This document shows positions 1 to 64,000 of a stretch of 64,000 nucleotides of DNA, one piece after another. Where the stretch lies: contig JAJDEH010000476.1 of assembly GCA_029259935.1 (NCBI GenBank), positions 34,170 to 98,169 of the forward strand, given 5' to 3'. How positions within the stretch are numbered: the stretch's first letter is position 1; each line of letters starts with the position of its first letter. The notes below the pieces were generated by a model that made no database searches, was not told the origin of the DNA, and saw only the letters and a program-made list of their open reading frames with translations. Position numbers and translations under genes: made by a program. The stretch comes from Planctomycetota bacterium (GTDB lineage Bacteria; Planctomycetota; Planctomycetia; Pirellulales; Pirellulaceae).

Positions 1-2196
1 GATACCAGGCGCACTCGACCACGAATGCCGCAAGCCCAGGGTGGATAGATTGGAATCACCTGAGTAGCCTCGCGGGGGCAAGATGAAGTATTTTGTATTC
101 AGCGCATCCAAGGATTGACGAGGCCGCACATACTGGGGACGACTTGGGATTTTCGCTGGCTTCAACAAGAAGTCCAGGTCGTAGCTGCGAAATGTTCCCG
201 GCGAGTCCACCATTTCCACGTTCGAAGGCAGATGGTACTTCGGAAAGAGCACATCCCGCCGCCACGCTTCCCCTTCGACCACGCGGTCGGGCGAGGATCG
301 CTCACCCCACCGCCTCGGCAACATGGCATTGAGTTGAAACGCGCGGAAGGGCTGCGACACACCCTCGCGTTCATCTCCGTATTGCTCTTCCGCCCGGGCG
401 ATCAGGGATGCCACCGCGGGCGTCCCATGCCATTGCTCGGCGGGCGCGGTCTGGACCATCCAGCCGTTGGCCAAGGCCAAGTCACAGACCACGACAACCA
501 GGACAATCATCCGCCGTCCCCAGGACGCATGCATCTTTCCGCTCCACACCAGCCAGGCTAACACTAGTGAAACGATCAGCGCATGGATCATGGCGTACAT
601 CGAATCGAACAATGCCCCGCTGGAATCGAACGGGCCAAAGTAAATACTGCGAGGATGATCCGCCAGCCAATCGCTCCATTTCGATGAAACGGCAAACAAC
701 GCCAGCGCCCCCAGCAAACTTATCAGACCCGTGGCTAGGAGCGCTCGTCGCGGCCAGCGAGCCTGGCCGGATGTAATTTGATCCCATCCCGTGCCGGCCA
801 AGACGCTTAGGCCGATCGCTGCAATGACCATCAGCTTGGCTGGATATCGAAACGATGCATAACCTGGCAAGAGCATGGTCATGAGCCAATACAGGCCGCC
901 GAAGGGGTCGCCGACAGGAAATTCCGGGCCGTCGCTCGCGAAACACTTCCTTAGGCACCAGCCGATACCAAACGTGCCGAAACTGGCCAGCACGGCCAGC
1001 AGCACGGACAGTGAGAGCCAGCGCGTTAACGGCGTGGTTCGGCGAACTCTCCAAGCACACAAGCCCAATACGATCGGCAATAGCCCTCGGTAGAGTGACG
1101 GGACCCACAGTGCGCCACGGTTTTCAGGCAGATAAAGCCAACGACGATTTTGCGCCAGATCGCGACCATTAATCCCCGGCCAAATGAACTCGATCATCCG
1201 CCAAGGATCGACGCTCTTGGCGTAGACGGCGACGCTGGGCGGGGGAAGCGGTTTTCCAAGCAAGCCGTCATATCGATGCGACCGCGTTTCGGGATCAAGC
1301 CGATCACTTGGCCTTGTTTGGACAAATTCGTAAATATTCCGCGGGATGCCCGAAGGTTGGCCACGGACACATTCCGCCGTCCACTCCAACGTCGGCAGGA
1401 TTTGAATTGCCGACAACAGCAGCCCGGCAAAGGCCGCCGCCCCAAGCAACACGACTCGGCTACGGCCGATTCGCTTAACGACGGGCAACTCTCGCTCGTT
1501 AGACGACTCCGCGGAGTTTGCCGTTGCGTCTTCGGCGGGCTTTGCTTTGTGCCAGGCAAGGACCAACGCATGGAGCCCCGCCAAGAGCATCACGTTGTAG
1601 GCCATCTGAGCATCGCCGCCGAGTACCATCATTGCCATCACCGCGCCCAGCACGACGGCCCAGCGGAAGCTACGTTTCCGCAGCATTCGATCCGTTGCCC
1701 CGATGGCGGCGGGCAGCCAGGCGGCACTGATCAAGAACGGCAAGTTCATATGTTGCCGCAACACATCACCACAAAACGCATAGGACAGCGCGCAAATCGT
1801 CGCGCCCATGAGACTCGCGCCCGCATAACGAGACAACCGATAGGCAAAGAAGCCCGCCAACAGGACGTGGCCAACCGTGAAAAACTTGTACGACCAATCA
1901 AAGGGTATCGGCAGAAAGAAGATCAATTTGCCAGGGTAGAAAATGCTCCAGGTCGGATTGGCGACCATCGGAAATCCGCATTCGTCGTAGGGGTTCCACA
2001 ACGGAACTCTGCCAGCGGACCACTCGTGCTGCACAAAACGAAAAATCGGATAAAAGAAATTCGCCGTGTCGCCATAGACAAAATTTCTGTCAAGAAACAG
2101 TGCTTCGCCGAAGACCCAACAGAACAGCACTAGAAACAAGCAAGCGGGTATCCAGTAGAAAAGGAGGGACGCGGCCCGTTGGTGACGTGCTGCCAT
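1..2196 (-). CDS. YfhO-family polytopic membrane protein, 3' end beyond window
   Basis: The reverse frame is open from an ATG at 2196 to position 1, giving 732 codons without a stop, so the gene continues off the left edge. The N-terminus has a hydrophobic helix, then a periplasmic-looking loop with the family pattern YGDTANFFYP and PLWNPYDECGFP (about residues 43-75), followed by many hydrophobic segments. This pattern is typical of YfhO/DUF-type membrane proteins, thought to act in cell-surface glycan assembly in a GT-C glycosyltransferase-like fold. The next gene upstream on the same strand is an anchored SGNH hydrolase, which fits envelope polysaccharide work. The family call is fairly sure; substrate is unknown. 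Confidence 0.8.
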   Translation of the reverse strand, partial: MAARHQRAASLLFYWIPACLFLVLFCWVFGEALFLDRNFVYGDTANFFYPIFRFVQHEWSAGRVPLWNPYDECGFPMVANPTWSIFYPGKLIFFLPIPFDWSYKFFTVGHVLLAGFFAYRLSRYAGASLMGATICALSYAFCGDVLRQHMNLPFLISAAWLPAAIGATDRMLRKRSFRWAVVLGAVMAMMVLGGDAQMAYNVMLLAGLHALVLAWHKAKPAEDATANSAESSNERELPVVKRIGRSRVVLLGAAAFAGLLLSAIQILPTLEWTAECVRGQPSGIPRNIYEFVQTRPSDRLDPETRSHRYDGLLGKPLPPPSVAVYAKSVDPWRMIEFIWPGINGRDLAQNRRWLYLPENRGALWVPSLYRGLLPIVLGLCAWRVRRTTPLTRWLSLSVLLAVLASFGTFGIGWCLRKCFASDGPEFPVGDPFGGLYWLMTMLLPGYASFRYPAKLMVIAAIGLSVLAGTGWDQITSGQARWPRRALLATGLISLLGALALFAVSSKWSDWLADHPRSIYFGPFDSSGALFDSMYAMIHALIVSLVLAWLVWSGKMHASWGRRMIVLVVVVCDLALANGWMVQTAPAEQWHGTPAVASLIARAEEQYGDEREGVSQPFRAFQLNAMLPRRWGERSSPDRVVEGEAWRRDVLFPKYHLPSNVEMVDSPGTFRSYDLDFLLKPAKIPSRPQYVRPRQSLDALNTKYFILPPRGYSGDSNLSTLGLRHSWSSAPGI

Positions 2197-2298
2197 ATGG
2201 ATCCCTGATCCTCATGTCACGTTGGTGATGGCGAGGCGGCGGTCCGGCTTCGCAATCCGTCGATTCTAGCTTGGATGACCTGTTGCGAGTGCAGCCAG

Positions 2299-3435
2299 TC
2301 AATTGTGGCTATCGGATGGCGCGAGCAGTCGCGGAAGATCAACCATCAGGCGTTCGGCCACGAATCGATTGCCCTCAACCGTATAATGCCCTGCCGCTCC
2401 AGGAAAATCAACATGCGGATCGTCGTCCCGTATATAAAGCCCGCGGATCACTTCCGGCCGCAGCGTGCGAAACTGGTCGACCAAATCGATAATGGGCACT
2501 CCCTTTTGGCGAATTTCACCCAATAGTCCGCTGCGCATCGAATCGCTCTCGGGCGAAAGACACTCTTCCATTCGGGGCAGCCAGACGACCACCAATTGGC
2601 ATCCCTGCTGTCGATCGACGGCTTGCATGGCCTCGATGGCTCTCATCAGCAGCATCCCAACCTTGGAAGAGTCCATCACCGGCGTTGGATTGCGCGACTG
2701 CGCGCCGGAAATCCGCGTGGCCAGCCGTATCGTTCGGCACGATTTCAAGAGTTCGGTATTTTGTGTCAGCCAAGGCACATGGAATGCCCGCCGAGGGACG
2801 GGAACGTGATCGGCCACGAGGCGATTTGACTCTAGTTTCAGCGTCGGCTTTCCATAGCCCAGAAACGAGTCGTACGACATTCGATCCAACTGGACAATTC
2901 CCAAAGCTACCAAGTGCACATCATGCGGCAAATTGAATCCGTCGCGCTGATACCACAAAAACGACTGATCAAAACCATAGCCACCTTGGCCCATGTTGAG
3001 TACTTCGAATTGCGGCGCGAGGCGGTCCAGTTGCGAGCACCACGAGTCACCGTCGCCGACCCCATAGCCAAACGTAAAGGAATCACCCGTACACAGGACG
3101 CGCGTCTTACCGGGGGGCACTTCTTTCGCAAACTCTTGAGTTGCCCGCAGACTCTGCTTGTTGATGGTCACCGTTCGGCCCGGACCGTACAGGTCTTCTA
3201 CAACCGTATCGGGAGTACTGACCCACCCCAACTGCTCGTCGTATTGTGTATAGTTGCGTTCCGCCAGCGGCCGCCGTCCATAGGCAAAGATGTCGTAGAC
3301 GAACATCCCCAGGCTGGCGAACCCCTCGATCAGAACCAAAATCAGAAAGACGGCCAGCAAGCGAAAGCAAATCGACTTTACCCAGCCCCGCCGTTTTCTC
3401 GAAGGGACTGCTGGCGCATCCGTTTCGTCGGTCAT
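2299..3435 (-). CDS. Membrane-anchored SGNH/GDSL hydrolase-like protein
   Basis: This 378-residue protein has a short basic cytoplasmic start, one transmembrane helix at about residues 21-45, and a periplasmic hydrolase domain. Block I of the SGNH fold is visible as CTGDSFTFG with the nucleophile candidate Ser119, a glycine block follows as NMGQGGYG, and the C-terminal block HYTVEGNRF supplies the catalytic His350, with acidic residues just before it. SGNH enzymes of this layout usually remove or transfer O-acyl groups on sugars. It lies 102 bases upstream of the YfhO-type gene on the same strand, suggesting a shared role in surface polysaccharide modification. The substrate cannot be read from the sequence. 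Confidence 0.82.
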   Translation of the reverse strand: MTDETDAPAVPSRKRRGWVKSICFRLLAVFLILVLIEGFASLGMFVYDIFAYGRRPLAERNYTQYDEQLGWVSTPDTVVEDLYGPGRTVTINKQSLRATQEFAKEVPPGKTRVLCTGDSFTFGYGVGDGDSWCSQLDRLAPQFEVLNMGQGGYGFDQSFLWYQRDGFNLPHDVHLVALGIVQLDRMSYDSFLGYGKPTLKLESNRLVADHVPVPRRAFHVPWLTQNTELLKSCRTIRLATRISGAQSRNPTPVMDSSKVGMLLMRAIEAMQAVDRQQGCQLVVVWLPRMEECLSPESDSMRSGLLGEIRQKGVPIIDLVDQFRTLRPEVIRGLYIRDDDPHVDFPGAAGHYTVEGNRFVAERLMVDLPRLLAPSDSHN

Positions 3436-3518
3436 GAGTGCCTTCCGTACGAAAGAGCTTTTCCGTAATTATGTCCGTCTCGAATATGTGCGGCAAGGAG
3501 CATGTGTAGCCACTGACG

Positions 3519-4328
3519 CTACCAGGCCGTCCAACCGCCGTCGACGACGATGTTTTGGCCGGTAATATAGCTGCTGGCATCGCTGGCCAAGAACAACGCC
3601 GCTCCCTTCAGTTCGTGTGGCAGCCCCATCCGTCCCATCGGGCTCTTGGTCAGCAATCGCTCGACCATGTCGCCAGGTGCTCGCTCGCCGGGAAAGGGAC
3701 CGGGGCTTAAACAATTAACGCGGACTTTATCCTTCGCCCAGTAGACGGCCAGATGCCGAGCCATATGAATCACGCCGCCTTTCAGGGCATGGTAACCAAC
3801 GCTGCTCGCGGGGCAGATCCCTTCATAGGCGTCGGGATACGACGCGACCATCCCGTACATCGATCCCAGCATGATAATGTTCGCGGGGCGCTGCTGGTCG
3901 ACGGCGTAATCCCGCAGCAGCCGCGCCAGAATGAAGTATCCGGTCGCATTGGCGAAATGGTCTTGAAACTGCTCGGCGTTGATGTCCGTTAAATCTTTCC
4001 CCGCGCCGCCTTGGCCGTTGTTCAATAGGATGTCCAATCGACCGGCGCGCTCGACCGCTTGCGAAAACCCCGTGTTCAGTGAATTCTCGTCCTTGTGGTC
4101 GAGTTGAATTCCGAAATGTTGAGCGTCGCCAATCACCGGCAACTGAGCGGCGGTCTGCTCTGCCCGCGCGGCGTCACGACTACTGACGATCACCGAGGTG
4201 CCCGCTTCGGCCAATGACGAACAGAATGCGCGGCCCAAGTAACCCGCGCCTCCCGTGACCAATGCGACACGGCCCGTCAAATCGAAAAGTTGCTGGACGG
4301 TGGGTTCTTGTTGTGAATTTTCTTGCAT
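3519..4328 (-). CDS. Short-chain dehydrogenase/reductase (SDR)
   Basis: A 269-residue classical SDR. The cofactor loop is TGGAGYLG near the N-terminus, the structural motif LNNGQGG follows, and the catalytic pair is in YHALK, with Ser in the preceding LGSMYG strand. The C-terminus YITGQNIVVDGGW is the usual SDR ending. I chose the ATG at 4328 because AAGGAA lies a few bases upstream; an upstream TTG at 4355 would add nine charged residues. The NNGQGG motif replaces the commoner NNAG, but the fold looks complete. Substrate unknown. It follows the small membrane protein gene by 48 bases on the same strand. Confidence 0.88.
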   Translation of the reverse strand: MQENSQQEPTVQQLFDLTGRVALVTGGAGYLGRAFCSSLAEAGTSVIVSSRDAARAEQTAAQLPVIGDAQHFGIQLDHKDENSLNTGFSQAVERAGRLDILLNNGQGGAGKDLTDINAEQFQDHFANATGYFILARLLRDYAVDQQRPANIIMLGSMYGMVASYPDAYEGICPASSVGYHALKGGVIHMARHLAVYWAKDKVRVNCLSPGPFPGERAPGDMVERLLTKSPMGRMGLPHELKGAALFLASDASSYITGQNIVVDGGWTAW

Positions 4329-4376
4329 TTCATGTTCCTTTTTCGCTTCCGGCAAACCTGGCGGAACGCGGTATGA

Positions 4377-5147
4377 TTACTCGTAAACGGTGCAACCGGG
4401 GAGCGCGCGCCGAAGCTTCTCCGCGGCGACCGGTGTGATTTTCGTTCCTCGAATGTCGATGCGAGTGAGATTCCTGAATTCGATCAGTTCGTCAACGCTC
4501 CGATCGGTTAGCCGCGTTTCGTGGAAAGATAGCTCCAATCGACCAGTGGACGGGATCTTGGATAGTCTATCAGCAAGATAGTCATCGTTAATGCCGTGCC
4601 CCCAAAACTCGCACACGGCCGATCCATTGTCTTGGTACAACTGCATGGCGGCGAAGAACGGTTGTGTTAGACGGCTCCGTTGCAGCATCCGGCCCACGCC
4701 GAGTATGGCCACCAAGGCTAATAGAAAAACGGCGCATGGCAAGATGCTATTTCGTCGAACCAAGGTTGGTATCGTGGATTGCATTCCTCGTACGTAACGA
4801 AAGGCGAACCATCCGTTTCCTAGACCGCCGACAACAAGATAAGTGATCGAATCCGTCACTCTGATCACCGCCTGGCTATCCCACAGGAGCCTGAAGAGCC
4901 AAAGCATCGCGCCCAGATTTGCACCGACCACGATACTCACGATCCACGACCATCCAGCCCAACGACTGACGAACATCAAGCCGATGCTGATGCCCATGAG
5001 AAGAATGATGACGGCGACGTTTGCGAGAATCAGCTGGCTGCCCGCCTGCGTTAACCCCATTAAGATCGCGACGAGCGAGACCAGCAGCAAGAGCGTTCGG
5101 ACAGAAAACTGGATCGGTTGATCGGCGTCGTTCCCAATGTTATTCAC
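4377..5147 (-). CDS. Small multi-pass membrane protein with C-terminal leucine-rich tail
   Basis: A 256-residue protein starting at GTG (GTGAATAAC) because no in-frame ATG is close. It opens with QFSVRTLLLLVSLVAI, a hydrophobic start common in planctomycete membrane proteins, and has about four to five transmembrane segments in the first 150 residues. The remaining soluble tail ends in a leucine-rich-repeat-like stretch (LTDRSVDELIEF, then LTRIDIRGTKIT), a style frequent in planctomycete proteins of unknown function. No enzyme motif is visible. It may form a transcription unit with the SDR gene downstream. Function unknown. Confidence 0.65.
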   Translation of the reverse strand: MNNIGNDADQPIQFSVRTLLLLVSLVAILMGLTQAGSQLILANVAVIILLMGISIGLMFVSRWAGWSWIVSIVVGANLGAMLWLFRLLWDSQAVIRVTDSITYLVVGGLGNGWFAFRYVRGMQSTIPTLVRRNSILPCAVFLLALVAILGVGRMLQRSRLTQPFFAAMQLYQDNGSAVCEFWGHGINDDYLADRLSKIPSTGRLELSFHETRLTDRSVDELIEFRNLTRIDIRGTKITPVAAEKLRRALPGCTVYE

Positions 5148-5200
5148 ATGCGATCGCTCATTTCTGAGTTGCTTGTTTGGTTCGACTGCACGAAGGACTC

Positions 5201-6199
5201 TTATTCTATCGCTTGCCAGGTCCGAGTGTCCGCCGATTTCAAGATGGCCAGGTTGGCCCGCAAGGTTTGTTTACCTTCTTCTAGCGAACATGCGGCCGGC
5301 TGTCGAAGTTCGACTGAGTCAAGAAACGCGCTGGCCTGACGAACAAACAATTCGTCGCGCTCTAGGGGCTCGAATGGAACGTCATTCCATGGCTGTTCCG
5401 GAGTTGTCTGCCAGCGCCAACGGTGGCGATGCGTCTCGAATCGCGCGACCCCTGATCGGCAAATGACCGTAATGGTCCCTTCATTGGGCGCTTGATGCTG
5501 ATTCAAACTGTAACTAGCCTGCAGGTTTCCATGGCGGGCGACGACGTTGACCGTATCCTCAACTTCGACTCCTTCAAGCACCTGATGTTCGGCGTCGGCC
5601 GCGACCTGCGTCATCGGCCCCACCAGCCACTGGGCTGCATTCACGACATGGGTCAGTGCGTCTTGTATCGCGCCGCCTCCCGTTGCCCGGTCGCGATAGT
5701 AAATCTCTCGATAGGCGGGCCGATAGTGCGGAAAGTGCTGTCCCGAAACGGCGACCAACTGGACCGGTTCGCCAAAACGTCCCTCCAGAACTGCCTCGCG
5801 CATCTGCGACAAGACCGGATGGGCGCGGTAAACATAGGCCACGCCAGCCGTGAGTTGCCGCTGTTCGACGATCGCTTGCAGGCGGTCCAAGCCGTCCAAG
5901 GATGTCGAAAGCGGCTTTTCAATCAGCAAATGCACGCCCGCTTCGGCCAGGCGAATCGCCATCGGAATGTGAAGATGAGCGGGAGTGCAAATGACGGCCA
6001 CTTCGGGATCGTGGGCCAGCGCCTCGTCCAAGTTACTAGAGGCCGCGGGCACGGAATAACGATCGGCGACGTCACCACGCAGTCTGTCGTTGATTTCGCA
6101 GACCGACACATCCGCTCGGCCCGTTTGCTGAAAGCAACGTAAATGGCGTTCGCCAATCGAACCGACACCCACGACAAGCACGCGTTTCTTTTTGCTCAT
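5201..6199 (-). CDS. Gfo/Idh/MocA-family NAD(P)-dependent oxidoreductase
   Basis: A 332-residue protein with the Rossmann loop VGVGSIGERH at residues 10-19 and the family signature EKPLS near residue 95, whose Lys is the usual catalytic lysine. Members oxidise or reduce sugars, inositols or their derivatives with NAD(P). The start overlaps the end of the upstream deacylase gene by four bases (ATGA), so the two are translationally coupled; with the SDR gene at 7114-7905 they form a three-gene operon. The set (SDR, zinc deacylase, Gfo/Idh) suggests breakdown or remodelling of an acylated polyol or amino sugar, but this is inference. Confidence 0.9.
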   Translation of the reverse strand: MSKKKRVLVVGVGSIGERHLRCFQQTGRADVSVCEINDRLRGDVADRYSVPAASSNLDEALAHDPEVAVICTPAHLHIPMAIRLAEAGVHLLIEKPLSTSLDGLDRLQAIVEQRQLTAGVAYVYRAHPVLSQMREAVLEGRFGEPVQLVAVSGQHFPHYRPAYREIYYRDRATGGGAIQDALTHVVNAAQWLVGPMTQVAADAEHQVLEGVEVEDTVNVVARHGNLQASYSLNQHQAPNEGTITVICRSGVARFETHRHRWRWQTTPEQPWNDVPFEPLERDELFVRQASAFLDSVELRQPAACSLEEGKQTLRANLAILKSADTRTWQAIE

Positions 6200-7110
6200 G
6201 ACGTTTCCAAAATCACGCCCACGCTCTGGCCTTCAAGAACACGTGGAAAGGTTCGTAGCACAAGGACGATGCCGGTTTGCGCGGAACAGACTTCGCGAAC
6301 GTCGCGGCCCAGCACGTCGGTGACGGTACCGAGTACTTGGCCCGCTTCGACGCGATCGCCTAGCGTGACGTGCGGTTCGAAGTAACCGCTGATCGGCGCC
6401 GGATTGCAGACTTGCATGTGTCCGGCATCAGGTCGTGAGTCTTCCACGACGTGTTCCACTTGCGATGGAGTTTCCGGGTAGTGAATCATGTCAAGTGATC
6501 GCATCACGTTCAGACAGCCTTCCACGTAGGCGTCGATACCGGATGCACGGCAAGTCGCCGATCCTAGATACTCGGCATAGATCGCCGGCACTTGGGCATC
6601 GCGGGCGACCGACAACGACCGGCCATCGTGCGTCGCCGCCGTGCCCCAGACAATCGGCAAGTTAAAAGCCTGGGCCATCTTTCGCTGTTGCTTGAGTACA
6701 TCGCCGTTGGAATGCAGCGTGTAGCCGGTCATGGGAAGCACGGCCAATTCCGTTCCGCCGGTGTGTAGATCGATGTAAAAGTCGGCGGCCCGAATGAGTT
6801 CGCTCAACGCGGCGGCCACCCGCTCGGTCGGCGGCCCATCGAGGCTACCCGGACAGACGCGGGCCAGATCCAAATCGTCTTCCGCGCAGCGATGGCCGCG
6901 CAGAAAGGCCGCCTCGTTCACCACCGGGACCAACGTCAGCCGACCGTGAAGCAGTTGTCGCTCATTTTCGGGATCTTCAAATAGCCGCGCCAAGCGACGA
7001 ATGGCGGCCATCGGTTCGAACTCGTCTCCGTGAACTCCACCCGTGATCAATAGGTGCGGATTCGCCGAAGCGGTAAACTCGGTCTGCTGCAATTGGAGGG
7101 CGGCGGCCAT
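6196..7110 (-). CDS. Succinylglutamate desuccinylase/aspartoacylase-family zinc deacylase
   Basis: A 304-residue M14-like deacylase. The zinc site is visible as GGVHGDE (His27, Glu30) and a second His in the block YIDLHTGG. The C-terminal third (about residues 210-304) is the beta-rich domain seen in AstE/aspartoacylase and ectoine-degrading DoeB-type enzymes. These enzymes remove N-acyl groups from amino acids or diamines. It starts three bases after the SDR stop and overlaps the Gfo/Idh start by four bases, so it sits in the middle of a tight operon. DoeB-like deacetylation is possible, but no other ectoine-degradation gene is present, so the substrate is open. Confidence 0.85.
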   Translation of the reverse strand: MAAALQLQQTEFTASANPHLLITGGVHGDEFEPMAAIRRLARLFEDPENERQLLHGRLTLVPVVNEAAFLRGHRCAEDDLDLARVCPGSLDGPPTERVAAALSELIRAADFYIDLHTGGTELAVLPMTGYTLHSNGDVLKQQRKMAQAFNLPIVWGTAATHDGRSLSVARDAQVPAIYAEYLGSATCRASGIDAYVEGCLNVMRSLDMIHYPETPSQVEHVVEDSRPDAGHMQVCNPAPISGYFEPHVTLGDRVEAGQVLGTVTDVLGRDVREVCSAQTGIVLVLRTFPRVLEGQSVGVILETS

Positions 7111-7113
7111 TTT

Positions 7114-7905
7114 TCATTCTCTTGTTGGAATCTGTCCCGTTTGGCGACAATCCTTGAAACGAAATCCACCGTCCACGCAAAGCACGGTTCCGGTGATGTA
7201 GTCCGCCTCGTTAGAGGCTAGAAACCGGGCCGCCTGGCCGATGTCAGTGGGCGTGCCTAGCCTTCCCAAGGGCAACTGTTCGCCTTCGCTTTGCATGGTC
7301 TCGTCGCTGAAGGTCTCATGTTCGCCGGGAGTGTCGATCCAGCCAGGTTCGATCACGTTGACGTTGATCCGATGGGGCGACAATTCGACCGACATAGTGC
7401 GAGCCATGTGATTCAATCCGGCCTTGGCCGCGCCGTAGGCGATGCTGCGGGCAATCGGCATTTCCGCTTGCACGCTGGAAATGAAAACGATCTTTCCGGC
7501 ATTCTCTTGCTGTACCATGTGCCGCGACACTAACTGCCCCATGTGGAACCCGCTGATCAGTGTGGCCTGGATGACTTTCTCAAAATCGTTTGGATCGTAA
7601 TCCAGAAATTCCCGGCGAACGCCAAAAGCGGGATTACTGATCAGAATGTCGATGGTTTTCGCGGCGCTGATGGCGTCGTCGACCAGTTGTTCGCAGCCCG
7701 ATCGCGAAAAGACATCGGCTTCGATTGGCGTGCAATTGGTTCCAAGTTCCGAGATTTCAGCCGCGATAGCAGACAGATCAGGACTGCCGGGCCGGTCGTT
7801 GATAGTGACGTTCGCGCCGGCCCGAGCTAATTCGAGGGCGCAGCCTCGCCCAATCCCACGCCCCGCGCCGGTTACCAGGGCGGTCTTACCTTCCAAGCTG
7901 GCCAT
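7114..7905 (-). CDS. Short-chain dehydrogenase/reductase (SDR)
   Basis: A 263-residue classical SDR and first gene of the operon running to 5201. It has the cofactor motif TGAGRGIGRG, the active-site Ser in FISSVQ and the catalytic YGAAK, and ends with the SDR-typical region YITGTVLCVDGGF. It begins at an ATG (7905) directly before the start MASLEGKTALVTGAG. Probable role is interconversion of a hydroxyl and a keto group on the substrate shared with the deacylase and Gfo/Idh enzyme encoded downstream. The identity of that substrate is not evident. Confidence 0.9.
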   Translation of the reverse strand: MASLEGKTALVTGAGRGIGRGCALELARAGANVTINDRPGSPDLSAIAAEISELGTNCTPIEADVFSRSGCEQLVDDAISAAKTIDILISNPAFGVRREFLDYDPNDFEKVIQATLISGFHMGQLVSRHMVQQENAGKIVFISSVQAEMPIARSIAYGAAKAGLNHMARTMSVELSPHRINVNVIEPGWIDTPGEHETFSDETMQSEGEQLPLGRLGTPTDIGQAARFLASNEADYITGTVLCVDGGFRFKDCRQTGQIPTRE

Positions 7906-8031
7906 CGGATATCCCTACCTTACGCCACGCAGTGACGTTGATTGTGAAAGAATCTCAAAACGACCAATAGTACTGGGTGGCCGCCAAAGAAAACACCCAG
8001 GATTGTAGATTCGATTGGCTGAGTAACGTCA

Positions 8032-9939
8032 TCACGGCTCTACCTTCTTCACACGAACATCGACCGTGCCGCTGGCCGGGATATCGACGCGCACCGTGAG
8101 AATGCAATGTTCTTTGTTATCGCTCGTTATCCTTGATTCGATGCTGCCTCCTTCGGCGCGATATTCGCCCGACTTCAGCAGAAAGGTTATTCTTCCCAAA
8201 GGAAACGCCTGTCGATAGTTGTTCGTGATCGTCGCCGTGTTGCTGGTTGACGTGCCATCGTTGGCGGATGAGAAGTTCACACGTAACGGTGGCATCTCAT
8301 CTCGGGCAAACGGAATCGGTGCCGTCTCGTGGCCGTCGTAGGTGCATAAGTCGACTCGATTGTTCTGAAAGCGAACGACGCGAAAGCTGACGGCGTTGGT
8401 CTTGCCGACTCGTCGAGTGGGCGTGGCGCCCAGGTTCATGACCTTCTTGCCGATCCCGTGAGCGTCGTGGATCATGCGAATACCGTGGCGATCGAGGAAT
8501 TGGATCGGCGCGTTGCTTTCAAACGCATTGATGATCTTCAGCCTAGCCTTGGGCCGAGCCGCCAGCAACGCCTCTGCCTTCTGCGTGCCGACGTGCCACG
8601 GGTGACCAAAGTTCAACACGCTGATGTCGGGCCCCAAATCGATCCGCCCAACCGGGTCGCCGAACCACGATTCGTGGCCGGGAAACTGGTGGTTTCCAAA
8701 CGTGATGCCGTAAGGCATTTCCAATCCAGAAAAGGCACCGGAAATGTAGGCCGGGTTGCACGCCGTGCTGCACAGTACCATGTCCGGAGCGATGATATTG
8801 ATCATTGTCGCCAGTCGCTTGAGGTATTCAGCTTGGTACTGAGCCGACGTATCGAGATGGCCGAACGTCACCAGCACCGGATCCGTTGTCGGATAGTCTT
8901 GTATGACGTGAACGCTGCGCGGAGATCGGCACAAGCCCGTGCGACGTCCTCCGGTGATTTGCACTTCCAGATCGTACACTCCGGGTGGCATGTCCGTTGG
9001 TAATTCGGCAACGACTTCGCGGTCATAGTAGTACGCGGCCGATTCGTCCTCCTTGAACGTGAGCACCCGCGAGATCGTCGCCGGTCCAACCGATCGTGTC
9101 AGGCGCACTTGGTCGATCGTCGAGTTGAAGCCAAGGAACCTGGCTCGAAACGATTCGCCCGGACGGCGAGTCGCGGGGCGGTTCATGGCCGGAAAGCGAA
9201 AGCGGCGAATGACCGTCGCGTCGTCGCGCCGCATGTAGATTGGCGGCAGTTTCGTTTCTTGCCCGGCGACAATTTCAAGCAGCTCAACGCGAGCGGTCCG
9301 CCATCCGCTGGCCACGACCTCTAGCGCATAGTCCTTGCTCGGCGGTAAGCCCGTCAGAGCACAGCCGCCCGTCATCCAATTCCGCACCAGGCTGTCGCGA
9401 ACGATCTTGTCGCCGTCGCGCAGGATCGCTCGGGCATCGACCAAGTAGGCATTCGCCTCGCCGTTGAGCGTAAAGCGCACATCGCCGCGGGGTTGCGTCC
9501 ACGTACGAAAACTTTCGATCCGGCAGCCACTACCATTGGCCTGAAGATGCTCGATCCGCACGGTATGTCGGCCGTTCTTTAGCCCCCCTGCCAGCAAAAC
9601 TTCACGCGGCAGCTCGCGCGGGCTCAAGGCCTTGGCATCACTGCCGTCTATGGAAACTTGGAGTAGGCCCAAACTGGGCGGACCGTATGCCGGTACGTTA
9701 TGTCCGCCCAATCGAACCGCAACCGCCGTGCCGTCGAATGAAAATTCCAGCTTCGCGGCGTCCTGCTCGGTACGAAGGTGGCTCGTCGCCGCGTAGCGAA
9801 ACCGATCTTCGCGCCATTCGCCGTGGCGCGTCACGCGTTGAGCGTCCAAGGCGGAAACGACTTCATCCGCGCCAAGTGCCGAGCTCTGGACCGTCAAGAC
9901 GGTGAGTGACAGCAACCAACATGAAACACAGATCTTCAT
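8032..9939 (-). CDS. Secreted protein with jelly-roll-like and metallophosphoesterase-like regions
   Basis: A 635-residue protein with a clear signal peptide (residues 1-23, ending SSALGA). Residues about 40-150 resemble a carbohydrate-binding beta-sandwich (VRLGGH, then GRHTVRIEHL). Around residues 350-520 there is a stretch like a calcineurin-type phosphoesterase: TFGHLDT, then ITFGNHQFPGHE and NFGHPWHVG. The GNH motif is kept but the usual Asp following it is Gln, and I could not locate a full set of metal ligands, so activity is doubtful. The C-terminus is another beta-rich domain. It follows the zinc-module gene by 68 bases on the same strand and could be cotranscribed. Function unknown. 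Confidence 0.7.
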   Translation of the reverse strand: MKICVSCWLLSLTVLTVQSSALGADEVVSALDAQRVTRHGEWREDRFRYAATSHLRTEQDAAKLEFSFDGTAVAVRLGGHNVPAYGPPSLGLLQVSIDGSDAKALSPRELPREVLLAGGLKNGRHTVRIEHLQANGSGCRIESFRTWTQPRGDVRFTLNGEANAYLVDARAILRDGDKIVRDSLVRNWMTGGCALTGLPPSKDYALEVVASGWRTARVELLEIVAGQETKLPPIYMRRDDATVIRRFRFPAMNRPATRRPGESFRARFLGFNSTIDQVRLTRSVGPATISRVLTFKEDESAAYYYDREVVAELPTDMPPGVYDLEVQITGGRRTGLCRSPRSVHVIQDYPTTDPVLVTFGHLDTSAQYQAEYLKRLATMINIIAPDMVLCSTACNPAYISGAFSGLEMPYGITFGNHQFPGHESWFGDPVGRIDLGPDISVLNFGHPWHVGTQKAEALLAARPKARLKIINAFESNAPIQFLDRHGIRMIHDAHGIGKKVMNLGATPTRRVGKTNAVSFRVVRFQNNRVDLCTYDGHETAPIPFARDEMPPLRVNFSSANDGTSTSNTATITNNYRQAFPLGRITFLLKSGEYRAEGGSIESRITSDNKEHCILTVRVDIPASGTVDVRVKKVEP

Positions 9940-10007
9940 TGGTGATCCTACCAGGTTCGAATTATGAATTATGATTGCGGCAGTTCCCTGGCATGCCGAA
10001 AGACTAA

Positions 10008-11987
10008 CTAGCTAACACGCGTCACCTTGTCGACTTTGCCGACTATCAACTCATCCGTGATAACGCCGCCGTCGGGAAGTTCTTCGTAGACTTCAAGCAG
10101 CAAGTTCTCCATTCCCGTTAGGACACGGCATTTTTCGTCGGGCGCTAGTTCGTCAAAGCCGGTAGCATGTGCTCCAGATTGCTGGCGATAGGGCGCTAGA
10201 AACAACCGCTCAACCGGTGCCAGCGCCAGGTAATGGAGTACGGCCTTCATGACCAGCTTGGCGACCACCTCTGGGCCGGCCGAATCGTCAATGCTTTGCA
10301 TGTGGGGCTTCAAGCATTGAGCCACGCTGAGGATCCGCATGTCGTTCATCATGTTTCCTTCACGCTGGATGGCTCCGCCTGCCACCGCACGGTAGCCGCT
10401 TTGCGTCAGGCCGCCGCCGATCAACTCCGCCATCATCGCCGACAGTGGATCCGCCGCAGGCTCCTTGCGAATGTAAGCCTCCGCAATCCCGGCAAGCCTA
10501 GTCAACTCAGCCGTGGAGGGACCGCTGCCATGGTACGCCGCCGCCTCTTCAACCGGCGCTTGTGCGGCGGCAATCTCGCCGGACAGGCCCTCCAAGCGGT
10601 CCAGCATTCGGTTCAGCGCCGGGCGCTGCGAACCTGCGACCTTGGCCGGGTCGTTTGCCAGATCATGCGCCAGTTGTTTCGCTTTTTCGATCGTGGCCGG
10701 ATCCTTCTGCTCGTTCGCGAGATTAAACCAACACGAAGTTAGCCAAAATTCGCCTTCGTGGTGTGGTGTGGGCACTTGGGCGTGAACCTCGAAACAGGCA
10801 ATGGCATCGCGCGACCGATCGTGGACCATCAAGTCCTTGCCAAAATCATACAACCGCTTGCAGACCGCCGGCGCCAACGGCTGGTCACCCCGCAGTCCTT
10901 GGTCGCGCACGCCTCCGAGATAGCAAGTCAAACGGGGCAACAGCAGTTCCGTCAGTCGCCCATGATCGAGATCGGGCAGTCCTAACCGCGGATGTGCCTG
11001 CCGAACTTTTGGATAACCGGCAAGTATCGTCGCCAAATATGTGACGCGATCCAGTTTGTGAAGTTGAGCAATGTCCTCGCCGACAAGGTCGATCTCATCC
11101 AAGGGATAAGCCGAACAGAGTTCTCCCACCTCGTCGTCCGTGTATCCGGCGATAAAGCGATAGATGTCGCCAACGTCGTTGGTTGCGTCAAAAGCATCAA
11201 CGATGGACGGTGCCGCGGCAGGCGTGCTAGACGCAGTGGCCGGGTTTTCCGCGGGCGGCGAAGTTCCGCCTTGCTCGCTCACCAGACAGGCGCTGCAAGT
11301 GGCGTCTCTCCAATCGCCCTCTCGGCAAGCAATGCAAACGGGTTGGTCGCAAGCCATGCACCTGACCAACATCAGCTCGGCCACGATGCGGGCCGCGGTC
11401 CCCAAATCGTGGAAAGTCGTCGACTTCAGCGCCAGATCGAAATGTCGCTCTCCCATCGTCGTGACAACCGTGTCCCTGAGTGCATGCCAGGCTTCGGGCG
11501 CGGCAGACATCATGATCACTAGCGGCGTATTACGAGTCGGAAGTAAGACTCCGCACTGAGCGCAGCAGTCGCAGTCGTCATCAACGATTTCCGCTTTCTG
11601 GAATAGCTTTTTCAGGCCGTCGTTGGCCCGGCCGCGCGAAGGCAATTTAGCCGGAGTTTTTTCCGCTGGCATCGCTGAATGATCCGCCGTTACGCCGGAC
11701 GAACCGCTTGGTATTTGTGTTTGTATTTCCGCACGCGGCGTACTTTCGTCATCCGCAGCGGGTTGCTCTGGTTGCGCGGCATCAACAATGGCGGAGATCG
11801 CGTTGTCGCCATGTTGACCGCTGGATGCTGGACAGGACTTGCAACTGACCGTCTCACCCAAATCGTTGCGGCAGGCGATGCAAACGCGGTCGTCGCAGTC
11901 TTTGCAATTCAGCAAGCTGAGTTCGGTGGCGATATTGGCCAGCGTGCCGAAGTCGTGGATGACCATGGACTTCAGGGGCCAAATCAA
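10008..11987 (-). CDS. C-terminal part of a frameshifted zinc-module protein with helical domain
   Basis: This 659-codon frame is best read as the downstream part of one gene starting at 13671, because its first 52 codons complete a cysteine module whose first half ends the upstream frame; the ATG at 11987 is probably not a real start. It finishes module 3 (C28, C31, C36, C39, C49, C52 in this frame) and holds a complete module 4 (CxxC at 142/145, HFD at 182-184, then C210, C213, C218, C221, C231, C234). From about residue 260 it is a long alpha-helical, TPR-like region without known motifs, including YDFGKDLMVHDRSRDAIACF. Joined product would be about 1220 residues. No known function. Confidence 0.75.
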   Translation of the reverse strand: MIWPLKSMVIHDFGTLANIATELSLLNCKDCDDRVCIACRNDLGETVSCKSCPASSGQHGDNAISAIVDAAQPEQPAADDESTPRAEIQTQIPSGSSGVTADHSAMPAEKTPAKLPSRGRANDGLKKLFQKAEIVDDDCDCCAQCGVLLPTRNTPLVIMMSAAPEAWHALRDTVVTTMGERHFDLALKSTTFHDLGTAARIVAELMLVRCMACDQPVCIACREGDWRDATCSACLVSEQGGTSPPAENPATASSTPAAAPSIVDAFDATNDVGDIYRFIAGYTDDEVGELCSAYPLDEIDLVGEDIAQLHKLDRVTYLATILAGYPKVRQAHPRLGLPDLDHGRLTELLLPRLTCYLGGVRDQGLRGDQPLAPAVCKRLYDFGKDLMVHDRSRDAIACFEVHAQVPTPHHEGEFWLTSCWFNLANEQKDPATIEKAKQLAHDLANDPAKVAGSQRPALNRMLDRLEGLSGEIAAAQAPVEEAAAYHGSGPSTAELTRLAGIAEAYIRKEPAADPLSAMMAELIGGGLTQSGYRAVAGGAIQREGNMMNDMRILSVAQCLKPHMQSIDDSAGPEVVAKLVMKAVLHYLALAPVERLFLAPYRQQSGAHATGFDELAPDEKCRVLTGMENLLLEVYEELPDGGVITDELIVGKVDKVTRVS

Positions 11988-13671
11988 AGTGATTTTGGCC
12001 CAAGGTGAGGACGACCAAATCCTTGAACGCGGAAAAGGCTTGGGGCTGGTTGGCGATCATCAAGGTGAGCGTCAATATGGAGTCAACCGTTGGCAGCAGA
12101 ATCTTACATCGATCGCACTCGGCAAAATCCGCGACTTCGCTCCTTTCGTAAAACGCCTTCAATTCGCCATTGTGCCGGTCGTGGGACGACGCCGATCCGG
12201 CTTGCGCCGGCGCGGAAACCTCGACACGTGGTTCGGTGTCCGCCGCCCGGCACTTGCGCCGGTGTTTTTGCAGGCTTTTCAACTTCAGGCGAGTGCCGCA
12301 ATCGGAGCATGTCGTCCACTCGCCTTGATCCGGCTGGGCCGTCACCGGAGGTTCGACGGGTGGGCATTCCGATTGCTTCGCGCCATCGCCCAATGACTTT
12401 GTTGGATGCCACTTTTTACGATGTTTGTCCAAGCTTTGCCGCTTGACGCGGGCGCCGCAATCGGGGCAACTAGTCCACTGCTCGTCTTTCGCCTCCTCCA
12501 TTGCGTCGGCTTCGACAGTACCGCCGGATCTGGAGGAGATCGGGGCGCTGTGCGTGGCGGCGGGTTCTTGCGATGCAACGGATGATAGTTCCGTGGCTAA
12601 CGATTCAAGTTCTTCGGCATGATCAGTCACGAACCGGTGGACGGCTGCTTCGCGAGACTGGCCCGCATCGTTGCCGTCGCCCGCTACATCGGTCCGATCA
12701 GGAAGCACCCGCGATTCTTGGACGGCCGCTTCCGTTTCGTTCGCCGACGAATCATCAGCGGTTGCAATGCCGTCGGCCAGCTCAGGCGCGCCAATCGATT
12801 GGGATTCCGTTGATGTTGAAGCACCGGGCGCGCTTTCTGGCCCGCGGTCGGCATCGTGTTGCTTGGCTTCCGTTTCAAGCGGACTTGAAGGCGGGCTCGT
12901 GGCCGCTGGCGGCCAAGCATTCGCTTTCTTGTCGCAGCCGGCGCATGTCGTGCCCTGCGCGTTGTCCTTACGGCAAGCTCGGCAAAACAGTTGTCCGCAG
13001 TCGCCGCAGGGCTGCAGTTTGAACTGGTTCAATACATGATCGCGTGTTGCGGCATCGGGATTGGCGGCGGATGCACCTGGCAAGTCGAAGTGTTGCCCGC
13101 CCAACAACTTCACGATGCTCGCTTGATATGAACACCACGCCTTGTTTTGATCGTCGAATCCCTGTAGCAACGGCTGGCCAAATTCGTGCGGAAGTAACAC
13201 GCCACAGCCGGCGCACGTCCCAACATGGCCGGTATTACCGACCTTCTCGAAGAACTTTTGTAACTTTGGGTTGGCACCGCCTCGGCGAATGGACTGCGTG
13301 CCCCCAATGCACTCCACGCAAGCGGTGGAGTCACCTTTGTTCTGACGGCACGCTTGGCAGAACTGCCGGCCACAGCGGTCGCACGGCTGCAGCTTGAATT
13401 GGTTCAGTACGTGAGTACGGTTTTGATCGCCGGAACTCGCGCCAGATGCCGGCGGCATGTCGAAATGCTGCTTCCCAAGCAGCTTCATAATGCTCAACTC
13501 GAAAGAGCACCAAGCCTTGTTCCGAGCATCGAAACCGTGCAAAAGCGGCTCGGCAAATTCGTGCGGAAGCATCAAGCCACAGGCGGCGCACGTCCCAACT
13601 TGGCCGGCGTTGCCAAGTTTCTCGAAAAACTTACCAAGCTTTGCGTTCGCGGCGTCTCGCCGAACAGCCAT
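11854..13671 (-). CDS. N-terminal part of a frameshifted multi-module zinc-binding protein
   Basis: This frame gives 605 residues, but only about the first 565 look real; the last 40 are a basic out-of-frame tail after a frameshift at 11975-11978. It contains two closely similar modules (residues 10-121 and 134-246), each with N-x2-L-x2-FFEK, CxxCG, AWCS, LLG-x-QHFD and then six cysteines (CxxC-x4-CxxC-x9-CxxC). An acidic low-complexity linker follows, then a C2H2 finger (C402, C405, H417, H422), a C2HC finger (C455, C458, H470, C474) and the first half of module 3 (C519, C522, HFD at 561). No signal peptide. It starts 57 bases after the related gene 13729-15492. Function unknown. Confidence 0.75.
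   Translation of the reverse strand: MAVRRDAANAKLGKFFEKLGNAGQVGTCAACGLMLPHEFAEPLLHGFDARNKAWCSFELSIMKLLGKQHFDMPPASGASSGDQNRTHVLNQFKLQPCDRCGRQFCQACRQNKGDSTACVECIGGTQSIRRGGANPKLQKFFEKVGNTGHVGTCAGCGVLLPHEFGQPLLQGFDDQNKAWCSYQASIVKLLGGQHFDLPGASAANPDAATRDHVLNQFKLQPCGDCGQLFCRACRKDNAQGTTCAGCDKKANAWPPAATSPPSSPLETEAKQHDADRGPESAPGASTSTESQSIGAPELADGIATADDSSANETEAAVQESRVLPDRTDVAGDGNDAGQSREAAVHRFVTDHAEELESLATELSSVASQEPAATHSAPISSRSGGTVEADAMEEAKDEQWTSCPDCGARVKRQSLDKHRKKWHPTKSLGDGAKQSECPPVEPPVTAQPDQGEWTTCSDCGTRLKLKSLQKHRRKCRAADTEPRVEVSAPAQAGSASSHDRHNGELKAFYERSEVADFAECDRCKILLPTVDSILTLTLMIANQPQAFSAFKDLVVLTLGQNHFDLAPEVHGHPRLRHAGQYRHRTQLAELQRLRRPRLHRLPQRFG
11975..11978 (-). other. Frameshift site inside the zinc-module gene
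   Basis: On the minus strand the sequence reads GATTTGGCCCCTGAAGTCC. Removing one C from the CCCC run gives D-L-A-L-K-S, which matches the same place in module 4 (HFDLALKSTTFHDLG) exactly and joins the frames 13671-11979 and 11974-10008 into one. The shift is therefore a one-base insertion relative to the ancestral reading frame. It may be an assembly error, a true pseudogenising mutation or a slippery site; the sequence alone cannot decide. Confidence 0.85.
12934..13644 (-). repeat. Tandem internal duplication encoding cysteine modules 1 and 2
   Basis: The stretches 13309-13644 and 12934-13272 encode two consecutive copies of the cysteine module. They are visibly similar in DNA as well as protein (for example both carry AAATTCGTGCGGAAG and GCGCACGTCCCAAC on the plus strand), which points to a fairly recent in-gene duplication. 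The other three modules in the region have diverged much further. Confidence 0.8.
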
Positions 13672-13728
13672 GGATGCTACTCCCAGGAGGTCGATGGTTC
13701 TAATGAGAGATTAGTTGCCCACGAATCA

Positions 13729-15492
13729 CTATTCCAGCAGCTTTTCCAGTGCGTCGACCGACTCTTCCATACTCTTGATCGCGGAATCAACTGCCGTCGC
13801 GCCTGGTCCCGAGAGGTTGGATCGCCTTCGCTTCAGTTCGGCTAGCTTCGCACGGGTTTCTTGAAGATCTTTGGACAGTTGTTCCCTGTCTGAAAGTGGC
13901 ACCCGTGTTTTGGTTGGATTGTCTTGCGGCACGGTATCGGCGGTCGCCGGATCGGAGGTCGGGGTGAACTGGTCTGTTGCGCCCGAATCGGATTGGACCT
14001 CCGCCGGCGCGACGGCCGAAGCAGGGTTGGGCCGATTGTAGCCGGCAACCCGGCTCAAAAAGCTAATCGCCAGCGGCAGCAAACACAATATTGCAATGGC
14101 CCATCCGCTGAAACGGATGGATTTGTCGTGACGTTCGTATTTCGAATCATCAACTCCGCGCTTCTTGTGATTCGCTTTCACGAGCACGGAAATGGTCGCC
14201 AACGGAATCATGAACAGAATTGTCAACCCGATCGCCACGCAAGGCGACGCGATCGTCAACAGCACCTTGCTGCCAAAACCTGGTTCGATGAGGTATTCGA
14301 ACCAGACCATGCCGAGGAACACCGCGGTAAACAACATGCTGATGTACGCGCCGACATGGGGCACCGCCTCGGAGTCTGAGTTCTTTTTGGCGTTTTCACG
14401 GGATGAACTCTTTCGCGCGGTGACACCACTTTTCTTCCCATCACCACCAACCCCGTGACGGTCGCGACATTTATTCTCGTGACGACTGAGGTTCTTGGTC
14501 TTGACCAGGGTGTTGCAAAGCGAACACTTTACCCAGCCCTGCTCTTCTAATTCCGCCGAAATAGTTTCGGTTTCGGACGTTACCGCCTCGTCGATAACCC
14601 GATCTTCCGGAAGGTGGGTTTCGTCACCGTCTGGAAAGTCGGATTCGTCGTTCAGTTGAGCATCGTTTAGCTGAAGGTCGCCTCGTTGAACGTTGCTTTG
14701 TTGAGTGTCGCTGGGCTGATGATCGCTTGTTTGATTGTCGTTTCGTTGCAGAGGAGGCTGGTTTTCGGGTACCTCCACAATTTCCGGACTTGGTCGATGC
14801 CTGACTACGGACATTGGCTGACCGCGGAAAATCGTCGAGGTCACGTCACTCCAGTTGTCTTGATCGTCGGCCATCGCGTCGGTAACGAAGTCCGGTTCGA
14901 ACTCGTTTTGGGTTCGCAGCAGTTCGACGGCGATTCGCGAACTCCACTCAAGGCCTTGCGTCTCCTCAAACATGGCGATGACACGCGGATGGATGTAGTA
15001 CGTAGTGAACCCGTCTTCAACCTGTTTGTGTATCAGTGTCGCAACGATGCGAGCGACGCGCTTCGCTGGTGCGTCTTGTCGTTCCTCGGCGGAGGCCGAA
15101 CTGCATTGATTACAGACCGCATCCTTTCGCGGTCCGCTCCGGCAGCCGATACAAAAACGTCCCCCGCATCGCGTGCAGTCACTCAAGACCCATTCGGATA
15201 CATAGTCAGCTAGAGCGCCGACATCACGAATACGCGCACCCGAGAGGTTGAAATGCTGCTCGCCCAAAATCGAGATGACGGCGTCTGAGAAGTTTCGCCA
15301 GAGAGGCCCGTTCTGGCCGGAAGTGGCCAAGTTGAAAAACTTGGTCGATACCTTGTCCATCCCACTGGGCAGAAGGATGCCACATCCGTCACACTCGGAG
15401 TAACAATCGCTCAAACCGACTTCTGACTCTTCGTAGAATCTACGAAGCTCGGCGTTGAGGCCGGCATTCTTGGCTTTGAGGTTGCTTGCCAC
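13729..15492 (-). CDS. Membrane-anchored zinc-module protein with C-terminal coiled coil
   Basis: A 587-residue protein starting at GTG 15492; an in-frame stop lies ten codons upstream, so no longer start exists. Residues 12-130 form the same cysteine module as in the next gene (C34, C37, HFN at 80-82, C106, C109, C114, C117, C127, C130). Residues 251-282 are pentapeptide repeats of the type [NS]-D-x-Q-x. A C2HC finger is at C323, C326, H338, C342. Three hydrophobic segments follow (about 381-400, 410-437, 463-482), then a Pro/Ala/Thr-rich stretch and a C-terminal coiled coil (about 540-587). With the module and finger cytosolic it would be a membrane-bound partner of the next gene. Function unknown. 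Confidence 0.8.
   Translation of the reverse strand: MASNLKAKNAGLNAELRRFYEESEVGLSDCYSECDGCGILLPSGMDKVSTKFFNLATSGQNGPLWRNFSDAVISILGEQHFNLSGARIRDVGALADYVSEWVLSDCTRCGGRFCIGCRSGPRKDAVCNQCSSASAEERQDAPAKRVARIVATLIHKQVEDGFTTYYIHPRVIAMFEETQGLEWSSRIAVELLRTQNEFEPDFVTDAMADDQDNWSDVTSTIFRGQPMSVVRHRPSPEIVEVPENQPPLQRNDNQTSDHQPSDTQQSNVQRGDLQLNDAQLNDESDFPDGDETHLPEDRVIDEAVTSETETISAELEEQGWVKCSLCNTLVKTKNLSRHENKCRDRHGVGGDGKKSGVTARKSSSRENAKKNSDSEAVPHVGAYISMLFTAVFLGMVWFEYLIEPGFGSKVLLTIASPCVAIGLTILFMIPLATISVLVKANHKKRGVDDSKYERHDKSIRFSGWAIAILCLLPLAISFLSRVAGYNRPNPASAVAPAEVQSDSGATDQFTPTSDPATADTVPQDNPTKTRVPLSDREQLSKDLQETRAKLAELKRRRSNLSGPGATAVDSAIKSMEESVDALEKLLE
14647..14742 (-). repeat. Degenerate 15-bp tandem repeat coding [NS]-D-x-Q-x pentapeptides
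   Basis: About six and a half 15-base units lie in frame within the gene 13729-15492. The coded units are NDNQT, SDHQP, SDTQQ, SNVQR, GDLQL, NDAQL and a partial NDE. The period is exact, the third-position bases vary, so the array is old or under selection for the D and Q positions. Probably a flexible polar linker; it is not a classical A[DN]LxX pentapeptide-repeat fold. Confidence 0.7.
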
Positions 15493-15782
15493 GGAAAGTT
15501 GGAGAGGCTGAACTATGATCTACTGTCGCGTGACCGGAAAGTTTCTTTGGTCCGTCGCGACCTTCAACTATCGTAACCTCGATCGACTTGCCTCAATAGA
15601 CAATCGGCGATGGAAGACCGATTTGCGAACTTTTGAGCATTATGGGGATATCCCTGACGCCGCAGGGCAAGCTTGAGGCAACCGTTTGCTGGGCAGACGC
15701 CTTCGTGAAGGCCAAGGCGTCTCGTCGGTGCGCGCAAATGGCCTAGAGTTTCAACAGAGGCGATGTCCCGCCAACGATTGAG
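15493..15782. other. Intergenic stretch without a recognised gene
   Basis: Between the GTG start of the membrane zinc-module gene and the stop of the sugar-dehydrogenase fusion gene. It holds one perfect hairpin (15695-15722), described separately. The promoter of the zinc-module operon should lie here, but I see no convincing pair of -35 and -10 boxes. Confidence 0.5.
15695..15722 (-). terminator. Perfect 9-bp hairpin downstream of the sugar-dehydrogenase gene
   Basis: AGACGCCTT at 15695-15703 pairs perfectly with AAGGCGTCT at 15714-15722 across a ten-base loop. It lies 61 bases past the stop at 15783 on the minus strand. There is no T-run after it, so it may be an RNA-stabilising 3' hairpin or a dispersed palindrome instead of an intrinsic terminator. 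Confidence 0.4.
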
Positions 15783-18773
15783 CTACTTCAGACTGCTCAA
15801 GAAGGCGGTCAGATCCGCGACTTGCTGAGCGGTCATGTCCCGCAACAACAGGTCTGGCATGATCGATTGCTGTTGGGCGACCATGTCTTCCACCTCGTCA
15901 GCCGGGATCGTCGTGACCTTGTTCTTTGCGTCCTTCAATACTAGTTGCTCGGCGTCTCGCGACACTAGTAACCCGCTGTGCACTTGGCCGCTGACGGTTT
16001 GTACCAGATAGACACGATACTTCGGTTCGACTTCCTTGGAAGGATTCAGAATGGTGTCGAGCAATCTGCGGCGGTCGTACTTCTTGCCAATTTGGCTCAG
16101 ATCGGGTCCGACTTCGGCGCCCTTGTCTTTGATCTTGTGACAGTTCCGGCACTGTACGCCCGACGCTTCGAAAAAAAACCGGCGTCCCCGCTCGATGTCG
16201 CCCGCCATGGCGAGTATCTTTTCCGGAACGACCACGTTGCCCAGCCGCTGAGTGCGTTGTTCTTCGGGCAAATACCTTTCGAACAGATCACGAACGCGTG
16301 CGTCGGGATGTTTCGCCGCTTTGGTAATCACTTCAGCGCGAACGGATGTTGGCAGTTCTTGATTCGCGCCGTCGTTCAACGCATAGGCCAGCCGCAGCGC
16401 TCCCTGCGTGGATTCCAATATCTGATCGATGACCGAGTTGCTGCCTTGTGCCGAGCCTGCATTTTCTAGCTTCTTGAATGCCTCGCTAAGCAACAGCTCT
16501 TCCGCGGGCCGCTTGATTTGCCCGTCGGCGTAACTGCTGATCCAATCGTGCAGCAATTGAACTCCCGCGCTATCCACGACTGAAGATCCAATTCGTGGCA
16601 TACGGCCTGGACCTAATTTTGAGGTTCGATAGAGCATCACACTTTGAAACGGCTGCCCTGGCGCTAAAAGCTGTGCGTTAGGAATGTGAAAGCCGCCATG
16701 AGCCGGACGAACGCCGGCGATCTTCATGTCTTCCATTGTCAGCGTGGCCAGCAGATTGACGTCCGAATTGCCGCCACCCCATTTGCGATGGCAATGCGAA
16801 CAGTTGGCGTGCAGATAGGATCGGGCCCGCTGGCTGACGGGCGCGTCCTTGTCGTGATAGTCGACCAGTTTCTCTAGCTTGTCGGGTGATCGCGGCAGAG
16901 GTTCGGTGAACAAACCAATGTGCTCAAAGGTTCTCAGTTGATTAGCGATCGTCCCACCGTAGTCGTGATCTCGATTTAGTTGCAATGTATTCATGCCCAG
17001 TGCATACTTCGCCGCCATATTGTGACAGACGATGCATTCAGTTCGACTGGGGAAATGCCAAGTCTGAGTGCGTTTTCCGCCCGGAGCGGTGGCGTCTTGA
17101 ATGGTCAGTTTGCGGTCCAGGCCGCGCGGGTCTTCCAGCAACACGGCGTCGGTCTGGTCGTCGTTCCACAAATAGGTGTAGCCGCGCCAAAACTGCGCTC
17201 CCACGGCGTCCGAACCCTCGAGTTCTTCATAATGCAGAATTCGCGTTTCCAGCCGGCGGCGGCTTCGGGGGTTGCCGGTTTCCAGTTCCATGGACAAGGT
17301 TTCGACCGTGACCGTACCGTCGGGCAGTTTCCAACTATGCGGCGCTCCGGGAGCGGGCTGCGGATACACCGTGCCATCAAAAACAATTTGCGATTCACCC
17401 GGCAACGCCAGCAATCGCTGCTTGCTCGCTCCGTCGCACCATTGGGGAGCGATCACGGAATAGGGAATGACGCCCGGTGCCGGAACATGTTTTGCAACCG
17501 AAGCAAACAGGCCTGTCTCGCTCAGCCGCCGCGGAAACGAACTTCCGTCATCCACTACCGGGTTTTCTTCCAACTTACTGATGCGACCACTGATGTGATC
17601 GACTAAGAACAATTCGTTGTCGTGATCCTCGGTGAAACCTACCAAACGAAGACTAGAGTCCACCAGTTCGCCATGTTCGGTAACCTCTTTCTTTTTGGGA
17701 TCGTAGCGCAACATCCAGATCTTCCCCGAATCGTAATCACCATAGATGTAGGCGCCGCGAAGTTTGGGAATTCGTGAACCGTGGTAAACATAACCGCCCG
17801 TAATCGACCGGCACTCGACGTGATGATGTTCAAAAATAGGCTCGATAAACGGCGTTGGTCCCCGCGGACGATCCGGCCCAAACGGATGACTGCCTTCCAA
17901 CACACTCCATCCGTAATTTCCCCCACGCTCGATCTGCAAGACAGCCTCCCAGAGATCCTGCCCAATATTCCCCGTCCACAGCTTACCGGTCTTCCGATCG
18001 AATGCGATCTTCCAAGGCTGCCGTAACCCATAAGCCCAAATTTCGCCCCGCGCGTCGGGAACCTTGGTGAACGGGTTGTCGGCCGGGATGGTATACGGCT
18101 TGCCCGCGGACTGCCGATCGACGTCGATGCGCAGTATCGCACCCGAGAGATTTGTCAGATCTTGGCCCGTCCGATATTCATCCGCGATCCCGCTCGAGTC
18201 ACCCGTGGCGATGTACAAGTAGCCATCAGGACCAAACTTCAAGCAACCGCCGTTGTGACCGCCCGATGGCCAAGTGATCAAAACCTTCTCGCTCGTCGGA
18301 TCGACGCGTGGAGGATTGCCGCTTGCGTTGAAGCGGGCAACACGCGTCCCTTCCGGATGCTCTTCCGTGTGGACGAGATAAGTTACGTAACAAAAACCGT
18401 TCTTCGCAAATTCAGGATGAAACGCAAGGCCGTACACGACCTTCTTCATATCCAGAAACAGATCCGCCGATTCGGCCCGCGGGTCATTGGGAAACGAGTA
18501 GATCTTGCCATATCGCTCGACGACGAACATGCGATCCAATCCGGGAGCAAACGTGGCATCCAGCGGCTCGTCGAATTTCAGTTTGGGAAAGGCGCCCACG
18601 GTTCGATAGGGAGACGGCGGATCGGGCGAGCCCTTGATTTTGGAATTGGTCCAAGCCGTGCGTTTCGTTAGCCCGTAGGGTTTTTCATCGGCCAGCGATC
18701 CGTTAACCGAGTGGAGGAACCAAACGAGTACCGACAAGGCACACGACCGCACGAAAAGCTTGGAGCAGAGCAT
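15783..18773 (-). CDS. Secreted PQQ-type sugar dehydrogenase fused to c-type cytochrome domains
   Basis: From the ATG at 18773 the product is 996 residues with a signal peptide (LFVRSCALSVLVWFLHSVNG). An open frame reaches back to 19169 but would overlap ftsH and lacks protein-like composition. Residues about 30-400 are a glucose/sorbosone dehydrogenase beta-propeller (GGHNGG, ATGDSSG, AYGLRQPWK, GGNYGW). Then comes an SO2930/HNE_0200-type region with CIVCH and CSHCH, and the C-terminus (from about residue 850) is a TIGR02603-type haem domain with C875-x2-C878-H879. Expected role: periplasmic sugar oxidation passing electrons to haem. Such fusions are typical of planctomycetes; the exact sugar is unknown. 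Confidence 0.88.
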   Translation of the reverse strand: MLCSKLFVRSCALSVLVWFLHSVNGSLADEKPYGLTKRTAWTNSKIKGSPDPPSPYRTVGAFPKLKFDEPLDATFAPGLDRMFVVERYGKIYSFPNDPRAESADLFLDMKKVVYGLAFHPEFAKNGFCYVTYLVHTEEHPEGTRVARFNASGNPPRVDPTSEKVLITWPSGGHNGGCLKFGPDGYLYIATGDSSGIADEYRTGQDLTNLSGAILRIDVDRQSAGKPYTIPADNPFTKVPDARGEIWAYGLRQPWKIAFDRKTGKLWTGNIGQDLWEAVLQIERGGNYGWSVLEGSHPFGPDRPRGPTPFIEPIFEHHHVECRSITGGYVYHGSRIPKLRGAYIYGDYDSGKIWMLRYDPKKKEVTEHGELVDSSLRLVGFTEDHDNELFLVDHISGRISKLEENPVVDDGSSFPRRLSETGLFASVAKHVPAPGVIPYSVIAPQWCDGASKQRLLALPGESQIVFDGTVYPQPAPGAPHSWKLPDGTVTVETLSMELETGNPRSRRRLETRILHYEELEGSDAVGAQFWRGYTYLWNDDQTDAVLLEDPRGLDRKLTIQDATAPGGKRTQTWHFPSRTECIVCHNMAAKYALGMNTLQLNRDHDYGGTIANQLRTFEHIGLFTEPLPRSPDKLEKLVDYHDKDAPVSQRARSYLHANCSHCHRKWGGGNSDVNLLATLTMEDMKIAGVRPAHGGFHIPNAQLLAPGQPFQSVMLYRTSKLGPGRMPRIGSSVVDSAGVQLLHDWISSYADGQIKRPAEELLLSEAFKKLENAGSAQGSNSVIDQILESTQGALRLAYALNDGANQELPTSVRAEVITKAAKHPDARVRDLFERYLPEEQRTQRLGNVVVPEKILAMAGDIERGRRFFFEASGVQCRNCHKIKDKGAEVGPDLSQIGKKYDRRRLLDTILNPSKEVEPKYRVYLVQTVSGQVHSGLLVSRDAEQLVLKDAKNKVTTIPADEVEDMVAQQQSIMPDLLLRDMTAQQVADLTAFLSSLK

Positions 18774-19161
18774 GGATTCATCCTTCGCCACGAAGAAATG
18801 CCGGATCAATACAGGGACGAGTATAAGCCACCCGCCAGCGAGTTCAACAATTCCGGCGGTGGGCCGCGATTCGTGCGGCGAGCCGCCGGCCGCTGCAGAT
18901 TTCTGCCTTCGACGTGCCGTGTTCGACTTTCGATATTCGCCACCGAATACAGCGTTTCGCTCGTTCCTCTCACCAACCCGGGCCATCAAACCCATCGATT
19001 CAACATCTCGATGAATAAAAACGCCGCGGAACGTCTCCAATAACCATCGGTTTATCGATCTCCGTGCCTTGCCCACGTCGCACTTTTTCAACTTGTCCGA
19101 TACAATTCCGGTACAAAGATGCAACCAGTGACAGGGATTCAAGGGAACCCCGGAGGAATTA

Positions 19162-21171
19162 ATGGACAAAGACGATAAGCAAGGTCCTTCTCAACCACAA
19201 GATCGCACGCCTTGGCTGCGTGGACCCAATCTATTCATCGCGGCCCTGCTCGGCACGCTGGCCATTGTGCTGGTCATTCGGCTGGCGACGCCCACCCCTT
19301 CGCTGATTTCCCGCGAGTTCTTTGAACTGCAAGTTGAAGCACGCGTTGACACGGACGATAGTGGCAAGAAAACTTCCAACGTCACCAATGTGACGATCGG
19401 CCCCACCGAGTTGCGCGGAGAATTCCGCAAGTTGCCGCCCACGCCGTTGGAGCTTGAGGAACGCAAGGAGAAAGTCCAAAAGTACTTTCGGATGGACATG
19501 CCGAAGAGCCTGGAAGAGCAGGACAAGCTGTGGAAATATCTAGAGCAGAACAATGTCTATCCAAAACGCGCGCAAGAAGACAGTACTTTCACGGTCCTGA
19601 TCATGATCGCCGTGGCTCTGCCGTTTGCCATTCTTCTGTTTATGTGGATTTCCTATCGACGGGCACAAAACCAGATGCTTGGCGGTGGCGGTTTTCTGTC
19701 GGGGTTCAGCAAGAGTCCCGCCAAACGCTATGAGTCGAGTGACCATCCAACGACGTTTAAGGACGTTGCCGGTTTGGATAATGTAAAAGGCGATCTCATG
19801 GAGATCGTCGACTATTTGAAGGATCCGCAAAAGTTCCAGCGGTTGGGCGGACGCGTGCCCAAGGGGGTCTTGCTGAATGGAGCCCCGGGCACCGGCAAGA
19901 CCTTATTGGCTCGTGCCGTGGCAGGCGAGGCCGACGTTCCCTTTTTCTCCGTGAACGGATCCGAGTTTATTCAGATGTTTGTCGGCGTTGGGGCCAGCCG
20001 CGTGCGGGATTTGTTCAAAACCGCCAAGGAAGCGTCGCCCTCCATCATCTTCGTCGACGAAATCGATGCGGTCGGCCGGCAGCGCGGCGCGGGGCTAGGC
20101 GGTGGCCACGACGAACGCGAACAAACACTGAATCAAATCCTCAGTGAAATGGACGGCTTTCTGCCGAACGAAGCCACGATTGTGATGGCCGCGACCAATC
20201 GGCCCGACATCCTCGATCCGGCGTTGTTGCGTCCGGGCCGCTTCGACCGCCATATCACCGTGAATCGTCCCACGCTGAAAGGGCGTCTTGAGATTTTCAA
20301 AGTCCACATTCGCGAAGTCCCTCTCGCCGACAACGTTGACTTGGAAGTGTTGGCCGCGGCAACCGTGGGCCTGACCGGCGCGGACATTCGGAATATCGTC
20401 AACGAATCGGCGTTGTGGGCGGCTCGTAACGATAAGAATGTGGTCGAAATGGAGGACTTTGAATACGCCCGCGACAAGGTCCTCATGGGGGCCAAACGCG
20501 AGGAAGTGCTGAGCGCGGCGGAAAAGGAAAAAACCGCTTACCACGAAGGCGGCCATACGCTGACCGCTTGGAATCTGGAGGGCGCGCATCGCGTCCACAA
20601 AGTCACCGTGATTCCGCGCGGAAGAAGCCTTGGCGTCACGCAAATGCTACCGGGCGAGGATCGCATGAATCTGTCGGAGACCGAATTGCGCGATAACCTG
20701 GTTGTCTTGCTCGGCGGACGAGCCGCTGAAAAACTGGTGTACGACGAGGCGACCGTTGGTGCCGAAAACGACCTTGAAAAGGCGACCGGCATGGCGCGGC
20801 GGATGGTCACTCACTGGGGCATGAGCGAACGCCTCGGACCCGTTAGCTATAAGCTTAGTGAAGAAGATCCGTTCCTGGGGCGGGAGCTTCATCAGCAGCG
20901 GCAATTCAGCGAGCATACGATGGAGTTGATCGACCAAGAAGTCGCCCAACTGCTGCACGAATCGGCGGACAGGGCTTTTGCCATGTTACAAAAAGACCGT
21001 GATAAGTTGGAGAGATTGGCCCAAGCCCTCGTGGCCGAGGAAGAGCTTGACGAACAGCGAATTACCGAGCTGATCGGACCCTCGGTGCGTGCAGCGGCCG
21101 AGAAAAATGGAAAGCCCAACACGGCGACGGTCGTATCCGAAACCGATTCCGTGCAAAATCCAGCGACGTAA
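19162..21171 (+). CDS. ftsH: ATP-dependent zinc metalloprotease FtsH
   Basis: A 669-residue membrane AAA+ protease that degrades damaged or regulatory membrane and cytosolic proteins. Two transmembrane helices (about 27-46 and 133-152) flank a periplasmic domain. The AAA module has Walker A GAPGTGKT near residue 240, Walker [16 protein letters not shown] near 295 and the second region [19 protein letters not shown]. The zinc site is HEGGH at 461-465; the third position is Gly where many FtsH have Ala, which keeps HExxH intact. The Asp ligand lies in ENDLEKAT. A strong ribosome site GGAGG is just upstream of the ATG. rsgA follows after 26 bases, so they are probably cotranscribed. Confidence 0.98.
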
Positions 21172-21197
21172 TTTATTTTTCGTGATTCCGTTCATCG

Positions 21198-22340
21198 ATG
21201 GCCAAGAAGAAAAAGCAAAAGAGCAAGATCCGCACGGAATTTCGCAAGCGACATGAAGTCCGAACACGTACCGGGGATTTTACTCGACAGTTCCGGCAAT
21301 TGGACGGTGAAGAAGAGGACACCGAGCACTCCGAGCGCATCAGCGGCAAGGGCGATTTGGTCAAGAAGCGGACCATAATCGGCCATCAAGCGGAAGTTGA
21401 GGAAGCTGGACTGTCCGTCGAATTGGAGATCGACGAATCGAACTGTCGGCTGGGTCGGGTGCTGAGTGTTCATGGCCTCAATACCAATGTAAGAACAGAC
21501 GACGGCGAACGACTGAAGTGTGCTGTCCGGGGAATTCTCAAATCCCTCAGCACCGATCAACGCAACGTCGTGGTCGCGGGCGACCGGGTCCTCATTTCCA
21601 CGACCAGTCCCGGCGAAGGTGTGATTGAACGTGTCGAACCGCGCAAGAGCATGATCTGCCGGACCAGCCGCGAAAAGCAACATGTGCTGGTCGCCAACGT
21701 GGACCAGCTTTTGATCGTGGGCAGTGCCGCCGAGCCGACCTTGAAACCCAATCTCATCGATCGGTTTTTGTTGACTGCCGAAAAGAACCGCCTTCAGCCG
21801 ATCATTTGCATCAACAAAGTAGACCTTGTTGATATCGCGGATCTGCAACCGCTGGTCGGAGTGTACGCACAAATGGGCTATCAGGTGGTACTCCTGTCGT
21901 GCGAAACGGGCTTCGGTATCGAATACATCAAGCGCTGTGTCATTGGCAAGGACAGTGTTGTCGTGGGACAGAGTGGTGTCGGCAAATCGTCTTTGCTGAA
22001 TACGATCGATCCAACCCTGAATTTGACGGTTAACCAAGTTAGCGCGGAAAACCAAAAAGGGAAACACACGACGTCGGCCGCTCGTTTCATTCCGATTCAG
22101 CAAGGCGGCCACATCGTGGACACTCCTGGAATTCGGCAGTTTCAGTTGTGGGACGTGATCCCCGCAGAGGTGGAAGGCTTCTTACGCGACTTGCGGCCTT
22201 ACATTAACCTCTGCCGCTTTCCCGATTGCACGCATACACACGAGGAACAGTGTGCCGTCAAGGACGCGGTCGCGGACGGTCGCCTGGATGCCAGGCGGTA
22301 TGAAAGTTACTGTCACATTTTTGCCGGTGACGCAGCATAA
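21198..22340 (+). CDS. rsgA: Ribosome small-subunit-dependent GTPase RsgA
   Basis: A 380-residue circularly permuted GTPase that helps late maturation of the 30S subunit. The G motifs occur in the permuted order NKVD (206-209), GQSGVGKSS (257-265) and DTPG (308-311). An OB-fold precedes them (about 85-150) and a C-terminal zinc knuckle (CRFPDCTHTHEEQC) follows. The N-terminus carries about 70 extra charged residues rich in Lys, Arg and Glu, longer than in E. coli RsgA's usual start; it may contact rRNA. The gene follows ftsH closely. Confidence 0.97.
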   Translation: MAKKKKQKSKIRTEFRKRHEVRTRTGDFTRQFRQLDGEEEDTEHSERISGKGDLVKKRTIIGHQAEVEEAGLSVELEIDESNCRLGRVLSVHGLNTNVRTDDGERLKCAVRGILKSLSTDQRNVVVAGDRVLISTTSPGEGVIERVEPRKSMICRTSREKQHVLVANVDQLLIVGSAAEPTLKPNLIDRFLLTAEKNRLQPIICINKVDLVDIADLQPLVGVYAQMGYQVVLLSCETGFGIEYIKRCVIGKDSVVVGQSGVGKSSLLNTIDPTLNLTVNQVSAENQKGKHTTSAARFIPIQQGGHIVDTPGIRQFQLWDVIPAEVEGFLRDLRPYINLCRFPDCTHTHEEQCAVKDAVADGRLDARRYESYCHIFAGDAA

Positions 22341-22445
22341 AGCGGACGTTGGCGTGCAGCCGTTCGGCTGAGAAAACACGCCAAATCTTGAACAGCCGTT
22401 AGAGAAGAACCGGTCAACGCCAGGACCTCCAATCTCGGAGCCGTG

Positions 22446-25184
22446 ATGCCAGACAACGCCAAGACAGCCGACATTCTGCACCGTGAGATCTCGCTGCTTG
22501 GCGAGATGCTGGGGCAGACCATCGAACAGCTTGCGGGAACCGATGGTTTTCAAACCGTGGAGACGATTCGCTGCCTTTCGCGCGATCGGCGAAATGGTGA
22601 TGCCGAAGCGGACCGGCGACTGGGCGAAATGCTCTCGTCCATGGACGAGCATCAATTGCGCGTCGTCGTCCGTGCCTTTACCGTCTTTTTGGATCTGGCG
22701 AACCTAGCGGAGGATCGGCAGCGGGTGCGTGTTCTTCGTGAACGAGAACGGGAACTCTATCCGCGGGCTCCAAGCGAATCGATCGAGGATGCCTTGATTC
22801 GCCTGAAGTCCGCCGGGAAAAGTGCCGACGCCATCGAGCAGTTGCTGCAGCAATTGAGTGTCGGACTCGTTTTCACCGCTCACCCCACGGAGGCAAAACG
22901 GCGATCAATACGCGCGAAGCTACGCCGCATACGAACGCTGCTTTACGATTCGGACGCCGACCTGCTGCCCGCCGAATCCGGCCGCAATCGCGAGTTGTTA
23001 GAGGGCGAGCTGATGAAGTTATGGTTAACCGACTTCATTCGCCCTTGGCGCCCGACCGTGCTGCAAGAAGTTCAGCGAGGATTATCAATCAAGCCGATCT
23101 TGTGGGACGTGCTGCCACGGATGTTACGAGACATTCGCGCGGCCTGCTCGGCGTTGTTTGAAGAGCATGCGTTTCATGTTCCGCCGTGCGTGACATTAGG
23201 TTCGTGGATAGGCGGTGATCGAGACGGTCACCCCTACGTCACGGCCGATGTTACGGAACAAACCATATTGTGGCTACGAAGCGCCGCAATCGACTTGCAT
23301 CTCGCGGCATGCCGCGCTCTTTACGATTCGCTGAGTCTGTCGACACGCGAGTTGCCCCCCGGAGACGGCCTGCAGACGCGCATCGACTCGGCCTTGGCAC
23401 AATGGCGGACGTTGAGGGATCGTTTGAATGAGATTCCGCCGAATGAGGTACCTAGGCGATGGCTTTCAGTGATTCGGTGGCGTCTGGAGCAAACGCACCT
23501 TGTGCAGCTTGACGAAGACATCTTGGGTGCCTATGCATCCGCGGAAGAACTCCACGAAGATGTATCGCGGTTGCTGGATAGTGTCAGTTTTCTTGCGGAT
23601 CTGGGTGCCAGTGTTCGTGACGAAATCACCGCATGGCTAGACCGCATTCGCATCTTTGGCTTTCATCTTGCGCGGCTGGATGTCCGGCAAGACGCGAGCC
23701 AGCACTTTGAGGTCATGAACGAATTGTTCGCGGCAGCCGAAGTTCGATCGGACGCCGCCGAATTGGACGAAGGCCAGCGGCAAGCCCTGTTGTTGCAAAC
23801 ATTGGACCAGCCATTGAATCTCCGACCACAAGCCCTCTCGGAACAGGCCCGCGAAACACTGTCGTTGTTTGACCTTCTTGCCCAAGCCGAAACGGCATTC
23901 GGGATGAACGTCTGGGGTGGTCATGTGATCAGCATGACCCACGCGCCAAGTGATGTGCTGACCGTGGTTTGGCTCTGGCGACACGCGCTACAAAAGAACA
24001 GATCGGGCGCGGCCGATCTTCCGCGGCTTCCCATCATTCCGCTCTTTGAAACCATCGACGACCTGCGGCGCGCGCCCGAGATTCTCGAATCGCTGCTTCG
24101 AATTCCTGCTTATCGCGAGTATCTTCGTGACCTCGACGATCGGCAAGTCGTGATGCTCGGCTACTCCGACAGCACGAAAGACGGCAGCTATCTTACGGCT
24201 TGCTGGGAACTGTACCGCGCGCAACAGAACCTGCACGAGGTTGCCTCGCGCGAAGGTATTCAATTGACGTTTTTTCATGGACGTGGTGGATCGCTCGGAC
24301 GTGGCGGAGGCCCCGCGGCACGAAGCATTCTATCCTTGCCCAAAGGCACGTTTGACGGATCGCTGCGACTGACCGAACAGGGCGAGGTTCTCGCCGAACG
24401 CTACGACGACCCGAAGATCGCCAGCCGGCATTTGGAACAAATCGTCAGTTCCGCAATTCTTGCTTCGGGAACGCCGGCACCTGCGGTGAACGACGATTGG
24501 TTGGCCATAATGGACCAGTTGGCGAGTACGTCGCTGGCCGCCTATCGCCAGTTAGTGGAGCAGCCCGGGTTCGTGGAATTCTTCACGAAGGCGACACCCA
24601 TTTCCGAAATCAACAACCTGCCAATTGGATCGCGGCCTGCCCGCCGGCGAGGCGGCAATAGCCTTAGTGATTTACGGGCCATCCCGTGGGTCTTCTCCTG
24701 GACGCAATGCCGTTGCCTCATTCCCGCGTGGTTTGGACTAGGTGCGGCCCTTGAGTCGGCGCTGGAAAAGCCGGCGGCACTTCACGAATTGCAGCAGATG
24801 TATCACCACTGGGCCTTTTTCCGCGCGACGATCGACAACGCCGAACTTGCTTTGGCCAAGACGGACCTCGGCATTGCCGAACGTTATGCAAGGACCGCCA
24901 ATCAATCCGAAACACTGGCCAACATCGGATCGGCGATCTCGATGGAATTCGATCGTTCCAAGCGAACGTTGTTGGCCGTCACCGGGAACCAGGAACTGCT
25001 TGACGGCATCCCCTGGCTCAGAGAGTCCATTCGAGTCAGAAACCGGTACATCGATCCCTTGAATTTGATCCAGGTCGAGTTGCTCAAACGAATTCAACAC
25101 GGAAGGGCCGAGGATGAGGAATTACAAAACCTGACGCGTCTGACGATCAACGGAATCGCGGCGGGAATGCGCACCAGTGGATAA
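22446..25184 (+). CDS. ppc: Phosphoenolpyruvate carboxylase
   Basis: A 912-residue enzyme that carboxylates PEP to oxaloacetate to refill the TCA cycle. Catalytic blocks are present: VFTAHPTE with His146, the glycine loop FFHGRGGSLGRGGG with His611, GYSDSTKDG, RPARR and a C-terminus ending GIAAGMRTSG, close to the usual GMQNTG with the conserved last Gly. A GTG at 22443 is directly followed by ATG at 22446; I choose the ATG because GGAG at 22437-22440 is then well spaced. It lies 105 bases after rsgA on the same strand and converges with glcF, 22 bases away. Confidence 0.97.
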   Translation: MPDNAKTADILHREISLLGEMLGQTIEQLAGTDGFQTVETIRCLSRDRRNGDAEADRRLGEMLSSMDEHQLRVVVRAFTVFLDLANLAEDRQRVRVLRERERELYPRAPSESIEDALIRLKSAGKSADAIEQLLQQLSVGLVFTAHPTEAKRRSIRAKLRRIRTLLYDSDADLLPAESGRNRELLEGELMKLWLTDFIRPWRPTVLQEVQRGLSIKPILWDVLPRMLRDIRAACSALFEEHAFHVPPCVTLGSWIGGDRDGHPYVTADVTEQTILWLRSAAIDLHLAACRALYDSLSLSTRELPPGDGLQTRIDSALAQWRTLRDRLNEIPPNEVPRRWLSVIRWRLEQTHLVQLDEDILGAYASAEELHEDVSRLLDSVSFLADLGASVRDEITAWLDRIRIFGFHLARLDVRQDASQHFEVMNELFAAAEVRSDAAELDEGQRQALLLQTLDQPLNLRPQALSEQARETLSLFDLLAQAETAFGMNVWGGHVISMTHAPSDVLTVVWLWRHALQKNRSGAADLPRLPIIPLFETIDDLRRAPEILESLLRIPAYREYLRDLDDRQVVMLGYSDSTKDGSYLTACWELYRAQQNLHEVASREGIQLTFFHGRGGSLGRGGGPAARSILSLPKGTFDGSLRLTEQGEVLAERYDDPKIASRHLEQIVSSAILASGTPAPAVNDDWLAIMDQLASTSLAAYRQLVEQPGFVEFFTKATPISEINNLPIGSRPARRRGGNSLSDLRAIPWVFSWTQCRCLIPAWFGLGAALESALEKPAALHELQQMYHHWAFFRATIDNAELALAKTDLGIAERYARTANQSETLANIGSAISMEFDRSKRTLLAVTGNQELLDGIPWLRESIRVRNRYIDPLNLIQVELLKRIQHGRAEDEELQNLTRLTINGIAAGMRTSG

Positions 25185-25206
25185 GGACCATGCTTCGGCG
25201 TGCTGC

Positions 25207-26529
25207 TTAAGCTTCAAGCGGTAACTTCCGGTAGCTGCGGTCCAGCACATCCATCGGATGAAGCACGGTCAAACCCTGGCTTTGCTCTCGCGCCTCGCAG
25301 CCGATTTGCATCAGGCATCCGGTATTGGCGGTGATAACGACCTGGGCTCCGGTGTCCACGATGTTGCGCATCTTGCGCCGACTCAGGCGTTCCGCCATTT
25401 CTGGTTCCGTCAGGTTGTAAGTGCCCGCCGCTCCACAGCATAGTTCCGACTCGGCCAATTCCGTCAATTCCAGTCCGGGTATCTGGCGTAGAATGTTTCG
25501 CGGCGCATCGCGAACGCCTTGGGCATGCACCAAGTGGCAGGCGTCGTGATAGGTCGCCTTGACCGGAATCTCGCCGCGCGGCGCGACGAGCCCCAATTGA
25601 TCCAGAAACTCATGGACATCCTTGACCTTGTCCGCGAACTGTTGTCGTTTGTCCTGAGCATCATCCTGCCAATGGTGGCCGTAATCTTTCAACATCGATG
25701 CGCAGCCGGCCACGTTTAATATCACGGCGTCCACATCGTCCAGATCAAAGGCTGCCACGTTTTGGTCGGCGAAATGCCGGGCCGGATCGCTGCTGCCGGC
25801 ATGAAAGTGAATCGCCCCACAGCAGCCTTGATTCGGAGGGACCACGACTTCGCAACCATTTTCCTGCAACACGCGGGCCGTCGCCCAATTCGTGCCACGA
25901 AACATCACATCCGAAACACAACCGCTGAACAATGCAACGCGTGCCCGTCGCGTGCCTTTGGCTGGCAGCACCTCCGGCAGCGAATCCTGCCGCTTCTCCA
26001 ACTTTGGCAGCATGCGAACCAAGCGGCCCAGACGCGGCGGCAGCCAACGCCACAGACCCAAGCCGTTGACTAAACGGTCAAGCCGAAAGAACTGGGCGAT
26101 TCGCGCCGGCAGTAGTGCGGTCCGCATGCGAGTGGGATACGGAAACATGCCAAACAGAATCCAGCGATGAAACCAATCGTCGGTCTTTTTCTTCCCGCCC
26201 TCGCCCGTCTGTTCCATCGCCACCCGAAAAGGCTCGATCAACTTGCCGTACTGCACGCCAGAGGGACACGCCGTTTCACAAGCACGGCAATCCAGACAAA
26301 GTTCCAGATGCCGCCGTACTTCTTGATTCAACTCGAGTCGCTCATCCGTGACGGCCCTCATCAGATAGATTCGTCCCCGTGGGCTGTCGTTTTCATTTCC
26401 TAGTTCGGCGTACGTCGGGCAACTCGCGGTGCACAAACCGCAGTGGACACAATCCAAGAACAGGCTGTAATCAATATTTCCGCCAGGCGTGTTCGAGTTT
26501 TGTGCGTCGGTCGCGGGCGATTGGCTCAT
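25207..26529 (-). CDS. glcF: Glycolate oxidase iron-sulfur subunit GlcF
   Basis: A 440-residue protein with two ferredoxin-type 4Fe-4S motifs near the N-terminus (C27, C30, C33, C37 and C78, C81, C84, C88) and two CCG domains (for example GCCGAIHFHAG and LCCGAAGTYNL). In the glycolate oxidase complex GlcF carries electrons from the flavin subunits to the quinone pool. Its ATG overlaps the glcE stop by four bases, so the three glc genes form one operon in the order glcD-glcE-glcF. The genes are on minus and face ppc. Confidence 0.96.
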   Translation of the reverse strand: MSQSPATDAQNSNTPGGNIDYSLFLDCVHCGLCTASCPTYAELGNENDSPRGRIYLMRAVTDERLELNQEVRRHLELCLDCRACETACPSGVQYGKLIEPFRVAMEQTGEGGKKKTDDWFHRWILFGMFPYPTRMRTALLPARIAQFFRLDRLVNGLGLWRWLPPRLGRLVRMLPKLEKRQDSLPEVLPAKGTRRARVALFSGCVSDVMFRGTNWATARVLQENGCEVVVPPNQGCCGAIHFHAGSSDPARHFADQNVAAFDLDDVDAVILNVAGCASMLKDYGHHWQDDAQDKRQQFADKVKDVHEFLDQLGLVAPRGEIPVKATYHDACHLVHAQGVRDAPRNILRQIPGLELTELAESELCCGAAGTYNLTEPEMAERLSRRKMRNIVDTGAQVVITANTGCLMQIGCEAREQSQGLTVLHPMDVLDRSYRKLPLEA

Positions 26530-27767
26530 TGGTATACGAATCGTCCAGGGTTGAGGATGTCATGCGGGTCAAACTGGCGCTTCACGTCGTCCATGATGAA
26601 ATAAGGAATCTCCACGCCGCCCCAATGACACTGGTGAGTCATCTCGCTTCCGCCAGGGTTCGACAAAACCGTGCAGTGGCCCTGCAGCGAACTGGCCAGT
26701 GGTTGCAATCGCCCGACCAACATTCGCGAAAGCCCTTCGGTCGGAATTTCGGCAAAACGCGCGATCACGACACCGTTGCCGGCGTGCGATTGAATGGAAG
26801 CTTCGGGGTCAATTGCATGCAACGCCTCGATCAAGGGCGTTACACCGCTGGGAACCACATTGGCTTTGAGCACCAACGGTGCGTCGCTGTCGGGAAACTC
26901 GACAAGTCGCTTCCAAAGCGTTTCCGCGGCGGCCTGGTCGAGCTTACGATGGCTTGCCATTCCCAATTCGTCCCATTCACTCCTCAGTTGCTGCTGCATC
27001 CAGTTGACTTCGGCCTCGGTCCCCTCCAAACCGACAAGCAAATGGCACCTTTTCGACGAAACTCCGTCGGACGCATCGCTCAGTACATCGTCATTATTCC
27101 ACAGCGGCCCACCGAGCAGTTCAATTGCCGAGGGAGTTGTGGCTGAACTGGCCAACGCGGCGAGCAGTCGCTCCGCCGCATCCAGATCAGGAACATCGCA
27201 GTGCAGCAGCGCGAACGCTTCAGGAATGGGCTTCAACTTCAGCGTTACTTCCGTGATTACTCCCAGCGTGCCGAGCGACCCGGTTAGCAGTTTGCAAAAG
27301 TCAAACCCGGCCACATTCTTGACGACTCGGCCGCCGCCCTTAAAATCTCGTCCCCGACCATCCACCGCGGTAATGCCGATGACGTAATCTCGCAGGTTGC
27401 CCAGTCCATACCGGCGGGGTCCATTCCAATTCGTCGCAATCACGCCGCCAAGCGTCGCATCGCCCCGGCGCGGAACATCCACCGGCAAGCGTTGGCTCTC
27501 GGATGCCAACGTGTCACTGAGCTTTTCCATGGTGATGCCGGCTTCGACCGTGATCGTCATATCACGAGCCGGATAGTCAATTACCTGAGCAAGGTTCGTC
27601 AGTTTCAGCCCCAGCCCTTCGCGTTTGGCGGGCAGCCCATAATCGAGACTGGTGCCGCCCCCGATCGGGTAAATCGGAGTCACCGAATCGTGGGCCTGGC
27701 GCAGCGTCTCCGCCACCGATTCGGTGTTCTCGGGCTGGATCGTTTCGATGAGCGGAAGGGGTGGCAT
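26526..27767 (-). CDS. glcE: Glycolate oxidase FAD-binding subunit GlcE
   Basis: From the ATG at 27767 the product is 413 residues. A longer open frame to 27992 overlaps glcD and reads as random Arg-rich sequence, so I reject it. The FAD-binding PCMH loop is PIGGGTSLDYG near residue 38, then GGVIATNWNGPRRYGLG and VKNVAGFDFCKLLTGSLGTL. GlcE is the smaller flavin-domain subunit of glycolate oxidase. It starts five bases after the glcD stop and overlaps glcF by four. Confidence 0.93.
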   Translation of the reverse strand: MPPLPLIETIQPENTESVAETLRQAHDSVTPIYPIGGGTSLDYGLPAKREGLGLKLTNLAQVIDYPARDMTITVEAGITMEKLSDTLASESQRLPVDVPRRGDATLGGVIATNWNGPRRYGLGNLRDYVIGITAVDGRGRDFKGGGRVVKNVAGFDFCKLLTGSLGTLGVITEVTLKLKPIPEAFALLHCDVPDLDAAERLLAALASSATTPSAIELLGGPLWNNDDVLSDASDGVSSKRCHLLVGLEGTEAEVNWMQQQLRSEWDELGMASHRKLDQAAAETLWKRLVEFPDSDAPLVLKANVVPSGVTPLIEALHAIDPEASIQSHAGNGVVIARFAEIPTEGLSRMLVGRLQPLASSLQGHCTVLSNPGGSEMTHQCHWGGVEIPYFIMDDVKRQFDPHDILNPGRFVYQ

Positions 27768-27772
27768 CGCGT

Positions 27773-29212
27773 TCAAACGGCGGCTCGGCGGGAAGGATGT
27801 TTCTGTTCTATTCCGCAAGCGCCGGCCGTGGGTAGCATCTTGTCGGGACTCAGGTTGTTCTTCGGATTTAACGCCATTCGCAAACGGGTCATGGCCGCCA
27901 AATCGTTCTCGGTGAACATCTTGCTCATGAAGTGGACCTTCTCCACGCCGATTCCATGTTCGCCGGTGACGCTGCCACCGCAAGCCAGACACTCATCCAA
28001 GATCTCACCGCTGGCCTTAAGCACTAAGTCGACCTGCTCGGTATCCCGTTCGTCGAACAGCAAAATCGGATGCAAATTGCCGTCGCCGGCATGAAAGACG
28101 TTGACGATGCGCAACCCATAATGATCGCCGATCTCGCGAATCCGCCGCAGCATGTGAGGCAGTTTGGTGCGCGGCACGACTCCGTCTTGAGTGCAATAAC
28201 TGGGACTTAGCCGGCCAATCGCACCGAATGCCTGCTTGCGGCACTTCCAAATTTTCTGACGTTCGCTGGCATCGGCCGCCTGTCGAACTTCGCGCGCGCC
28301 GCGGTTGGTGCAGATGTCGATAATGCGATCGCGCTGCTCGTCCAAACCAGCCTCCAGACCGTCGACCTCGACCAACAAGATGGCTTCGGCATCGAGCGGA
28401 AATCCAAAGCTGAAGGCCGCTTCAAGGGCTTCCAAGATTCCTTGGTCCATCATTTCCAAGGCGGCGGGTACGATTCCCGCGCCAATGATGTCGCTGATCG
28501 CGTTCGTTGCGTCATCGATCGACTCGAACACGCCGAGCAGCGTGCGATAGCCCTGAGGATCGGGCGTCAGCCGCACCCAGACCTTGGTCACAATGGCCAA
28601 CGTCCCTTCGCTGCCGACAATCGTCCCGACTAGGTCGAGCCCCAACGGATCCTCGACTGGGCCGCCAATTTGGACGATTCTGCCGTCCGCCAACACCGCT
28701 TCGACACCCATGACGTGATTGACCGTGACACCGTATTTCAACGTATGTGGGCCACCTGAGTTCGTGGCAACGTTGCCGCCGATCGTGCAGGCACCTTGAC
28801 TGGAGGGATCGGGAGCGTAATGAAATCCCGTGCCCTTGAGAGCCTGAGTCAGCCAAACGTTGACCACGCCCGGCTGGACCACCGCATAACGATCGCGGAG
28901 GTTGATTTCCAAGATCTCTTTCATCCGCGTCAACACAATCATCACGCCGCCGCCGACTGGCAGGCAGCCGCCCGCCAGACTGGTTCCAGCACCACGTGGC
29001 AGAAACGGCACATCCGCATCGTTGCAAGCACGCACGATTTGAGCGACATGGTCGGATGTGCGTGGAAAAACCACCAGATCCGGGCTGTTCTTCTCGATCA
29101 CAAAGCCGTCGCACTCGTAAACTAACAGCTCGCTGCTGCTGGTCAGCACGCTGTCAGGTCCAACAATGGCCCGCAGGCGATCAATTAACTGAGATTGAAG
29201 GGTGGCTGACAT
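27773..29212 (-). CDS. glcD: Glycolate oxidase catalytic FAD subunit GlcD
   Basis: From the ATG at 29212 (MSATLQSQLIDRL) the product is 479 residues, close to the usual GlcD length of about 480-500. The FAD loop reads PRGAGTSLAGGCLP, followed by GGNVATNSGGPHTLKYGVT, and the C-terminal cap has FHAGDGNLHP and GSVTGEHGIGVEK, typical of the VAO/lactate-glycolate dehydrogenase class. It oxidises glycolate to glyoxylate. The open frame continues to 29353, but that extension covers the hairpins at 29311-29346 and is not protein-like. Confidence 0.96.
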   Translation of the reverse strand: MSATLQSQLIDRLRAIVGPDSVLTSSSELLVYECDGFVIEKNSPDLVVFPRTSDHVAQIVRACNDADVPFLPRGAGTSLAGGCLPVGGGVMIVLTRMKEILEINLRDRYAVVQPGVVNVWLTQALKGTGFHYAPDPSSQGACTIGGNVATNSGGPHTLKYGVTVNHVMGVEAVLADGRIVQIGGPVEDPLGLDLVGTIVGSEGTLAIVTKVWVRLTPDPQGYRTLLGVFESIDDATNAISDIIGAGIVPAALEMMDQGILEALEAAFSFGFPLDAEAILLVEVDGLEAGLDEQRDRIIDICTNRGAREVRQAADASERQKIWKCRKQAFGAIGRLSPSYCTQDGVVPRTKLPHMLRRIREIGDHYGLRIVNVFHAGDGNLHPILLFDERDTEQVDLVLKASGEILDECLACGGSVTGEHGIGVEKVHFMSKMFTENDLAAMTRLRMALNPKNNLSPDKMLPTAGACGIEQKHPSRRAAV

Positions 29213-29310
29213 AGAGCTAATGGTGCTGACCGCCGTTTCGCGCAGTGAAACGATGCCTGAATTTATATGACGCCTGATGCATGCCGGGAAGTTGGCCGTT
29301 AGTAAAGTGT

Positions 29311-29346
29311 CCACCGGCAGAGCCGGTGGCTTGGGCGTAAGCCCAA
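29311..29346. repeat. Two adjacent perfect hairpins upstream of glcD
   Basis: Hairpin one pairs CCACCGGC (29311-29318) with GCCGGTGG (29322-29329) over a three-base loop. Hairpin two pairs TTGGGC (29331-29336) with GCCCAA (29341-29346) over the loop GTAA, a GNRA-type tetraloop when read as plus-strand RNA. They are one base apart. The arrangement resembles a dispersed palindromic (REP-like) element; I see only this one copy in the window. It lies 98 bases upstream of the glcD start and could also affect that operon's leader. Confidence 0.6.
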
Positions 29347-29722
29347 AGGGCAAGATTTAGGTCGTGCGGTTTCGCTAATGGATTGCCAAACGGCGCTTCA
29401 TTTCAAGTCGTGCAGTTTCTCGTACTCCATACATTCAACGAAGCGGCTTCGACAGTTAATTCAACGCACAGCGAATCGCAACTGGCACAGCCAACTTTTC
29501 GGCCACGCCCGGAGGACGTGGATATTAAGGATGCATTATACAGAAAACTGCCGATCCTTGTTTGAACGGCCCTCGCACAGCGTTCACAAGAAGGCCCGCG
29601 CGAAGTCGAGGAAACTGGGGTGCCAATCCAACGGTCGCAAGCTTGTGTGCCGCTATAGTGATTGACTTGCTGATCGGTGTCAGCGTGTCGAGCTTTTTTT
29701 TCCCGCACCGCGCCAAAACCAA
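29347..29722. other. Non-coding stretch next to tRNA scar, no recognised gene
   Basis: About 375 bases with only short, unconvincing open frames. Two near-identical words, GTCGTGCGGTTTCGCTA at 29361 and GTCGTGCAGTTTCTCGTA at 29407, form a short direct repeat. A run of eight T lies at about 29694-29701. The mix suggests decayed sequence, perhaps the remains of an element that used the tRNA gene as its target, but I recognise no integrase. Confidence 0.45.
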
Positions 29723-29769
29723 ATGGCCTCCGAAGCCGAAGGCTACAGGTTCGAATCCTGTCGGGGATA
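29723..29769 (+). pseudogene. 3' half of a tRNA-Arg(CCG) gene (tRNA fragment, possible att site)
   Basis: The sequence folds as the 3' part of a tRNA: anticodon loop CTCCGAA with anticodon CCG (29730-29732), 3' anticodon strand GCCGA, five-base variable loop AGGCT, a perfect T arm (ACAGG-TTCGAAT-CCTGT), then CGGGGAT as the 3' acceptor strand and discriminator A. No ATCCCCG partner or D arm lies upstream, and the outermost anticodon-stem pair is mismatched, so the 5' half is missing. CCA is not encoded. Homology starting at the anticodon stem is typical of the copy left by integration into a tRNA 3' end. Confidence 0.8.
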
Positions 29770-29781
29770 CTTCCCGCTGGT

Positions 29782-32109
29782 TCAACGCAACTGCGGTAGA
29801 GCGCGCAGCAGTTGCTGGTCGGTGTGATATTGCTGCACAGCCCGGGAGTGGGAGTCGCTGGTCTTAGTCAGCACCAGTGCGAAGGGACGCGTGGTGCGGT
29901 CGATTTTTGACCGAGCGTCCAATCGATGGTGGCGGATTTGGTCTTGCACGTGGAGCAGGGTGTCTTTTCTGGCCTTGATTGCCCCCGACTGCGAGCTGGG
30001 GTCAGCGAGGAATTCCGCAAGTTGCCGGCAGCAGGTGCAGGTGCAATCGGTATCGCATGGGCGAACATGGTCCCGCGGCGGTTGAGGCGGTTCGCCGGTT
30101 GCCGCTTCCAGGCATTGGCGGATTACGGTCAACCAGCGGTCGAGTTGGGCGGGACGCTCGTCGAAACGTTTATCCGCCCACTTCACGAGGGTGGAACATG
30201 TCTTTACATCGAACGCCCGCATGTCGAACACCTTGGGCATGCTTTGCTTGAGATCGAGCAACTCGTCGAAGCACTGTTCGTCGCCGGCAGCAAGCGCGGC
30301 CTTCAGCAGGTCCGCAAGAATGTTGTCGAACTCGCCAGACTGATGGCGGTAGCGACTCACTTGCGCGGTCATCTGCTCACGAAAGCGACCGGCTGCCGAC
30401 CGGCATAAATCGGCTAACTGCCGCAGCGTCATCCCGCCTTGCTTGCGACTGGCGGCGAGCTTGCTCAACCAAGCCGCATCGCGTGCTGGCAGTCCTGGCT
30501 CGGCAGCACGGCTGTACTTGGTGGGCGCTGGCGTCGTGGAGAGGAATTCGCTTAGCAATGCTGCCATGGTAGCGGCGGCGAACCTTCGACAGCCATCGGT
30601 GACCAGTTTGTCCAGTCGGAGTTGCCAATCTCGTCGGGCGACGGTTTGCAAGAATTCGCGCAACAAATCCGGATCATCCGAACTCGAAAGTTCGTTAGCG
30701 AACGCATCCAGCCACGGACAGTCCTCCTTCCCCAGGGATGTGTATTGATACAGCCTTTCGGGCCACGCGTTGATGATCGCCCTAGCGAGCAACTCGCAAT
30801 CTTGGCTCGCTTGTTCTAGCTTGCCGCCGCTCAGGCGAGGAAGTTTTTCGCGCATCCGCAGCCAGGTATCCACGGCTCGCTGCATTCCCATCTTCACCAA
30901 GACATCGAAGTGATGGCGATCCGCCCAAACAACGACCGCGGATTTGTGGTACCAACGATCGAGCGTGTTGCCCGCGTTGCCGGTGTAGCCTTCGTAGTCC
31001 TGTGAAGTGGGCTTCCACTGTTCCAGGGGAACTGGCGAAACCAGCATCGAGCCATCCAGGGGCAAGGTGCCCATGGAGACTCTTTTTCCCCGTACATCCT
31101 TCCAGCCGTCGACAATCACTTCGTCGTCGTACGTTTCGCCCAAGTGCAAGTCAGGAATTTCCACGCGACGAGGGCTCCAGTATCGTCCACGCTCGAAACT
31201 GCCGTCGTCGGCGAATTGCAGCAGATGGCGGGAGACCTGGCCGAAAAAGACGCGGCAGTCCGTGGCTTTTGCCGCCGCGATAAGATGGTCGGCGTCGAGG
31301 CGGTCGTTTCCTTTCAGCAAGTCCGGTTTCAAACCTCGCTCGGTGTATTCGTGCTGCAGTGCGAACACCAACGGTTCGCCGGGACGCGACTTTGTCCAAT
31401 GCGATATGGCCGCCACCAGCGAGTCATCCGGCTGGCTGGTTTGGGGCGCGGACGAACGCTTTCGCTGCGGTTGGACGATCAGGTTGTAGTGCAGGCAAAC
31501 GCGGACGCCGCGGGTCACGCGGCGGACCTCATGGCGGCAGTCGGCATAGAAGGCAACGTATTGGGCTGCCTCACCGCATGCGGCCTTTTCAAACGTGAAC
31601 GTGTTTCGCGAGTTGCCGTGCTCAACAACCAACTCACCGCCCCCGAAGGACGACGGCAGCATCACGACGAGGCTGCCGACCATGTTCTTTCGTTTTTCAC
31701 TGTCGCGGTGGGGTAGAAAGAATCCACCCTTCTGGTAGATCAGCAATTTGTAGAGCTTGGCCTGAACGCGGCTGTCCAAAATCCCCAAACGGGCGGCGGC
31801 ATCGTGTGCGGCGGTCTGGACCGCCTCGTTCCAAGACGCGGGTAACTTGATCTTGTTCGCCTTCACCTCCAACGAATCCCGGACGGCAGTGTCGATGAGG
31901 GTCTTGGTTCCTTTTCCGTAGGGGGCTTTCTGGGCAGCGGCGAGTAGCTCGCGCACTCCCTTGGGCCGCAACGGCAGTTTGACCATCCCTACGCCATCAA
32001 TTTCCAAAGTGCCGCCGGCAAGGTCGACCGTTCCCGCGTCGGTAAACGCAGCGCTGCGAGAGACCTGCTGTATTGCGTGCAAAATGTCTACACGAACCGC
32101 CTTGCTCAT
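29782..32109 (-). CDS. Large 2-oxoglutarate/Fe(II)-dependent oxygenase-like protein
   Basis: From the ATG at 32109 (MSKAVRVDILHAIQQ) the product is 775 residues; a longer frame to 32382 overlaps the small gene upstream and looks random. Residues about 115-215 form a prolyl-4-hydroxylase-like jelly roll: LIYQKGGFFLPHRDSEK gives iron ligands His134 and Asp136, and ADCRHEV gives His193, with Arg203 placed to bind 2-oxoglutarate. The remaining 560 residues are mostly helical and unlike a known domain, with a Cys-rich patch CDTDCTCTCC near residue 690. It overlaps the CcbP-like gene by four bases. It probably hydroxylates a protein or small molecule; the target is unknown. Confidence 0.8.
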   Translation of the reverse strand: MSKAVRVDILHAIQQVSRSAAFTDAGTVDLAGGTLEIDGVGMVKLPLRPKGVRELLAAAQKAPYGKGTKTLIDTAVRDSLEVKANKIKLPASWNEAVQTAAHDAAARLGILDSRVQAKLYKLLIYQKGGFFLPHRDSEKRKNMVGSLVVMLPSSFGGGELVVEHGNSRNTFTFEKAACGEAAQYVAFYADCRHEVRRVTRGVRVCLHYNLIVQPQRKRSSAPQTSQPDDSLVAAISHWTKSRPGEPLVFALQHEYTERGLKPDLLKGNDRLDADHLIAAAKATDCRVFFGQVSRHLLQFADDGSFERGRYWSPRRVEIPDLHLGETYDDEVIVDGWKDVRGKRVSMGTLPLDGSMLVSPVPLEQWKPTSQDYEGYTGNAGNTLDRWYHKSAVVVWADRHHFDVLVKMGMQRAVDTWLRMREKLPRLSGGKLEQASQDCELLARAIINAWPERLYQYTSLGKEDCPWLDAFANELSSSDDPDLLREFLQTVARRDWQLRLDKLVTDGCRRFAAATMAALLSEFLSTTPAPTKYSRAAEPGLPARDAAWLSKLAASRKQGGMTLRQLADLCRSAAGRFREQMTAQVSRYRHQSGEFDNILADLLKAALAAGDEQCFDELLDLKQSMPKVFDMRAFDVKTCSTLVKWADKRFDERPAQLDRWLTVIRQCLEAATGEPPQPPRDHVRPCDTDCTCTCCRQLAEFLADPSSQSGAIKARKDTLLHVQDQIRHHRLDARSKIDRTTRPFALVLTKTSDSHSRAVQQYHTDQQLLRALPQLR

Positions 32110-32453
32110 TGCTTTGACCTCCAGTCGAGATAAGCTGCCAGGTAGAGATGTCCCGGTGGCAAGGGCCTGCGCAACTCCACGCAATGGGCCGCGATCGCGA
32201 ATTGTTTTCCCTTGTGAGCAACGACCAACTCGAGCCCCAGGGGGTCGAACTTCGAAGCGCAAGTGTCGACGACTTCGATGACCTCGCCCAAGACTTCCGC
32301 TGGGAACGGGAAGGAAAGTTCCTCGCCGACCATCGTCGTCAGCCCGTCGCTTTGTTCGTGTTCGCCATGGCAGTCGACGCAAGCCTCTTCGAGAGCCTCG
32401 CTCAATTCGTTTTGATCAAGTTTCTTAGCCCAGGTGATTTCTTTAGGTTTCAT
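32106..32453 (-). CDS. Small acidic protein resembling CcbP-type calcium-binding proteins
   Basis: From the ATG at 32453 (MKPKEITWAKKLD) the product is 115 residues. The central part LSFPFPAEVLGEVIEVVD, followed by GLELVVAHKGKQFAIAAH, resembles the small beta-barrel of the CcbP family described from cyanobacteria. A preceding stretch CVDCHGEHEQ (C25, C28) might hold a metal. The gene overlaps the start of the oxygenase by four bases, so the two products are made together. The family call rests on pattern recognition only. Confidence 0.65.
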   Translation of the reverse strand: MKPKEITWAKKLDQNELSEALEEACVDCHGEHEQSDGLTTMVGEELSFPFPAEVLGEVIEVVDTCASKFDPLGLELVVAHKGKQFAIAAHCVELRRPLPPGHLYLAAYLDWRSKQ

Positions 32454-32883
32454 ACAACATCGTGGGGGGAAAGGGGAGGCGCGGGGGTGCAAAACAGATG
32501 GCTCAGCCGCTTGGCTTCGACTTCGCCGGTCGCAACTTTCCTATCATCGTGAGTTGCGGGTACAATTCAACCGGATTGAGAGGCTACATCTTCGCTGCAG
32601 GTCACCGGCGTCCAACCGGCAATCATACTGTTCACTTCTTCTCGGGATCTACTCGCACCAAGTCGTAACATCCGCGAGAGAAACGCCTTGACGCAACCTC
32701 GGCTGCGATTGAAAAGGTCGTAATGTGCGTCGATCGTGGATGCTTCCGCCGGCTTGGCATCACATCTTGGCCACTGCGGTGGCGGTGGTGGGCAGGGAGC
32801 GCGCATCTTGTTAAAAAGAGACCTTCGCCGCTGTCTCCATCTCCCCCCGTTAACGTTGCAGGATCACTTCTCGACAATTGTCC
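32454..32883. other. Divergent intergenic region
   Basis: It separates the minus-strand oxygenase unit from the plus-strand SDR gene and should hold both promoters. I see an inverted repeat GCAACT (32532-32537) and AGTTGC (32552-32557) 14 bases apart, about 80 bases before the CcbP-like start, which could be a regulator site. No coding frame is convincing. Confidence 0.4.
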
Positions 32884-33693
32884 ATGAACCATTGGAAAGG
32901 GAAAGTCGTCTTGATCACGGGCGGGTCCGCCGGGCTTGGCTTGTATATTGCTCAGGCTTTCGCGCAACGTTCAGCTACGGTTGTCATCGTGGGGCGGGAT
33001 GACGAAAAGTTGCGGGCGGCAGTAAAGCGATTAACAGCCGATCGACCCGATGCTGAAGGCATTCAAGGCATTAACGCCGATGTAACGCGCGAAGACGACG
33101 TTTTGGATATGATCCAAAGGGTCAAGGACGATCACGGGCGGCTCGATGTGTTGGTCAATAATGTGGGTCGGTCCACTCGGGGCAAAGTATTGGAGACGAC
33201 TCCGGAAGACTACCAGAACTTGATGGAATACAACTTCTTGACAACCGTTCGCTGCACGCGAGCGGCGATGCCTGACCTGATTCGCTCGGACGGGCACCTG
33301 GTCAACATCGGGTCGCTGTCGGCGAAAACCGTTTCACCTTACTTAAGTGCTTACGCGGCTAGCAAATTCGCGGTTGCCGCTTACACCGCGCAGCTCCGTT
33401 TCGAGGGACCGGAAAACGTGCATGTGATGCTGGTCTGCCCCGGTCCCCTATCTCGGGACGACGCGGGGGGACGTTACGATCACCAAACTGGCGACTTGCC
33501 GGAAAAAGCGCGCCAGCCAGGTGCCGGAGCCAAGATCAAGTTGGTCTCGCCGGAAAAAGTGGCGACGGCAATTGTGCGTGGCTGTGAACGAAGATACCCG
33601 GAACTGGTAATGCCTGGAAAGACAAGAATTCTGTTCGCCGTGGCGCAACTATGGCCCTCGCTCGGCGACTGGATCTTACGGAAGTGGACGTAA
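32884..33693 (+). CDS. Short-chain dehydrogenase/reductase (SDR)
   Basis: A 269-residue SDR from the ATG at 32884 (MNHWKGKVVLITGG); a TTG two codons upstream is possible but unneeded. It has the cofactor motif TGGSAGLG, VNNVG, the catalytic Ser in NIGSLS and YAASK. After the active site it has about 70 residues with PGPLSRDDAG and a hydrophobic C-terminal segment (ILFAVAQLWPSLGDWIL), as in SDRs of the DHRS7/membrane-associated type. Its substrate might therefore be a lipid, but this is weak inference. No clear operon partner. Confidence 0.88.
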   Translation: MNHWKGKVVLITGGSAGLGLYIAQAFAQRSATVVIVGRDDEKLRAAVKRLTADRPDAEGIQGINADVTREDDVLDMIQRVKDDHGRLDVLVNNVGRSTRGKVLETTPEDYQNLMEYNFLTTVRCTRAAMPDLIRSDGHLVNIGSLSAKTVSPYLSAYAASKFAVAAYTAQLRFEGPENVHVMLVCPGPLSRDDAGGRYDHQTGDLPEKARQPGAGAKIKLVSPEKVATAIVRGCERRYPELVMPGKTRILFAVAQLWPSLGDWILRKWT

Positions 33694-33827
33694 CGGTGCG
33701 TGTAGGGCGCATAGTGTCTTTTTTTCCTATCGTTGCATTGCCGGTTTGCTGGCATTACTCTTAGCGTAGTCTGGCTGGACAGCGAGACACTTGCATTTCA
33801 TCAGCTTAAAGAAGAGGATTCGCCCAA

Positions 33828-34268
33828 ATGGCAGCTCAGCAGAAGGCTATCGATTTAGGAGTCGATCTTTCGCCCATCGAACCTGGTTATTTAAATCTAT
33901 GCATTCGCAGCGGGAATCTGCTCATCACGTCGGGTCACACCAGCGACATGAAGGGCGTGCTGGGAAAAGGGCTGACCGTGGAGCAAGGTTACGAAGCGGC
34001 CAAGGATTGCGCCAAGAAGATTCTGCGCAGTGTTCACAACACCCACGGAAGCTTGGACGATTTGAAAGTGTTGAAATTGCTGGGCTGTGTCTATTCGGCG
34101 TCTGATTTCACGGACCAGCACTTGGTAATCAACGGTGCCTCTGATTTGCTTCATGAAATTTACGGCAAGGAAGGCGACGGATACCACGCTCGCAGCGCGC
34201 TCGGCTTCGCGGCCTTGCCAACGGGTGCCGCCGTGGAGGTCGAGGCGATTTTCGAGATCAAGTCCTAA
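33828..34268 (+). CDS. RidA-family (YjgF/YER057c/UK114) protein
   Basis: A 146-residue small trimeric-type protein. The C-terminal signature ARSALGFAALPTGAAVEVEA contains the conserved Arg that binds the carboxylate of imine/enamine intermediates. RidA enzymes remove reactive 2-aminoacrylate formed by PLP enzymes; this member belongs to a longer subgroup with the N-terminus LGVDLSPIEPGYL, so it may act on another imine. A good ribosome site, GAAGAGGA, lies upstream of the ATG. Neighbours give no further hint. Confidence 0.93.
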   Translation: MAAQQKAIDLGVDLSPIEPGYLNLCIRSGNLLITSGHTSDMKGVLGKGLTVEQGYEAAKDCAKKILRSVHNTHGSLDDLKVLKLLGCVYSASDFTDQHLVINGASDLLHEIYGKEGDGYHARSALGFAALPTGAAVEVEAIFEIKS

Positions 34269-34346
34269 TGCGAAACGGCATTTCGAGATTCGCATTCCTT
34301 CGCTTTTTTCAAACCTGCGCATGCTTCGCGTGGCAGCAATCGTAAG

Positions 34347-35099
34347 ATGCCCTCTTCGTCAAACCATCTGGCTAAACAGTTCGCGACAACTCATTGGAGC
34401 GTCGTGTTGGCGGCGGGTCGCGAGAGTACGTCGAGGGCGGAACAGGCATTGGCCGAACTCTGCAAGGCTTACTGGTATCCACTGTACGCCTTTGTAAGAC
34501 GCCAAGGATACCAGGCAGCCGACGCGCAGGACTTGATCCAGGAGTTCTTTGCCCGTTTGCTGCAACGCGGTGACCTGGAATCGGCGGATCCGTTGCGGGG
34601 CCGGTTTCGCAGCTTTCTGCTCATCATTCTAAAGAGATTCCTGTCAACCGAGGCCGAAAAGGCACGGGCCAAAAAACGGGGTGGCGACAAAAATATCCTC
34701 TCGCTCGATTTTGACGACGGCGAAAGTCGATACCGGCTCGAACCCGCGCACAACAACACGGCAGAGTCGAATTTCGAACGCCAATGGGCACTTACGGTCT
34801 TGGACAACGTATTGGCCCGCGTTGCCGATGAGTATCGTCAAGCTGGCAAGGAAGCAGTCTATGAAGGGTTAAAGGTTCACCTTACCGCTTCGCCCAGTGC
34901 ACCGCATTATGCTGAAACTGGTGAGGAGCTTTCGATGACCGCGGGCGCGATCAAGGTCGCCGTTCATCGGATGCGCAAGCGTTACCGCGAGTTGCTAAAA
35001 AATGAAGTCCGCGACACCGTCGATAGCGCCGAGGATGTTGCCGACGAGTTGGCTCACCTGTTCGAGGCGGTCCGCAACAATCCGCCCACATGTGGTTAA
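34347..35099 (+). CDS. ECF-subfamily RNA polymerase sigma factor
   Basis: A 250-residue protein beginning with FATTHWSVVLAAGRES, a start typical of a sigma-factor group expanded in planctomycetes. Sigma region 2 includes AYWYPLYAFVRRQG and DAQDLIQEFFARLL; a linker of about 60 residues precedes region 4, whose helix-turn-helix includes MTAGAIKVAVHRMRKRYREL. No anti-sigma factor or protein kinase gene is adjacent, though in this group such a partner is often found. Target promoters are unknown. Confidence 0.92.
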   Translation: MPSSSNHLAKQFATTHWSVVLAAGRESTSRAEQALAELCKAYWYPLYAFVRRQGYQAADAQDLIQEFFARLLQRGDLESADPLRGRFRSFLLIILKRFLSTEAEKARAKKRGGDKNILSLDFDDGESRYRLEPAHNNTAESNFERQWALTVLDNVLARVADEYRQAGKEAVYEGLKVHLTASPSAPHYAETGEELSMTAGAIKVAVHRMRKRYRELLKNEVRDTVDSAEDVADELAHLFEAVRNNPPTCG

Positions 35100-35153
35100 G
35101 CCTCTCGCCCAAGCGGCAAGGTCGACCGACTCGACCATTCCTTCCCAGTTCAG

Positions 35154-35420
35154 CTATCTCCGACGCCTCAACCAGAGGGCGATTTGACGCATCACGCTAA
35201 GAAGAATCATCAACACCATGGGTGCGGCAAGCGTGAAAATCATGAAAATCAAATACGGCGAGAACACGCCACTTTGTTCGGGCTGATTAAGAGATCGGAC
35301 CATGTATCCGGCGGCGGCGGCGGTCACTGCCAGCACCAGCATGATGATCAGCAACGTGCCGATTCCAAAGCGTGGAAGCCAAGGGCGACCAGTTCGTTTC
35401 GAGCCTTGAGGATGGGGCAT
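35154..35420 (-). CDS. Small two-helix membrane protein
   Basis: An 88-residue protein with a basic N-terminus, two transmembrane helices (about 20-41 and 57-80) and a strongly basic end (LWLRRRR). No motif is recognised. It runs against the sigma-factor gene (54 bases between the two stops). The composition is protein-like and the frame has a normal ATG, so I think it is real; function unknown. Confidence 0.6.
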   Translation of the reverse strand: MPHPQGSKRTGRPWLPRFGIGTLLIIMLVLAVTAAAAGYMVRSLNQPEQSGVFSPYLIFMIFTLAAPMVLMILLSVMRQIALWLRRRR

Positions 35421-35728
35421 CGGTGTTCTCAGCTAATGGTGGGCAATATCGAAGCAGTTGCCGTGCGTCGGGACGGCGCGAATTCCCTCACTTGAGAGAG
35501 ACCTCGGCAGCCGGGTTCGATCAGTTTGCCTAGTTGTGTCGATTTCATCAATTCTGCTTGTTGTACCGTCGATAAGCTAGTTAGGGACTCTCATCCTCCA
35601 TCAGTGGCGGCGCGACCCAGACCCACTTCCGCTTTGCGCCCACCACCAAGATACGTTTGTGGCCTTCGTTTCCGCAATCTCAAGGCCCCCAGACCCAAAT
35701 CAGTTAATTCTTGGAAGGAATTACAATC

Positions 35729-36145
35729 ATGAACCGCGCGTTGCTAATCACAGCCGGCGTTCTGCTCATTGTAGGCTCTACTGGTTGCACCATGACGACT
35801 GGCTCTTGTTGCGACTCCGGTGCCTGCTCCAACCTTACCTCTGGAAGAAACGGGGCCTGCACGTCTGGCAACCCCTGCCAAACGGGCTGCAATTCCTGCA
35901 ATGCCTCGTCTCAGGGAGGCCGCTGCACCCAGTGTGGCTGCGGCAACTTCAAGCACGGACGATGTCTTCGATGTGGTCTGTTGGCAGGCATGCTCCAAAA
36001 GCACGGAACCCCCGTTCAATACAGCGGCATGAATGGATTCGCTGGCCCAGCCGGACCGCCGACCGGGGCCTATGCCTATCCCTACTACACGACACGCGGA
36101 CCTCGGGACTTCTTGGTTGACAATCCGCCCAGCATCGGTCGCTAA
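35729..36145 (+). CDS. Cysteine-rich putative lipoprotein
   Basis: From the ATG at 35729, preceded by the ribosome site GGAAGGAA, the product is 138 residues. A lipobox LIVGSTGC places the lipidated Cys at position 20. The mature part has twelve more cysteines between residues 27 and 82, many in C-x2-C pairs (TGCNSCNAS, CTQCGCG, CLRCG), and then a Gly/Pro/Tyr-rich tail. It could bind metal or form disulfides in a wall-associated layer. An in-frame start at 35711 would only add six residues. The gene ends at a strong terminator. Function unknown. Confidence 0.75.
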   Translation: MNRALLITAGVLLIVGSTGCTMTTGSCCDSGACSNLTSGRNGACTSGNPCQTGCNSCNASSQGGRCTQCGCGNFKHGRCLRCGLLAGMLQKHGTPVQYSGMNGFAGPAGPPTGAYAYPYYTTRGPRDFLVDNPPSIGR

Positions 36146-36177
36146 GCTAAGCCACGACCCCGTTTCAGATAAAAAAC

Positions 36178-36207
36178 AACCCCGGCCTCTCAAGGCTGGG
36201 GTTTTTT
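36178..36207 (+). terminator. Strong Rho-independent terminator, probably bidirectional
   Basis: AACCCCGGCCT (36178-36188) pairs with AGGCTGGGGTT (36193-36203) with one G-T wobble and a four-base loop CTCA, and a T-run covers 36202-36207. On the other strand the A-run at 36171-36176 supplies a T-run, so it can also stop transcription of the ketosynthase cluster arriving from the right. Confidence 0.9.
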
Positions 36208-36266
36208 GCGCGCGTTTGCGTCGAGGACGGGTGTCGCTGGATGAGCCGCTAGATCACGCGCCCCAA

Positions 36267-37553
36267 CTATCCGGCATAGCGGCCGGCGAGCAACGTGATG
36301 TTCTGTCCGCCAAATCCAAAGCTGTTGTTGAGCGCCACGTCGCACGGTTGTTCGCGAGCCGTGTTCGCGACGTAGTCCAAGTCGCATTCGGGATCTTGGT
36401 TTTCGTAGTTGATCGTCGGCGGAATCAAATTGTCGCGGATGGCCATCAGGCAGACGATCAACTCGGTGACGCCGGCGGCGGCAATCAAATGCCCCATCAT
36501 GCTCTTGGTGCTGGAAATCGGAACCTGTCCGGCTCGCTGACCGAAGACTTCTTTGCAAGACACGGTTTCCACGCGATCATTGACCTGGGTGCTTGTGCCG
36601 TGGGCATTGACGTAGTGCACCGACTCGGGCGCGAGGCCGGCGTCGTCAAGTGCCATTCGCATGCAGGCAATCGCGCCCCGGCCCTCGGGATGTATGTCGG
36701 TAATTCGATAGGCATCCGCCGTCGAGCCATAACCCAGAATCTCGCCGTAGATGGGAGCGCCCCGCTTCTTCGCCCGGTCGTGCTCCTCCAGTACGACCAT
36801 CCCGCTTCCCTCGCCCAAAACGAATCCATTACGCAGCCGGTCGAACGGACGTGACGCCTTGGTCGGTTCATCGTTGCTGGTCGACAGGGCGGTCAACAGA
36901 TTGAATCCCGTTACGCCAAAGGGGTGGATCATGCTGTGCGTTCCGCCCGAGAGCATCACGTCGGCGTCGCCACGGCGAATAATCTCAGTGGCTTCACCAA
37001 CCGCCTGGCTGCTGGCCGCGCACGCGGTCAAGCAATTCATATTCGGCCCTTGCGCGTCGAACATGGCAGCCACATGGCTGGGCGGCATATTCGGCTCTTG
37101 TTCCAACTCGCGCAGCGGATTAACGATTTCCAATCCTTTTTTCGTGAATTGGGAAACGTCCATTCCTTCGTCGTCTTTCAACGCAGCCGTCATCATCGCG
37201 GCGAACAGGTGGAAGTCCTGATTCCCTTCGCCGCTGCCCAAGTAGACGCCGAAGCGAGTCGGGTCGTCGATGCTGTCCAGGACTCCGGAGCTATCAACTG
37301 CCTGACGCGCTGCCCCGGCCGCAAAATGAGCGTGACGTCCTCGATTCTCCCAAAGAACTGGCTCTTCACCTATCGACGAGATCTCGAAATCCTTAACTTC
37401 GGCGGAGATCTTCGTGGGAAAGCGGCTGGCATCAAAAATAGACGTGTAGCCCACGCCGGATTGGCTCTCACGCAAGCCTGCCCACATCGTCTCGACATCA
37501 TTCCCCATCGGATTGATGACACCGATTCCGGTAATCACGACTCGACGTCTCAT
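36267..37553 (-). CDS. Beta-ketoacyl-ACP synthase (KAS II/FabF-like)
   Basis: A 428-residue condensing enzyme of the thiolase fold. The Cys-His-His set is complete: Cys in NCLTACAASSQA, His in VNAHGTST and His in KSMMGH, and the Gly-rich end FGFGGQN is present. It is the last gene of a four-gene minus-strand cluster (dehydratase, ACP, dehydratase-like, ketosynthase) and would elongate the acyl chain bound to the cluster ACP. It is somewhat divergent from standard FabF (for example YLGSGEGNQDFHLF), so a special acyl product is likely. No ketoreductase or enoyl reductase is encoded here; the host pathway could supply these. Confidence 0.93.
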   Translation of the reverse strand: MRRRVVITGIGVINPMGNDVETMWAGLRESQSGVGYTSIFDASRFPTKISAEVKDFEISSIGEEPVLWENRGRHAHFAAGAARQAVDSSGVLDSIDDPTRFGVYLGSGEGNQDFHLFAAMMTAALKDDEGMDVSQFTKKGLEIVNPLRELEQEPNMPPSHVAAMFDAQGPNMNCLTACAASSQAVGEATEIIRRGDADVMLSGGTHSMIHPFGVTGFNLLTALSTSNDEPTKASRPFDRLRNGFVLGEGSGMVVLEEHDRAKKRGAPIYGEILGYGSTADAYRITDIHPEGRGAIACMRMALDDAGLAPESVHYVNAHGTSTQVNDRVETVSCKEVFGQRAGQVPISSTKSMMGHLIAAAGVTELIVCLMAIRDNLIPPTINYENQDPECDLDYVANTAREQPCDVALNNSFGFGGQNITLLAGRYAG

Positions 37554-37623
37554 GGTTTCCCAACCTTTTGTTCCAACGGGAAGGGCCGAAATCGCACCCG
37601 AACAAGTGCTGGCCAGTGTTTAA

Positions 37624-38157
37624 TTATAAATCATAGACTTCGCGTTCGGCGGACAACATGTGGGCCGGCACCTCGATCGGGGAACCGTCCGCGTTCTGGG
37701 CCACGTCGAACAAGCACATCGAGCGCAAGACAAGCAACAGACCCTCGGGGTCAAACAATTCGACACCGTCAAAACGATCGTCCAGCTTGGCGAGGAAGAG
37801 GTCGGCTTCCGCTTGCAGGTCGTCGCCGATATGGCTGGTGGCCTTGACAATGGCACCGCCAGCCGGCGTACCCAGAATTGAAGTCCGGTAGGTCAACACG
37901 TCACCGGGCTGAGCGTGCCGATAAAACTCGGCGCGGGAAACCTTGGCCAAAACAATCCGTGCTTGGAAGTCGCTCTTTTGCCCCACAAGTAATCCGCCGG
38001 TCTGAGCCAGTCCTTCCAAAATCAGCGACGCGGGCATGACGGGATGCCCTGCTAAGTAGCCGTCGAGGTGGAATTCGGCGCGCGAAACCGCCTTGATGGC
38101 CACGGCATGGCTACCGCTGACAAATTCCAAAAATCGGTCGATCCAAAACCAGCGCAT
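37624..38157 (-). CDS. FabZ-like hot-dog protein lacking the catalytic histidine
   Basis: A 177-residue hot-dog-fold protein of the beta-hydroxyacyl-ACP dehydratase type. The active-site helix region reads GYLAGHPVMPASLILEGLAQ. Aligned with FabZ (GHFPGKPxxPGVLILEAMAQ), the acidic residue Glu48 is kept but the catalytic His position is Tyr34. It lies between the ACP and ketosynthase genes, while an intact dehydratase is the first gene of the cluster. It may be a regulatory or substrate-positioning partner in a heterodimer, as with HadA/HadB-type pairs, or carry a different activity. The C-terminus is about 30 residues longer than FabZ. Confidence 0.85.
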   Translation of the reverse strand: MRWFWIDRFLEFVSGSHAVAIKAVSRAEFHLDGYLAGHPVMPASLILEGLAQTGGLLVGQKSDFQARIVLAKVSRAEFYRHAQPGDVLTYRTSILGTPAGGAIVKATSHIGDDLQAEADLFLAKLDDRFDGVELFDPEGLLLVLRSMCLFDVAQNADGSPIEVPAHMLSAEREVYDL

Positions 38158-38176
38158 GGTACTCTAAAGGAGGTTC

Positions 38177-38572
38177 CTAGCCGGCGGTCTCCACCTTGCT
38201 CTCGACATATCGGCACAGATCATTAACCGTCAGCAGATTACCGAAATCCTGAACCATCGGGTTCGCCTCGAACTTGGACAAATCCGCGAACGGCATACGC
38301 TTCTTCAACTCCTCGATGCCAGCCGGCGTGACCTTGCCGTCTTGAACGTATTCCGCGCTGGTGAGAACGTCTTCTGGAAACAACTCCGCCCGCGGAATTT
38401 CGATTCCAAACGACTTTTCCAAGCGGAACACAATGTCTAGAAAATCGATCGACTCGGCACCCAGGTCGCCAACCATCGTCGCTTCGGGCGTGACTTCGTC
38501 GTCGTCGACACCCAACGCATCGACGAGGGTCTCTTGTATTTTTCCAAATACTTCATCTTTCGTGGGCGGCAT
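38177..38572 (-). CDS. Acyl carrier protein with an internal insertion
   Basis: A 131-residue acyl carrier protein. The phosphopantetheine serine is Ser41 in DLGAESIDFLDIVFRLE. Standard ACPs are about 78-85 residues; here some 40 extra residues (about 70-110, including VTPAGIEELKKRMPF) lie between helix II/III and the final helix LLTVNDLCRYVESK. The gene is flanked by the two hot-dog dehydratase genes and belongs to the cluster ending in the ketosynthase. The insertion may give partner selectivity for this dedicated system. Confidence 0.92.
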   Translation of the reverse strand: MPPTKDEVFGKIQETLVDALGVDDDEVTPEATMVGDLGAESIDFLDIVFRLEKSFGIEIPRAELFPEDVLTSAEYVQDGKVTPAGIEELKKRMPFADLSKFEANPMVQDFGNLLTVNDLCRYVESKVETAG

Positions 38573-38617
38573 TGACGTTCATCTCCAAATCGTTGAATGA
38601 GTTGTGTCGGTAGTTTG

Positions 38618-39106
38618 CTATTGAACTGCTTGGGCTTGCGGACGATAGAGTTGATCGAAGAAGTCTCGGTAGCGGTTGATCGAGTGCTTGTCGGTGCCTT
38701 GCCGTCCGGGCATTCGGTCCGCCAAATTGAATTTCTCCAAAACCAGTCTTCCGCTTACCGCCGGTTTTTCGTTGACAGTGCCCTGTGCCTTCAAAGTCAC
38801 TGTGTGGTCATCTTGCTTGAGAATGGACGCGGTAATTACCAGCATCTGCCCCGGCTCGACGAAACCACTGTACTTTACATTTCGGGCTTCCTTCAGGAAG
38901 ACCCCGGCGTGAACGAAATCCTCTGACTTTCGAACCAACCACGCGCTCGCTTGGTACATTGCCTCCAACATCAAGACCCCCGGCATGACCGGAAACCGCG
39001 GAAAATGGTCCTTCAGGTAGAGTTCCGTCGCGTGCAGTTCCTTTTCCGCAGTGATTCGCTCTCCTTCCACCAATTCGGTGATCCTGTCGAGTTGGCAGAA
39101 CTGCAT
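38618..39106 (-). CDS. fabZ: Beta-hydroxyacyl-ACP dehydratase (FabZ/FabA-like)
   Basis: A 162-residue hot-dog dehydratase and first gene of the cluster. The catalytic motif is complete: DHFPRFPVMPGVLMLEAM with His34 and Glu48. It removes water from 3-hydroxyacyl-ACP. Residues of the paired gene 37624-38157 align position by position around the active site, but that partner has Tyr in place of His34. The promoter candidate at 39191-39219 lies 85 bases upstream. Whether it works in general fatty acid synthesis or in a special lipid pathway cannot be told from the sequence. Confidence 0.9.
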   Translation of the reverse strand: MQFCQLDRITELVEGERITAEKELHATELYLKDHFPRFPVMPGVLMLEAMYQASAWLVRKSEDFVHAGVFLKEARNVKYSGFVEPGQMLVITASILKQDDHTVTLKAQGTVNEKPAVSGRLVLEKFNLADRMPGRQGTDKHSINRYRDFFDQLYRPQAQAVQ

Positions 39107-39190
39107 TGAACACCATTAAGGGAATCGGACTAGGTCCACTGGCCGGGGGAACACCCCAGTCAAAAATCGGTACACGTAACCAGGCTACGT

Positions 39191-39219
39191 AGTATAGTTA
39201 TCGAAAAATAACCCCTCAA
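39191..39219 (-). promoter_or_regulatory. Sigma70-like promoter of the fatty-acid-like cluster with embedded inverted repeat
   Basis: On the minus strand TTGAGG (39214-39219) and TATACT (39191-39196) are separated by exactly 17 bases. Within that spacer, at 39197-39212, GTTAT and ATAAC form a perfect inverted repeat six bases apart, a position where a repressor would block polymerase. The first gene starts at 39106, leaving a leader of about 80 bases. Confidence 0.6.
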
Positions 39220-39426
39220 GCGCAATTTAAAGGGAGCCGCCGGGGCTAAAACCGATTGCTGCAAAAGGCTTTACGTCTTTCCAATGACCAATCCTCCAGT
39301 CTTACAAAAACATTGTTTGTTAAGATAGGGGGGACCTGCCGAGACTATCGATCGTCGCGGCTCAGATTCCTTGCTTGCCGCCACTCGATAACCGTAAAGC
39401 ATTTAACATCAAACACTTATTGAAAT

Positions 39427-39445
39427 GACGCCAGCCTCCGGCGTC
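39427..39445. repeat. Short hairpin in front of ptsP
   Basis: GACGCC (39427-39432) pairs with GGCGTC (39440-39445) across AGCCTCC. It lies 36 bases upstream of the enzyme I start, in the probable leader. The remaining 39107-39481 region holds the promoter above and no coding frame. Confidence 0.45.
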
Positions 39446-39481
39446 TGTCAGCACATCACCTAATCTGGTACATTTCCAGGA

Positions 39482-41254
39482 ATGATGCGAAAGGGAATTG
39501 CGGTTTCTCCAGGCGTGGCAATCGGGACTGCATATTGCATTCACGAGATCTTCGTTAATCCCGATAGGAAGCGCCTGGCAGATGGTGAGGTCACGGCCGA
39601 ACTGGCCCACTTTGAGACCGCCCGGGATCGGACGGCTGCTGATCTCCGTGCGCTTCAGCGAAAGGTCGAGAGCCAAGTCGGACACGAAGAAGCGACCATT
39701 TTCGCGGTCCACGAGTCCATCCTCAGGGATCCGGCGTTCAGCAAGAAGGTCCGAGGATGGATTGCCGATGACCGCATGACGGCTCAGGCCGCCCTTCGTC
39801 GCTTGCTGGACGAATATACGACTTTTTTTTCCCGGACCGAGGACGAATATCTCGAAGAGCGGCTGAACGACGTCAAGGATGTCGTGCGGCGATTGAGCGC
39901 CTATTTGACGGACGTCATCAAGCCGGAATCGAACGTCCTGCAAGGCCCGTTGATTGTCGTCACCAATGAATTGCTCCCTTCTCAAGTGGTCGCATTGGGC
40001 AGCGTTGATGTTGATGTTCACGGAATCGTGACGGAAGCGGGAAGTCAGACCAGCCACGCGGCCATCATCGCGCGCAGCCGCGGCATTCCCGCCGTTTCGG
40101 GTGTGCGGGGGATCTTGCGGCAGATCACCACCGGCGACACCGTCGTCGTGGACGGCCGTGATGGGCACATTGTGGTGAACCCCAACGCCGAGACCTTGGC
40201 GGCTTACCGCAAGTTGGAACGCGAATTCTTCGACCTCAAGGATCATCTGGCCGAGAATCGAGACCAACCCGCCGCCACCCAGGAAGGATTTCCAGTCCAC
40301 CTGGAGGCGAACATCAACGGCGTGGCCGACGCGGATGCAGCCGTCGCGATGGGAGCTTCGGCGGTGGGATTGTTCCGCACCGAATACCTCTATCTCACGC
40401 ACGCCGACGTCCCCGACGAAGAAGAGCAGTTAGCCGCCTATTGTGAAATAATCGACAAGAGTCCTAACAAGACAGTCACGATTCGCACGCTCGATATTGG
40501 CGGCGATAAGACCGTCCCTTATTTGGGGCATCAGCACCAAGAAGCGAACCCGTTCATGGGGTGGCGCAGTATTCGTCTTTCGTTCGAGCACCCCGAATTC
40601 TTCGCCACTCAGATTCGCGCCGTGTTGAGGGCGGCCGCCGAATCCGAAGCACCCGTGGGCAGGGTGCGGTTGATGTTTCCCATGGTCACCACCGTCGAAG
40701 AGATGCGACGGTTGCGTTCGCTTGTCGGTCGTGCTTACCGGCAGTTGAAGTCTCAAAACAAACGCTGCGCCCAAGTGCCGGTTGGCATGATGTTGGAAGT
40801 TCCCGCCGCGGCGGTTTCGATGGATTCGCTGTTGGATTTGGTCGATTTCGTATCGATCGGCTCTAACGACCTCATCCAGTACCTAATGGCGGCCGACCGC
40901 GACAACCCGAAGGTGAGCCATCTTTGCCAGCCGCTGTCGTTGTCGGTACTGCGCGTTTTGAAAAACGTGATTGGATTGTGCAACCAGGCGAAGAAGCCCG
41001 TCACGGTCTGCGGCGAAATGGCGGGCCAGCCCAAAGCGTTTGTCCTGCTGCTGGGAATGGGACTGCGATCTTTCAGCATGAGTCCCTCGATTGTGCCGTC
41101 CATCAAGGATCTTGCCAGTCACGTCACCGTCCCGGCGGCGCAAGCCATCTTGGAGCACGCCTTGCGATTGAAAACCACCGCGCAAGTCAAACGCTACATG
41201 AGCAAACAGTTGGAAACCATCGCGCCAAATCTCAAACTGTTGGACAGCGACTAA
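39482..41254 (+). CDS. ptsP: Phosphoenolpyruvate-protein phosphotransferase (PTS enzyme I)
   Basis: A 590-residue enzyme I. The phosphohistidine motif is GSQTSHAAIIARSRGIPA with His192, slightly different from the common GGRTSH. The PEP-binding barrel has GLFRTEYLY, TLDIGGDK, EVPAA, GSNDLIQY and the catalytic Cys510 in VTVCGEMAG. It starts ATGATG after the sequence CAGGA. Enzyme I passes phosphate from PEP to HPr. No HPr, EIIA or sugar permease gene is next to it; a regulatory PTS, or partners elsewhere, are possible. Confidence 0.95.
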   Translation: MMRKGIAVSPGVAIGTAYCIHEIFVNPDRKRLADGEVTAELAHFETARDRTAADLRALQRKVESQVGHEEATIFAVHESILRDPAFSKKVRGWIADDRMTAQAALRRLLDEYTTFFSRTEDEYLEERLNDVKDVVRRLSAYLTDVIKPESNVLQGPLIVVTNELLPSQVVALGSVDVDVHGIVTEAGSQTSHAAIIARSRGIPAVSGVRGILRQITTGDTVVVDGRDGHIVVNPNAETLAAYRKLEREFFDLKDHLAENRDQPAATQEGFPVHLEANINGVADADAAVAMGASAVGLFRTEYLYLTHADVPDEEEQLAAYCEIIDKSPNKTVTIRTLDIGGDKTVPYLGHQHQEANPFMGWRSIRLSFEHPEFFATQIRAVLRAAAESEAPVGRVRLMFPMVTTVEEMRRLRSLVGRAYRQLKSQNKRCAQVPVGMMLEVPAAAVSMDSLLDLVDFVSIGSNDLIQYLMAADRDNPKVSHLCQPLSLSVLRVLKNVIGLCNQAKKPVTVCGEMAGQPKAFVLLLGMGLRSFSMSPSIVPSIKDLASHVTVPAAQAILEHALRLKTTAQVKRYMSKQLETIAPNLKLLDSD

Positions 41255-41337
41255 GAGATTGGCGGCCCGTCATTGACGGGCTTAGGCCAGCTTAGGCCCG
41301 ACGTTTACGCCAGACTTTTTCGCCAAGAAAGACAATC

Positions 41338-41670
41338 ATGGGCTTGCCGCTAATTGCTATCCCCGAGTCAATGACTCCTTCGCTGGCAACCATCTTGAGC
41401 GAAGGCGGCCTCAGCGTCGAGGTTCGGCCCGTCGATGGCCGAGATGATCCTGAGCGTTTTTTAATGTGCCTGATTTGCAGCGACAACGATTCGTCGCTGG
41501 CACTCAGCGTTCAGCATGAACCGCACGTCAACTCCACGGGCCCTGTTATCGTGATCGGGCCGCCGCCCAAGGGATATCCATCAGGCATCCCGGGCGAATT
41601 GTCCAACCGCATTGTGGAGATCCTGCAAGATCATGGAGCGTGGATAGCGACACGGGAAACTGCCCCCTGA
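41338..41670 (+). CDS. Hypothetical protein
   Basis: A 110-residue frame with an ATG start and ordinary composition, placed 83 bases after enzyme I on the same strand. It shows alternating hydrophobic strands (PLIAIPES, VIVIGPPP) and a possible helix at the end, compatible with a small alpha/beta domain such as a receiver-like or nucleotide-binding fold, but no motif is recognised. It converges with hemW. It may be a genuine small partner of the PTS gene or a chance frame. Confidence 0.5.
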   Translation: MGLPLIAIPESMTPSLATILSEGGLSVEVRPVDGRDDPERFLMCLICSDNDSSLALSVQHEPHVNSTGPVIVIGPPPKGYPSGIPGELSNRIVEILQDHGAWIATRETAP

Positions 41671-41693
41671 AAATCGGATCGACAAGTCTTGGC

Positions 41694-42896
41694 TCAAAGC
41701 AGTTCGGCGAACACCGAGTCGCTCAGCAGCAGTCCCTCGCGCGTGAGCCTTAACCGCTCGTCTTCCCACTCAAGAAAGCCCAAGCTGATAAGTTGGGATA
41801 ATGGCTCGACAACGAGGGATTCAATCTCGTACCCCGATTGTTCGGCAAACCAGCGACGATCGACGCCCTTCAGCCTTCTTAGCGCGAACACCAGCCGCTC
41901 GCGTGCCGCCTCTTCGCCACGCAAGTGTTCCCGTTCGGCGACGGGTGATTCTCCTGCCAGCACTCTCTTTAGATAGGTCGTCGTGCTGCGATGATTCACC
42001 TCTCGCACTCCGCCAACAAACCGCGCCGCGCCTGGCCCGGCTCCAAAGTAGGACTCGCGCAACCAGTACTTTTCGTTGTGCCGGCATCGATGCCCCTGCC
42101 GAGCGAAATTGGAAACTTCATAGTGTTCAAACTGGCGGCTGCCGAGCAAATCCATGGCGCATATGTACAACTGGCGTTGAAGTTCGTCGCTCAAATTACC
42201 GAGTTCACCCTTGGCGTGCCGGCTGCCAAAAGCAGTGCCCCGTTCAATCGTCAGGCCATAAGTGGAGGCATGATCCACGTCGAGCGCTAATAGCTGTTCG
42301 ACGTCGTTTTGCCATTCGGACAAGGTTTCGCCAGGCACGCCGAATATCAGGTCCAGCGAAACGGATGCCATTCTATCGCGGCTCATTTCAAAAGCCGTGC
42401 GAATATCCTCGGCACGATGATCCCGTTCGAGAAAATCGAGCTTGCGCGGGTTGAACGACTGGACCCCCAGGCTGATGCGATTCACACCGTGGTCCGCGAG
42501 GATGCCGATCATTTCGGGCGTGATATCCGACGGATTCGCTTCGACGCTGAATTCGTATCCTTTGGCAAGCGGAAACCGGGCGATGGCCAGCGACAACAAA
42601 CGTGCCATTTGCCGTGGTGGAAGATGGCTGGGAGTGCCTCCGCCAAGGAATAGCGTGTCGACCTCGTGAGTACCGCCGAGCCAAGACAACTCACGCTCCA
42701 GCGCTTGCAAGTAGGCATCGATCAGGTCATCGCGCCCGGCGACCAGCGTAAAGTTGCAGTAGCCGCAGCGATGGCGACAAAACGGAACGTGAACATAAGC
42801 CGCTCGGGCAACGGCATCTTGTTGGTCCGTTTGATTCGCGGAGCCAAATTCGATGCCGTTACCCGGACGATTGGAACTCATCGTTGTCACAGCCAT
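41694..42896 (-). CDS. hemW: Radical SAM heme chaperone HemW (coproporphyrinogen III oxidase-like)
   Basis: A 400-residue radical SAM protein. The cluster-binding motif is C40-x3-C44-x2-C47 within [14 protein letters not shown], then [10 protein letters not shown] and the conserved VEANPSD and RISLGVQSF. HemW proteins carry haem to respiratory enzymes; they are related to oxygen-independent coproporphyrinogen oxidase, but the C-terminal HemW domain is present. Its start overlaps the end of the metallo-beta-lactamase gene by ten bases, so the two are probably cotranscribed. A start at the second Met (codon 6) is also possible. Confidence 0.92.
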
Positions 42897-43726
42897 AGAT
42901 AAAGGCGGTCGTCGAGCATATCCGGGATGGCTTTTTCCACCATGCGTCGAATCTGCTGGTCGTGGTAGCGCGTGCTGAAGTGACTGGCGATGACTCGTTC
43001 ATTTTGAAAACGGTCTCTACGACTCAAGAAGTCATCCAGGTGCATATGCCCGTTCTTATGGATTTTGTCCTTGCGATGATCGGGAGCGACAAAAGTCATC
43101 TCCGCGATCAATACCTCTGCCTCGTACATTTCGGGGCAGTCGTCCAATCCTTCCGGCGCGCTGTCGCCTAGAAACGCGACCACGGGCGTACGAATCTCGG
43201 CCGTCACCTCGGTGCCGGACAGCCTCAGGTCTCGAATCTGCTCGCCGCTCAAGTCGGTGTACTCGGGCTTCAGCTTTTTTCGCCGCTCCCAAATGATGTA
43301 TCCCAACGACGGCAACGTGTGTTTAGTAGCGCTGGCCGTCACGACCAGTTCCCGCGACAGTTCGATTTCGTCTCCGGCGCGAACCGGCAGCAGGGTGCAA
43401 GGCAAGCGGCCACGATCCAGTCGGCTGAATCCATTGAGCAAGCGGTCGACCATTTCCACCGCGTATTCGGGCAGGTAGATGGTCGGCGGATCCATCTTCA
43501 TCATCCGCCGCCGGGCGACGTAAACCGGCAGCGCCGCGATGTGATCGAGATGCGTGTGCGTCACGAACCAGGTGGGTGTCCCCATGAAATCCCACGGTTG
43601 CGCACCAAGATCGAAGCCAACCTTTAGCTCGGGAATCCGCCAGTAGGTTTGCACGGCGGCGCGAGAATATCCCTCGATCGTAATGTTTTTGTGCGTCAGT
43701 TTCTTGACAGGTACGTTGTTCAGCAT
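42887..43726 (-). CDS. Metallo-beta-lactamase-fold hydrolase, RNase Z-like
   Basis: A 279-residue protein with the zinc motif THTHLDH (His57, His59, Asp61, His62), FLGDSAPEG supplying a bridging Asp, HMHLDDF and the final SHFSTRY with the distal His. This set and the spacing resemble the RNase Z/ElaC branch, which trims tRNA 3' ends, but the exosite arm is short, so tRNA processing is plausible but not certain. The 3' end overlaps hemW by ten bases. Confidence 0.85.
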
Positions 43727-43901
43727 TGGTTATCGTCGTTGTTCGAACTTGGTCATCGACTGTCGCCGGACCGGTACTCCTCGGGCCTTAGGGCAGGATC
43801 TGGTGGGAATCTAGCCTGGGCCCCTGGTTGTAATGGATTTGTTTGCGGTCGCAAAGGTTCGGCCTATTCACGCACGCCGAGTTGGCCCGCGTGCGGAAGT
43901 G

Positions 43902-44735
43902 TCAAGGGCGATAGAAAGGCACATCGCCCTTGATCGTCACACGCAGGCCTCGGCGGCGGTTTGGGTAGTAGTCCCAAAGAGCGTGATGCTGGGCACAACG
44001 ATTGTCCCAGAACGCCACCGAGCCTGGTTGCCATTGAAAACGACACTGAAATTCCGGCTGTTCGACCTGCTTGAAGAGCATTTGCAGGACCGCGTCGCTT
44101 TCACGTTTTTCGAGTTGCACGATTCGCGTGGTGAAGATGCGATTGACGAACAATGCGCCGCGGCCGCTTGTCGGATGCGTGCGGACCACCGGATGTTCGG
44201 ATTGTGGGTACGATTTGCCTTCTTCGATTGCCCCTTCATAGCGGCCGCGGTAGACGAATTCGCCATCGTGAACCGCGGTCATTCCTTCCAGGAATCGCTG
44301 CATCGACGCCGAAAGCGAATCAAAGACCGCAACCATGTTCGCGAACAGCGTGTCACCGCCCACGGGCGGCACTTCCAGCATTTGCAGAATCGTCCCCAGT
44401 GGCGGCTCGCCATCGCAGGAAACGTCCGAGTGCCAATCCTCGCCCGCAATCCGCTTGGTATTCTCGTCGCTGTAAATCTCCATCACCTCCGGGTGGCCTT
44501 CGACGAGCCGCGGCCAGGCGGGATGTAGATGCAATTCGCCGAAATGAAGCCCCAACGTCTTCTGCTGCTGCGGAGTCATTTTCTGGTCACGAAAGAACAG
44601 CACACAGTGCTCGGCGAGCGCCGTCTTGAGCGTCTCAACGGTCTGATCGTCGAGCGGCATTGAAAGGTCCATTCCATGCACCTCCGCGCCGCAATTGGGG
44701 GTGACCCTCTTCAGCTCAATCGATGGCGGGTTCAT
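43902..44735 (-). CDS. TauD/TfdA-family 2-oxoglutarate-dependent dioxygenase
   Basis: A 277-residue enzyme with the iron motif WHSDVS (His102, Asp104), the distal His within NRCAQHHALWDY, and the 2-oxoglutarate-binding Arg in the following NRRRGLRV. The body matches taurine dioxygenase-like enzymes (AVFDSLS, YPQSEHPVVRTHP). These couple oxidation of a substrate such as a sulfonate to decarboxylation of 2-oxoglutarate. No sulfonate ABC transporter is adjacent, so the substrate is unknown. Downstream of an NRAMP-like gene on the same strand (30 bases), so cotranscription is possible. Confidence 0.9.
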   Translation of the reverse strand: MNPPSIELKRVTPNCGAEVHGMDLSMPLDDQTVETLKTALAEHCVLFFRDQKMTPQQQKTLGLHFGELHLHPAWPRLVEGHPEVMEIYSDENTKRIAGEDWHSDVSCDGEPPLGTILQMLEVPPVGGDTLFANMVAVFDSLSASMQRFLEGMTAVHDGEFVYRGRYEGAIEEGKSYPQSEHPVVRTHPTSGRGALFVNRIFTTRIVQLEKRESDAVLQMLFKQVEQPEFQCRFQWQPGSVAFWDNRCAQHHALWDYYPNRRRGLRVTIKGDVPFYRP

Positions 44736-44765
44736 GGAACCTAATTTTCGCGCCTGTTAATCGTG

Positions 44766-46259
44766 TCATGCCCTTCGTTCCTCAAGACCAAATGGGTGAT
44801 GAACTCTCGATTGAGAACGTTTGGCATCTTCCGATGATTCCTTGGCAATTCCCGAGGAGTTGACACGCATTTGCGGCAAACGCACCCCGACTTCAGCTTG
44901 CTCCTGCTTCAAGTTCTCCCTGAGCCTTTCGATCCGGCCGGGAATCGTGACGAAAGCGGTGTAACCCGCCATCGCAAGCAACAAGACGAACCCGATTCCT
45001 CCCACCACATTGGTCAATGTCTTGTTGCGATCCGAACCCATCACATCCTCACGATTGGCCAACCAAAGCATGGCTCCGGCAACGCCTGGCGCCGCCACCA
45101 CGGTCACGGCTTGTGCCGCAATGATGGCAAACAGCCGGTCAAAGCCCAGCCACAAGATCAGCAGGGCGACGATCATCCCCGTGAGTAACACTGCCACCGT
45201 GAACATCTTGGGCCAGAATTCCGTCGGTTTGCTTCCCAGTCCCAACCCATCGGCCAAGATAAATCCGCCAATCATCGAATTGACGAGGAATGATGAATAA
45301 GCAGCCGAAAATAGTCCGACGCAAAACAAGGTGTGTCCCCACGCTCCAAATGCGGGCCGTAACCCGCCCGCGATATCGGCAATGTCTCTTACCGGATCGT
45401 TTCGCAAGACGGCCGCCGCGGTCGCAATAAGCATCATGGTAATTAGCGCCATGATCACGGACCCAATCCGAGCGTCAATGAGTCCGTCTTGAAGTTCCTC
45501 TTTCCCCCATCCCTTTTGTTGCACTAAGTACGCTTGATTGTAGGCGGCGGTGATAACAAAAGTCGTTCCCACCAGTCCCAGCAGCGCTAGGTGGTCCGTC
45601 CAACTTGCGGGTTTTGGCGGCGAACTCGCAGTGTCTTGCTCCGTGGCGTCTTGCCCTGTGGAATCTTGGCCTGTGGATGATTCTTGATCGGCCGCGACTG
45701 CTCGGTCGGGAGCTTCCTGCTCAAAAGAAAATGCGAAAATCAGGTTGATCGCGAACGAGAGCAACATGATGGCAACGAAGACCATCATGACACGCTCGAT
45801 TGCGCGATAGAGATTGCTAAAACCAAACACAAACGTGATGGCCAAACCGTTGAACAACAGGAGCAGATACTCAACGCGCATGAACGGGACTTTGAGTATG
45901 GTGTCCTCGTACTCCAAAAAGGCGGAATGAACCCCCAGGTTGTTTCCGAATTGAAACGCCGCGGAGATGAAAAAGACGCCAATGCCGATCAACGCCGCCA
46001 ACCAGCGGCCAGCGCGGTTAGCGATCAGTGTCGCCGGTGATTCCTTGGCAACGACACCTAGCCGCGCGCCCATCGTCATATAGACCATCATGAACAATAC
46101 GGCCACGACGACGATCCAGCACATCGAGTATCCGTTCAGAGCGCCGACTTTCGAGCTAGTCAAAATACTCCCGGGGCCAATGACCACGCAGGCAGTGATC
46201 AGTCCGGGACCGATCCGTTGATACCAGGGACGTCCTGCCGGTTTTTTTTCGTTTGTCAT
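44766..46259 (-). CDS. NRAMP-related metal/cation transporter with altered binding residues
   Basis: From the ATG at 46259 (MTNEKKPAGRPWYQRIGPG) the product is 497 residues with about eleven transmembrane helices. In ordinary NRAMP transporters helix 1 carries DPGN and helix 6 a Met-x-His; here helix 1 reads GPGSILTSSKVGA and helix 6 reads FVITAAYNQAYLVQQKGW, so the acidic, Asn and Met metal ligands are replaced. A cytoplasmic loop contains the low-complexity stretch STGQDSTGQDATEQD, coded by short tandem repeats. The fold is clear; transported ion could be Mg2+ or another cation. The upstream frame to 46313 is not needed. Confidence 0.85.
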   Translation of the reverse strand: MTNEKKPAGRPWYQRIGPGLITACVVIGPGSILTSSKVGALNGYSMCWIVVVAVLFMMVYMTMGARLGVVAKESPATLIANRAGRWLAALIGIGVFFISAAFQFGNNLGVHSAFLEYEDTILKVPFMRVEYLLLLFNGLAITFVFGFSNLYRAIERVMMVFVAIMLLSFAINLIFAFSFEQEAPDRAVAADQESSTGQDSTGQDATEQDTASSPPKPASWTDHLALLGLVGTTFVITAAYNQAYLVQQKGWGKEELQDGLIDARIGSVIMALITMMLIATAAAVLRNDPVRDIADIAGGLRPAFGAWGHTLFCVGLFSAAYSSFLVNSMIGGFILADGLGLGSKPTEFWPKMFTVAVLLTGMIVALLILWLGFDRLFAIIAAQAVTVVAAPGVAGAMLWLANREDVMGSDRNKTLTNVVGGIGFVLLLAMAGYTAFVTIPGRIERLRENLKQEQAEVGVRLPQMRVNSSGIAKESSEDAKRSQSRVHHPFGLEERRA

Positions 46260-46428
46260 TCGAGGTCTGGGGTGTGAGTGCGATATCGCCGCCAGCCGGA
46301 TACACTTGAGCATCCCGATTGTGCCGCCAGCGGATTGGGGTTGCTTGATATGCTACACTGCCGCATCGTCCTAGGAAACTCAGGCGCGCCGCGAAAGTCA
46401 GGCCCTACCAATCACGCCGGAGAATCTC

Positions 46429-47208
46429 ATGTCCGCACGTTCTGCCAATCAGCCCGAGGTTTCTTCTTTCCGAACACGCCTGCGCGCCGGCGAGTTGGTT
46501 GCGGGAACGATGGTCACTCTGCCTTCACCAGCGGTCGCGGAAATTTTTGCCGACGCCGGATTTGACTGGTTGTTCGTCGACGCGGAGCATGGTCCGTTTG
46601 AAACTCACGACATCGCACTGCTGTTGCAAGTCGTCGGCGATCGGGTCGCCTGTATCGTGCGGGTCACAAAGCTTGACGAAGGCTTGATCAAGAAGTCGCT
46701 CGATTTGGGCGCGGCGGGCGTGATCATTCCCCAGGTCAACACGGTTCAGCAAGCGGAACTCGCGGTCCGTTATTCCAGGTATTCGCCGTTGGGAGCTCGG
46801 GGCGTCGGTTTGGCACGCGCCCATGGATATGGAATGAAATTTAAACAGTATGTCGAAAATGCCAATGATGAAGTGTCGGTCATCGTGCAGGCCGAACACA
46901 TCGAGGCGGTCGAAAACATAGAGGCGATTGTCCAAGTCGCAGGAATCGACGCGGTACTGATTGGCCCCTACGACTTGTCCGCCAGCATGGGCAAAATGGG
47001 GCAAATAGACGACCCAGCCGTCACCAATGCCATTGATCACGTGACAAAGACCTGCCAGCAGGCCGGCGTCCGATTGGGAATCTTTGGCGTGACCGTCGAC
47101 GCAGTGAAACCGTACATGGAAAGCGGCTACACATTTATCGTTGCTGGCGTCGATACTCTGATGCTGGGACAGGCAGCTCAGCAGTTAAAGACGGATTTGA
47201 AACCGTAA
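46429..47208 (+). CDS. HpcH/HpaI-family aldolase
   Basis: A 259-residue class II (metal-dependent) aldolase of the HpaI family. It has DAEHGPFE with the catalytic His, the metal-binding region around VQAEH and LIGPYDLSASMG, and the loop GARGVGLARAHGYG. Such enzymes cleave 2-keto-4-hydroxy acids to pyruvate or related products. It starts at an ATG with GGAG 11 bases upstream and is divergent from the NRAMP-like gene. A candidate -10 box TACACT lies at 46354-46359. No catabolic partner is adjacent, so the natural substrate is open. Confidence 0.92.
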   Translation: MSARSANQPEVSSFRTRLRAGELVAGTMVTLPSPAVAEIFADAGFDWLFVDAEHGPFETHDIALLLQVVGDRVACIVRVTKLDEGLIKKSLDLGAAGVIIPQVNTVQQAELAVRYSRYSPLGARGVGLARAHGYGMKFKQYVENANDEVSVIVQAEHIEAVENIEAIVQVAGIDAVLIGPYDLSASMGKMGQIDDPAVTNAIDHVTKTCQQAGVRLGIFGVTVDAVKPYMESGYTFIVAGVDTLMLGQAAQQLKTDLKP

Positions 47209-47261
47209 GCCTGTCGGGCTACGGGCTTTGTCGGAGAGGGCAAGAGGGAATTCTCTTCCTT

Positions 47262-48764
47262 TTACGACGAGGACGCGACGAACGAATACAAATCGATCAC
47301 ACCGTTCATCAGGAATTCTAGGCGAATCACTCTTCCCTTTAGTTCCGATATTTCCTTCTGTTTCCATTTGATTCGCTGACGAACGCCATCGCCGGTGACG
47401 GGTGTGCAATCATCGTAGTCGAATCCGTCAAGCACTTTTCGCCGTTCGTCGCAGACGCGCACTCGCAATTCGCCTTCATCCGCATCCACATTGACAAACA
47501 GGTCACCGCCCGGCCAGCGGATCTTGCGCGTACAAACCGCACCGCCGCCGATGGGGCTGCGTAACGAGACAAACCCCTCCTTGCGAATCGTCGCCAGCCC
47601 AATGCCGCCGCTTCGTTCCGTCGTGCCGTGCGGCCCATCCCATCCCGAGTAGTAGATCCACCATTGATCATCGACCTCGACCCAGCCTGGGCTGGCGAAG
47701 ATCATCGTGTCGTCCCAGGTTCCTTCCTGACCGTACTCGATCAGTTTGGTGCGTTCGGGATGACGCACGAAGTGGATGCCGTCGCGGCTGAATGCGAGTT
47801 CCGTGTGGATGAAGTCGTTCATCCGGAAGGGTTCCAAAAAGCCCCAGTAGACGCCGGCGTGATAGCGAGTTGGCATCCCGTAGAAAAAATTGAAATGCGT
47901 TTTGGCGTCGGCCGCATCGGGGATCAGCATCGTTTGCGGCTCACTCTGCTTCAGCCAGTCCGTCCACAACTCGTCGCTGGTCATTCGCGCGACGCGGCGC
48001 GAGGCCCCCGTATCTACGATGGGTCCAGAAAACGTGCGGTAGATATGTTTGGGCCGGCAGAACATCACGTATTGCTTGCGCCGCGCATCGTAGCTGATCG
48101 TATTGTGATTGTCGCTGTGCAAATGGGCGATGCGCGTGTCGCTTTCCAGATCCCAATGAACTCCGTCTGGCGAACCGACTAATCGGATCCCGTTGAGTTC
48201 CTTACCGCCGCGGCCCTTGCTTCGGTACATCATCAAATAGCGGAATCCACGTTGGTCCTCCTTCGGCGCCTCAACGATGCAGGGTGTGCAGTTTTCCGCC
48301 AGCTTCTGATCGGGCCGGCCAATTACGATATTGTTCGGCTTGATGTCATGCCACGGAAAGAGGTTGAGATGCGGCTTGACCCAGTTCTGGCCGTCTTTGG
48401 ATTCGGCGTAGGCGATTTGGGTCTGATATTTGCGACCCTCGGCCTTTCCTTTCACGCGGACATTGGCCTGGTACCACATCCGAAAGACACCTTGCTCGGC
48501 GTCACGCACGACCCACAGGAAGCTCGCGTTCTCGTTGGGTAGCAACGGATTGCTGGAGTGCCTGTTGGCGGAATGGAAAACCCGCCGCACCGCCTGCCGC
48601 TTATATCGGAGCGCCCAGTAGTTGTCGACGGCATGCCCGTCCATGAAGAACTGCGGTTGGTGCGCGATTTCAATGGGCTCGTCCGGCACGGTCTGGGCCA
48701 CGACGGTTGCCCGGGTAGAGCAAATCAGGACGCCAACAAGAAGAAAGTGCAGGCACTGTCTCAC
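47262..48764 (-). CDS. Secreted beta-propeller protein, glycosidase-like
   Basis: A 500-residue protein with a signal peptide (LHFLLVGVLICSTRATVVA). The start is GTG at 48764, backed by GGGAG six bases upstream; the nearby ATG is out of frame. Repeating patterns (FLWVVRDAEQGVFRMWY, SKDGQNW, SPDGVHWD, FSRDGIHF) match the five-bladed propeller of GH32/GH43-like families common in planctomycetes. I cannot identify a complete catalytic acidic triad with confidence, so enzyme activity is inferred only from fold. Probably acts on polysaccharide outside the cell. Confidence 0.8.
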   Translation of the reverse strand: MRQCLHFLLVGVLICSTRATVVAQTVPDEPIEIAHQPQFFMDGHAVDNYWALRYKRQAVRRVFHSANRHSSNPLLPNENASFLWVVRDAEQGVFRMWYQANVRVKGKAEGRKYQTQIAYAESKDGQNWVKPHLNLFPWHDIKPNNIVIGRPDQKLAENCTPCIVEAPKEDQRGFRYLMMYRSKGRGGKELNGIRLVGSPDGVHWDLESDTRIAHLHSDNHNTISYDARRKQYVMFCRPKHIYRTFSGPIVDTGASRRVARMTSDELWTDWLKQSEPQTMLIPDAADAKTHFNFFYGMPTRYHAGVYWGFLEPFRMNDFIHTELAFSRDGIHFVRHPERTKLIEYGQEGTWDDTMIFASPGWVEVDDQWWIYYSGWDGPHGTTERSGGIGLATIRKEGFVSLRSPIGGGAVCTRKIRWPGGDLFVNVDADEGELRVRVCDERRKVLDGFDYDDCTPVTGDGVRQRIKWKQKEISELKGRVIRLEFLMNGVIDLYSFVASSS

Positions 48765-48916
48765 GTGAATCTCCCATGGGAGTAAAGATTAGCCGCTATT
48801 CGAATTGCCGCGGTATGTGCCGTACCGACCGGGGCAGTTCTATTCTAATTGACCGCCAGGGCCGAAAGTAGCATTGCTTGGAATGCGCCGGACGAAGCAT
48901 CAGAGCAGCCGGACTG

Positions 48917-49216
48917 CTAGCGAGGCAGAGACGAATTTGGCTTGCGCGGCCCGCGCATTCGGGCCAGCCAGTCGACGCACGCATCGGCCAGCCACCACTC
49001 CAGGACAAGCAGCAACACCGGCCCAACAAACATCACGCCGCGCGTTATCCCCTCGGCATATTTTTCGTCTTGGAACCACGAAAAAGCAGTTCTGTTGACG
49101 ACGGAATAGAAAAGCGACACAAACATGCCGTTGGTCATCAGCAAGGCGCAGGCGACAACACACAGCGAGAGGACGAACAGGCAACCGCCAAATGCAGATC
49201 GTCTCGGTTTGGGCAT
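48917..49216 (-). CDS. Small hypothetical membrane protein
   Basis: A 99-residue protein with two clear hydrophobic segments (about 9-33 and 57-78) separated by a short loop, ending in a basic tail (RMRGPRKPNS). No known motif. An alternative frame at 48900-49223 is Cys/Arg-rich and less protein-like. It lies between the gntP-like gene and the beta-propeller gene on the same strand. Function unknown. Confidence 0.6.
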   Translation of the reverse strand: MPKPRRSAFGGCLFVLSLCVVACALLMTNGMFVSLFYSVVNRTAFSWFQDEKYAEGITRGVMFVGPVLLLVLEWWLADACVDWLARMRGPRKPNSSLPR

Positions 49217-49256
49217 AATGCAATTCGCGTTTTCGTTACCGGGAGCTAATTACATT

Positions 49257-51281
49257 CTAAACCAGCGGCAGCAGAAACGACAAAATCACTGTCATGACAA
49301 ATGTCACCACGCCGCAAACCGCCAGCATGACCGTCCAAGACTTCAGTGCTTCGATCTCAGTCAGTCCGCCCATTTTGGCGAAGATCCAAAAGCCGCTGTC
49401 GTTCATCCAGGAACAAATCATCGATCCGGCACCCACGGCGCAGGCGATGTAGACCGGGTGGAACGTCAAGTCGATAGGGCCAATGATAGCGGCCATCATA
49501 CTGGTGCCCACGATCATCGAAACGGTGCCGGAACCTTGGGCGATCTTCAGTAGCGAACCCAACAGGAATGCCAGGAAGAGCAGCATTAACTGACTGGTCT
49601 CTCCGCCGCTGCTTGAACCGCTAAACATCGCTTGAATGGCCGGGCCAACTTGGGCCGTTTGCAGCATCGCCCCAAAGGCTCCGCCGCCCGCCGTGATAAG
49701 AATGATCACCCCGCCGCTCATCAGTGAGTTTTCCACGAGCGCCGCCACTTCGGCCTTGTTTAGTCCGCGCTGCCGAGCGACCAGCCACAACGCGATCACT
49801 GTCGATAGCAGCAATACAAGATTGGCGTTGCCAAACAGGGCGGCGTAATTCGCGGCGATCCGGGCGTTGGTTTCCCAAGCATGCTCTTTGATATTTTCGG
49901 GATAGGCCGATTCCAACAGCGAACGATTAAGACGCTCGACGACTGATTGCTTCATTCGGGTGCGCGACTGCTTCAGCAACGAGCGGGCGGTGCCGTTTGG
50001 CAACACGCCGACAAAGGCGTCTTCGGCGTCCTCGCGGTGGTACTTCTTCTTGCCAAGCACGAACTTGTTGAGCCCGTCGATCAGCGTCTGTTGCTCCGGC
50101 TCGGTCAGATCTCCGCTTTTCTTGATCAGAGCAATCAATTCGTTGCGTTGGTCTGGATCGCCATCGCCTTTGCCCGGCGTAACAAACTCAACAATTCGTT
50201 TGCCGGGGCTCGATGTTTCGCTGGCCGCCTGTTCCCGCAAGTTTTGGTGCCAGGCAGGCCAATCCGTGATATCGGAAACCTTCAGTTGAGCGGCATGTTC
50301 GTTGTCGGCGATCGTCGTCAGCACGGTGTTCGTGGCGATCAGCACGACCGGCAACAGCACGGGCAGCAGTGACATGAACAACGACGGCAGCTCTTCGTCC
50401 TTAAGCGGATCGGGTTCCGGCTCGCTGCCAACCTGGCGCATCGGCACGTTCATCATGCTGTCGGTCATCTTGGCCCAAATCACTCCCACGATAGCGGCCG
50501 GCAAGGCGACCAGCGTGCCGATCATGATCATCCACCCAACGTCGAATCCCAAGTTGGAGGCCATCATCAGCGGTCCCGGCGTGGGCGGCACCAAGGTATG
50601 TGTAATCGCACCGCCGGCTCCAATCGCCATCAGGTAGAGCAGATAGTTGCGATTTGTCTTGCGGTATAAAGACCGCGCCAACGGGACGAGCAAATAGAAA
50701 ACAGTATCGAAAAACACGGGCACGGCCAACACAAACCCGCTGCCCATCAAGGCGACCGGCGCGCCTTTTTCTCCCAGTAGTCTCAGAAACGCTCGGACAA
50801 TGCGATCGGCCGCCCCGCTATCCAGCATGCACTTACCAATCACCGCCGCCAAAGCGATAACAATGCCGATTCCGCCGGCCGACCCGCCGAAAGACGTCGC
50901 CACGCGCCCAATGGCACCTTCCACCGATCCCTGTCCCAACAACACGACGGATAGCAAACTGACAACCATGGCCGCGCTGATCAAGGCAATGAAGGCGTTG
51001 ACCTTGAAGACGATGATTAGTCCTAGGACGATGGCGATTCCGATGCCCAAGATGATCAGAGGTTTGACGACCTCTGGTTGGTCCTGGCTGGTTCTCGCAG
51101 TGCCGTCTGTTTTGGCCGAAGGCTCCTCGGAGGCTTTCGTGGCAGCATCATCCGCCGCGTCGTTATCGGATGACGAACTGCTGGAGTTCTCACTGGGTTG
51201 ATGTCCTCGCACTGATGAAAAAACTAGGAACAACAGCGCGAGCAGCATTCCGGCTGCCGCCAATTTGCGGAAGAATTTCAT
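49257..51281 (-). CDS. GntP-family permease with long N-terminal and central additions
   Basis: From the ATG at 51281 (MKFFRKLAAAGMLLALLF) the product is 674 residues, well above the usual 440-450 of gluconate permeases. It begins with a hydrophobic helix, then a Ser/Asp/Ala-rich linker to about residue 70. The transporter core shows ILGIGIAIVLGLIIVF, PVFFDTVFYLLVPLA, HTLVPPTPGPL, GGVIILITAGGGAFGAML and SMICSWMNDSGFW, all standard for GntP. Between the halves lies a hydrophilic insert of about 170 residues (with GKGDGDPDQRNELIALI and KKKYHREDAEDAF). It probably takes up gluconate or another sugar acid; the insert's role is unknown. Confidence 0.88.
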   Translation of the reverse strand: MKFFRKLAAAGMLLALLFLVFSSVRGHQPSENSSSSSSDNDAADDAATKASEEPSAKTDGTARTSQDQPEVVKPLIILGIGIAIVLGLIIVFKVNAFIALISAAMVVSLLSVVLLGQGSVEGAIGRVATSFGGSAGGIGIVIALAAVIGKCMLDSGAADRIVRAFLRLLGEKGAPVALMGSGFVLAVPVFFDTVFYLLVPLARSLYRKTNRNYLLYLMAIGAGGAITHTLVPPTPGPLMMASNLGFDVGWMIMIGTLVALPAAIVGVIWAKMTDSMMNVPMRQVGSEPEPDPLKDEELPSLFMSLLPVLLPVVLIATNTVLTTIADNEHAAQLKVSDITDWPAWHQNLREQAASETSSPGKRIVEFVTPGKGDGDPDQRNELIALIKKSGDLTEPEQQTLIDGLNKFVLGKKKYHREDAEDAFVGVLPNGTARSLLKQSRTRMKQSVVERLNRSLLESAYPENIKEHAWETNARIAANYAALFGNANLVLLLSTVIALWLVARQRGLNKAEVAALVENSLMSGGVIILITAGGGAFGAMLQTAQVGPAIQAMFSGSSSGGETSQLMLLFLAFLLGSLLKIAQGSGTVSMIVGTSMMAAIIGPIDLTFHPVYIACAVGAGSMICSWMNDSGFWIFAKMGGLTEIEALKSWTVMLAVCGVVTFVMTVILSFLLPLV

Positions 51282-51324
51282 GTCCGTGGATTCCCTTGCG
51301 GCACTGATTGAGGGGTGAAGCGAG

Positions 51325-51339
51325 GTTGCGCAGCGCAAC
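51325..51339. promoter_or_regulatory. Perfect inverted repeat upstream of the GntP gene
   Basis: GTTGCGC (51325-51331), one central base, then GCGCAAC (51333-51339). It lies 44 bases upstream of the GntP start and could be an operator for a dimeric regulator, or a hairpin in the leader. Confidence 0.4.
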
Positions 51340-51552
51340 GAGTGGAGCGATCGAAACAAAAACGAATTACCGCTCGACCGATAACCCGCTTCCCATTGCT
51401 TGCTTGAAGCTGACTTGAATGCACCAGGTTTTCACCAAAAGCTAAGTAAACGAAGATGTTGAGCATCGCATACCACTTGCGTGACTTCAAGTCTTGCCCC
51501 GCCAAGCCGCGCTGGCCAGTTCGCCGATTGGCGAGACATTGGCAGAATGTGC

Positions 51553-51581
51553 TTTTGCGCGAGCCGCTTTCTAGATATAGT
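51553..51581 (+). promoter_or_regulatory. Possible promoter of the TPR gene
   Basis: TTTTGC (51553-51558) and TATAGT (51576-51581) are 17 bases apart, about 100 bases before the start at 51685. The -10 box is good, the -35 box weak. The rest of the 51282-51684 divergent region holds no convincing gene. Confidence 0.35.
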
Positions 51582-51684
51582 TGAAACTTGACGACTCCAC
51601 GTCGCTTTGTGCCCCAACTCACTGCCAACGAACTGCCAGCCCGACGGGGTCGGCAAGACATATTACTGCCGGAGACCATCCAGA

Positions 51685-52803
51685 ATGTTGTTGAATACTT
51701 CTTTCAAATGTCGTTTCTTCCACCTTACACGCTTTGCCCTGCTCCTGGGACTCGCGCTGTCATCCATTGCAAAGGCGCAAGAGACAGAAGCCGAAGATAC
51801 AAAAGCGCTGATAACGAAGATCTACACCGGCATCCGGGCTGCGAAAACCGTCAACGATTACACGGCTGGCATTACCGCGTGCGAAGAAGCTCAGGAGATG
51901 GAAATATCCGATTCGCAAAAGCAGTATCTTGGCCGGCTCTCCGCGTTCGCGTTGAACAAGAGAGGCCTGTTGTACGCGGATGACGCAGTGGCCAAAATCC
52001 AAAAGGGCGACGACGCGCTCGCGGCGGAACTAGACGAGAAGGCGCTGGTGGATTTCAATCTTTCCATTCAACGCGACCCGTCGAAATGGCGGCCACTTCA
52101 CAATCGGGGCATTAGTTTCGCGGCCAGCGGACAATATGACAAGGCGCTGGTGGATTTTGATCGCGTCCTCAAGATGAATCGCGGCTATGCCAATGCCTGG
52201 TTCAATCGAGGTGAAACGAACTATGCGTTGGGGCAATTTGAAAAAGCAGTAGCGGACTATGATCGCTTCATTCAACTTAAGGGCGGAGACGCCGAGGCGC
52301 ATACTAGCCGCGGACACGCGCTGTTCCAACTGCGCCGATTTCGCAGCGCTCTGAATGACTACAGCCGAGCGGTTAGCCTCGCTCCACGGGACGCCGAAGC
52401 ACGCGCGAATCGCGCCGACGCCTATCAGAGCCTTGGCATGTGGCAGCGGGCCGCGGACGACTACCGGCGGGCGATCGACTTGGACGACAAGCTGGCGCGA
52501 GCTTACCAGAGCGCGGCCTGGCTGATGGCGACCTCTCCCTCGGCGAGATTCCGCAACGATTCGTTAGGTTTGCGTTCAGCCAGGAAAGCGATTGAAGTCC
52601 TGGGGACGGAGAACCATCAATACTTGGATACCCTGGCCGCCGCCCAAGCGAATGCTGGACAGTTCGACGAAGCGGTGGCGACGATCACCAGCGCCATCAA
52701 GATCGCTCCTGAAGAGGAACTGGAGCGGCTCAACTACCGCCTCGGGCTGTATGAGCAGAAAAAGCCTTATCGGCAGGGAATGATTCGCAGTGCCGCTAGG
52801 TAA
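51685..52803 (+). CDS. Secreted tetratricopeptide-repeat protein
   Basis: From the ATG at 51685 the product is 372 residues with a signal peptide (LTRFALLLGLALSSIAKA). At least five TPR units follow, for example HNRGISFAASGQYDKALVDF, AWFNRGETNYALGQFEKAV, AHTSRGHALFQLRRFRSAL and ARANRADAYQSLGMWQRAA. TPR arrays bind other proteins; being exported, it probably acts in the periplasm or outer envelope. The frame is open further back to 51607, but that part is not signal-like. No operon partner is visible; EF-G lies more than 470 bases downstream. Confidence 0.88.
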   Translation: MLLNTSFKCRFFHLTRFALLLGLALSSIAKAQETEAEDTKALITKIYTGIRAAKTVNDYTAGITACEEAQEMEISDSQKQYLGRLSAFALNKRGLLYADDAVAKIQKGDDALAAELDEKALVDFNLSIQRDPSKWRPLHNRGISFAASGQYDKALVDFDRVLKMNRGYANAWFNRGETNYALGQFEKAVADYDRFIQLKGGDAEAHTSRGHALFQLRRFRSALNDYSRAVSLAPRDAEARANRADAYQSLGMWQRAADDYRRAIDLDDKLARAYQSAAWLMATSPSARFRNDSLGLRSARKAIEVLGTENHQYLDTLAAAQANAGQFDEAVATITSAIKIAPEEELERLNYRLGLYEQKKPYRQGMIRSAAR

Positions 52804-53276
52804 AAATTCCTGAAAAACGGGAGCGAACCGCCCTCCTTTCGTGTTGTCCCTAGTTTGGAATGCTGGTGCCCGTGGAGACCGGGCTGGTGTGGACATTCAG
52901 CTCTACGCGAGCGGAATTCAGTTGCTCATTACCCCACCAATGACATTCTCTTTTTTACTCCAGGTACGGAAATGATCCTCATCCGGGCAGTTCTCGACTG
53001 AATTAACCCAATCTTTGTCAAAATGCCCTTTCGGTTTGGTCGAGATAAACTAAGATACAATCACGTTATTGTGCGATAACGGAAGGCAGGAAATAGTGCT
53101 TCCGTCGCCGACAGGCCACTCGGAAGCCTCTCAAGACGTCATTCCAACCCCCACCGGGCAAGAACTCTGTACCCGCCCCTTGGGTGTTAAATTAGAATGT
53201 CTGCCAACAGATCTCGTTCGTCATCCCGCCAAAGCAAAAGTCCGGCCGGATACGAGCAACCATTGCTAGGTAAATC
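52804..53276 (+). promoter_or_regulatory. Long leader region of the EF-G gene
   Basis: About 470 bases without a gene. A possible -10 box TACAAT is at 53056-53061, with no clear -35 partner. Just after it ACGGAAG (53079-53085) and CTTCCGT (53099-53105) form a perfect seven-base stem over a 13-base loop, in the likely 5' UTR about 170 bases before the start codon. I do not recognise a known riboswitch or ribosomal-protein leader. Confidence 0.4.
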
Positions 53277-55370
53277 ATGAGACTCGAAAAACTAAGAAAC
53301 ATCGGAATTTCCGCCCACATCGACTCTGGCAAGACCACGCTGAGCGAGCGAATCCTTTACTACACGGGCCGAATTCACAAAATTGAAGAAGTCCATGGCG
53401 GCGGCAGCGGCGCGACCATGGACCATATGGACCTGGAAAAAGAACGCGGCATCACGATCACGAGCGCGGCCACCAGCGTCGAGTGGGACGGCCATCCGAT
53501 CAATCTTATCGACACGCCGGGCCACGTCGATTTCACCGTGGAAGTCGAACGCAGTCTGCGCGTACTCGACGGTGCGGTCCTCGTGTTGTGCGCGGTGGGC
53601 GGCGTCCAGTCGCAATCGTTGACCGTGGACCGCCAGATGAAGCGTTATCATGTGCCTCGCCTGGCCTTTATCAACAAGATGGACCGCACGGGCGCGGACC
53701 CGCTGGCCGTCACACAACAAATGCGCGATCGGCTGGGCGCGGACGCGATCCTCATGCAACTGCCGATGGGCGCTGGCGAGTCGTTTGAAGGCATCATTGA
53801 TTTGGTGACCTTGCAGGCGCTGTACTTCGACGGTGCCAAGGGCGAAACCGTGCGGGCCGAAGCAATTCCGGACGAGTACGTCGAGACCGCCGCCCAAGGC
53901 CGTCAGCACATGCTCGAGTCGCTGTCCATGTACAGCGATCAAATGATGGAACTGCTGCTGTCCGAGGAAGAAGTCTCGCAAGAGCTGATCCACGAAGTGA
54001 CTCTGAAGGCCGTGCAAGGGCAAGACATGACGCCGGTCTTTCTGGGCACCGCGTTCAAGAACAAGGGCGTCCAGCCGCTGCTCGACGCGATCGTGCGCTA
54101 CTTGCCGTCGCCCTTGCAACGACAGGTCAAGGCAACCGACTTTCAAGATCCGCCCCAACAAGTCGTACTCGAACCGGTCGATTCCAAGCCGTTCGTTGGG
54201 ATGGCGTTCAAGATCGTGGAAGATCCGTTTGGCCAACTTACATTCGTGCGGATCTATCAAGGCCAGATAGAAAAAGGCAAGCTGTACTACAACCAACGCA
54301 CGGGCCGCAAGGATCGCTTTAGCCGGATCGTCAAGATGCACAGCGACAAACGCGAAGAGATTGATTCCGCCTTGGCGGGCGATATCGTCGCCGTGATGGG
54401 AATTGACTGCGCCAGCGGCGACACCTACGCTGCCACGCCCAAATTGTGCACGTTGGAAAACATTTTTGTACCGGATCCGGTGATCAAAGTCGCCGTGACG
54501 CCGGCCGATCGGTCGAGTTCCGAAAAGCTGAGCAAAGCGCTGCAGCGCTTCCGCAAGGAAGACCCGACCTTCAAAGTACTCACCGACCAAGAGACGGGCG
54601 AGGTGATTATCGCCGGCATGGGTGAACTGCATCTCGATATCTACGTCGAGCGCATTCGACGTGAATACAAAGTGGAAGTGGAAGTGAGCCCGCCCAAGGT
54701 CAGCTACCGCGAGGCTCCCACCACCAAGTACGAGTTCAACTACAAGCACAAGAAGCAGTCCGGAGGTTCGGGACAGTACGCCCACATCATCGGCACGCTG
54801 GAACCGCTGCCGGAAGACTCCGAAGAAACCTTTGTCTTTGAAGAGAAGGTTGTTGGCGGACGAATTCCCAAGCAGTATATCCCCGCCATCGAAAAGGGAT
54901 TTCGATCAGCATTGCTAAAGGGCCCGGTCGCCGAATATCCGGTCGTGGGCGTCAAAATACATCTGGCCGACGGTTCGTTCCACGACGTCGACAGTTCGGA
55001 AATGGCGTTCCAAATTTGTGCTCGCGATTGTTTTAAGCAAGCGTTCCGCGCTGCGAAGCCGGCATTGCTCGAACCGATCATGAAAGTCGAAATCGAATCG
55101 CCCGAAAATTTTCAAGGCTCGATCGTGGGCGATATTACATCGCGGCGCGGAATGATCGTGTCGACCGGCGTTCGCGACGATGGTGTGGCATTAATTGAGT
55201 GCGAAGTGCCGCTCGCCGAGACATTTGGGTATGCCTCCGACTTGCGAAGTATGTCCCAAGGCGAAGCCACCTTCACGATGGAACTGGCCACTTATCGCAA
55301 GGTGCCCGCTTCGATCCAAGAGGACATCATCGCGGAAAAGAAGCAAGGACAGCTTGTCGGCGCACGCTAA
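53277..55370 (+). CDS. fusA: Translation elongation factor G, spd/mitochondrial EFG1-like
   Basis: A 697-residue translocation GTPase. The G domain has AHIDSGKTT (residues 13-21), DTPGHVDF and NKMDRTGADP. Ser in AHIDSGKT, with YTGRIHKIEEV, GAVLVLCAVGGVQSQ and DRQMKRYHVPRL, matches the EF-G subgroup shared by mitochondria, spirochaetes, planctomycetes and some delta-proteobacteria (mtEFG1/spdEFG1) more than standard bacterial EF-G. Domains II-V are complete (GMGELHLDIYVERI, SGGSGQYAHI). In that group a second EF-G2 takes over ribosome recycling; none is in this window. No str-operon genes flank it. Confidence 0.95.
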   Translation: MRLEKLRNIGISAHIDSGKTTLSERILYYTGRIHKIEEVHGGGSGATMDHMDLEKERGITITSAATSVEWDGHPINLIDTPGHVDFTVEVERSLRVLDGAVLVLCAVGGVQSQSLTVDRQMKRYHVPRLAFINKMDRTGADPLAVTQQMRDRLGADAILMQLPMGAGESFEGIIDLVTLQALYFDGAKGETVRAEAIPDEYVETAAQGRQHMLESLSMYSDQMMELLLSEEEVSQELIHEVTLKAVQGQDMTPVFLGTAFKNKGVQPLLDAIVRYLPSPLQRQVKATDFQDPPQQVVLEPVDSKPFVGMAFKIVEDPFGQLTFVRIYQGQIEKGKLYYNQRTGRKDRFSRIVKMHSDKREEIDSALAGDIVAVMGIDCASGDTYAATPKLCTLENIFVPDPVIKVAVTPADRSSSEKLSKALQRFRKEDPTFKVLTDQETGEVIIAGMGELHLDIYVERIRREYKVEVEVSPPKVSYREAPTTKYEFNYKHKKQSGGSGQYAHIIGTLEPLPEDSEETFVFEEKVVGGRIPKQYIPAIEKGFRSALLKGPVAEYPVVGVKIHLADGSFHDVDSSEMAFQICARDCFKQAFRAAKPALLEPIMKVEIESPENFQGSIVGDITSRRGMIVSTGVRDDGVALIECEVPLAETFGYASDLRSMSQGEATFTMELATYRKVPASIQEDIIAEKKQGQLVGAR

Positions 55371-55448
55371 GGACGATCGGCGGTAAACCTGCCTGGGAAG
55401 CTACAGTTGCCAAGCTTCTGTTCATGATGCGCGGTGGAACGAGCGAAA

Positions 55449-55464
55449 ACTGGCTGACGCCAGT
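55449..55464. repeat. Small perfect hairpin after EF-G
   Basis: ACTGGC (55449-55454) and GCCAGT (55459-55464) pair across TGAC, 79 bases after the EF-G stop. There is no T-run directly after it, so it is not a standard terminator. The remaining intergenic bases to 55637 show only the ribosome site AAGGAG of the next gene. Confidence 0.35.
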
Positions 55465-55637
55465 CGTCTGCCCCACTTTGCCGCCCTTCAGCACCAGGGG
55501 CGTCTTCAGATCCATCGCGACAATCGCACGTCCTTTTTTTTCGTTCTCCATTGGTTGTTTTGGAATGGCAAGGCGGTACGATATTCGTTTCAACGAGGAC
55601 TCGATCCAGTGCAGGTTTTTTCGAGTAAGGAGCGAGG

Positions 55638-56753
55638 ATGAGCGATAAAAGCGTGAACGTAGCGATGATCGGCCTAGGATTCGGTGCCGAGTTTATCCCT
55701 ATTTATCAAAATCACCCCCACGCTAATGTCAGCGCTATCTGCCGCCGAAACGAGGTCGAGTTGAACAAGGTTGGCGACATGTTCGGCATCGATAAACGCT
55801 ACACCAAGTACGAAGATGTGCTGGCCGACGCGGACATCGACTACGTCCATATCAACAGCCCGATCCCTGATCACGCGCCGATGTCGTTGCAAGCGCTGGA
55901 TGCTGGCAAGCACGTCATGTGTACCGTGCCAATGGCTACGACGATCGACGAGTGCCTTCAAATCTGTGAAAAGGTAAAGCAAACCGGCCTCAAGTACATG
56001 ATGGCCGAGACGGTGGTCTACAGCCGTGAATTTCTTTTCATCAAGGATCTATACGAAAAGGGAGAACTTGGGAAGATCCAGCACATGGCTGCCTCGCACC
56101 CACAAGATATGGACGGCTGGCCGGATTATTGGGAGCGGATGATTCCGATGCACTATGCGACGCACGTCGTCAGCCCGGTATTAGGGCTGGTCAACGGGCT
56201 GGCGGAATATGTTAGTTGCTTTGGCTCGGGAACGGTGCGAGACGATATTCAACAGAAGTCAGGCAACAAGTTTGCCGTCGAGTCGTGCCATATCAAGATC
56301 AAGGATTCGGACGTGGCGGCGCACATTTGGCGGTTCTTGTACGACACCGCGCGGCAATACCGCGAGTCGTTCGACGTCTACGGCACCAAGAAGAGTTTCG
56401 AGTGGACGTTGGTCGAAGGCGAACCGCACGTCATTCACACGGCCAAGCAGCCGGAACAGGAAATCCCGTCGAAGATCGAAGTGCCCGATTTCGCTCATCT
56501 GCTGCCCGAGCCGATTCGCAAGTTCACTCAATCGATCGAAGACGCCGATCATCTGTCGTTTGTTCAAGGCGGTGGCCACGGCGGTTCGCACCCGCATTTG
56601 GTCAACGAATTTGTTAGCGCGCTGATTGAGGATCGCGACCCATGGCCAAACGCCGTCACTAGCGCGAATTGGACCTGCGTTGGCATCTGTGCCCACGAAT
56701 CGGCACTCAAGGGCGGCGAGATTGTGAAGCTGCCGGACTTTTGCCTGGCTTAG
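55638..56753 (+). CDS. Gfo/Idh/MocA-family oxidoreductase
   Basis: A 371-residue NAD(P)-dependent oxidoreductase with the Rossmann loop IGLGFGAEF at about residues 11-19. The usual EKP motif is replaced by CTVPMATTIDE (about 96-106), so the conserved catalytic Lys is missing, a variation found in some planctomycete and Verrucomicrobia paralogues. A later HYATHVVSP supplies the family His. A very good ribosome site AAGGAG lies five bases before the ATG. Converges with the DUF1501 gene, 11 bases away. Substrate unknown; probably a sugar derivative. Confidence 0.88.
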   Translation: MSDKSVNVAMIGLGFGAEFIPIYQNHPHANVSAICRRNEVELNKVGDMFGIDKRYTKYEDVLADADIDYVHINSPIPDHAPMSLQALDAGKHVMCTVPMATTIDECLQICEKVKQTGLKYMMAETVVYSREFLFIKDLYEKGELGKIQHMAASHPQDMDGWPDYWERMIPMHYATHVVSPVLGLVNGLAEYVSCFGSGTVRDDIQQKSGNKFAVESCHIKIKDSDVAAHIWRFLYDTARQYRESFDVYGTKKSFEWTLVEGEPHVIHTAKQPEQEIPSKIEVPDFAHLLPEPIRKFTQSIEDADHLSFVQGGGHGGSHPHLVNEFVSALIEDRDPWPNAVTSANWTCVGICAHESALKGGEIVKLPDFCLA

Positions 56754-56764
56754 CCGGCACGAGG

Positions 56765-58198
56765 CTACGAAAGAATCGCTCGAATCGGGTGGCCCAGTTC
56801 CCGTTCCAGGCGTTTTCGTCCCGGCACGACAAGCCGGCGCGGATCGAGCCCCAACTGATGCAAGACCGTGGCATGAACGTCGGTCACGTAATGTCGATCC
56901 TCGACGGCATGGAAGCCCAATTCGTCCGTGGCACCATGCGCGATGCCGCCCTTGATGCCGCCACCCGCCATCCAAACCGTGAAGCCGTACGGATGATGGT
57001 CGCGGCCGTCGCTATGTTGCGATCCCGGAGTGCGGCCAAATTCGCTGGCCCAAACAACGATCGTCTCATCCAACAGGCCGCGACGCTTTAAGTCTTTCAA
57101 CAACGCGCCGACTGGCTGGTCGACTTCGCGGCAGACTCGCGAATGGCCCGCCTTCAATCCCTTATGAGCGTCCCAGCGGCCCGCTCCGCCGCTGCTGCCG
57201 TGATAGACCTGCACGAATCGCACTCCCCGTTCAACCAGGCGTCGCGCCGTGAGCATCTGCCGGCCAAATGTTTCGGTTTCCTTTTGCTCCAGCCCATACA
57301 GCTTTCGAGTCTCGGCGGTTTCGTTATTCAATTCGACGACGCTGGGGATCGTCATTTGCATGCGGAAGGCCAGTTCGTAGGCACGGGTCCGCGCTAGAAT
57401 CGCTTCGTCGTCCGGATAGCGGTTCGACGTCAATCGGTTGAGCCGCCCCAACAAATCGAACTGCTGTCGCTGCTCCTCTACAAACGTGCCCTTTTCCGGC
57501 GTCAAATACGGCATACTGTTGTTCGGATCAGTCTTCAGCGGCACACCGTCGTACTGCGGCCCCAGATAGTTGGCGCGATGGGCTTCCTGGCCCCCGCAGC
57601 AATCGGCCAATGGAGTGCCCATCACCACGAATTCGGGCAGGTTCTCGTTGAGCGACCCCAATCCATAAGTCGCCCACGAGCCAATGGTCGGAAAGAAACC
57701 GTCGACTCGATGCCGGCCCGTATGAAATTGAAGCTGCGCGCCGTGGTTGCTGTCTTCCGTCCACATTGACCGGATTAGACACAGGTCATCCGCGCAATCG
57801 CCGACGTGCGGCCACCAATCGCTGATCTCCAAGCCGCTGGCACCGCGCCGCTGAAATCCAACTTGAAGTGGATAGCAAGTATTGCGAACGAAGCCGTTAT
57901 TCGGATCGAATGCCACGACGCGTTCGTTTTCCAAATATTTCGACGACAGCACATCGGCGAACGGCGTCTCCAAAATCGTCTTGCCGGCATAGCGGTTCAA
58001 TGCCGGCTTGTGGTCGAACGATTCGAGATGGCTCGCACCACCGATCATGAACAACCAAATCACACTCTTCGCTTTGGGAGCAAAATGGGTCGGAGGGCCG
58101 CTCTGTTCCGCGCGCGTGTCTCGATTTAGCATCGCGGAAAGCGCTAGGCTACCGAAGCCAAGTCCTGAATCTCTTAGAAACGCGCGTCGGTTGTTCAT
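56765..58198 (-). CDS. DUF1501-family exported protein
   Basis: A 477-residue member of the DUF1501 family, which has an alkaline-phosphatase/sulfatase-like fold. It begins with a twin-arginine signal (NNRRAFLRDSGLGFGSLALS). Recognisable blocks are IWLFMIGGASHLESFDHKP, NHGAQLQFHTGRH, WDAHKGLKAGH and WASEFGRTP, and DGRDHHPYGFTVWMAGGG. It is the second gene after the PSD1 cytochrome gene, 68 bases downstream, an arrangement repeated many times in planctomycete genomes. The pair is thought to work on complex carbohydrates or sulfated substrates outside the cytoplasm, but the activity is not established. Confidence 0.93.
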   Translation of the reverse strand: MNNRRAFLRDSGLGFGSLALSAMLNRDTRAEQSGPPTHFAPKAKSVIWLFMIGGASHLESFDHKPALNRYAGKTILETPFADVLSSKYLENERVVAFDPNNGFVRNTCYPLQVGFQRRGASGLEISDWWPHVGDCADDLCLIRSMWTEDSNHGAQLQFHTGRHRVDGFFPTIGSWATYGLGSLNENLPEFVVMGTPLADCCGGQEAHRANYLGPQYDGVPLKTDPNNSMPYLTPEKGTFVEEQRQQFDLLGRLNRLTSNRYPDDEAILARTRAYELAFRMQMTIPSVVELNNETAETRKLYGLEQKETETFGRQMLTARRLVERGVRFVQVYHGSSGGAGRWDAHKGLKAGHSRVCREVDQPVGALLKDLKRRGLLDETIVVWASEFGRTPGSQHSDGRDHHPYGFTVWMAGGGIKGGIAHGATDELGFHAVEDRHYVTDVHATVLHQLGLDPRRLVVPGRKRLERELGHPIRAILS

Positions 58199-58266
58199 AA
58201 TTTCAACTCAATCAATGATTTTCGCAATTCGGATTGACCTGGGCCGTGGCTCTTCGTAATTGGCGG

Positions 58267-60936
58267 TCACCGGATTGTTACAAAATCGTTGTGATTCATC
58301 AGCACGTGAACGAGATTCTCGCGAGCGCGCTGTTGTGGATTAGTAGCCGGTTTGAGCTTTGGTTCGCTGCCCCCGGAAAATCTCGAAAGCGAATTGGGAT
58401 CGGAGAGTGTCTTCGCCTGGACAGCGAGGAACTTCCCGCAAGCAACCAGTTCTTCGGCTGCCGGCGGCCGACCTAGGGTCTGCAAAAAACCGAGGCGAAT
58501 GAAGGTCGCGTTTTGGTCGTCGCTGCCCTTTGCGGCTTCTTTCCAGAGATCGCTGGCGAGCTTTCGCGACTGGCTTAGTGACAGCGAACTGTTGGTCAAT
58601 GCCAGCGCCTGCTGTGGGATGATGCTTTCCGATCGGCGGTAGCAGTCGTTAGGGCTCGCCGCGTCGAACAGCACCAGCATTGTCATTTGTTTCTCGTACG
58701 CGTGCCGCAAATAAATGCTGCGGCGGTGCGACGCTTCACCTTGCCGGAAGTCGATATCCGCTCCACCCATTGTCTTGTCCAACTGGCCTGAGACGGCCAG
58801 CAGGTTATCTCGGATGAGCTCCGCATCTAGACGGCGGACATTGGCTCGCCACCAGTAGTGATTGTCGCGGTCGATCGATTGATTGTCGGCGGCGACGGAA
58901 GAGCCGGCCGCGGAAGAAGCGAGCTGCCAAGTGCGCGAGGTCACAATTAGACGGTGCAGATGCTTCATGCTCCAATTGTTTTCCATTAGTTCGACCGCCA
59001 ACCAATCCAATAGCTCGGCATGACGTGGCCTTGGAGTCCGTAACCCAAAGTCGAACACGTTCTCGACGAGCGGCGCGCCAAAGTGCCGCATCCAAATTTG
59101 GTTGACCGCGACCCGTGCGGTCAGTGGATTGTCGCTGCTGGCGATCCAGCGGGCCAGCGCCGACCGGCGGCCGCTGCTGGTGCGAGGATACTCCTTGCCA
59201 AGCGGTGTGTACTTGCCATCCTGCTTGGTCAGCGCATCCTGGGCCGCCTTTCGATTCTTTTCAGCGTCGGCAAGTTCGGCCGTGGCTTTGTCGATGGCCG
59301 CTTTCTTTTTCTTTTCGTCTTTCTCCTCGCTCGACCGCGCCTGCTTCAGCACGTCCCGCTTCTGATGAACCGCGAGCGCCGCTCGCTGGGCGTTGAATTC
59401 TCGTTCACCCTTGGCCGCGGCCAGTGCGAGTTGTTCCGTTCCGGCGGCGTCTCCTGACGTGAACTTCGCACGGTCGGCGAATTGGCGTGCCTGTAATGAA
59501 GCCAGCCGTAGCTCGGCAACGGACTGCTCTAGTTCGAGCAACTCGGCGGCGGCCGGCTCCAGCGTCTTTGCATCCGCGCTTGCCAGCGCCTTTTGTGCGG
59601 CCGCCAATTGCTTTCGTGCCCCATGCAATTGTTCCTCAACGACGAAATCTCGTAGCGCCGGATAATATTCCTCTAGAGGAAGCTCAATCGCTTGAATTTG
59701 AAACTGTCCTCCAAGTATTTGCGGCACGGCGGGGTCAATCGGGTTTTCCTTGTCCGGGTGCTTATCATTGCCTCGCACATATAAATACGTTTCCGCCTTC
59801 AAATCGGCGTCGAACGCACGGGGGGTACCGTCTTTCATAACGTCCGGCTGGCCGGGAACCTGGTCGGTACGGACGTTGTGCGGCTCGAAGATCGCACGGA
59901 ACTGATAATACACGCCTTGCGCCAGTGGATCGAACTTGTGATCGTGGCAGCGCGCGCAATTTAGAGTCATGCCGAGGAACGCTTTGCAGGTATGTTCAAC
60001 TGTGGCATCCAGCCAAATGTTGCGGTTGCTTTTGTGATAGTTCCGCGCCAGAAATCCGGTGGCTGGAAGCACGCTGTCGTCACCGGGAGCAACCTCGTCA
60101 CCTGCCAGCATTTCGACAATCATTCGGTCGTAGCCTTTATCAGCGTTGATCGACTGGACGATCCAGTCTCGCCACCGCCAAATATGCCGCTGACTGCCCC
60201 GTAGTTGACTCTTATAGCCGTCCCAATCGCTGTAGCGCCAGACGTCCATCCAATGCCGTCCCCATCGTTCGCCATGGTGCGGGCTGTCGAGCAACGAATC
60301 AACGACGTCGGTCCAGGCCTCGGGCGACGGGTCATCGTGAAACTCTCGAATCTGGCGGGGAGTCGGCGGCAGCCCAATCAAGTCCATGTACGCCCGCCGC
60401 AGCAACGTATAACGGTCGGCGGTCTTCACCGCCTTCAGGCCCAATCGCTGATGCTGTTGTGCAATAAAATTGTCAATTGGGTGCGACCAGAGCGGATCAT
60501 CGACCCGGGGCACCTTCGGCCGCTGGGGCAATTGGTAGGCCCAATGTTGGCTTGGATCGGCCGGGATGACCTCATCCTTGGGAACGGCCGCGCCGGCGTT
60601 GATCCAAGCGGAAAGCAACGCTATCTGTTCCGCGGTGAGCGGCGCGCCTTCGTCCTCGGGCGGCATGCGCTCGGCGGCATCCCGTGAGCTTACGCGTTGC
60701 ACCAGCAAACTGTCATCCGCGTTTCCCGGGACAAGCACGGCTCCGCTCTCGCCGCCTTGACGAACAAGCCTTCCAGCATCCAGCCGCAACCCAGCTTCCT
60801 GTTTCAGCGCGCCGTGACAGACACCGCATTTCTCAGCGAACAGCGGCTTGACTTGGCGTTCGTAATCGACTGACTCCGCGCCTTGAACCCGGGCCGCCAA
60901 CGTCAGCAGTAACGAGAAAACCAACCGACCATTCAT
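58267..60936 (-). CDS. PSD1 and planctomycete cytochrome C domain protein
   Basis: An 889-residue exported protein. After a signal peptide (residues 1-20) comes a planctomycete-type cytochrome domain (PSCyt1) with C37-x2-C40-H41 and its distal part around RMPPEDEGAPLT. The PSCyt2 region follows (TLLRRAYMDLIGLPPTP, ERWGRHWMDVWRYSD, NCARCHDHKFDP) and the PSD1 domain at the end (NPLTARVAVNQIWMRHFG, LDAELIRDNLLAVSGQLD). Residues about 430-580 are an Ala/Lys/Glu-rich coiled coil. It is the first gene of the pair with the DUF1501 gene. Probably a periplasmic redox protein; the partner reaction is unknown. Confidence 0.95.
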   Translation of the reverse strand: MNGRLVFSLLLTLAARVQGAESVDYERQVKPLFAEKCGVCHGALKQEAGLRLDAGRLVRQGGESGAVLVPGNADDSLLVQRVSSRDAAERMPPEDEGAPLTAEQIALLSAWINAGAAVPKDEVIPADPSQHWAYQLPQRPKVPRVDDPLWSHPIDNFIAQQHQRLGLKAVKTADRYTLLRRAYMDLIGLPPTPRQIREFHDDPSPEAWTDVVDSLLDSPHHGERWGRHWMDVWRYSDWDGYKSQLRGSQRHIWRWRDWIVQSINADKGYDRMIVEMLAGDEVAPGDDSVLPATGFLARNYHKSNRNIWLDATVEHTCKAFLGMTLNCARCHDHKFDPLAQGVYYQFRAIFEPHNVRTDQVPGQPDVMKDGTPRAFDADLKAETYLYVRGNDKHPDKENPIDPAVPQILGGQFQIQAIELPLEEYYPALRDFVVEEQLHGARKQLAAAQKALASADAKTLEPAAAELLELEQSVAELRLASLQARQFADRAKFTSGDAAGTEQLALAAAKGEREFNAQRAALAVHQKRDVLKQARSSEEKDEKKKKAAIDKATAELADAEKNRKAAQDALTKQDGKYTPLGKEYPRTSSGRRSALARWIASSDNPLTARVAVNQIWMRHFGAPLVENVFDFGLRTPRPRHAELLDWLAVELMENNWSMKHLHRLIVTSRTWQLASSAAGSSVAADNQSIDRDNHYWWRANVRRLDAELIRDNLLAVSGQLDKTMGGADIDFRQGEASHRRSIYLRHAYEKQMTMLVLFDAASPNDCYRRSESIIPQQALALTNSSLSLSQSRKLASDLWKEAAKGSDDQNATFIRLGFLQTLGRPPAAEELVACGKFLAVQAKTLSDPNSLSRFSGGSEPKLKPATNPQQRARENLVHVLMNHNDFVTIR

Positions 60937-60993
60937 GTTCTTTTCTTTCCGCCAATTCTCGTATCATCACGCGTGGGAATTGGGCGTAAATTC

Positions 60994-61014
60994 GTGATAC
61001 ATCAAGTTTATCAC
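60994..61014. promoter_or_regulatory. Inverted repeat upstream of the PSD1 gene
   Basis: GTGATA (60994-60999) and TATCAC (61009-61014) form a perfect inverted repeat nine bases apart, 58 bases upstream of the PSD1 start. It could be an operator. The rest of 60937-61216 shows no gene. Confidence 0.35.
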
Positions 61015-61216
61015 AATCACAATCCTGGAACCAAGGATCGCATCGGGTTGCTCGCGCGAAGAGAATTCCTTCCGCCAATTTCAAGGCTGATAAGCCGGGT
61101 CAGTGGCGACTGGATCAACGCAGACGTGCGATTTAGAGCATCTGGCGCTGGCCACTAAGATCCGTGGCGGATCCGCGATCTTGTTGTTTTGGTTTTGTTC
61201 ACGGAGCGAACAACGA

Positions 61217-64000
61217 CTATGGACCCAGATCGACATAGCGCACGATTGGGATTTCGGAATCGGCTGGCGAGCTAAGCGGCGTTTGATAATCGCCGCCCAG
61301 TGTTTGTTTTTTCACTTCCTCGCGGGTGAATTCGACGATTTCGGGAAAGTCGATTCGCCCGTCTTTGTCCTGCAGATCCTCGGCTTTGCCTCGAAATCCT
61401 TGGAGCATGCTGTCCGTAAAAATGCCATGTTTGCGGCTGGGATATTCCACGGCGACTTGGCCGGGCGTGGTGGCGGTTAAGACCAAAATGTTGTCGTCCC
61501 GCAGGCCGCGAATCAGCGAGTTCCACTGCTCGGGGAACTTCTTGACGACGGCCTCGGCAACCCGTTTCTTCAGGTTTGGGGCATTCTCCTCGGCGACGAT
61601 GCCCGAGTGACATGTGTCCACGAACATCATCTTGCGGCAGGGAACCGAGCGCAACATTTCCCGCAGATCGGTCCACGAGATGCCGACTTCGCGGACAATC
61701 TTCTTTCCGGCCGCTCCTTTCAAATCGGATTCGTTTAGACCGGCGAATCCGGTGAGTTTTTCATGCGGCGGAATGTAATAGTACTCGTTGTCGAGCGCGA
61801 CTCCGTGGCCGCTCATGTACATAACCAGCAAGTCCGCGGGATCCGCGTCGTGGTACTGGCTAAGCTTTTCCTTGAGCGACGCCGTGGTGATGCTTGTTTC
61901 CTCGTCGTGCAGTAGATAGTCGAAGCGGCCTTCTTGATACAGCCGCTTTGCTCCAACGAGTCCTGTTCCCTTTTCTTGCAGCACCTTGGCCACCGCCTTG
62001 GCGTCCTCGATCGGAAACCTCAGCGGTTGAACTTGGTAGTCTTTCGCGGCGACGGCCAGCAGATGCAGTTTCTGGATTCCCGAGGCCGGGGCCGCCTTGA
62101 AGTTCACTAAATCGATCGATCGGAAGACCCGATCCGTTTCCTCGACCGCCCGCACACGGTTATCAACGGCGACCACGACGGCCCGTTGCGAGGCTTCCGG
62201 AAGTCGCGGCACACGCCACTCGACCGTCTGTTTGTTCTCGCCTTCCGCCGCAACTTCGGGTTCTCCGAGGTAGACGCCATTTACGAACGCCCGCAATGCG
62301 TAATCCTTGGCCAACTCGCGTCGATGAAAGTCGATAGTCGCCCGGATCACGACCTCGCGACCGTCTTCGAATTGTTCGCCGCGTTGCGGGCTTTCGATTT
62401 GGATCGACGGTGCGTTGCGGGCTAGTGAATCGACGGCGCTATCGCTGCCAATCTTTCGAACAATATGGCGCAGAGGTTCGGGATTTCCTTTCCCGGCCTG
62501 TTTGATGGCATCTTGCAGGTTGCCCAACGTGAGCAAATTGCGCATCACGTCCGGCTGATGCAGTTGTTCGCGAAATTGCCTACCGGGATGAAACTCGGGA
62601 GTTTCACCACGAGCAAGATTCACGTGCCATCCAAACAAGCGTTCACCTTCGGGCGATGCTTGGTAGGGTCCGCCGGGCGTGGCTAATACCCACTCATTGC
62701 CGCGATTCACATACAGCGTCATGACGGGAGCCCATCCCACGACCATTTCATAAGGTCGGTCATCGTCAGCTTGTCGTGCAAGTTTGAATGCGAGTTGCTT
62801 CAGTAAGGTTGCGTGTTGCAATCCCTTTAAGATCTCGTCCGGGTTTGTTGTGTCGACAAGTGTGCCATCGCGCTGGCGTGCCCACAGCCAGACAATCCGA
62901 TCACCGTCTCGCAATCCCTTCCGCGCGGCGGTCCCCGCCTTGGAGACGGAGGAGATGGTCACTTGGCCACGCACCTTGGAAAACCGAGCTCCCCAGGCAA
63001 GTGCCGCACGTCCCGCTTTTTTTATGGAACCAACACTGCGGATCCCCTCCAAGCTCCAAATCTTGATCGTTTGGTCAGCCGAACCGGATGCGAGAAATCG
63101 TCCGTCAGGCGAGCAACTCACCGACATGACGACGCCGCTGTGGTCGCGAAAATACCGTAGCAATGGACAGAGGGCTGGTGCTCTTGGATTATGGACCAGT
63201 TGATAGACAAACACGCCGCACTGAAGGTCGGTACCGACGGCAATGCCGTACGTCTCCCGCTCGTTGTTCAACCAGCAGCAAGTTCGAGCCCTTCCTTGCT
63301 GAGTCTTGTGCAAACGCACGTTACACGTATGCCTCTTGTCCTTGAACAACTTCAATGTCTGGCCGTTGTCGACGACCTTCAGGCTCCATTTCTTAACCGA
63401 CTTGTGCGGCTCCATCAGACGTACGCCCTTTCGGTAACGTTCGACCGCCAGCGGCGCGCTCAAATTGAACAGCTTTCGGGGTTCTCCGTAGCTGTTGAAT
63501 CGAAACTCCCAGTCGTCGCGGCCCACGGGACCAAACGCTATGCGATAGGGCGGGGAACTGGTGGTAAACGCGACGTGCCCTATCGTTTGTCCGTTAACCC
63601 GTTCACGTATTCGGGCACTCTCTCGCAGCGGCCGTGGCGTGCCCTTGTCAGGGATAGGAAACGCGATGACAGAACTATCATCGCCTCCGCCGGTCACCAC
63701 CCACTGGCCGTCGGGGCTGACCGCACAATCCCAGTTGTGTTCGATCCATGAAATATCGGTGCGGTCGATCAACGTGCGGCCATCCAGATCCCACCATTCC
63801 AGTCGCGACGGAGTTCGTCCTCCTTCGCCGATTTTGGGCTCGACGACACGAGTCGCAACAAACAAGGTGTTTTGAGGACCAAAAGCGACGCCCGCAGGCA
63901 CGCGGCCTCGACGGATCAGTTCGGGCTCGCGGTCGTCAGCGCCGTTCCAGAGGTATAGGTTGCCGCCGACATCTGCGCTGGCCCAGCGGTCGCTGGCGGG
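61217..64000 (-). CDS. WD40-PDZ-caspase-like (peptidase C14) protein, 5' end beyond window
   Basis: The frame is open from 64000 to the stop at 61217 (927 codons); a GTG at 63901 lies inside a WD40 blade, so the true start is outside the window. The visible N-terminal third has WD40 repeats (VSCSPDGRFLASGSADQTIK), then a PDZ-like stretch (ISSVSKAGTAARKGLRDGDR), a long linker, a beta-sandwich (IQIESPQRGEQFEDGREVV) and a C-terminal caspase domain. Its dyad is the His of MYMSGHGVAL and the Cys of FVDTCHSG (codon 61610-61612). The product would be a protease cleaving after basic residues, as orthocaspases do, possibly gated by the propeller. Function in the cell is unknown. Confidence 0.88.
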   Translation of the reverse strand, partial: PASDRWASADVGGNLYLWNGADDREPELIRRGRVPAGVAFGPQNTLFVATRVVEPKIGEGGRTPSRLEWWDLDGRTLIDRTDISWIEHNWDCAVSPDGQWVVTGGGDDSSVIAFPIPDKGTPRPLRESARIRERVNGQTIGHVAFTTSSPPYRIAFGPVGRDDWEFRFNSYGEPRKLFNLSAPLAVERYRKGVRLMEPHKSVKKWSLKVVDNGQTLKLFKDKRHTCNVRLHKTQQGRARTCCWLNNERETYGIAVGTDLQCGVFVYQLVHNPRAPALCPLLRYFRDHSGVVMSVSCSPDGRFLASGSADQTIKIWSLEGIRSVGSIKKAGRAALAWGARFSKVRGQVTISSVSKAGTAARKGLRDGDRIVWLWARQRDGTLVDTTNPDEILKGLQHATLLKQLAFKLARQADDDRPYEMVVGWAPVMTLYVNRGNEWVLATPGGPYQASPEGERLFGWHVNLARGETPEFHPGRQFREQLHQPDVMRNLLTLGNLQDAIKQAGKGNPEPLRHIVRKIGSDSAVDSLARNAPSIQIESPQRGEQFEDGREVVIRATIDFHRRELAKDYALRAFVNGVYLGEPEVAAEGENKQTVEWRVPRLPEASQRAVVVAVDNRVRAVEETDRVFRSIDLVNFKAAPASGIQKLHLLAVAAKDYQVQPLRFPIEDAKAVAKVLQEKGTGLVGAKRLYQEGRFDYLLHDEETSITTASLKEKLSQYHDADPADLLVMYMSGHGVALDNEYYYIPPHEKLTGFAGLNESDLKGAAGKKIVREVGISWTDLREMLRSVPCRKMMFVDTCHSGIVAEENAPNLKKRVAEAVVKKFPEQWNSLIRGLRDDNILVLTATTPGQVAVEYPSRKHGIFTDSMLQGFRGKAEDLQDKDGRIDFPEIVEFTREEVKKQTLGGDYQTPLSSPADSEIPIVRYVDLGP

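Follow-up and report, generated by a model that had tools for sequence, protein, structure and literature searches.

What kind of domain is encoded by five similar cysteine-rich segments in two neighbouring planctomycete genes, and what could such a pair of genes do? We addressed this question in a window of 64,000 nucleotides, the whole stretch of DNA that was analysed. The earlier note on this DNA had described five segments in two adjacent genes, each with eight cysteines in four CxxC pairs, and both the cysteine pattern and the profiles agree with it: a module of about 115 residues is present in five copies, all on the minus strand, within a few bases of the positions first given. The four unbroken copies, namely A (15097..15456, residues 13-132 of the gene A product), B1 (13300..13647), B2 (12928..13272) and B4 (11280..11624), follow the pattern CxxC-x64-68-CxxC-x4-CxxC-x9-CxxC, and B3 (11826..12171) has the same CxxC pairs divided between two open reading frames (ORFs). 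The distance of 36-47 residues from the first CxxC to HF[DN] was also borne out, the alignment giving 37 in B2 and 42 in A. In leave-one-out HMMs, the omitted copy scored 82.2-130.2 bits (82.2 for A, 116.9 for B1, 130.2 for B2, 97.1 for B3, which was entered as its two halves joined, and 95.0 for B4), and the top score of shuffled sequences with fixed cysteines (200 per copy) was 18.2-23.7 bits. A six-frame profile scan of the window gave no sixth copy, the remaining matches all having E values of at least 0.28.

The gene pair postulated earlier does consist of two adjacent genes, with gene B just downstream of gene A on the same minus strand, but it comprises three ORFs, as the second gene changes frame once inside B3. 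Gene A (13729..15492, 587 residues) carries one module, a C2HC finger of the form C-x2-C-x11-H-x3-C (14467..14526, residues 323-342), a charged C-terminal stretch (read by eye) and a hydrophobic region (14038..14355, residues 380-485), in which a Kyte-Doolittle scan gave three groups of 19-residue windows above 1.6, starting at residues 380-384, 408-423 and 458-467. As judged from these three predicted helices, protein A is probably membrane-anchored. The first ORF of gene B (11854..13671, 605 residues) holds B1, B2, a C2HH finger (12406..12468, residues 402-422, C-x2-C-x11-H-x4-H), a C2HC finger (12250..12309, residues 455-474, C-x2-C-x11-H-x3-C) and the first half of B3 (11974-12171). The second ORF (10008..11987, 659 residues, of which the database entry covers 554) holds the second half of B3 (11826-11975), B4 and a C-terminal region (10011..11222, residues 256-659), which is helical according to a low-confidence prediction and matches no named family in Pfam or NCBIfam. 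The structure predicted for this second ORF (pLDDT 44.6) was too poor for use. At the DNA level, B1 and B2 form a repeat of 300 nt (71% identical), and a second repeat, of 70 nt (73% identical), comprises both small fingers of gene B.

We then searched for a match of the whole module to a described family, a check that the earlier note had proposed, and none exceeded the curated cut-off in Pfam or NCBIfam. A whole-module profile gave a best E value of only 0.31 with PDB sequences. When the insert was cut out, all five cores aligned to the Pfam IBR family (PF01485) at the same offset, with E values of 2.8e-4 to 1.7; the best core reached 21.3 bits (cut-off, 24.3) and uncut B2 13.0 bits. The best scores of the cut-out cores were 9.1 bits with FYVE (PF01363; cut-off, 27.8) and 10.8 bits with FYVE_2 (PF02318; cut-off, 27.2), and neither family was in the Pfam listing for the whole proteins. 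Burroughs 2011 is reportedly the founding paper of the prokaryotic RING families, with which the comparison was made by Pfam models: only Prok-RING_2 was listed, at 7.9 bits (cut-off, 22.4). Moreover, a profile of the core matched RNF31 with an E value of 0.011, in an alignment that leaves CxxC 3 without a cysteine partner.

The cross-braced binuclear treble clef has four ligand pairs with interleaved zinc ligation and the order knuckle hairpin, primary hairpin, helix; its second site is built from the turn of the primary hairpin and a C-terminal extension. The structure predicted for B2, in a metal-free model, appears to have the treble-clef order, with CxxC 2 at the turn of a hairpin. Absence from the VIA or Foldseek listings excludes no family; in VIA, FYVE-type fingers (Slp4/melanophilin, EEA1) lead with four of six matches, all weak, and in Foldseek 6 of 27 rows are titled PHD (E values of 1.8 to 6.6). 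The module had been described as unlike RING or other named fingers, a view that the IBR alignments of the five insert-free cores and the predicted fold do not support. As for the proposed novel domain, the core is probably of a known fold, and the novelty lies in the inserted piece and in the tandem order of the copies. We favour, with somewhat less than even confidence, a reading in which the module is a RING/FYVE/PHD-like finger, a cross-braced binuclear treble clef that has received a helical insert, and in which A is the anchor and B the adaptor. In the predicted pairing, one zinc would be bound by CxxC 1 and 3 and the second by CxxC 2 and 4. Between the first knuckle and the remainder, about 45-50 residues with the motif HF[DN] would form the helical insert, the gap between CxxC 1 and CxxC 2 being 64-68 residues. 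Our confidence in this reading is lowered because the RNF31 alignment leaves CxxC 3 without cysteine partners and because the IBR score of the B4 core is no better than that of a shuffled sequence. In FYVE-type fingers, as is predicted for the module, zinc is bound by four pairs of ligands, eight in all, and the centre reads CxxC-x4-CxxC; the module differs from them by the helical insert after its first CxxC, by HMM scores far below the cut-off and by lacking R(R/K)HHCR, the phosphoinositide-binding motif of FYVE, which is absent from the aligned modules as read directly. PHD fingers have the ligand set C4HC3, whereas the ligands of the module are all eight cysteines, and here again the helical insert sets the module apart. 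The likeness to PHD fingers lies in the Foldseek rows and in the proposed cross-brace, PHD fingers being members of this group according to PMC4999995.

Does the module occur elsewhere? Protein searches with residues 1-140 of the gene A product (271 candidates), residues 128-252 of the first ORF of gene B (66 candidates) and residues 110-659 of the second ORF (the 7995 candidates sharing most words scored) each returned the own protein only. Module A matches the first ORF of gene B with a full-sequence E value of 7.7e-29 at the same database size while sharing no exact 5-residue word with it, and the gene A search left this ORF unlisted despite that match; the protein search is thus blind at this divergence, and its empty result is no proof of an orphan. 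With B1 and B2, a genome scan gave 125 pattern matches and the viral contigs 193, with no relative in either; the gene A protein had no pattern match in the viral contigs, and the plasmids no match for either ORF of gene B. Among genomes around the Verrucomicrobia-labelled L001, a match was found in 1 of 58 (E ≤ 0.05) and, in a larger set overlapping the former, in 4 of 387 (E ≤ 0.01; scoring limited to no more than 11 candidates in each genome). These five matches are all partial, two of the four from the larger set have an internal stop, and at L002, the one locus inspected, the match sits in an ORF opposite a longer ORF. Among the open-licence PMC papers listed, none dealt with a module of this kind, as far as titles and the openings of abstracts show.

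Several other explanations have to be weighed. The module might be IBR/BRcat-like and hold its zinc at linear sites (CxxC 1 with 2, and 3 with 4); it would then still be a binding domain, and its FYVE/RING likeness would be superficial. Among Pfam families, IBR alone is listed for every one of the five cores, and it also appears for four of the five uncut modules (best E value, 0.091). However, every score is below the cut-off, zf-CRD outscores IBR on the B1 core and B-box on the B4 core, and IBR ends with H-x4-C where the module has CxxC, the alignments stopping at its sixth or seventh cysteine. The position of CxxC 2 at the hairpin turn and the lead of the FYVE-type fingers in VIA also argue against linear sites, which we consider rather unlikely. 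The resemblance to RBR ligases consists of the alignment of IBR/BRcat to the cores at one offset and of the RNF31 (HOIP) RING match mentioned above; unlike these ligases, the module has a helical insert and occurs as similar tandem copies, the RING1-BRcat-Rcat triad is absent and neither E1 nor E2 was found among the window ORFs scanned. According to PMC3940038, an RBR E3 ligase is made of RING1, BRcat and Rcat in that order, and the zinc order of IBR is linear; the three ORFs hold like copies of one module and no RING or IBR family above the cut-off. A whole bacterial ubiquitin-like ligase system, in which RING-like modules and UBZ-like fingers would act on a small modifier protein, seems to us very improbable. 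It would fit the RING/IBR-type similarity of the modules and the small fingers, which resemble UBZ4, XAF1_C and zf-C2HC_2: the UBZ4 spacing C-x2-C-x11-H-x3-C is found in two of the three (A 323-342 and B 455-474), and B 402-422 ends with x4-His. The scores of the fingers are all below the curated cut-offs (XAF1_C, E 2.5e-4 on the C2HC finger of B and 0.0025 on that of A; E 0.0016 on B 343-428 for the rad18 model). Prokaryotic systems with Ubl, E1, E2, JAB and RING-type E3 proteins are described in PMC7159879. However, among the 112 window ORFs of at least 120 residues, the 43 that were scanned with Pfam (E limits of 10, 1e-4 or 1e-3) gave no E1, E2, JAB or ubiquitin-like family; with this length limit a small modifier could be missed. 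No Prok-RING match exceeded the cut-off.

The many zinc fingers could also point to a pair of proteins that bind DNA or RNA or control transcription. The C2HC and C2HH fingers have helix regions rich in lysine and arginine (read by eye), and CXXC/PHD chains are among the Foldseek matches, all with E values of at least 1.8; however, A is probably membrane-anchored, and no helix-turn-helix family was found in the three ORFs at E ≤ 10. This possibility appears improbable. We assign a similarly low probability to a gene family that is restricted to one lineage, is decaying and no longer has a function; the single frame change in gene B (at about 11960-11980, inside B3) and the lack of relatives in the searches made could be taken as signs of it. 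Yet all eight ligand cysteines of B3 are kept across both sides of the frame change, which may itself be an assembly error, and the three module ORFs are similar in codon-position GC to six genes nearby. Moreover, dN (0.263) is well below dS (1.362) between B1 and B2, which are under purifying selection; for the other module pairs, dS was above 2.6 or undefined in 10 of the 13 compared.

If the module is a cross-braced treble clef with a helical insert, as we favour, the modules would most likely be protein-binding surfaces. Protein A unites its one module with a C2HC finger and the three predicted membrane helices; gene B encodes four modules together with two small fingers and, at the C-terminal end, a region that is probably helical. 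We infer that both probably act as protein-binding scaffolds, A as a membrane anchor and B as a polyvalent adaptor that would collect either A or another partner on the inner side of the membrane. In its most far-reaching form, this proposal describes an undescribed bacterial family in which a helical domain is welded into a RING/FYVE-type cross-brace finger, the tandem copies and the membrane-anchored partner forming a polyvalent inner-membrane recruiting scaffold, as eukaryotic FYVE/Slp or RBR adaptors do; taken as a whole, we consider it unlikely. RING/FYVE/PHD-like fingers are best known as eukaryotic adaptors and ligases. If the proposal were true, a bacterial family would join these zinc fingers, their fold would prove tolerant of a large helical insert placed after its first zinc knuckle and before its primary hairpin, and the locus would offer a test case for protein organisation at the membrane in a bacterium with planctomycete-type cytochrome and caspase-WD40 genes.

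Other readings of the locus were rejected. The zinc domain of DnaJ has the motif CxxCxGxG, and no GxG follows the CxxC pairs of the module. An anti-phage system was not supported by PADLOC, with no match at E ≤ 0.01 among 8 proteins, nor an RNA feature by Rfam, with no match over the gathering score and no tRNA. Between 9800 and 16000, no sigma-70-type promoter was found (1.9 expected by chance), and the 9 terminator-like sites correspond to chance expectation (8.0). In a genome used for comparison, PSCyt1 gave 39 matches, with none in 14 control genomes; FtsZ_C matched 26 of 29 genomes of the phylum of that genome, but the genome itself had no match. Besides genes A and B, the window has the cytochrome and caspase-WD40 genes mentioned above, and its PEP carboxylase has a match in 24 of 115 genomes of the same phylum, the best being 47% identical.

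Three open frames carrying five copies of one module, a unit of about 115 residues with eight cysteines, occupy the minus strand between positions 10008 and 15492. Gene A (P0001, 587 aa, 13729-15492) holds a single copy (15097-15456). Gene B follows after 57 bases on the same strand, so that both genes likely share a transcript, and comprises a first open frame (P0002, 605 aa, 11854-13671) and a second one (P0003, 659 aa, 10008-11987). Its modules are B1 (13300-13647), B2 (12928-13272), B3 (11826-12171) and B4 (11280-11624). B3 is split across both frames by a one-base shift located somewhere within about 11960-11980, which may be an assembly error or a real change. The four unbroken copies display the ligand pattern CxxC-x64-68-CxxC-x4-CxxC-x9-CxxC, and the last three pairs of B3 have the same spacing. 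When each copy was left out in turn, it scored 82.2-130.2 bits against a profile built from the remaining four, as compared with a maximum of 18.2-23.7 bits per copy for cysteine-fixed shuffles (200 per copy). Moreover, B1 and B2 gave a dN of 0.263 and a dS of 1.362 (dS was above 2.6 or undefined in 10 of the 13 other module pairs compared), and the codon-position GC of the three frames resembled that of six neighbouring genes. Taken together, these scores, the shared cysteine pattern, the B1/B2 values and the codon-position GC establish the genuine protein repeat that the earlier note had seen.

That note also held the module to be unrecognised. This stands for the module as a whole, as neither Pfam nor NCBIfam gave a match over cut-off, but not for its core, which bears a likeness to a known fold. 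With the uncut profile, the top match among PDB sequences was the RNF4 RING (E 0.31); P0002 alone, as a single-sequence query, matched RNF4 at residues 217-251 (E 0.0045). We then excised the predicted helical insert between the first and second CxxC (47-50 residues in B2 and A, the corresponding stretch in the other copies). Pfam IBR aligned with all five cores at one offset, through the sixth cysteine (B1) or the seventh, always below cut-off (E 2.8e-4 for B2, 0.0012 for B3, 0.028 for A, 0.14 for B1 and 1.7 for B4), and was the top-scoring family for three of them. However, one of ten cysteine-fixed shuffles also met IBR, by its second half only, at an E of 1.1, better than the real B4, and the lowest E of a shuffled core against any other family was 0.017. 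The best PDB match of the core profile, covering the entire core, was the RING1 of RNF31/HOIP (E 0.011), although the third CxxC lies opposite non-cysteine residues; protein kinase C delta, XAF1, EEA1, RPB9, other FYVE chains and RNF4 followed at E of at least 0.27. Given the sub-threshold IBR scores, the matching shuffles and the missing cysteines in RNF31, the sequence link by itself is suggestive, not proof. The module architecture is real, no earlier description of it was found in the literature and database searches made, and it is probably built on a known zinc-finger fold, an assignment that we consider fairly likely.

Protein A has its module at the N-terminus, followed by a C2HC finger (residues 323-342) and three hydrophobic peaks (about 380-485). 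Because lysine/arginine-rich stretches, read by eye, precede the first peak and separate the second from the third, its zinc part would be cytoplasmic. Protein B combines its four modules with two small fingers (402-422 and 455-474) and a C-terminal region of 404 residues, without a named family and predicted, at low confidence, to be helical. As for function, we infer that the modules could be zinc-held surfaces for protein binding, one anchored in the membrane through A and four in tandem in B, A and B together making a polyvalent scaffold. If the fold is correct, scaffolding at the membrane is somewhat favoured; fold and scaffold jointly remain a tentative proposal. The resemblance to RING and IBR domains would also suit ubiquitin ligases, but a Pfam scan of 43 of the window's 112 ORFs of at least 120 aa listed no E1, E2 or Ubl gene, and we regard a ligase role as very improbable.

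Protein searches with pieces of P0001, P0002 and P0003 returned only the window's own proteins, which sit on a single contig of 98,169 bases. These searches have a measurable blind spot, since they failed to report the first B frame for the A module, a pair related at E 7.7e-29 at the searched database size yet without a common 5-residue word. Whole-genome profile searches were centred on G001, the genome of a locus on a record titled Verrucomicrobia, and gave only partial module matches, from 1 of 58 genomes in one set and 4 of 387 in a second, overlapping set. FtsZ_C was present in 26 of 29 genomes from the phylum of G001, without a match in G001 itself. Most planctomycetes lack FtsZ, and this spread is in keeping with Verrucomicrobia but would not fit planctomycetes. 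The PSCyt1, PSCyt2, PSD1 and DUF1501 genes of the window are not diagnostic of lineage, as G001 is itself rich in PSCyt1 (39 matches).

The gene immediately downstream of B (8032-9939, minus strand) encodes a CE2_N-domain protein, the remainder of which has no assigned domain. On the other side, an inverted repeat read by eye (15695-15722, 9-base arms, 10-base loop), perhaps a terminator, separates gene A from a GSDH-cytochrome c fusion gene (15783-18776, minus strand). A search of the genome collection by exact 8-residue patterns gave this fusion a single relative, which lies on a record titled Verrucomicrobia (best segment 58% identical). Divergent from the fusion gene and about 3.7 kb from gene A is an FtsH-type AAA protease gene (Peptidase_M41, 19162-21171, plus strand). 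FtsH-linked systems with Ubl conjugation are described in one report (PMC7159879); no other element of such a system was seen. Further along, all on the minus strand, are three neighbouring genes resembling a glycolate oxidase set (25207-29353), whose products carry Fe-S/CCG, FAD-binding and FAD-oxidase domains, a GntP-family permease gene (49257-51359) whose match in two stretches (e.g. 100-359 and 501-696) suggests a long internal insertion, and a gene for a WD40-repeat protein with a C-terminal caspase domain (Peptidase_C14, 61217-63901).
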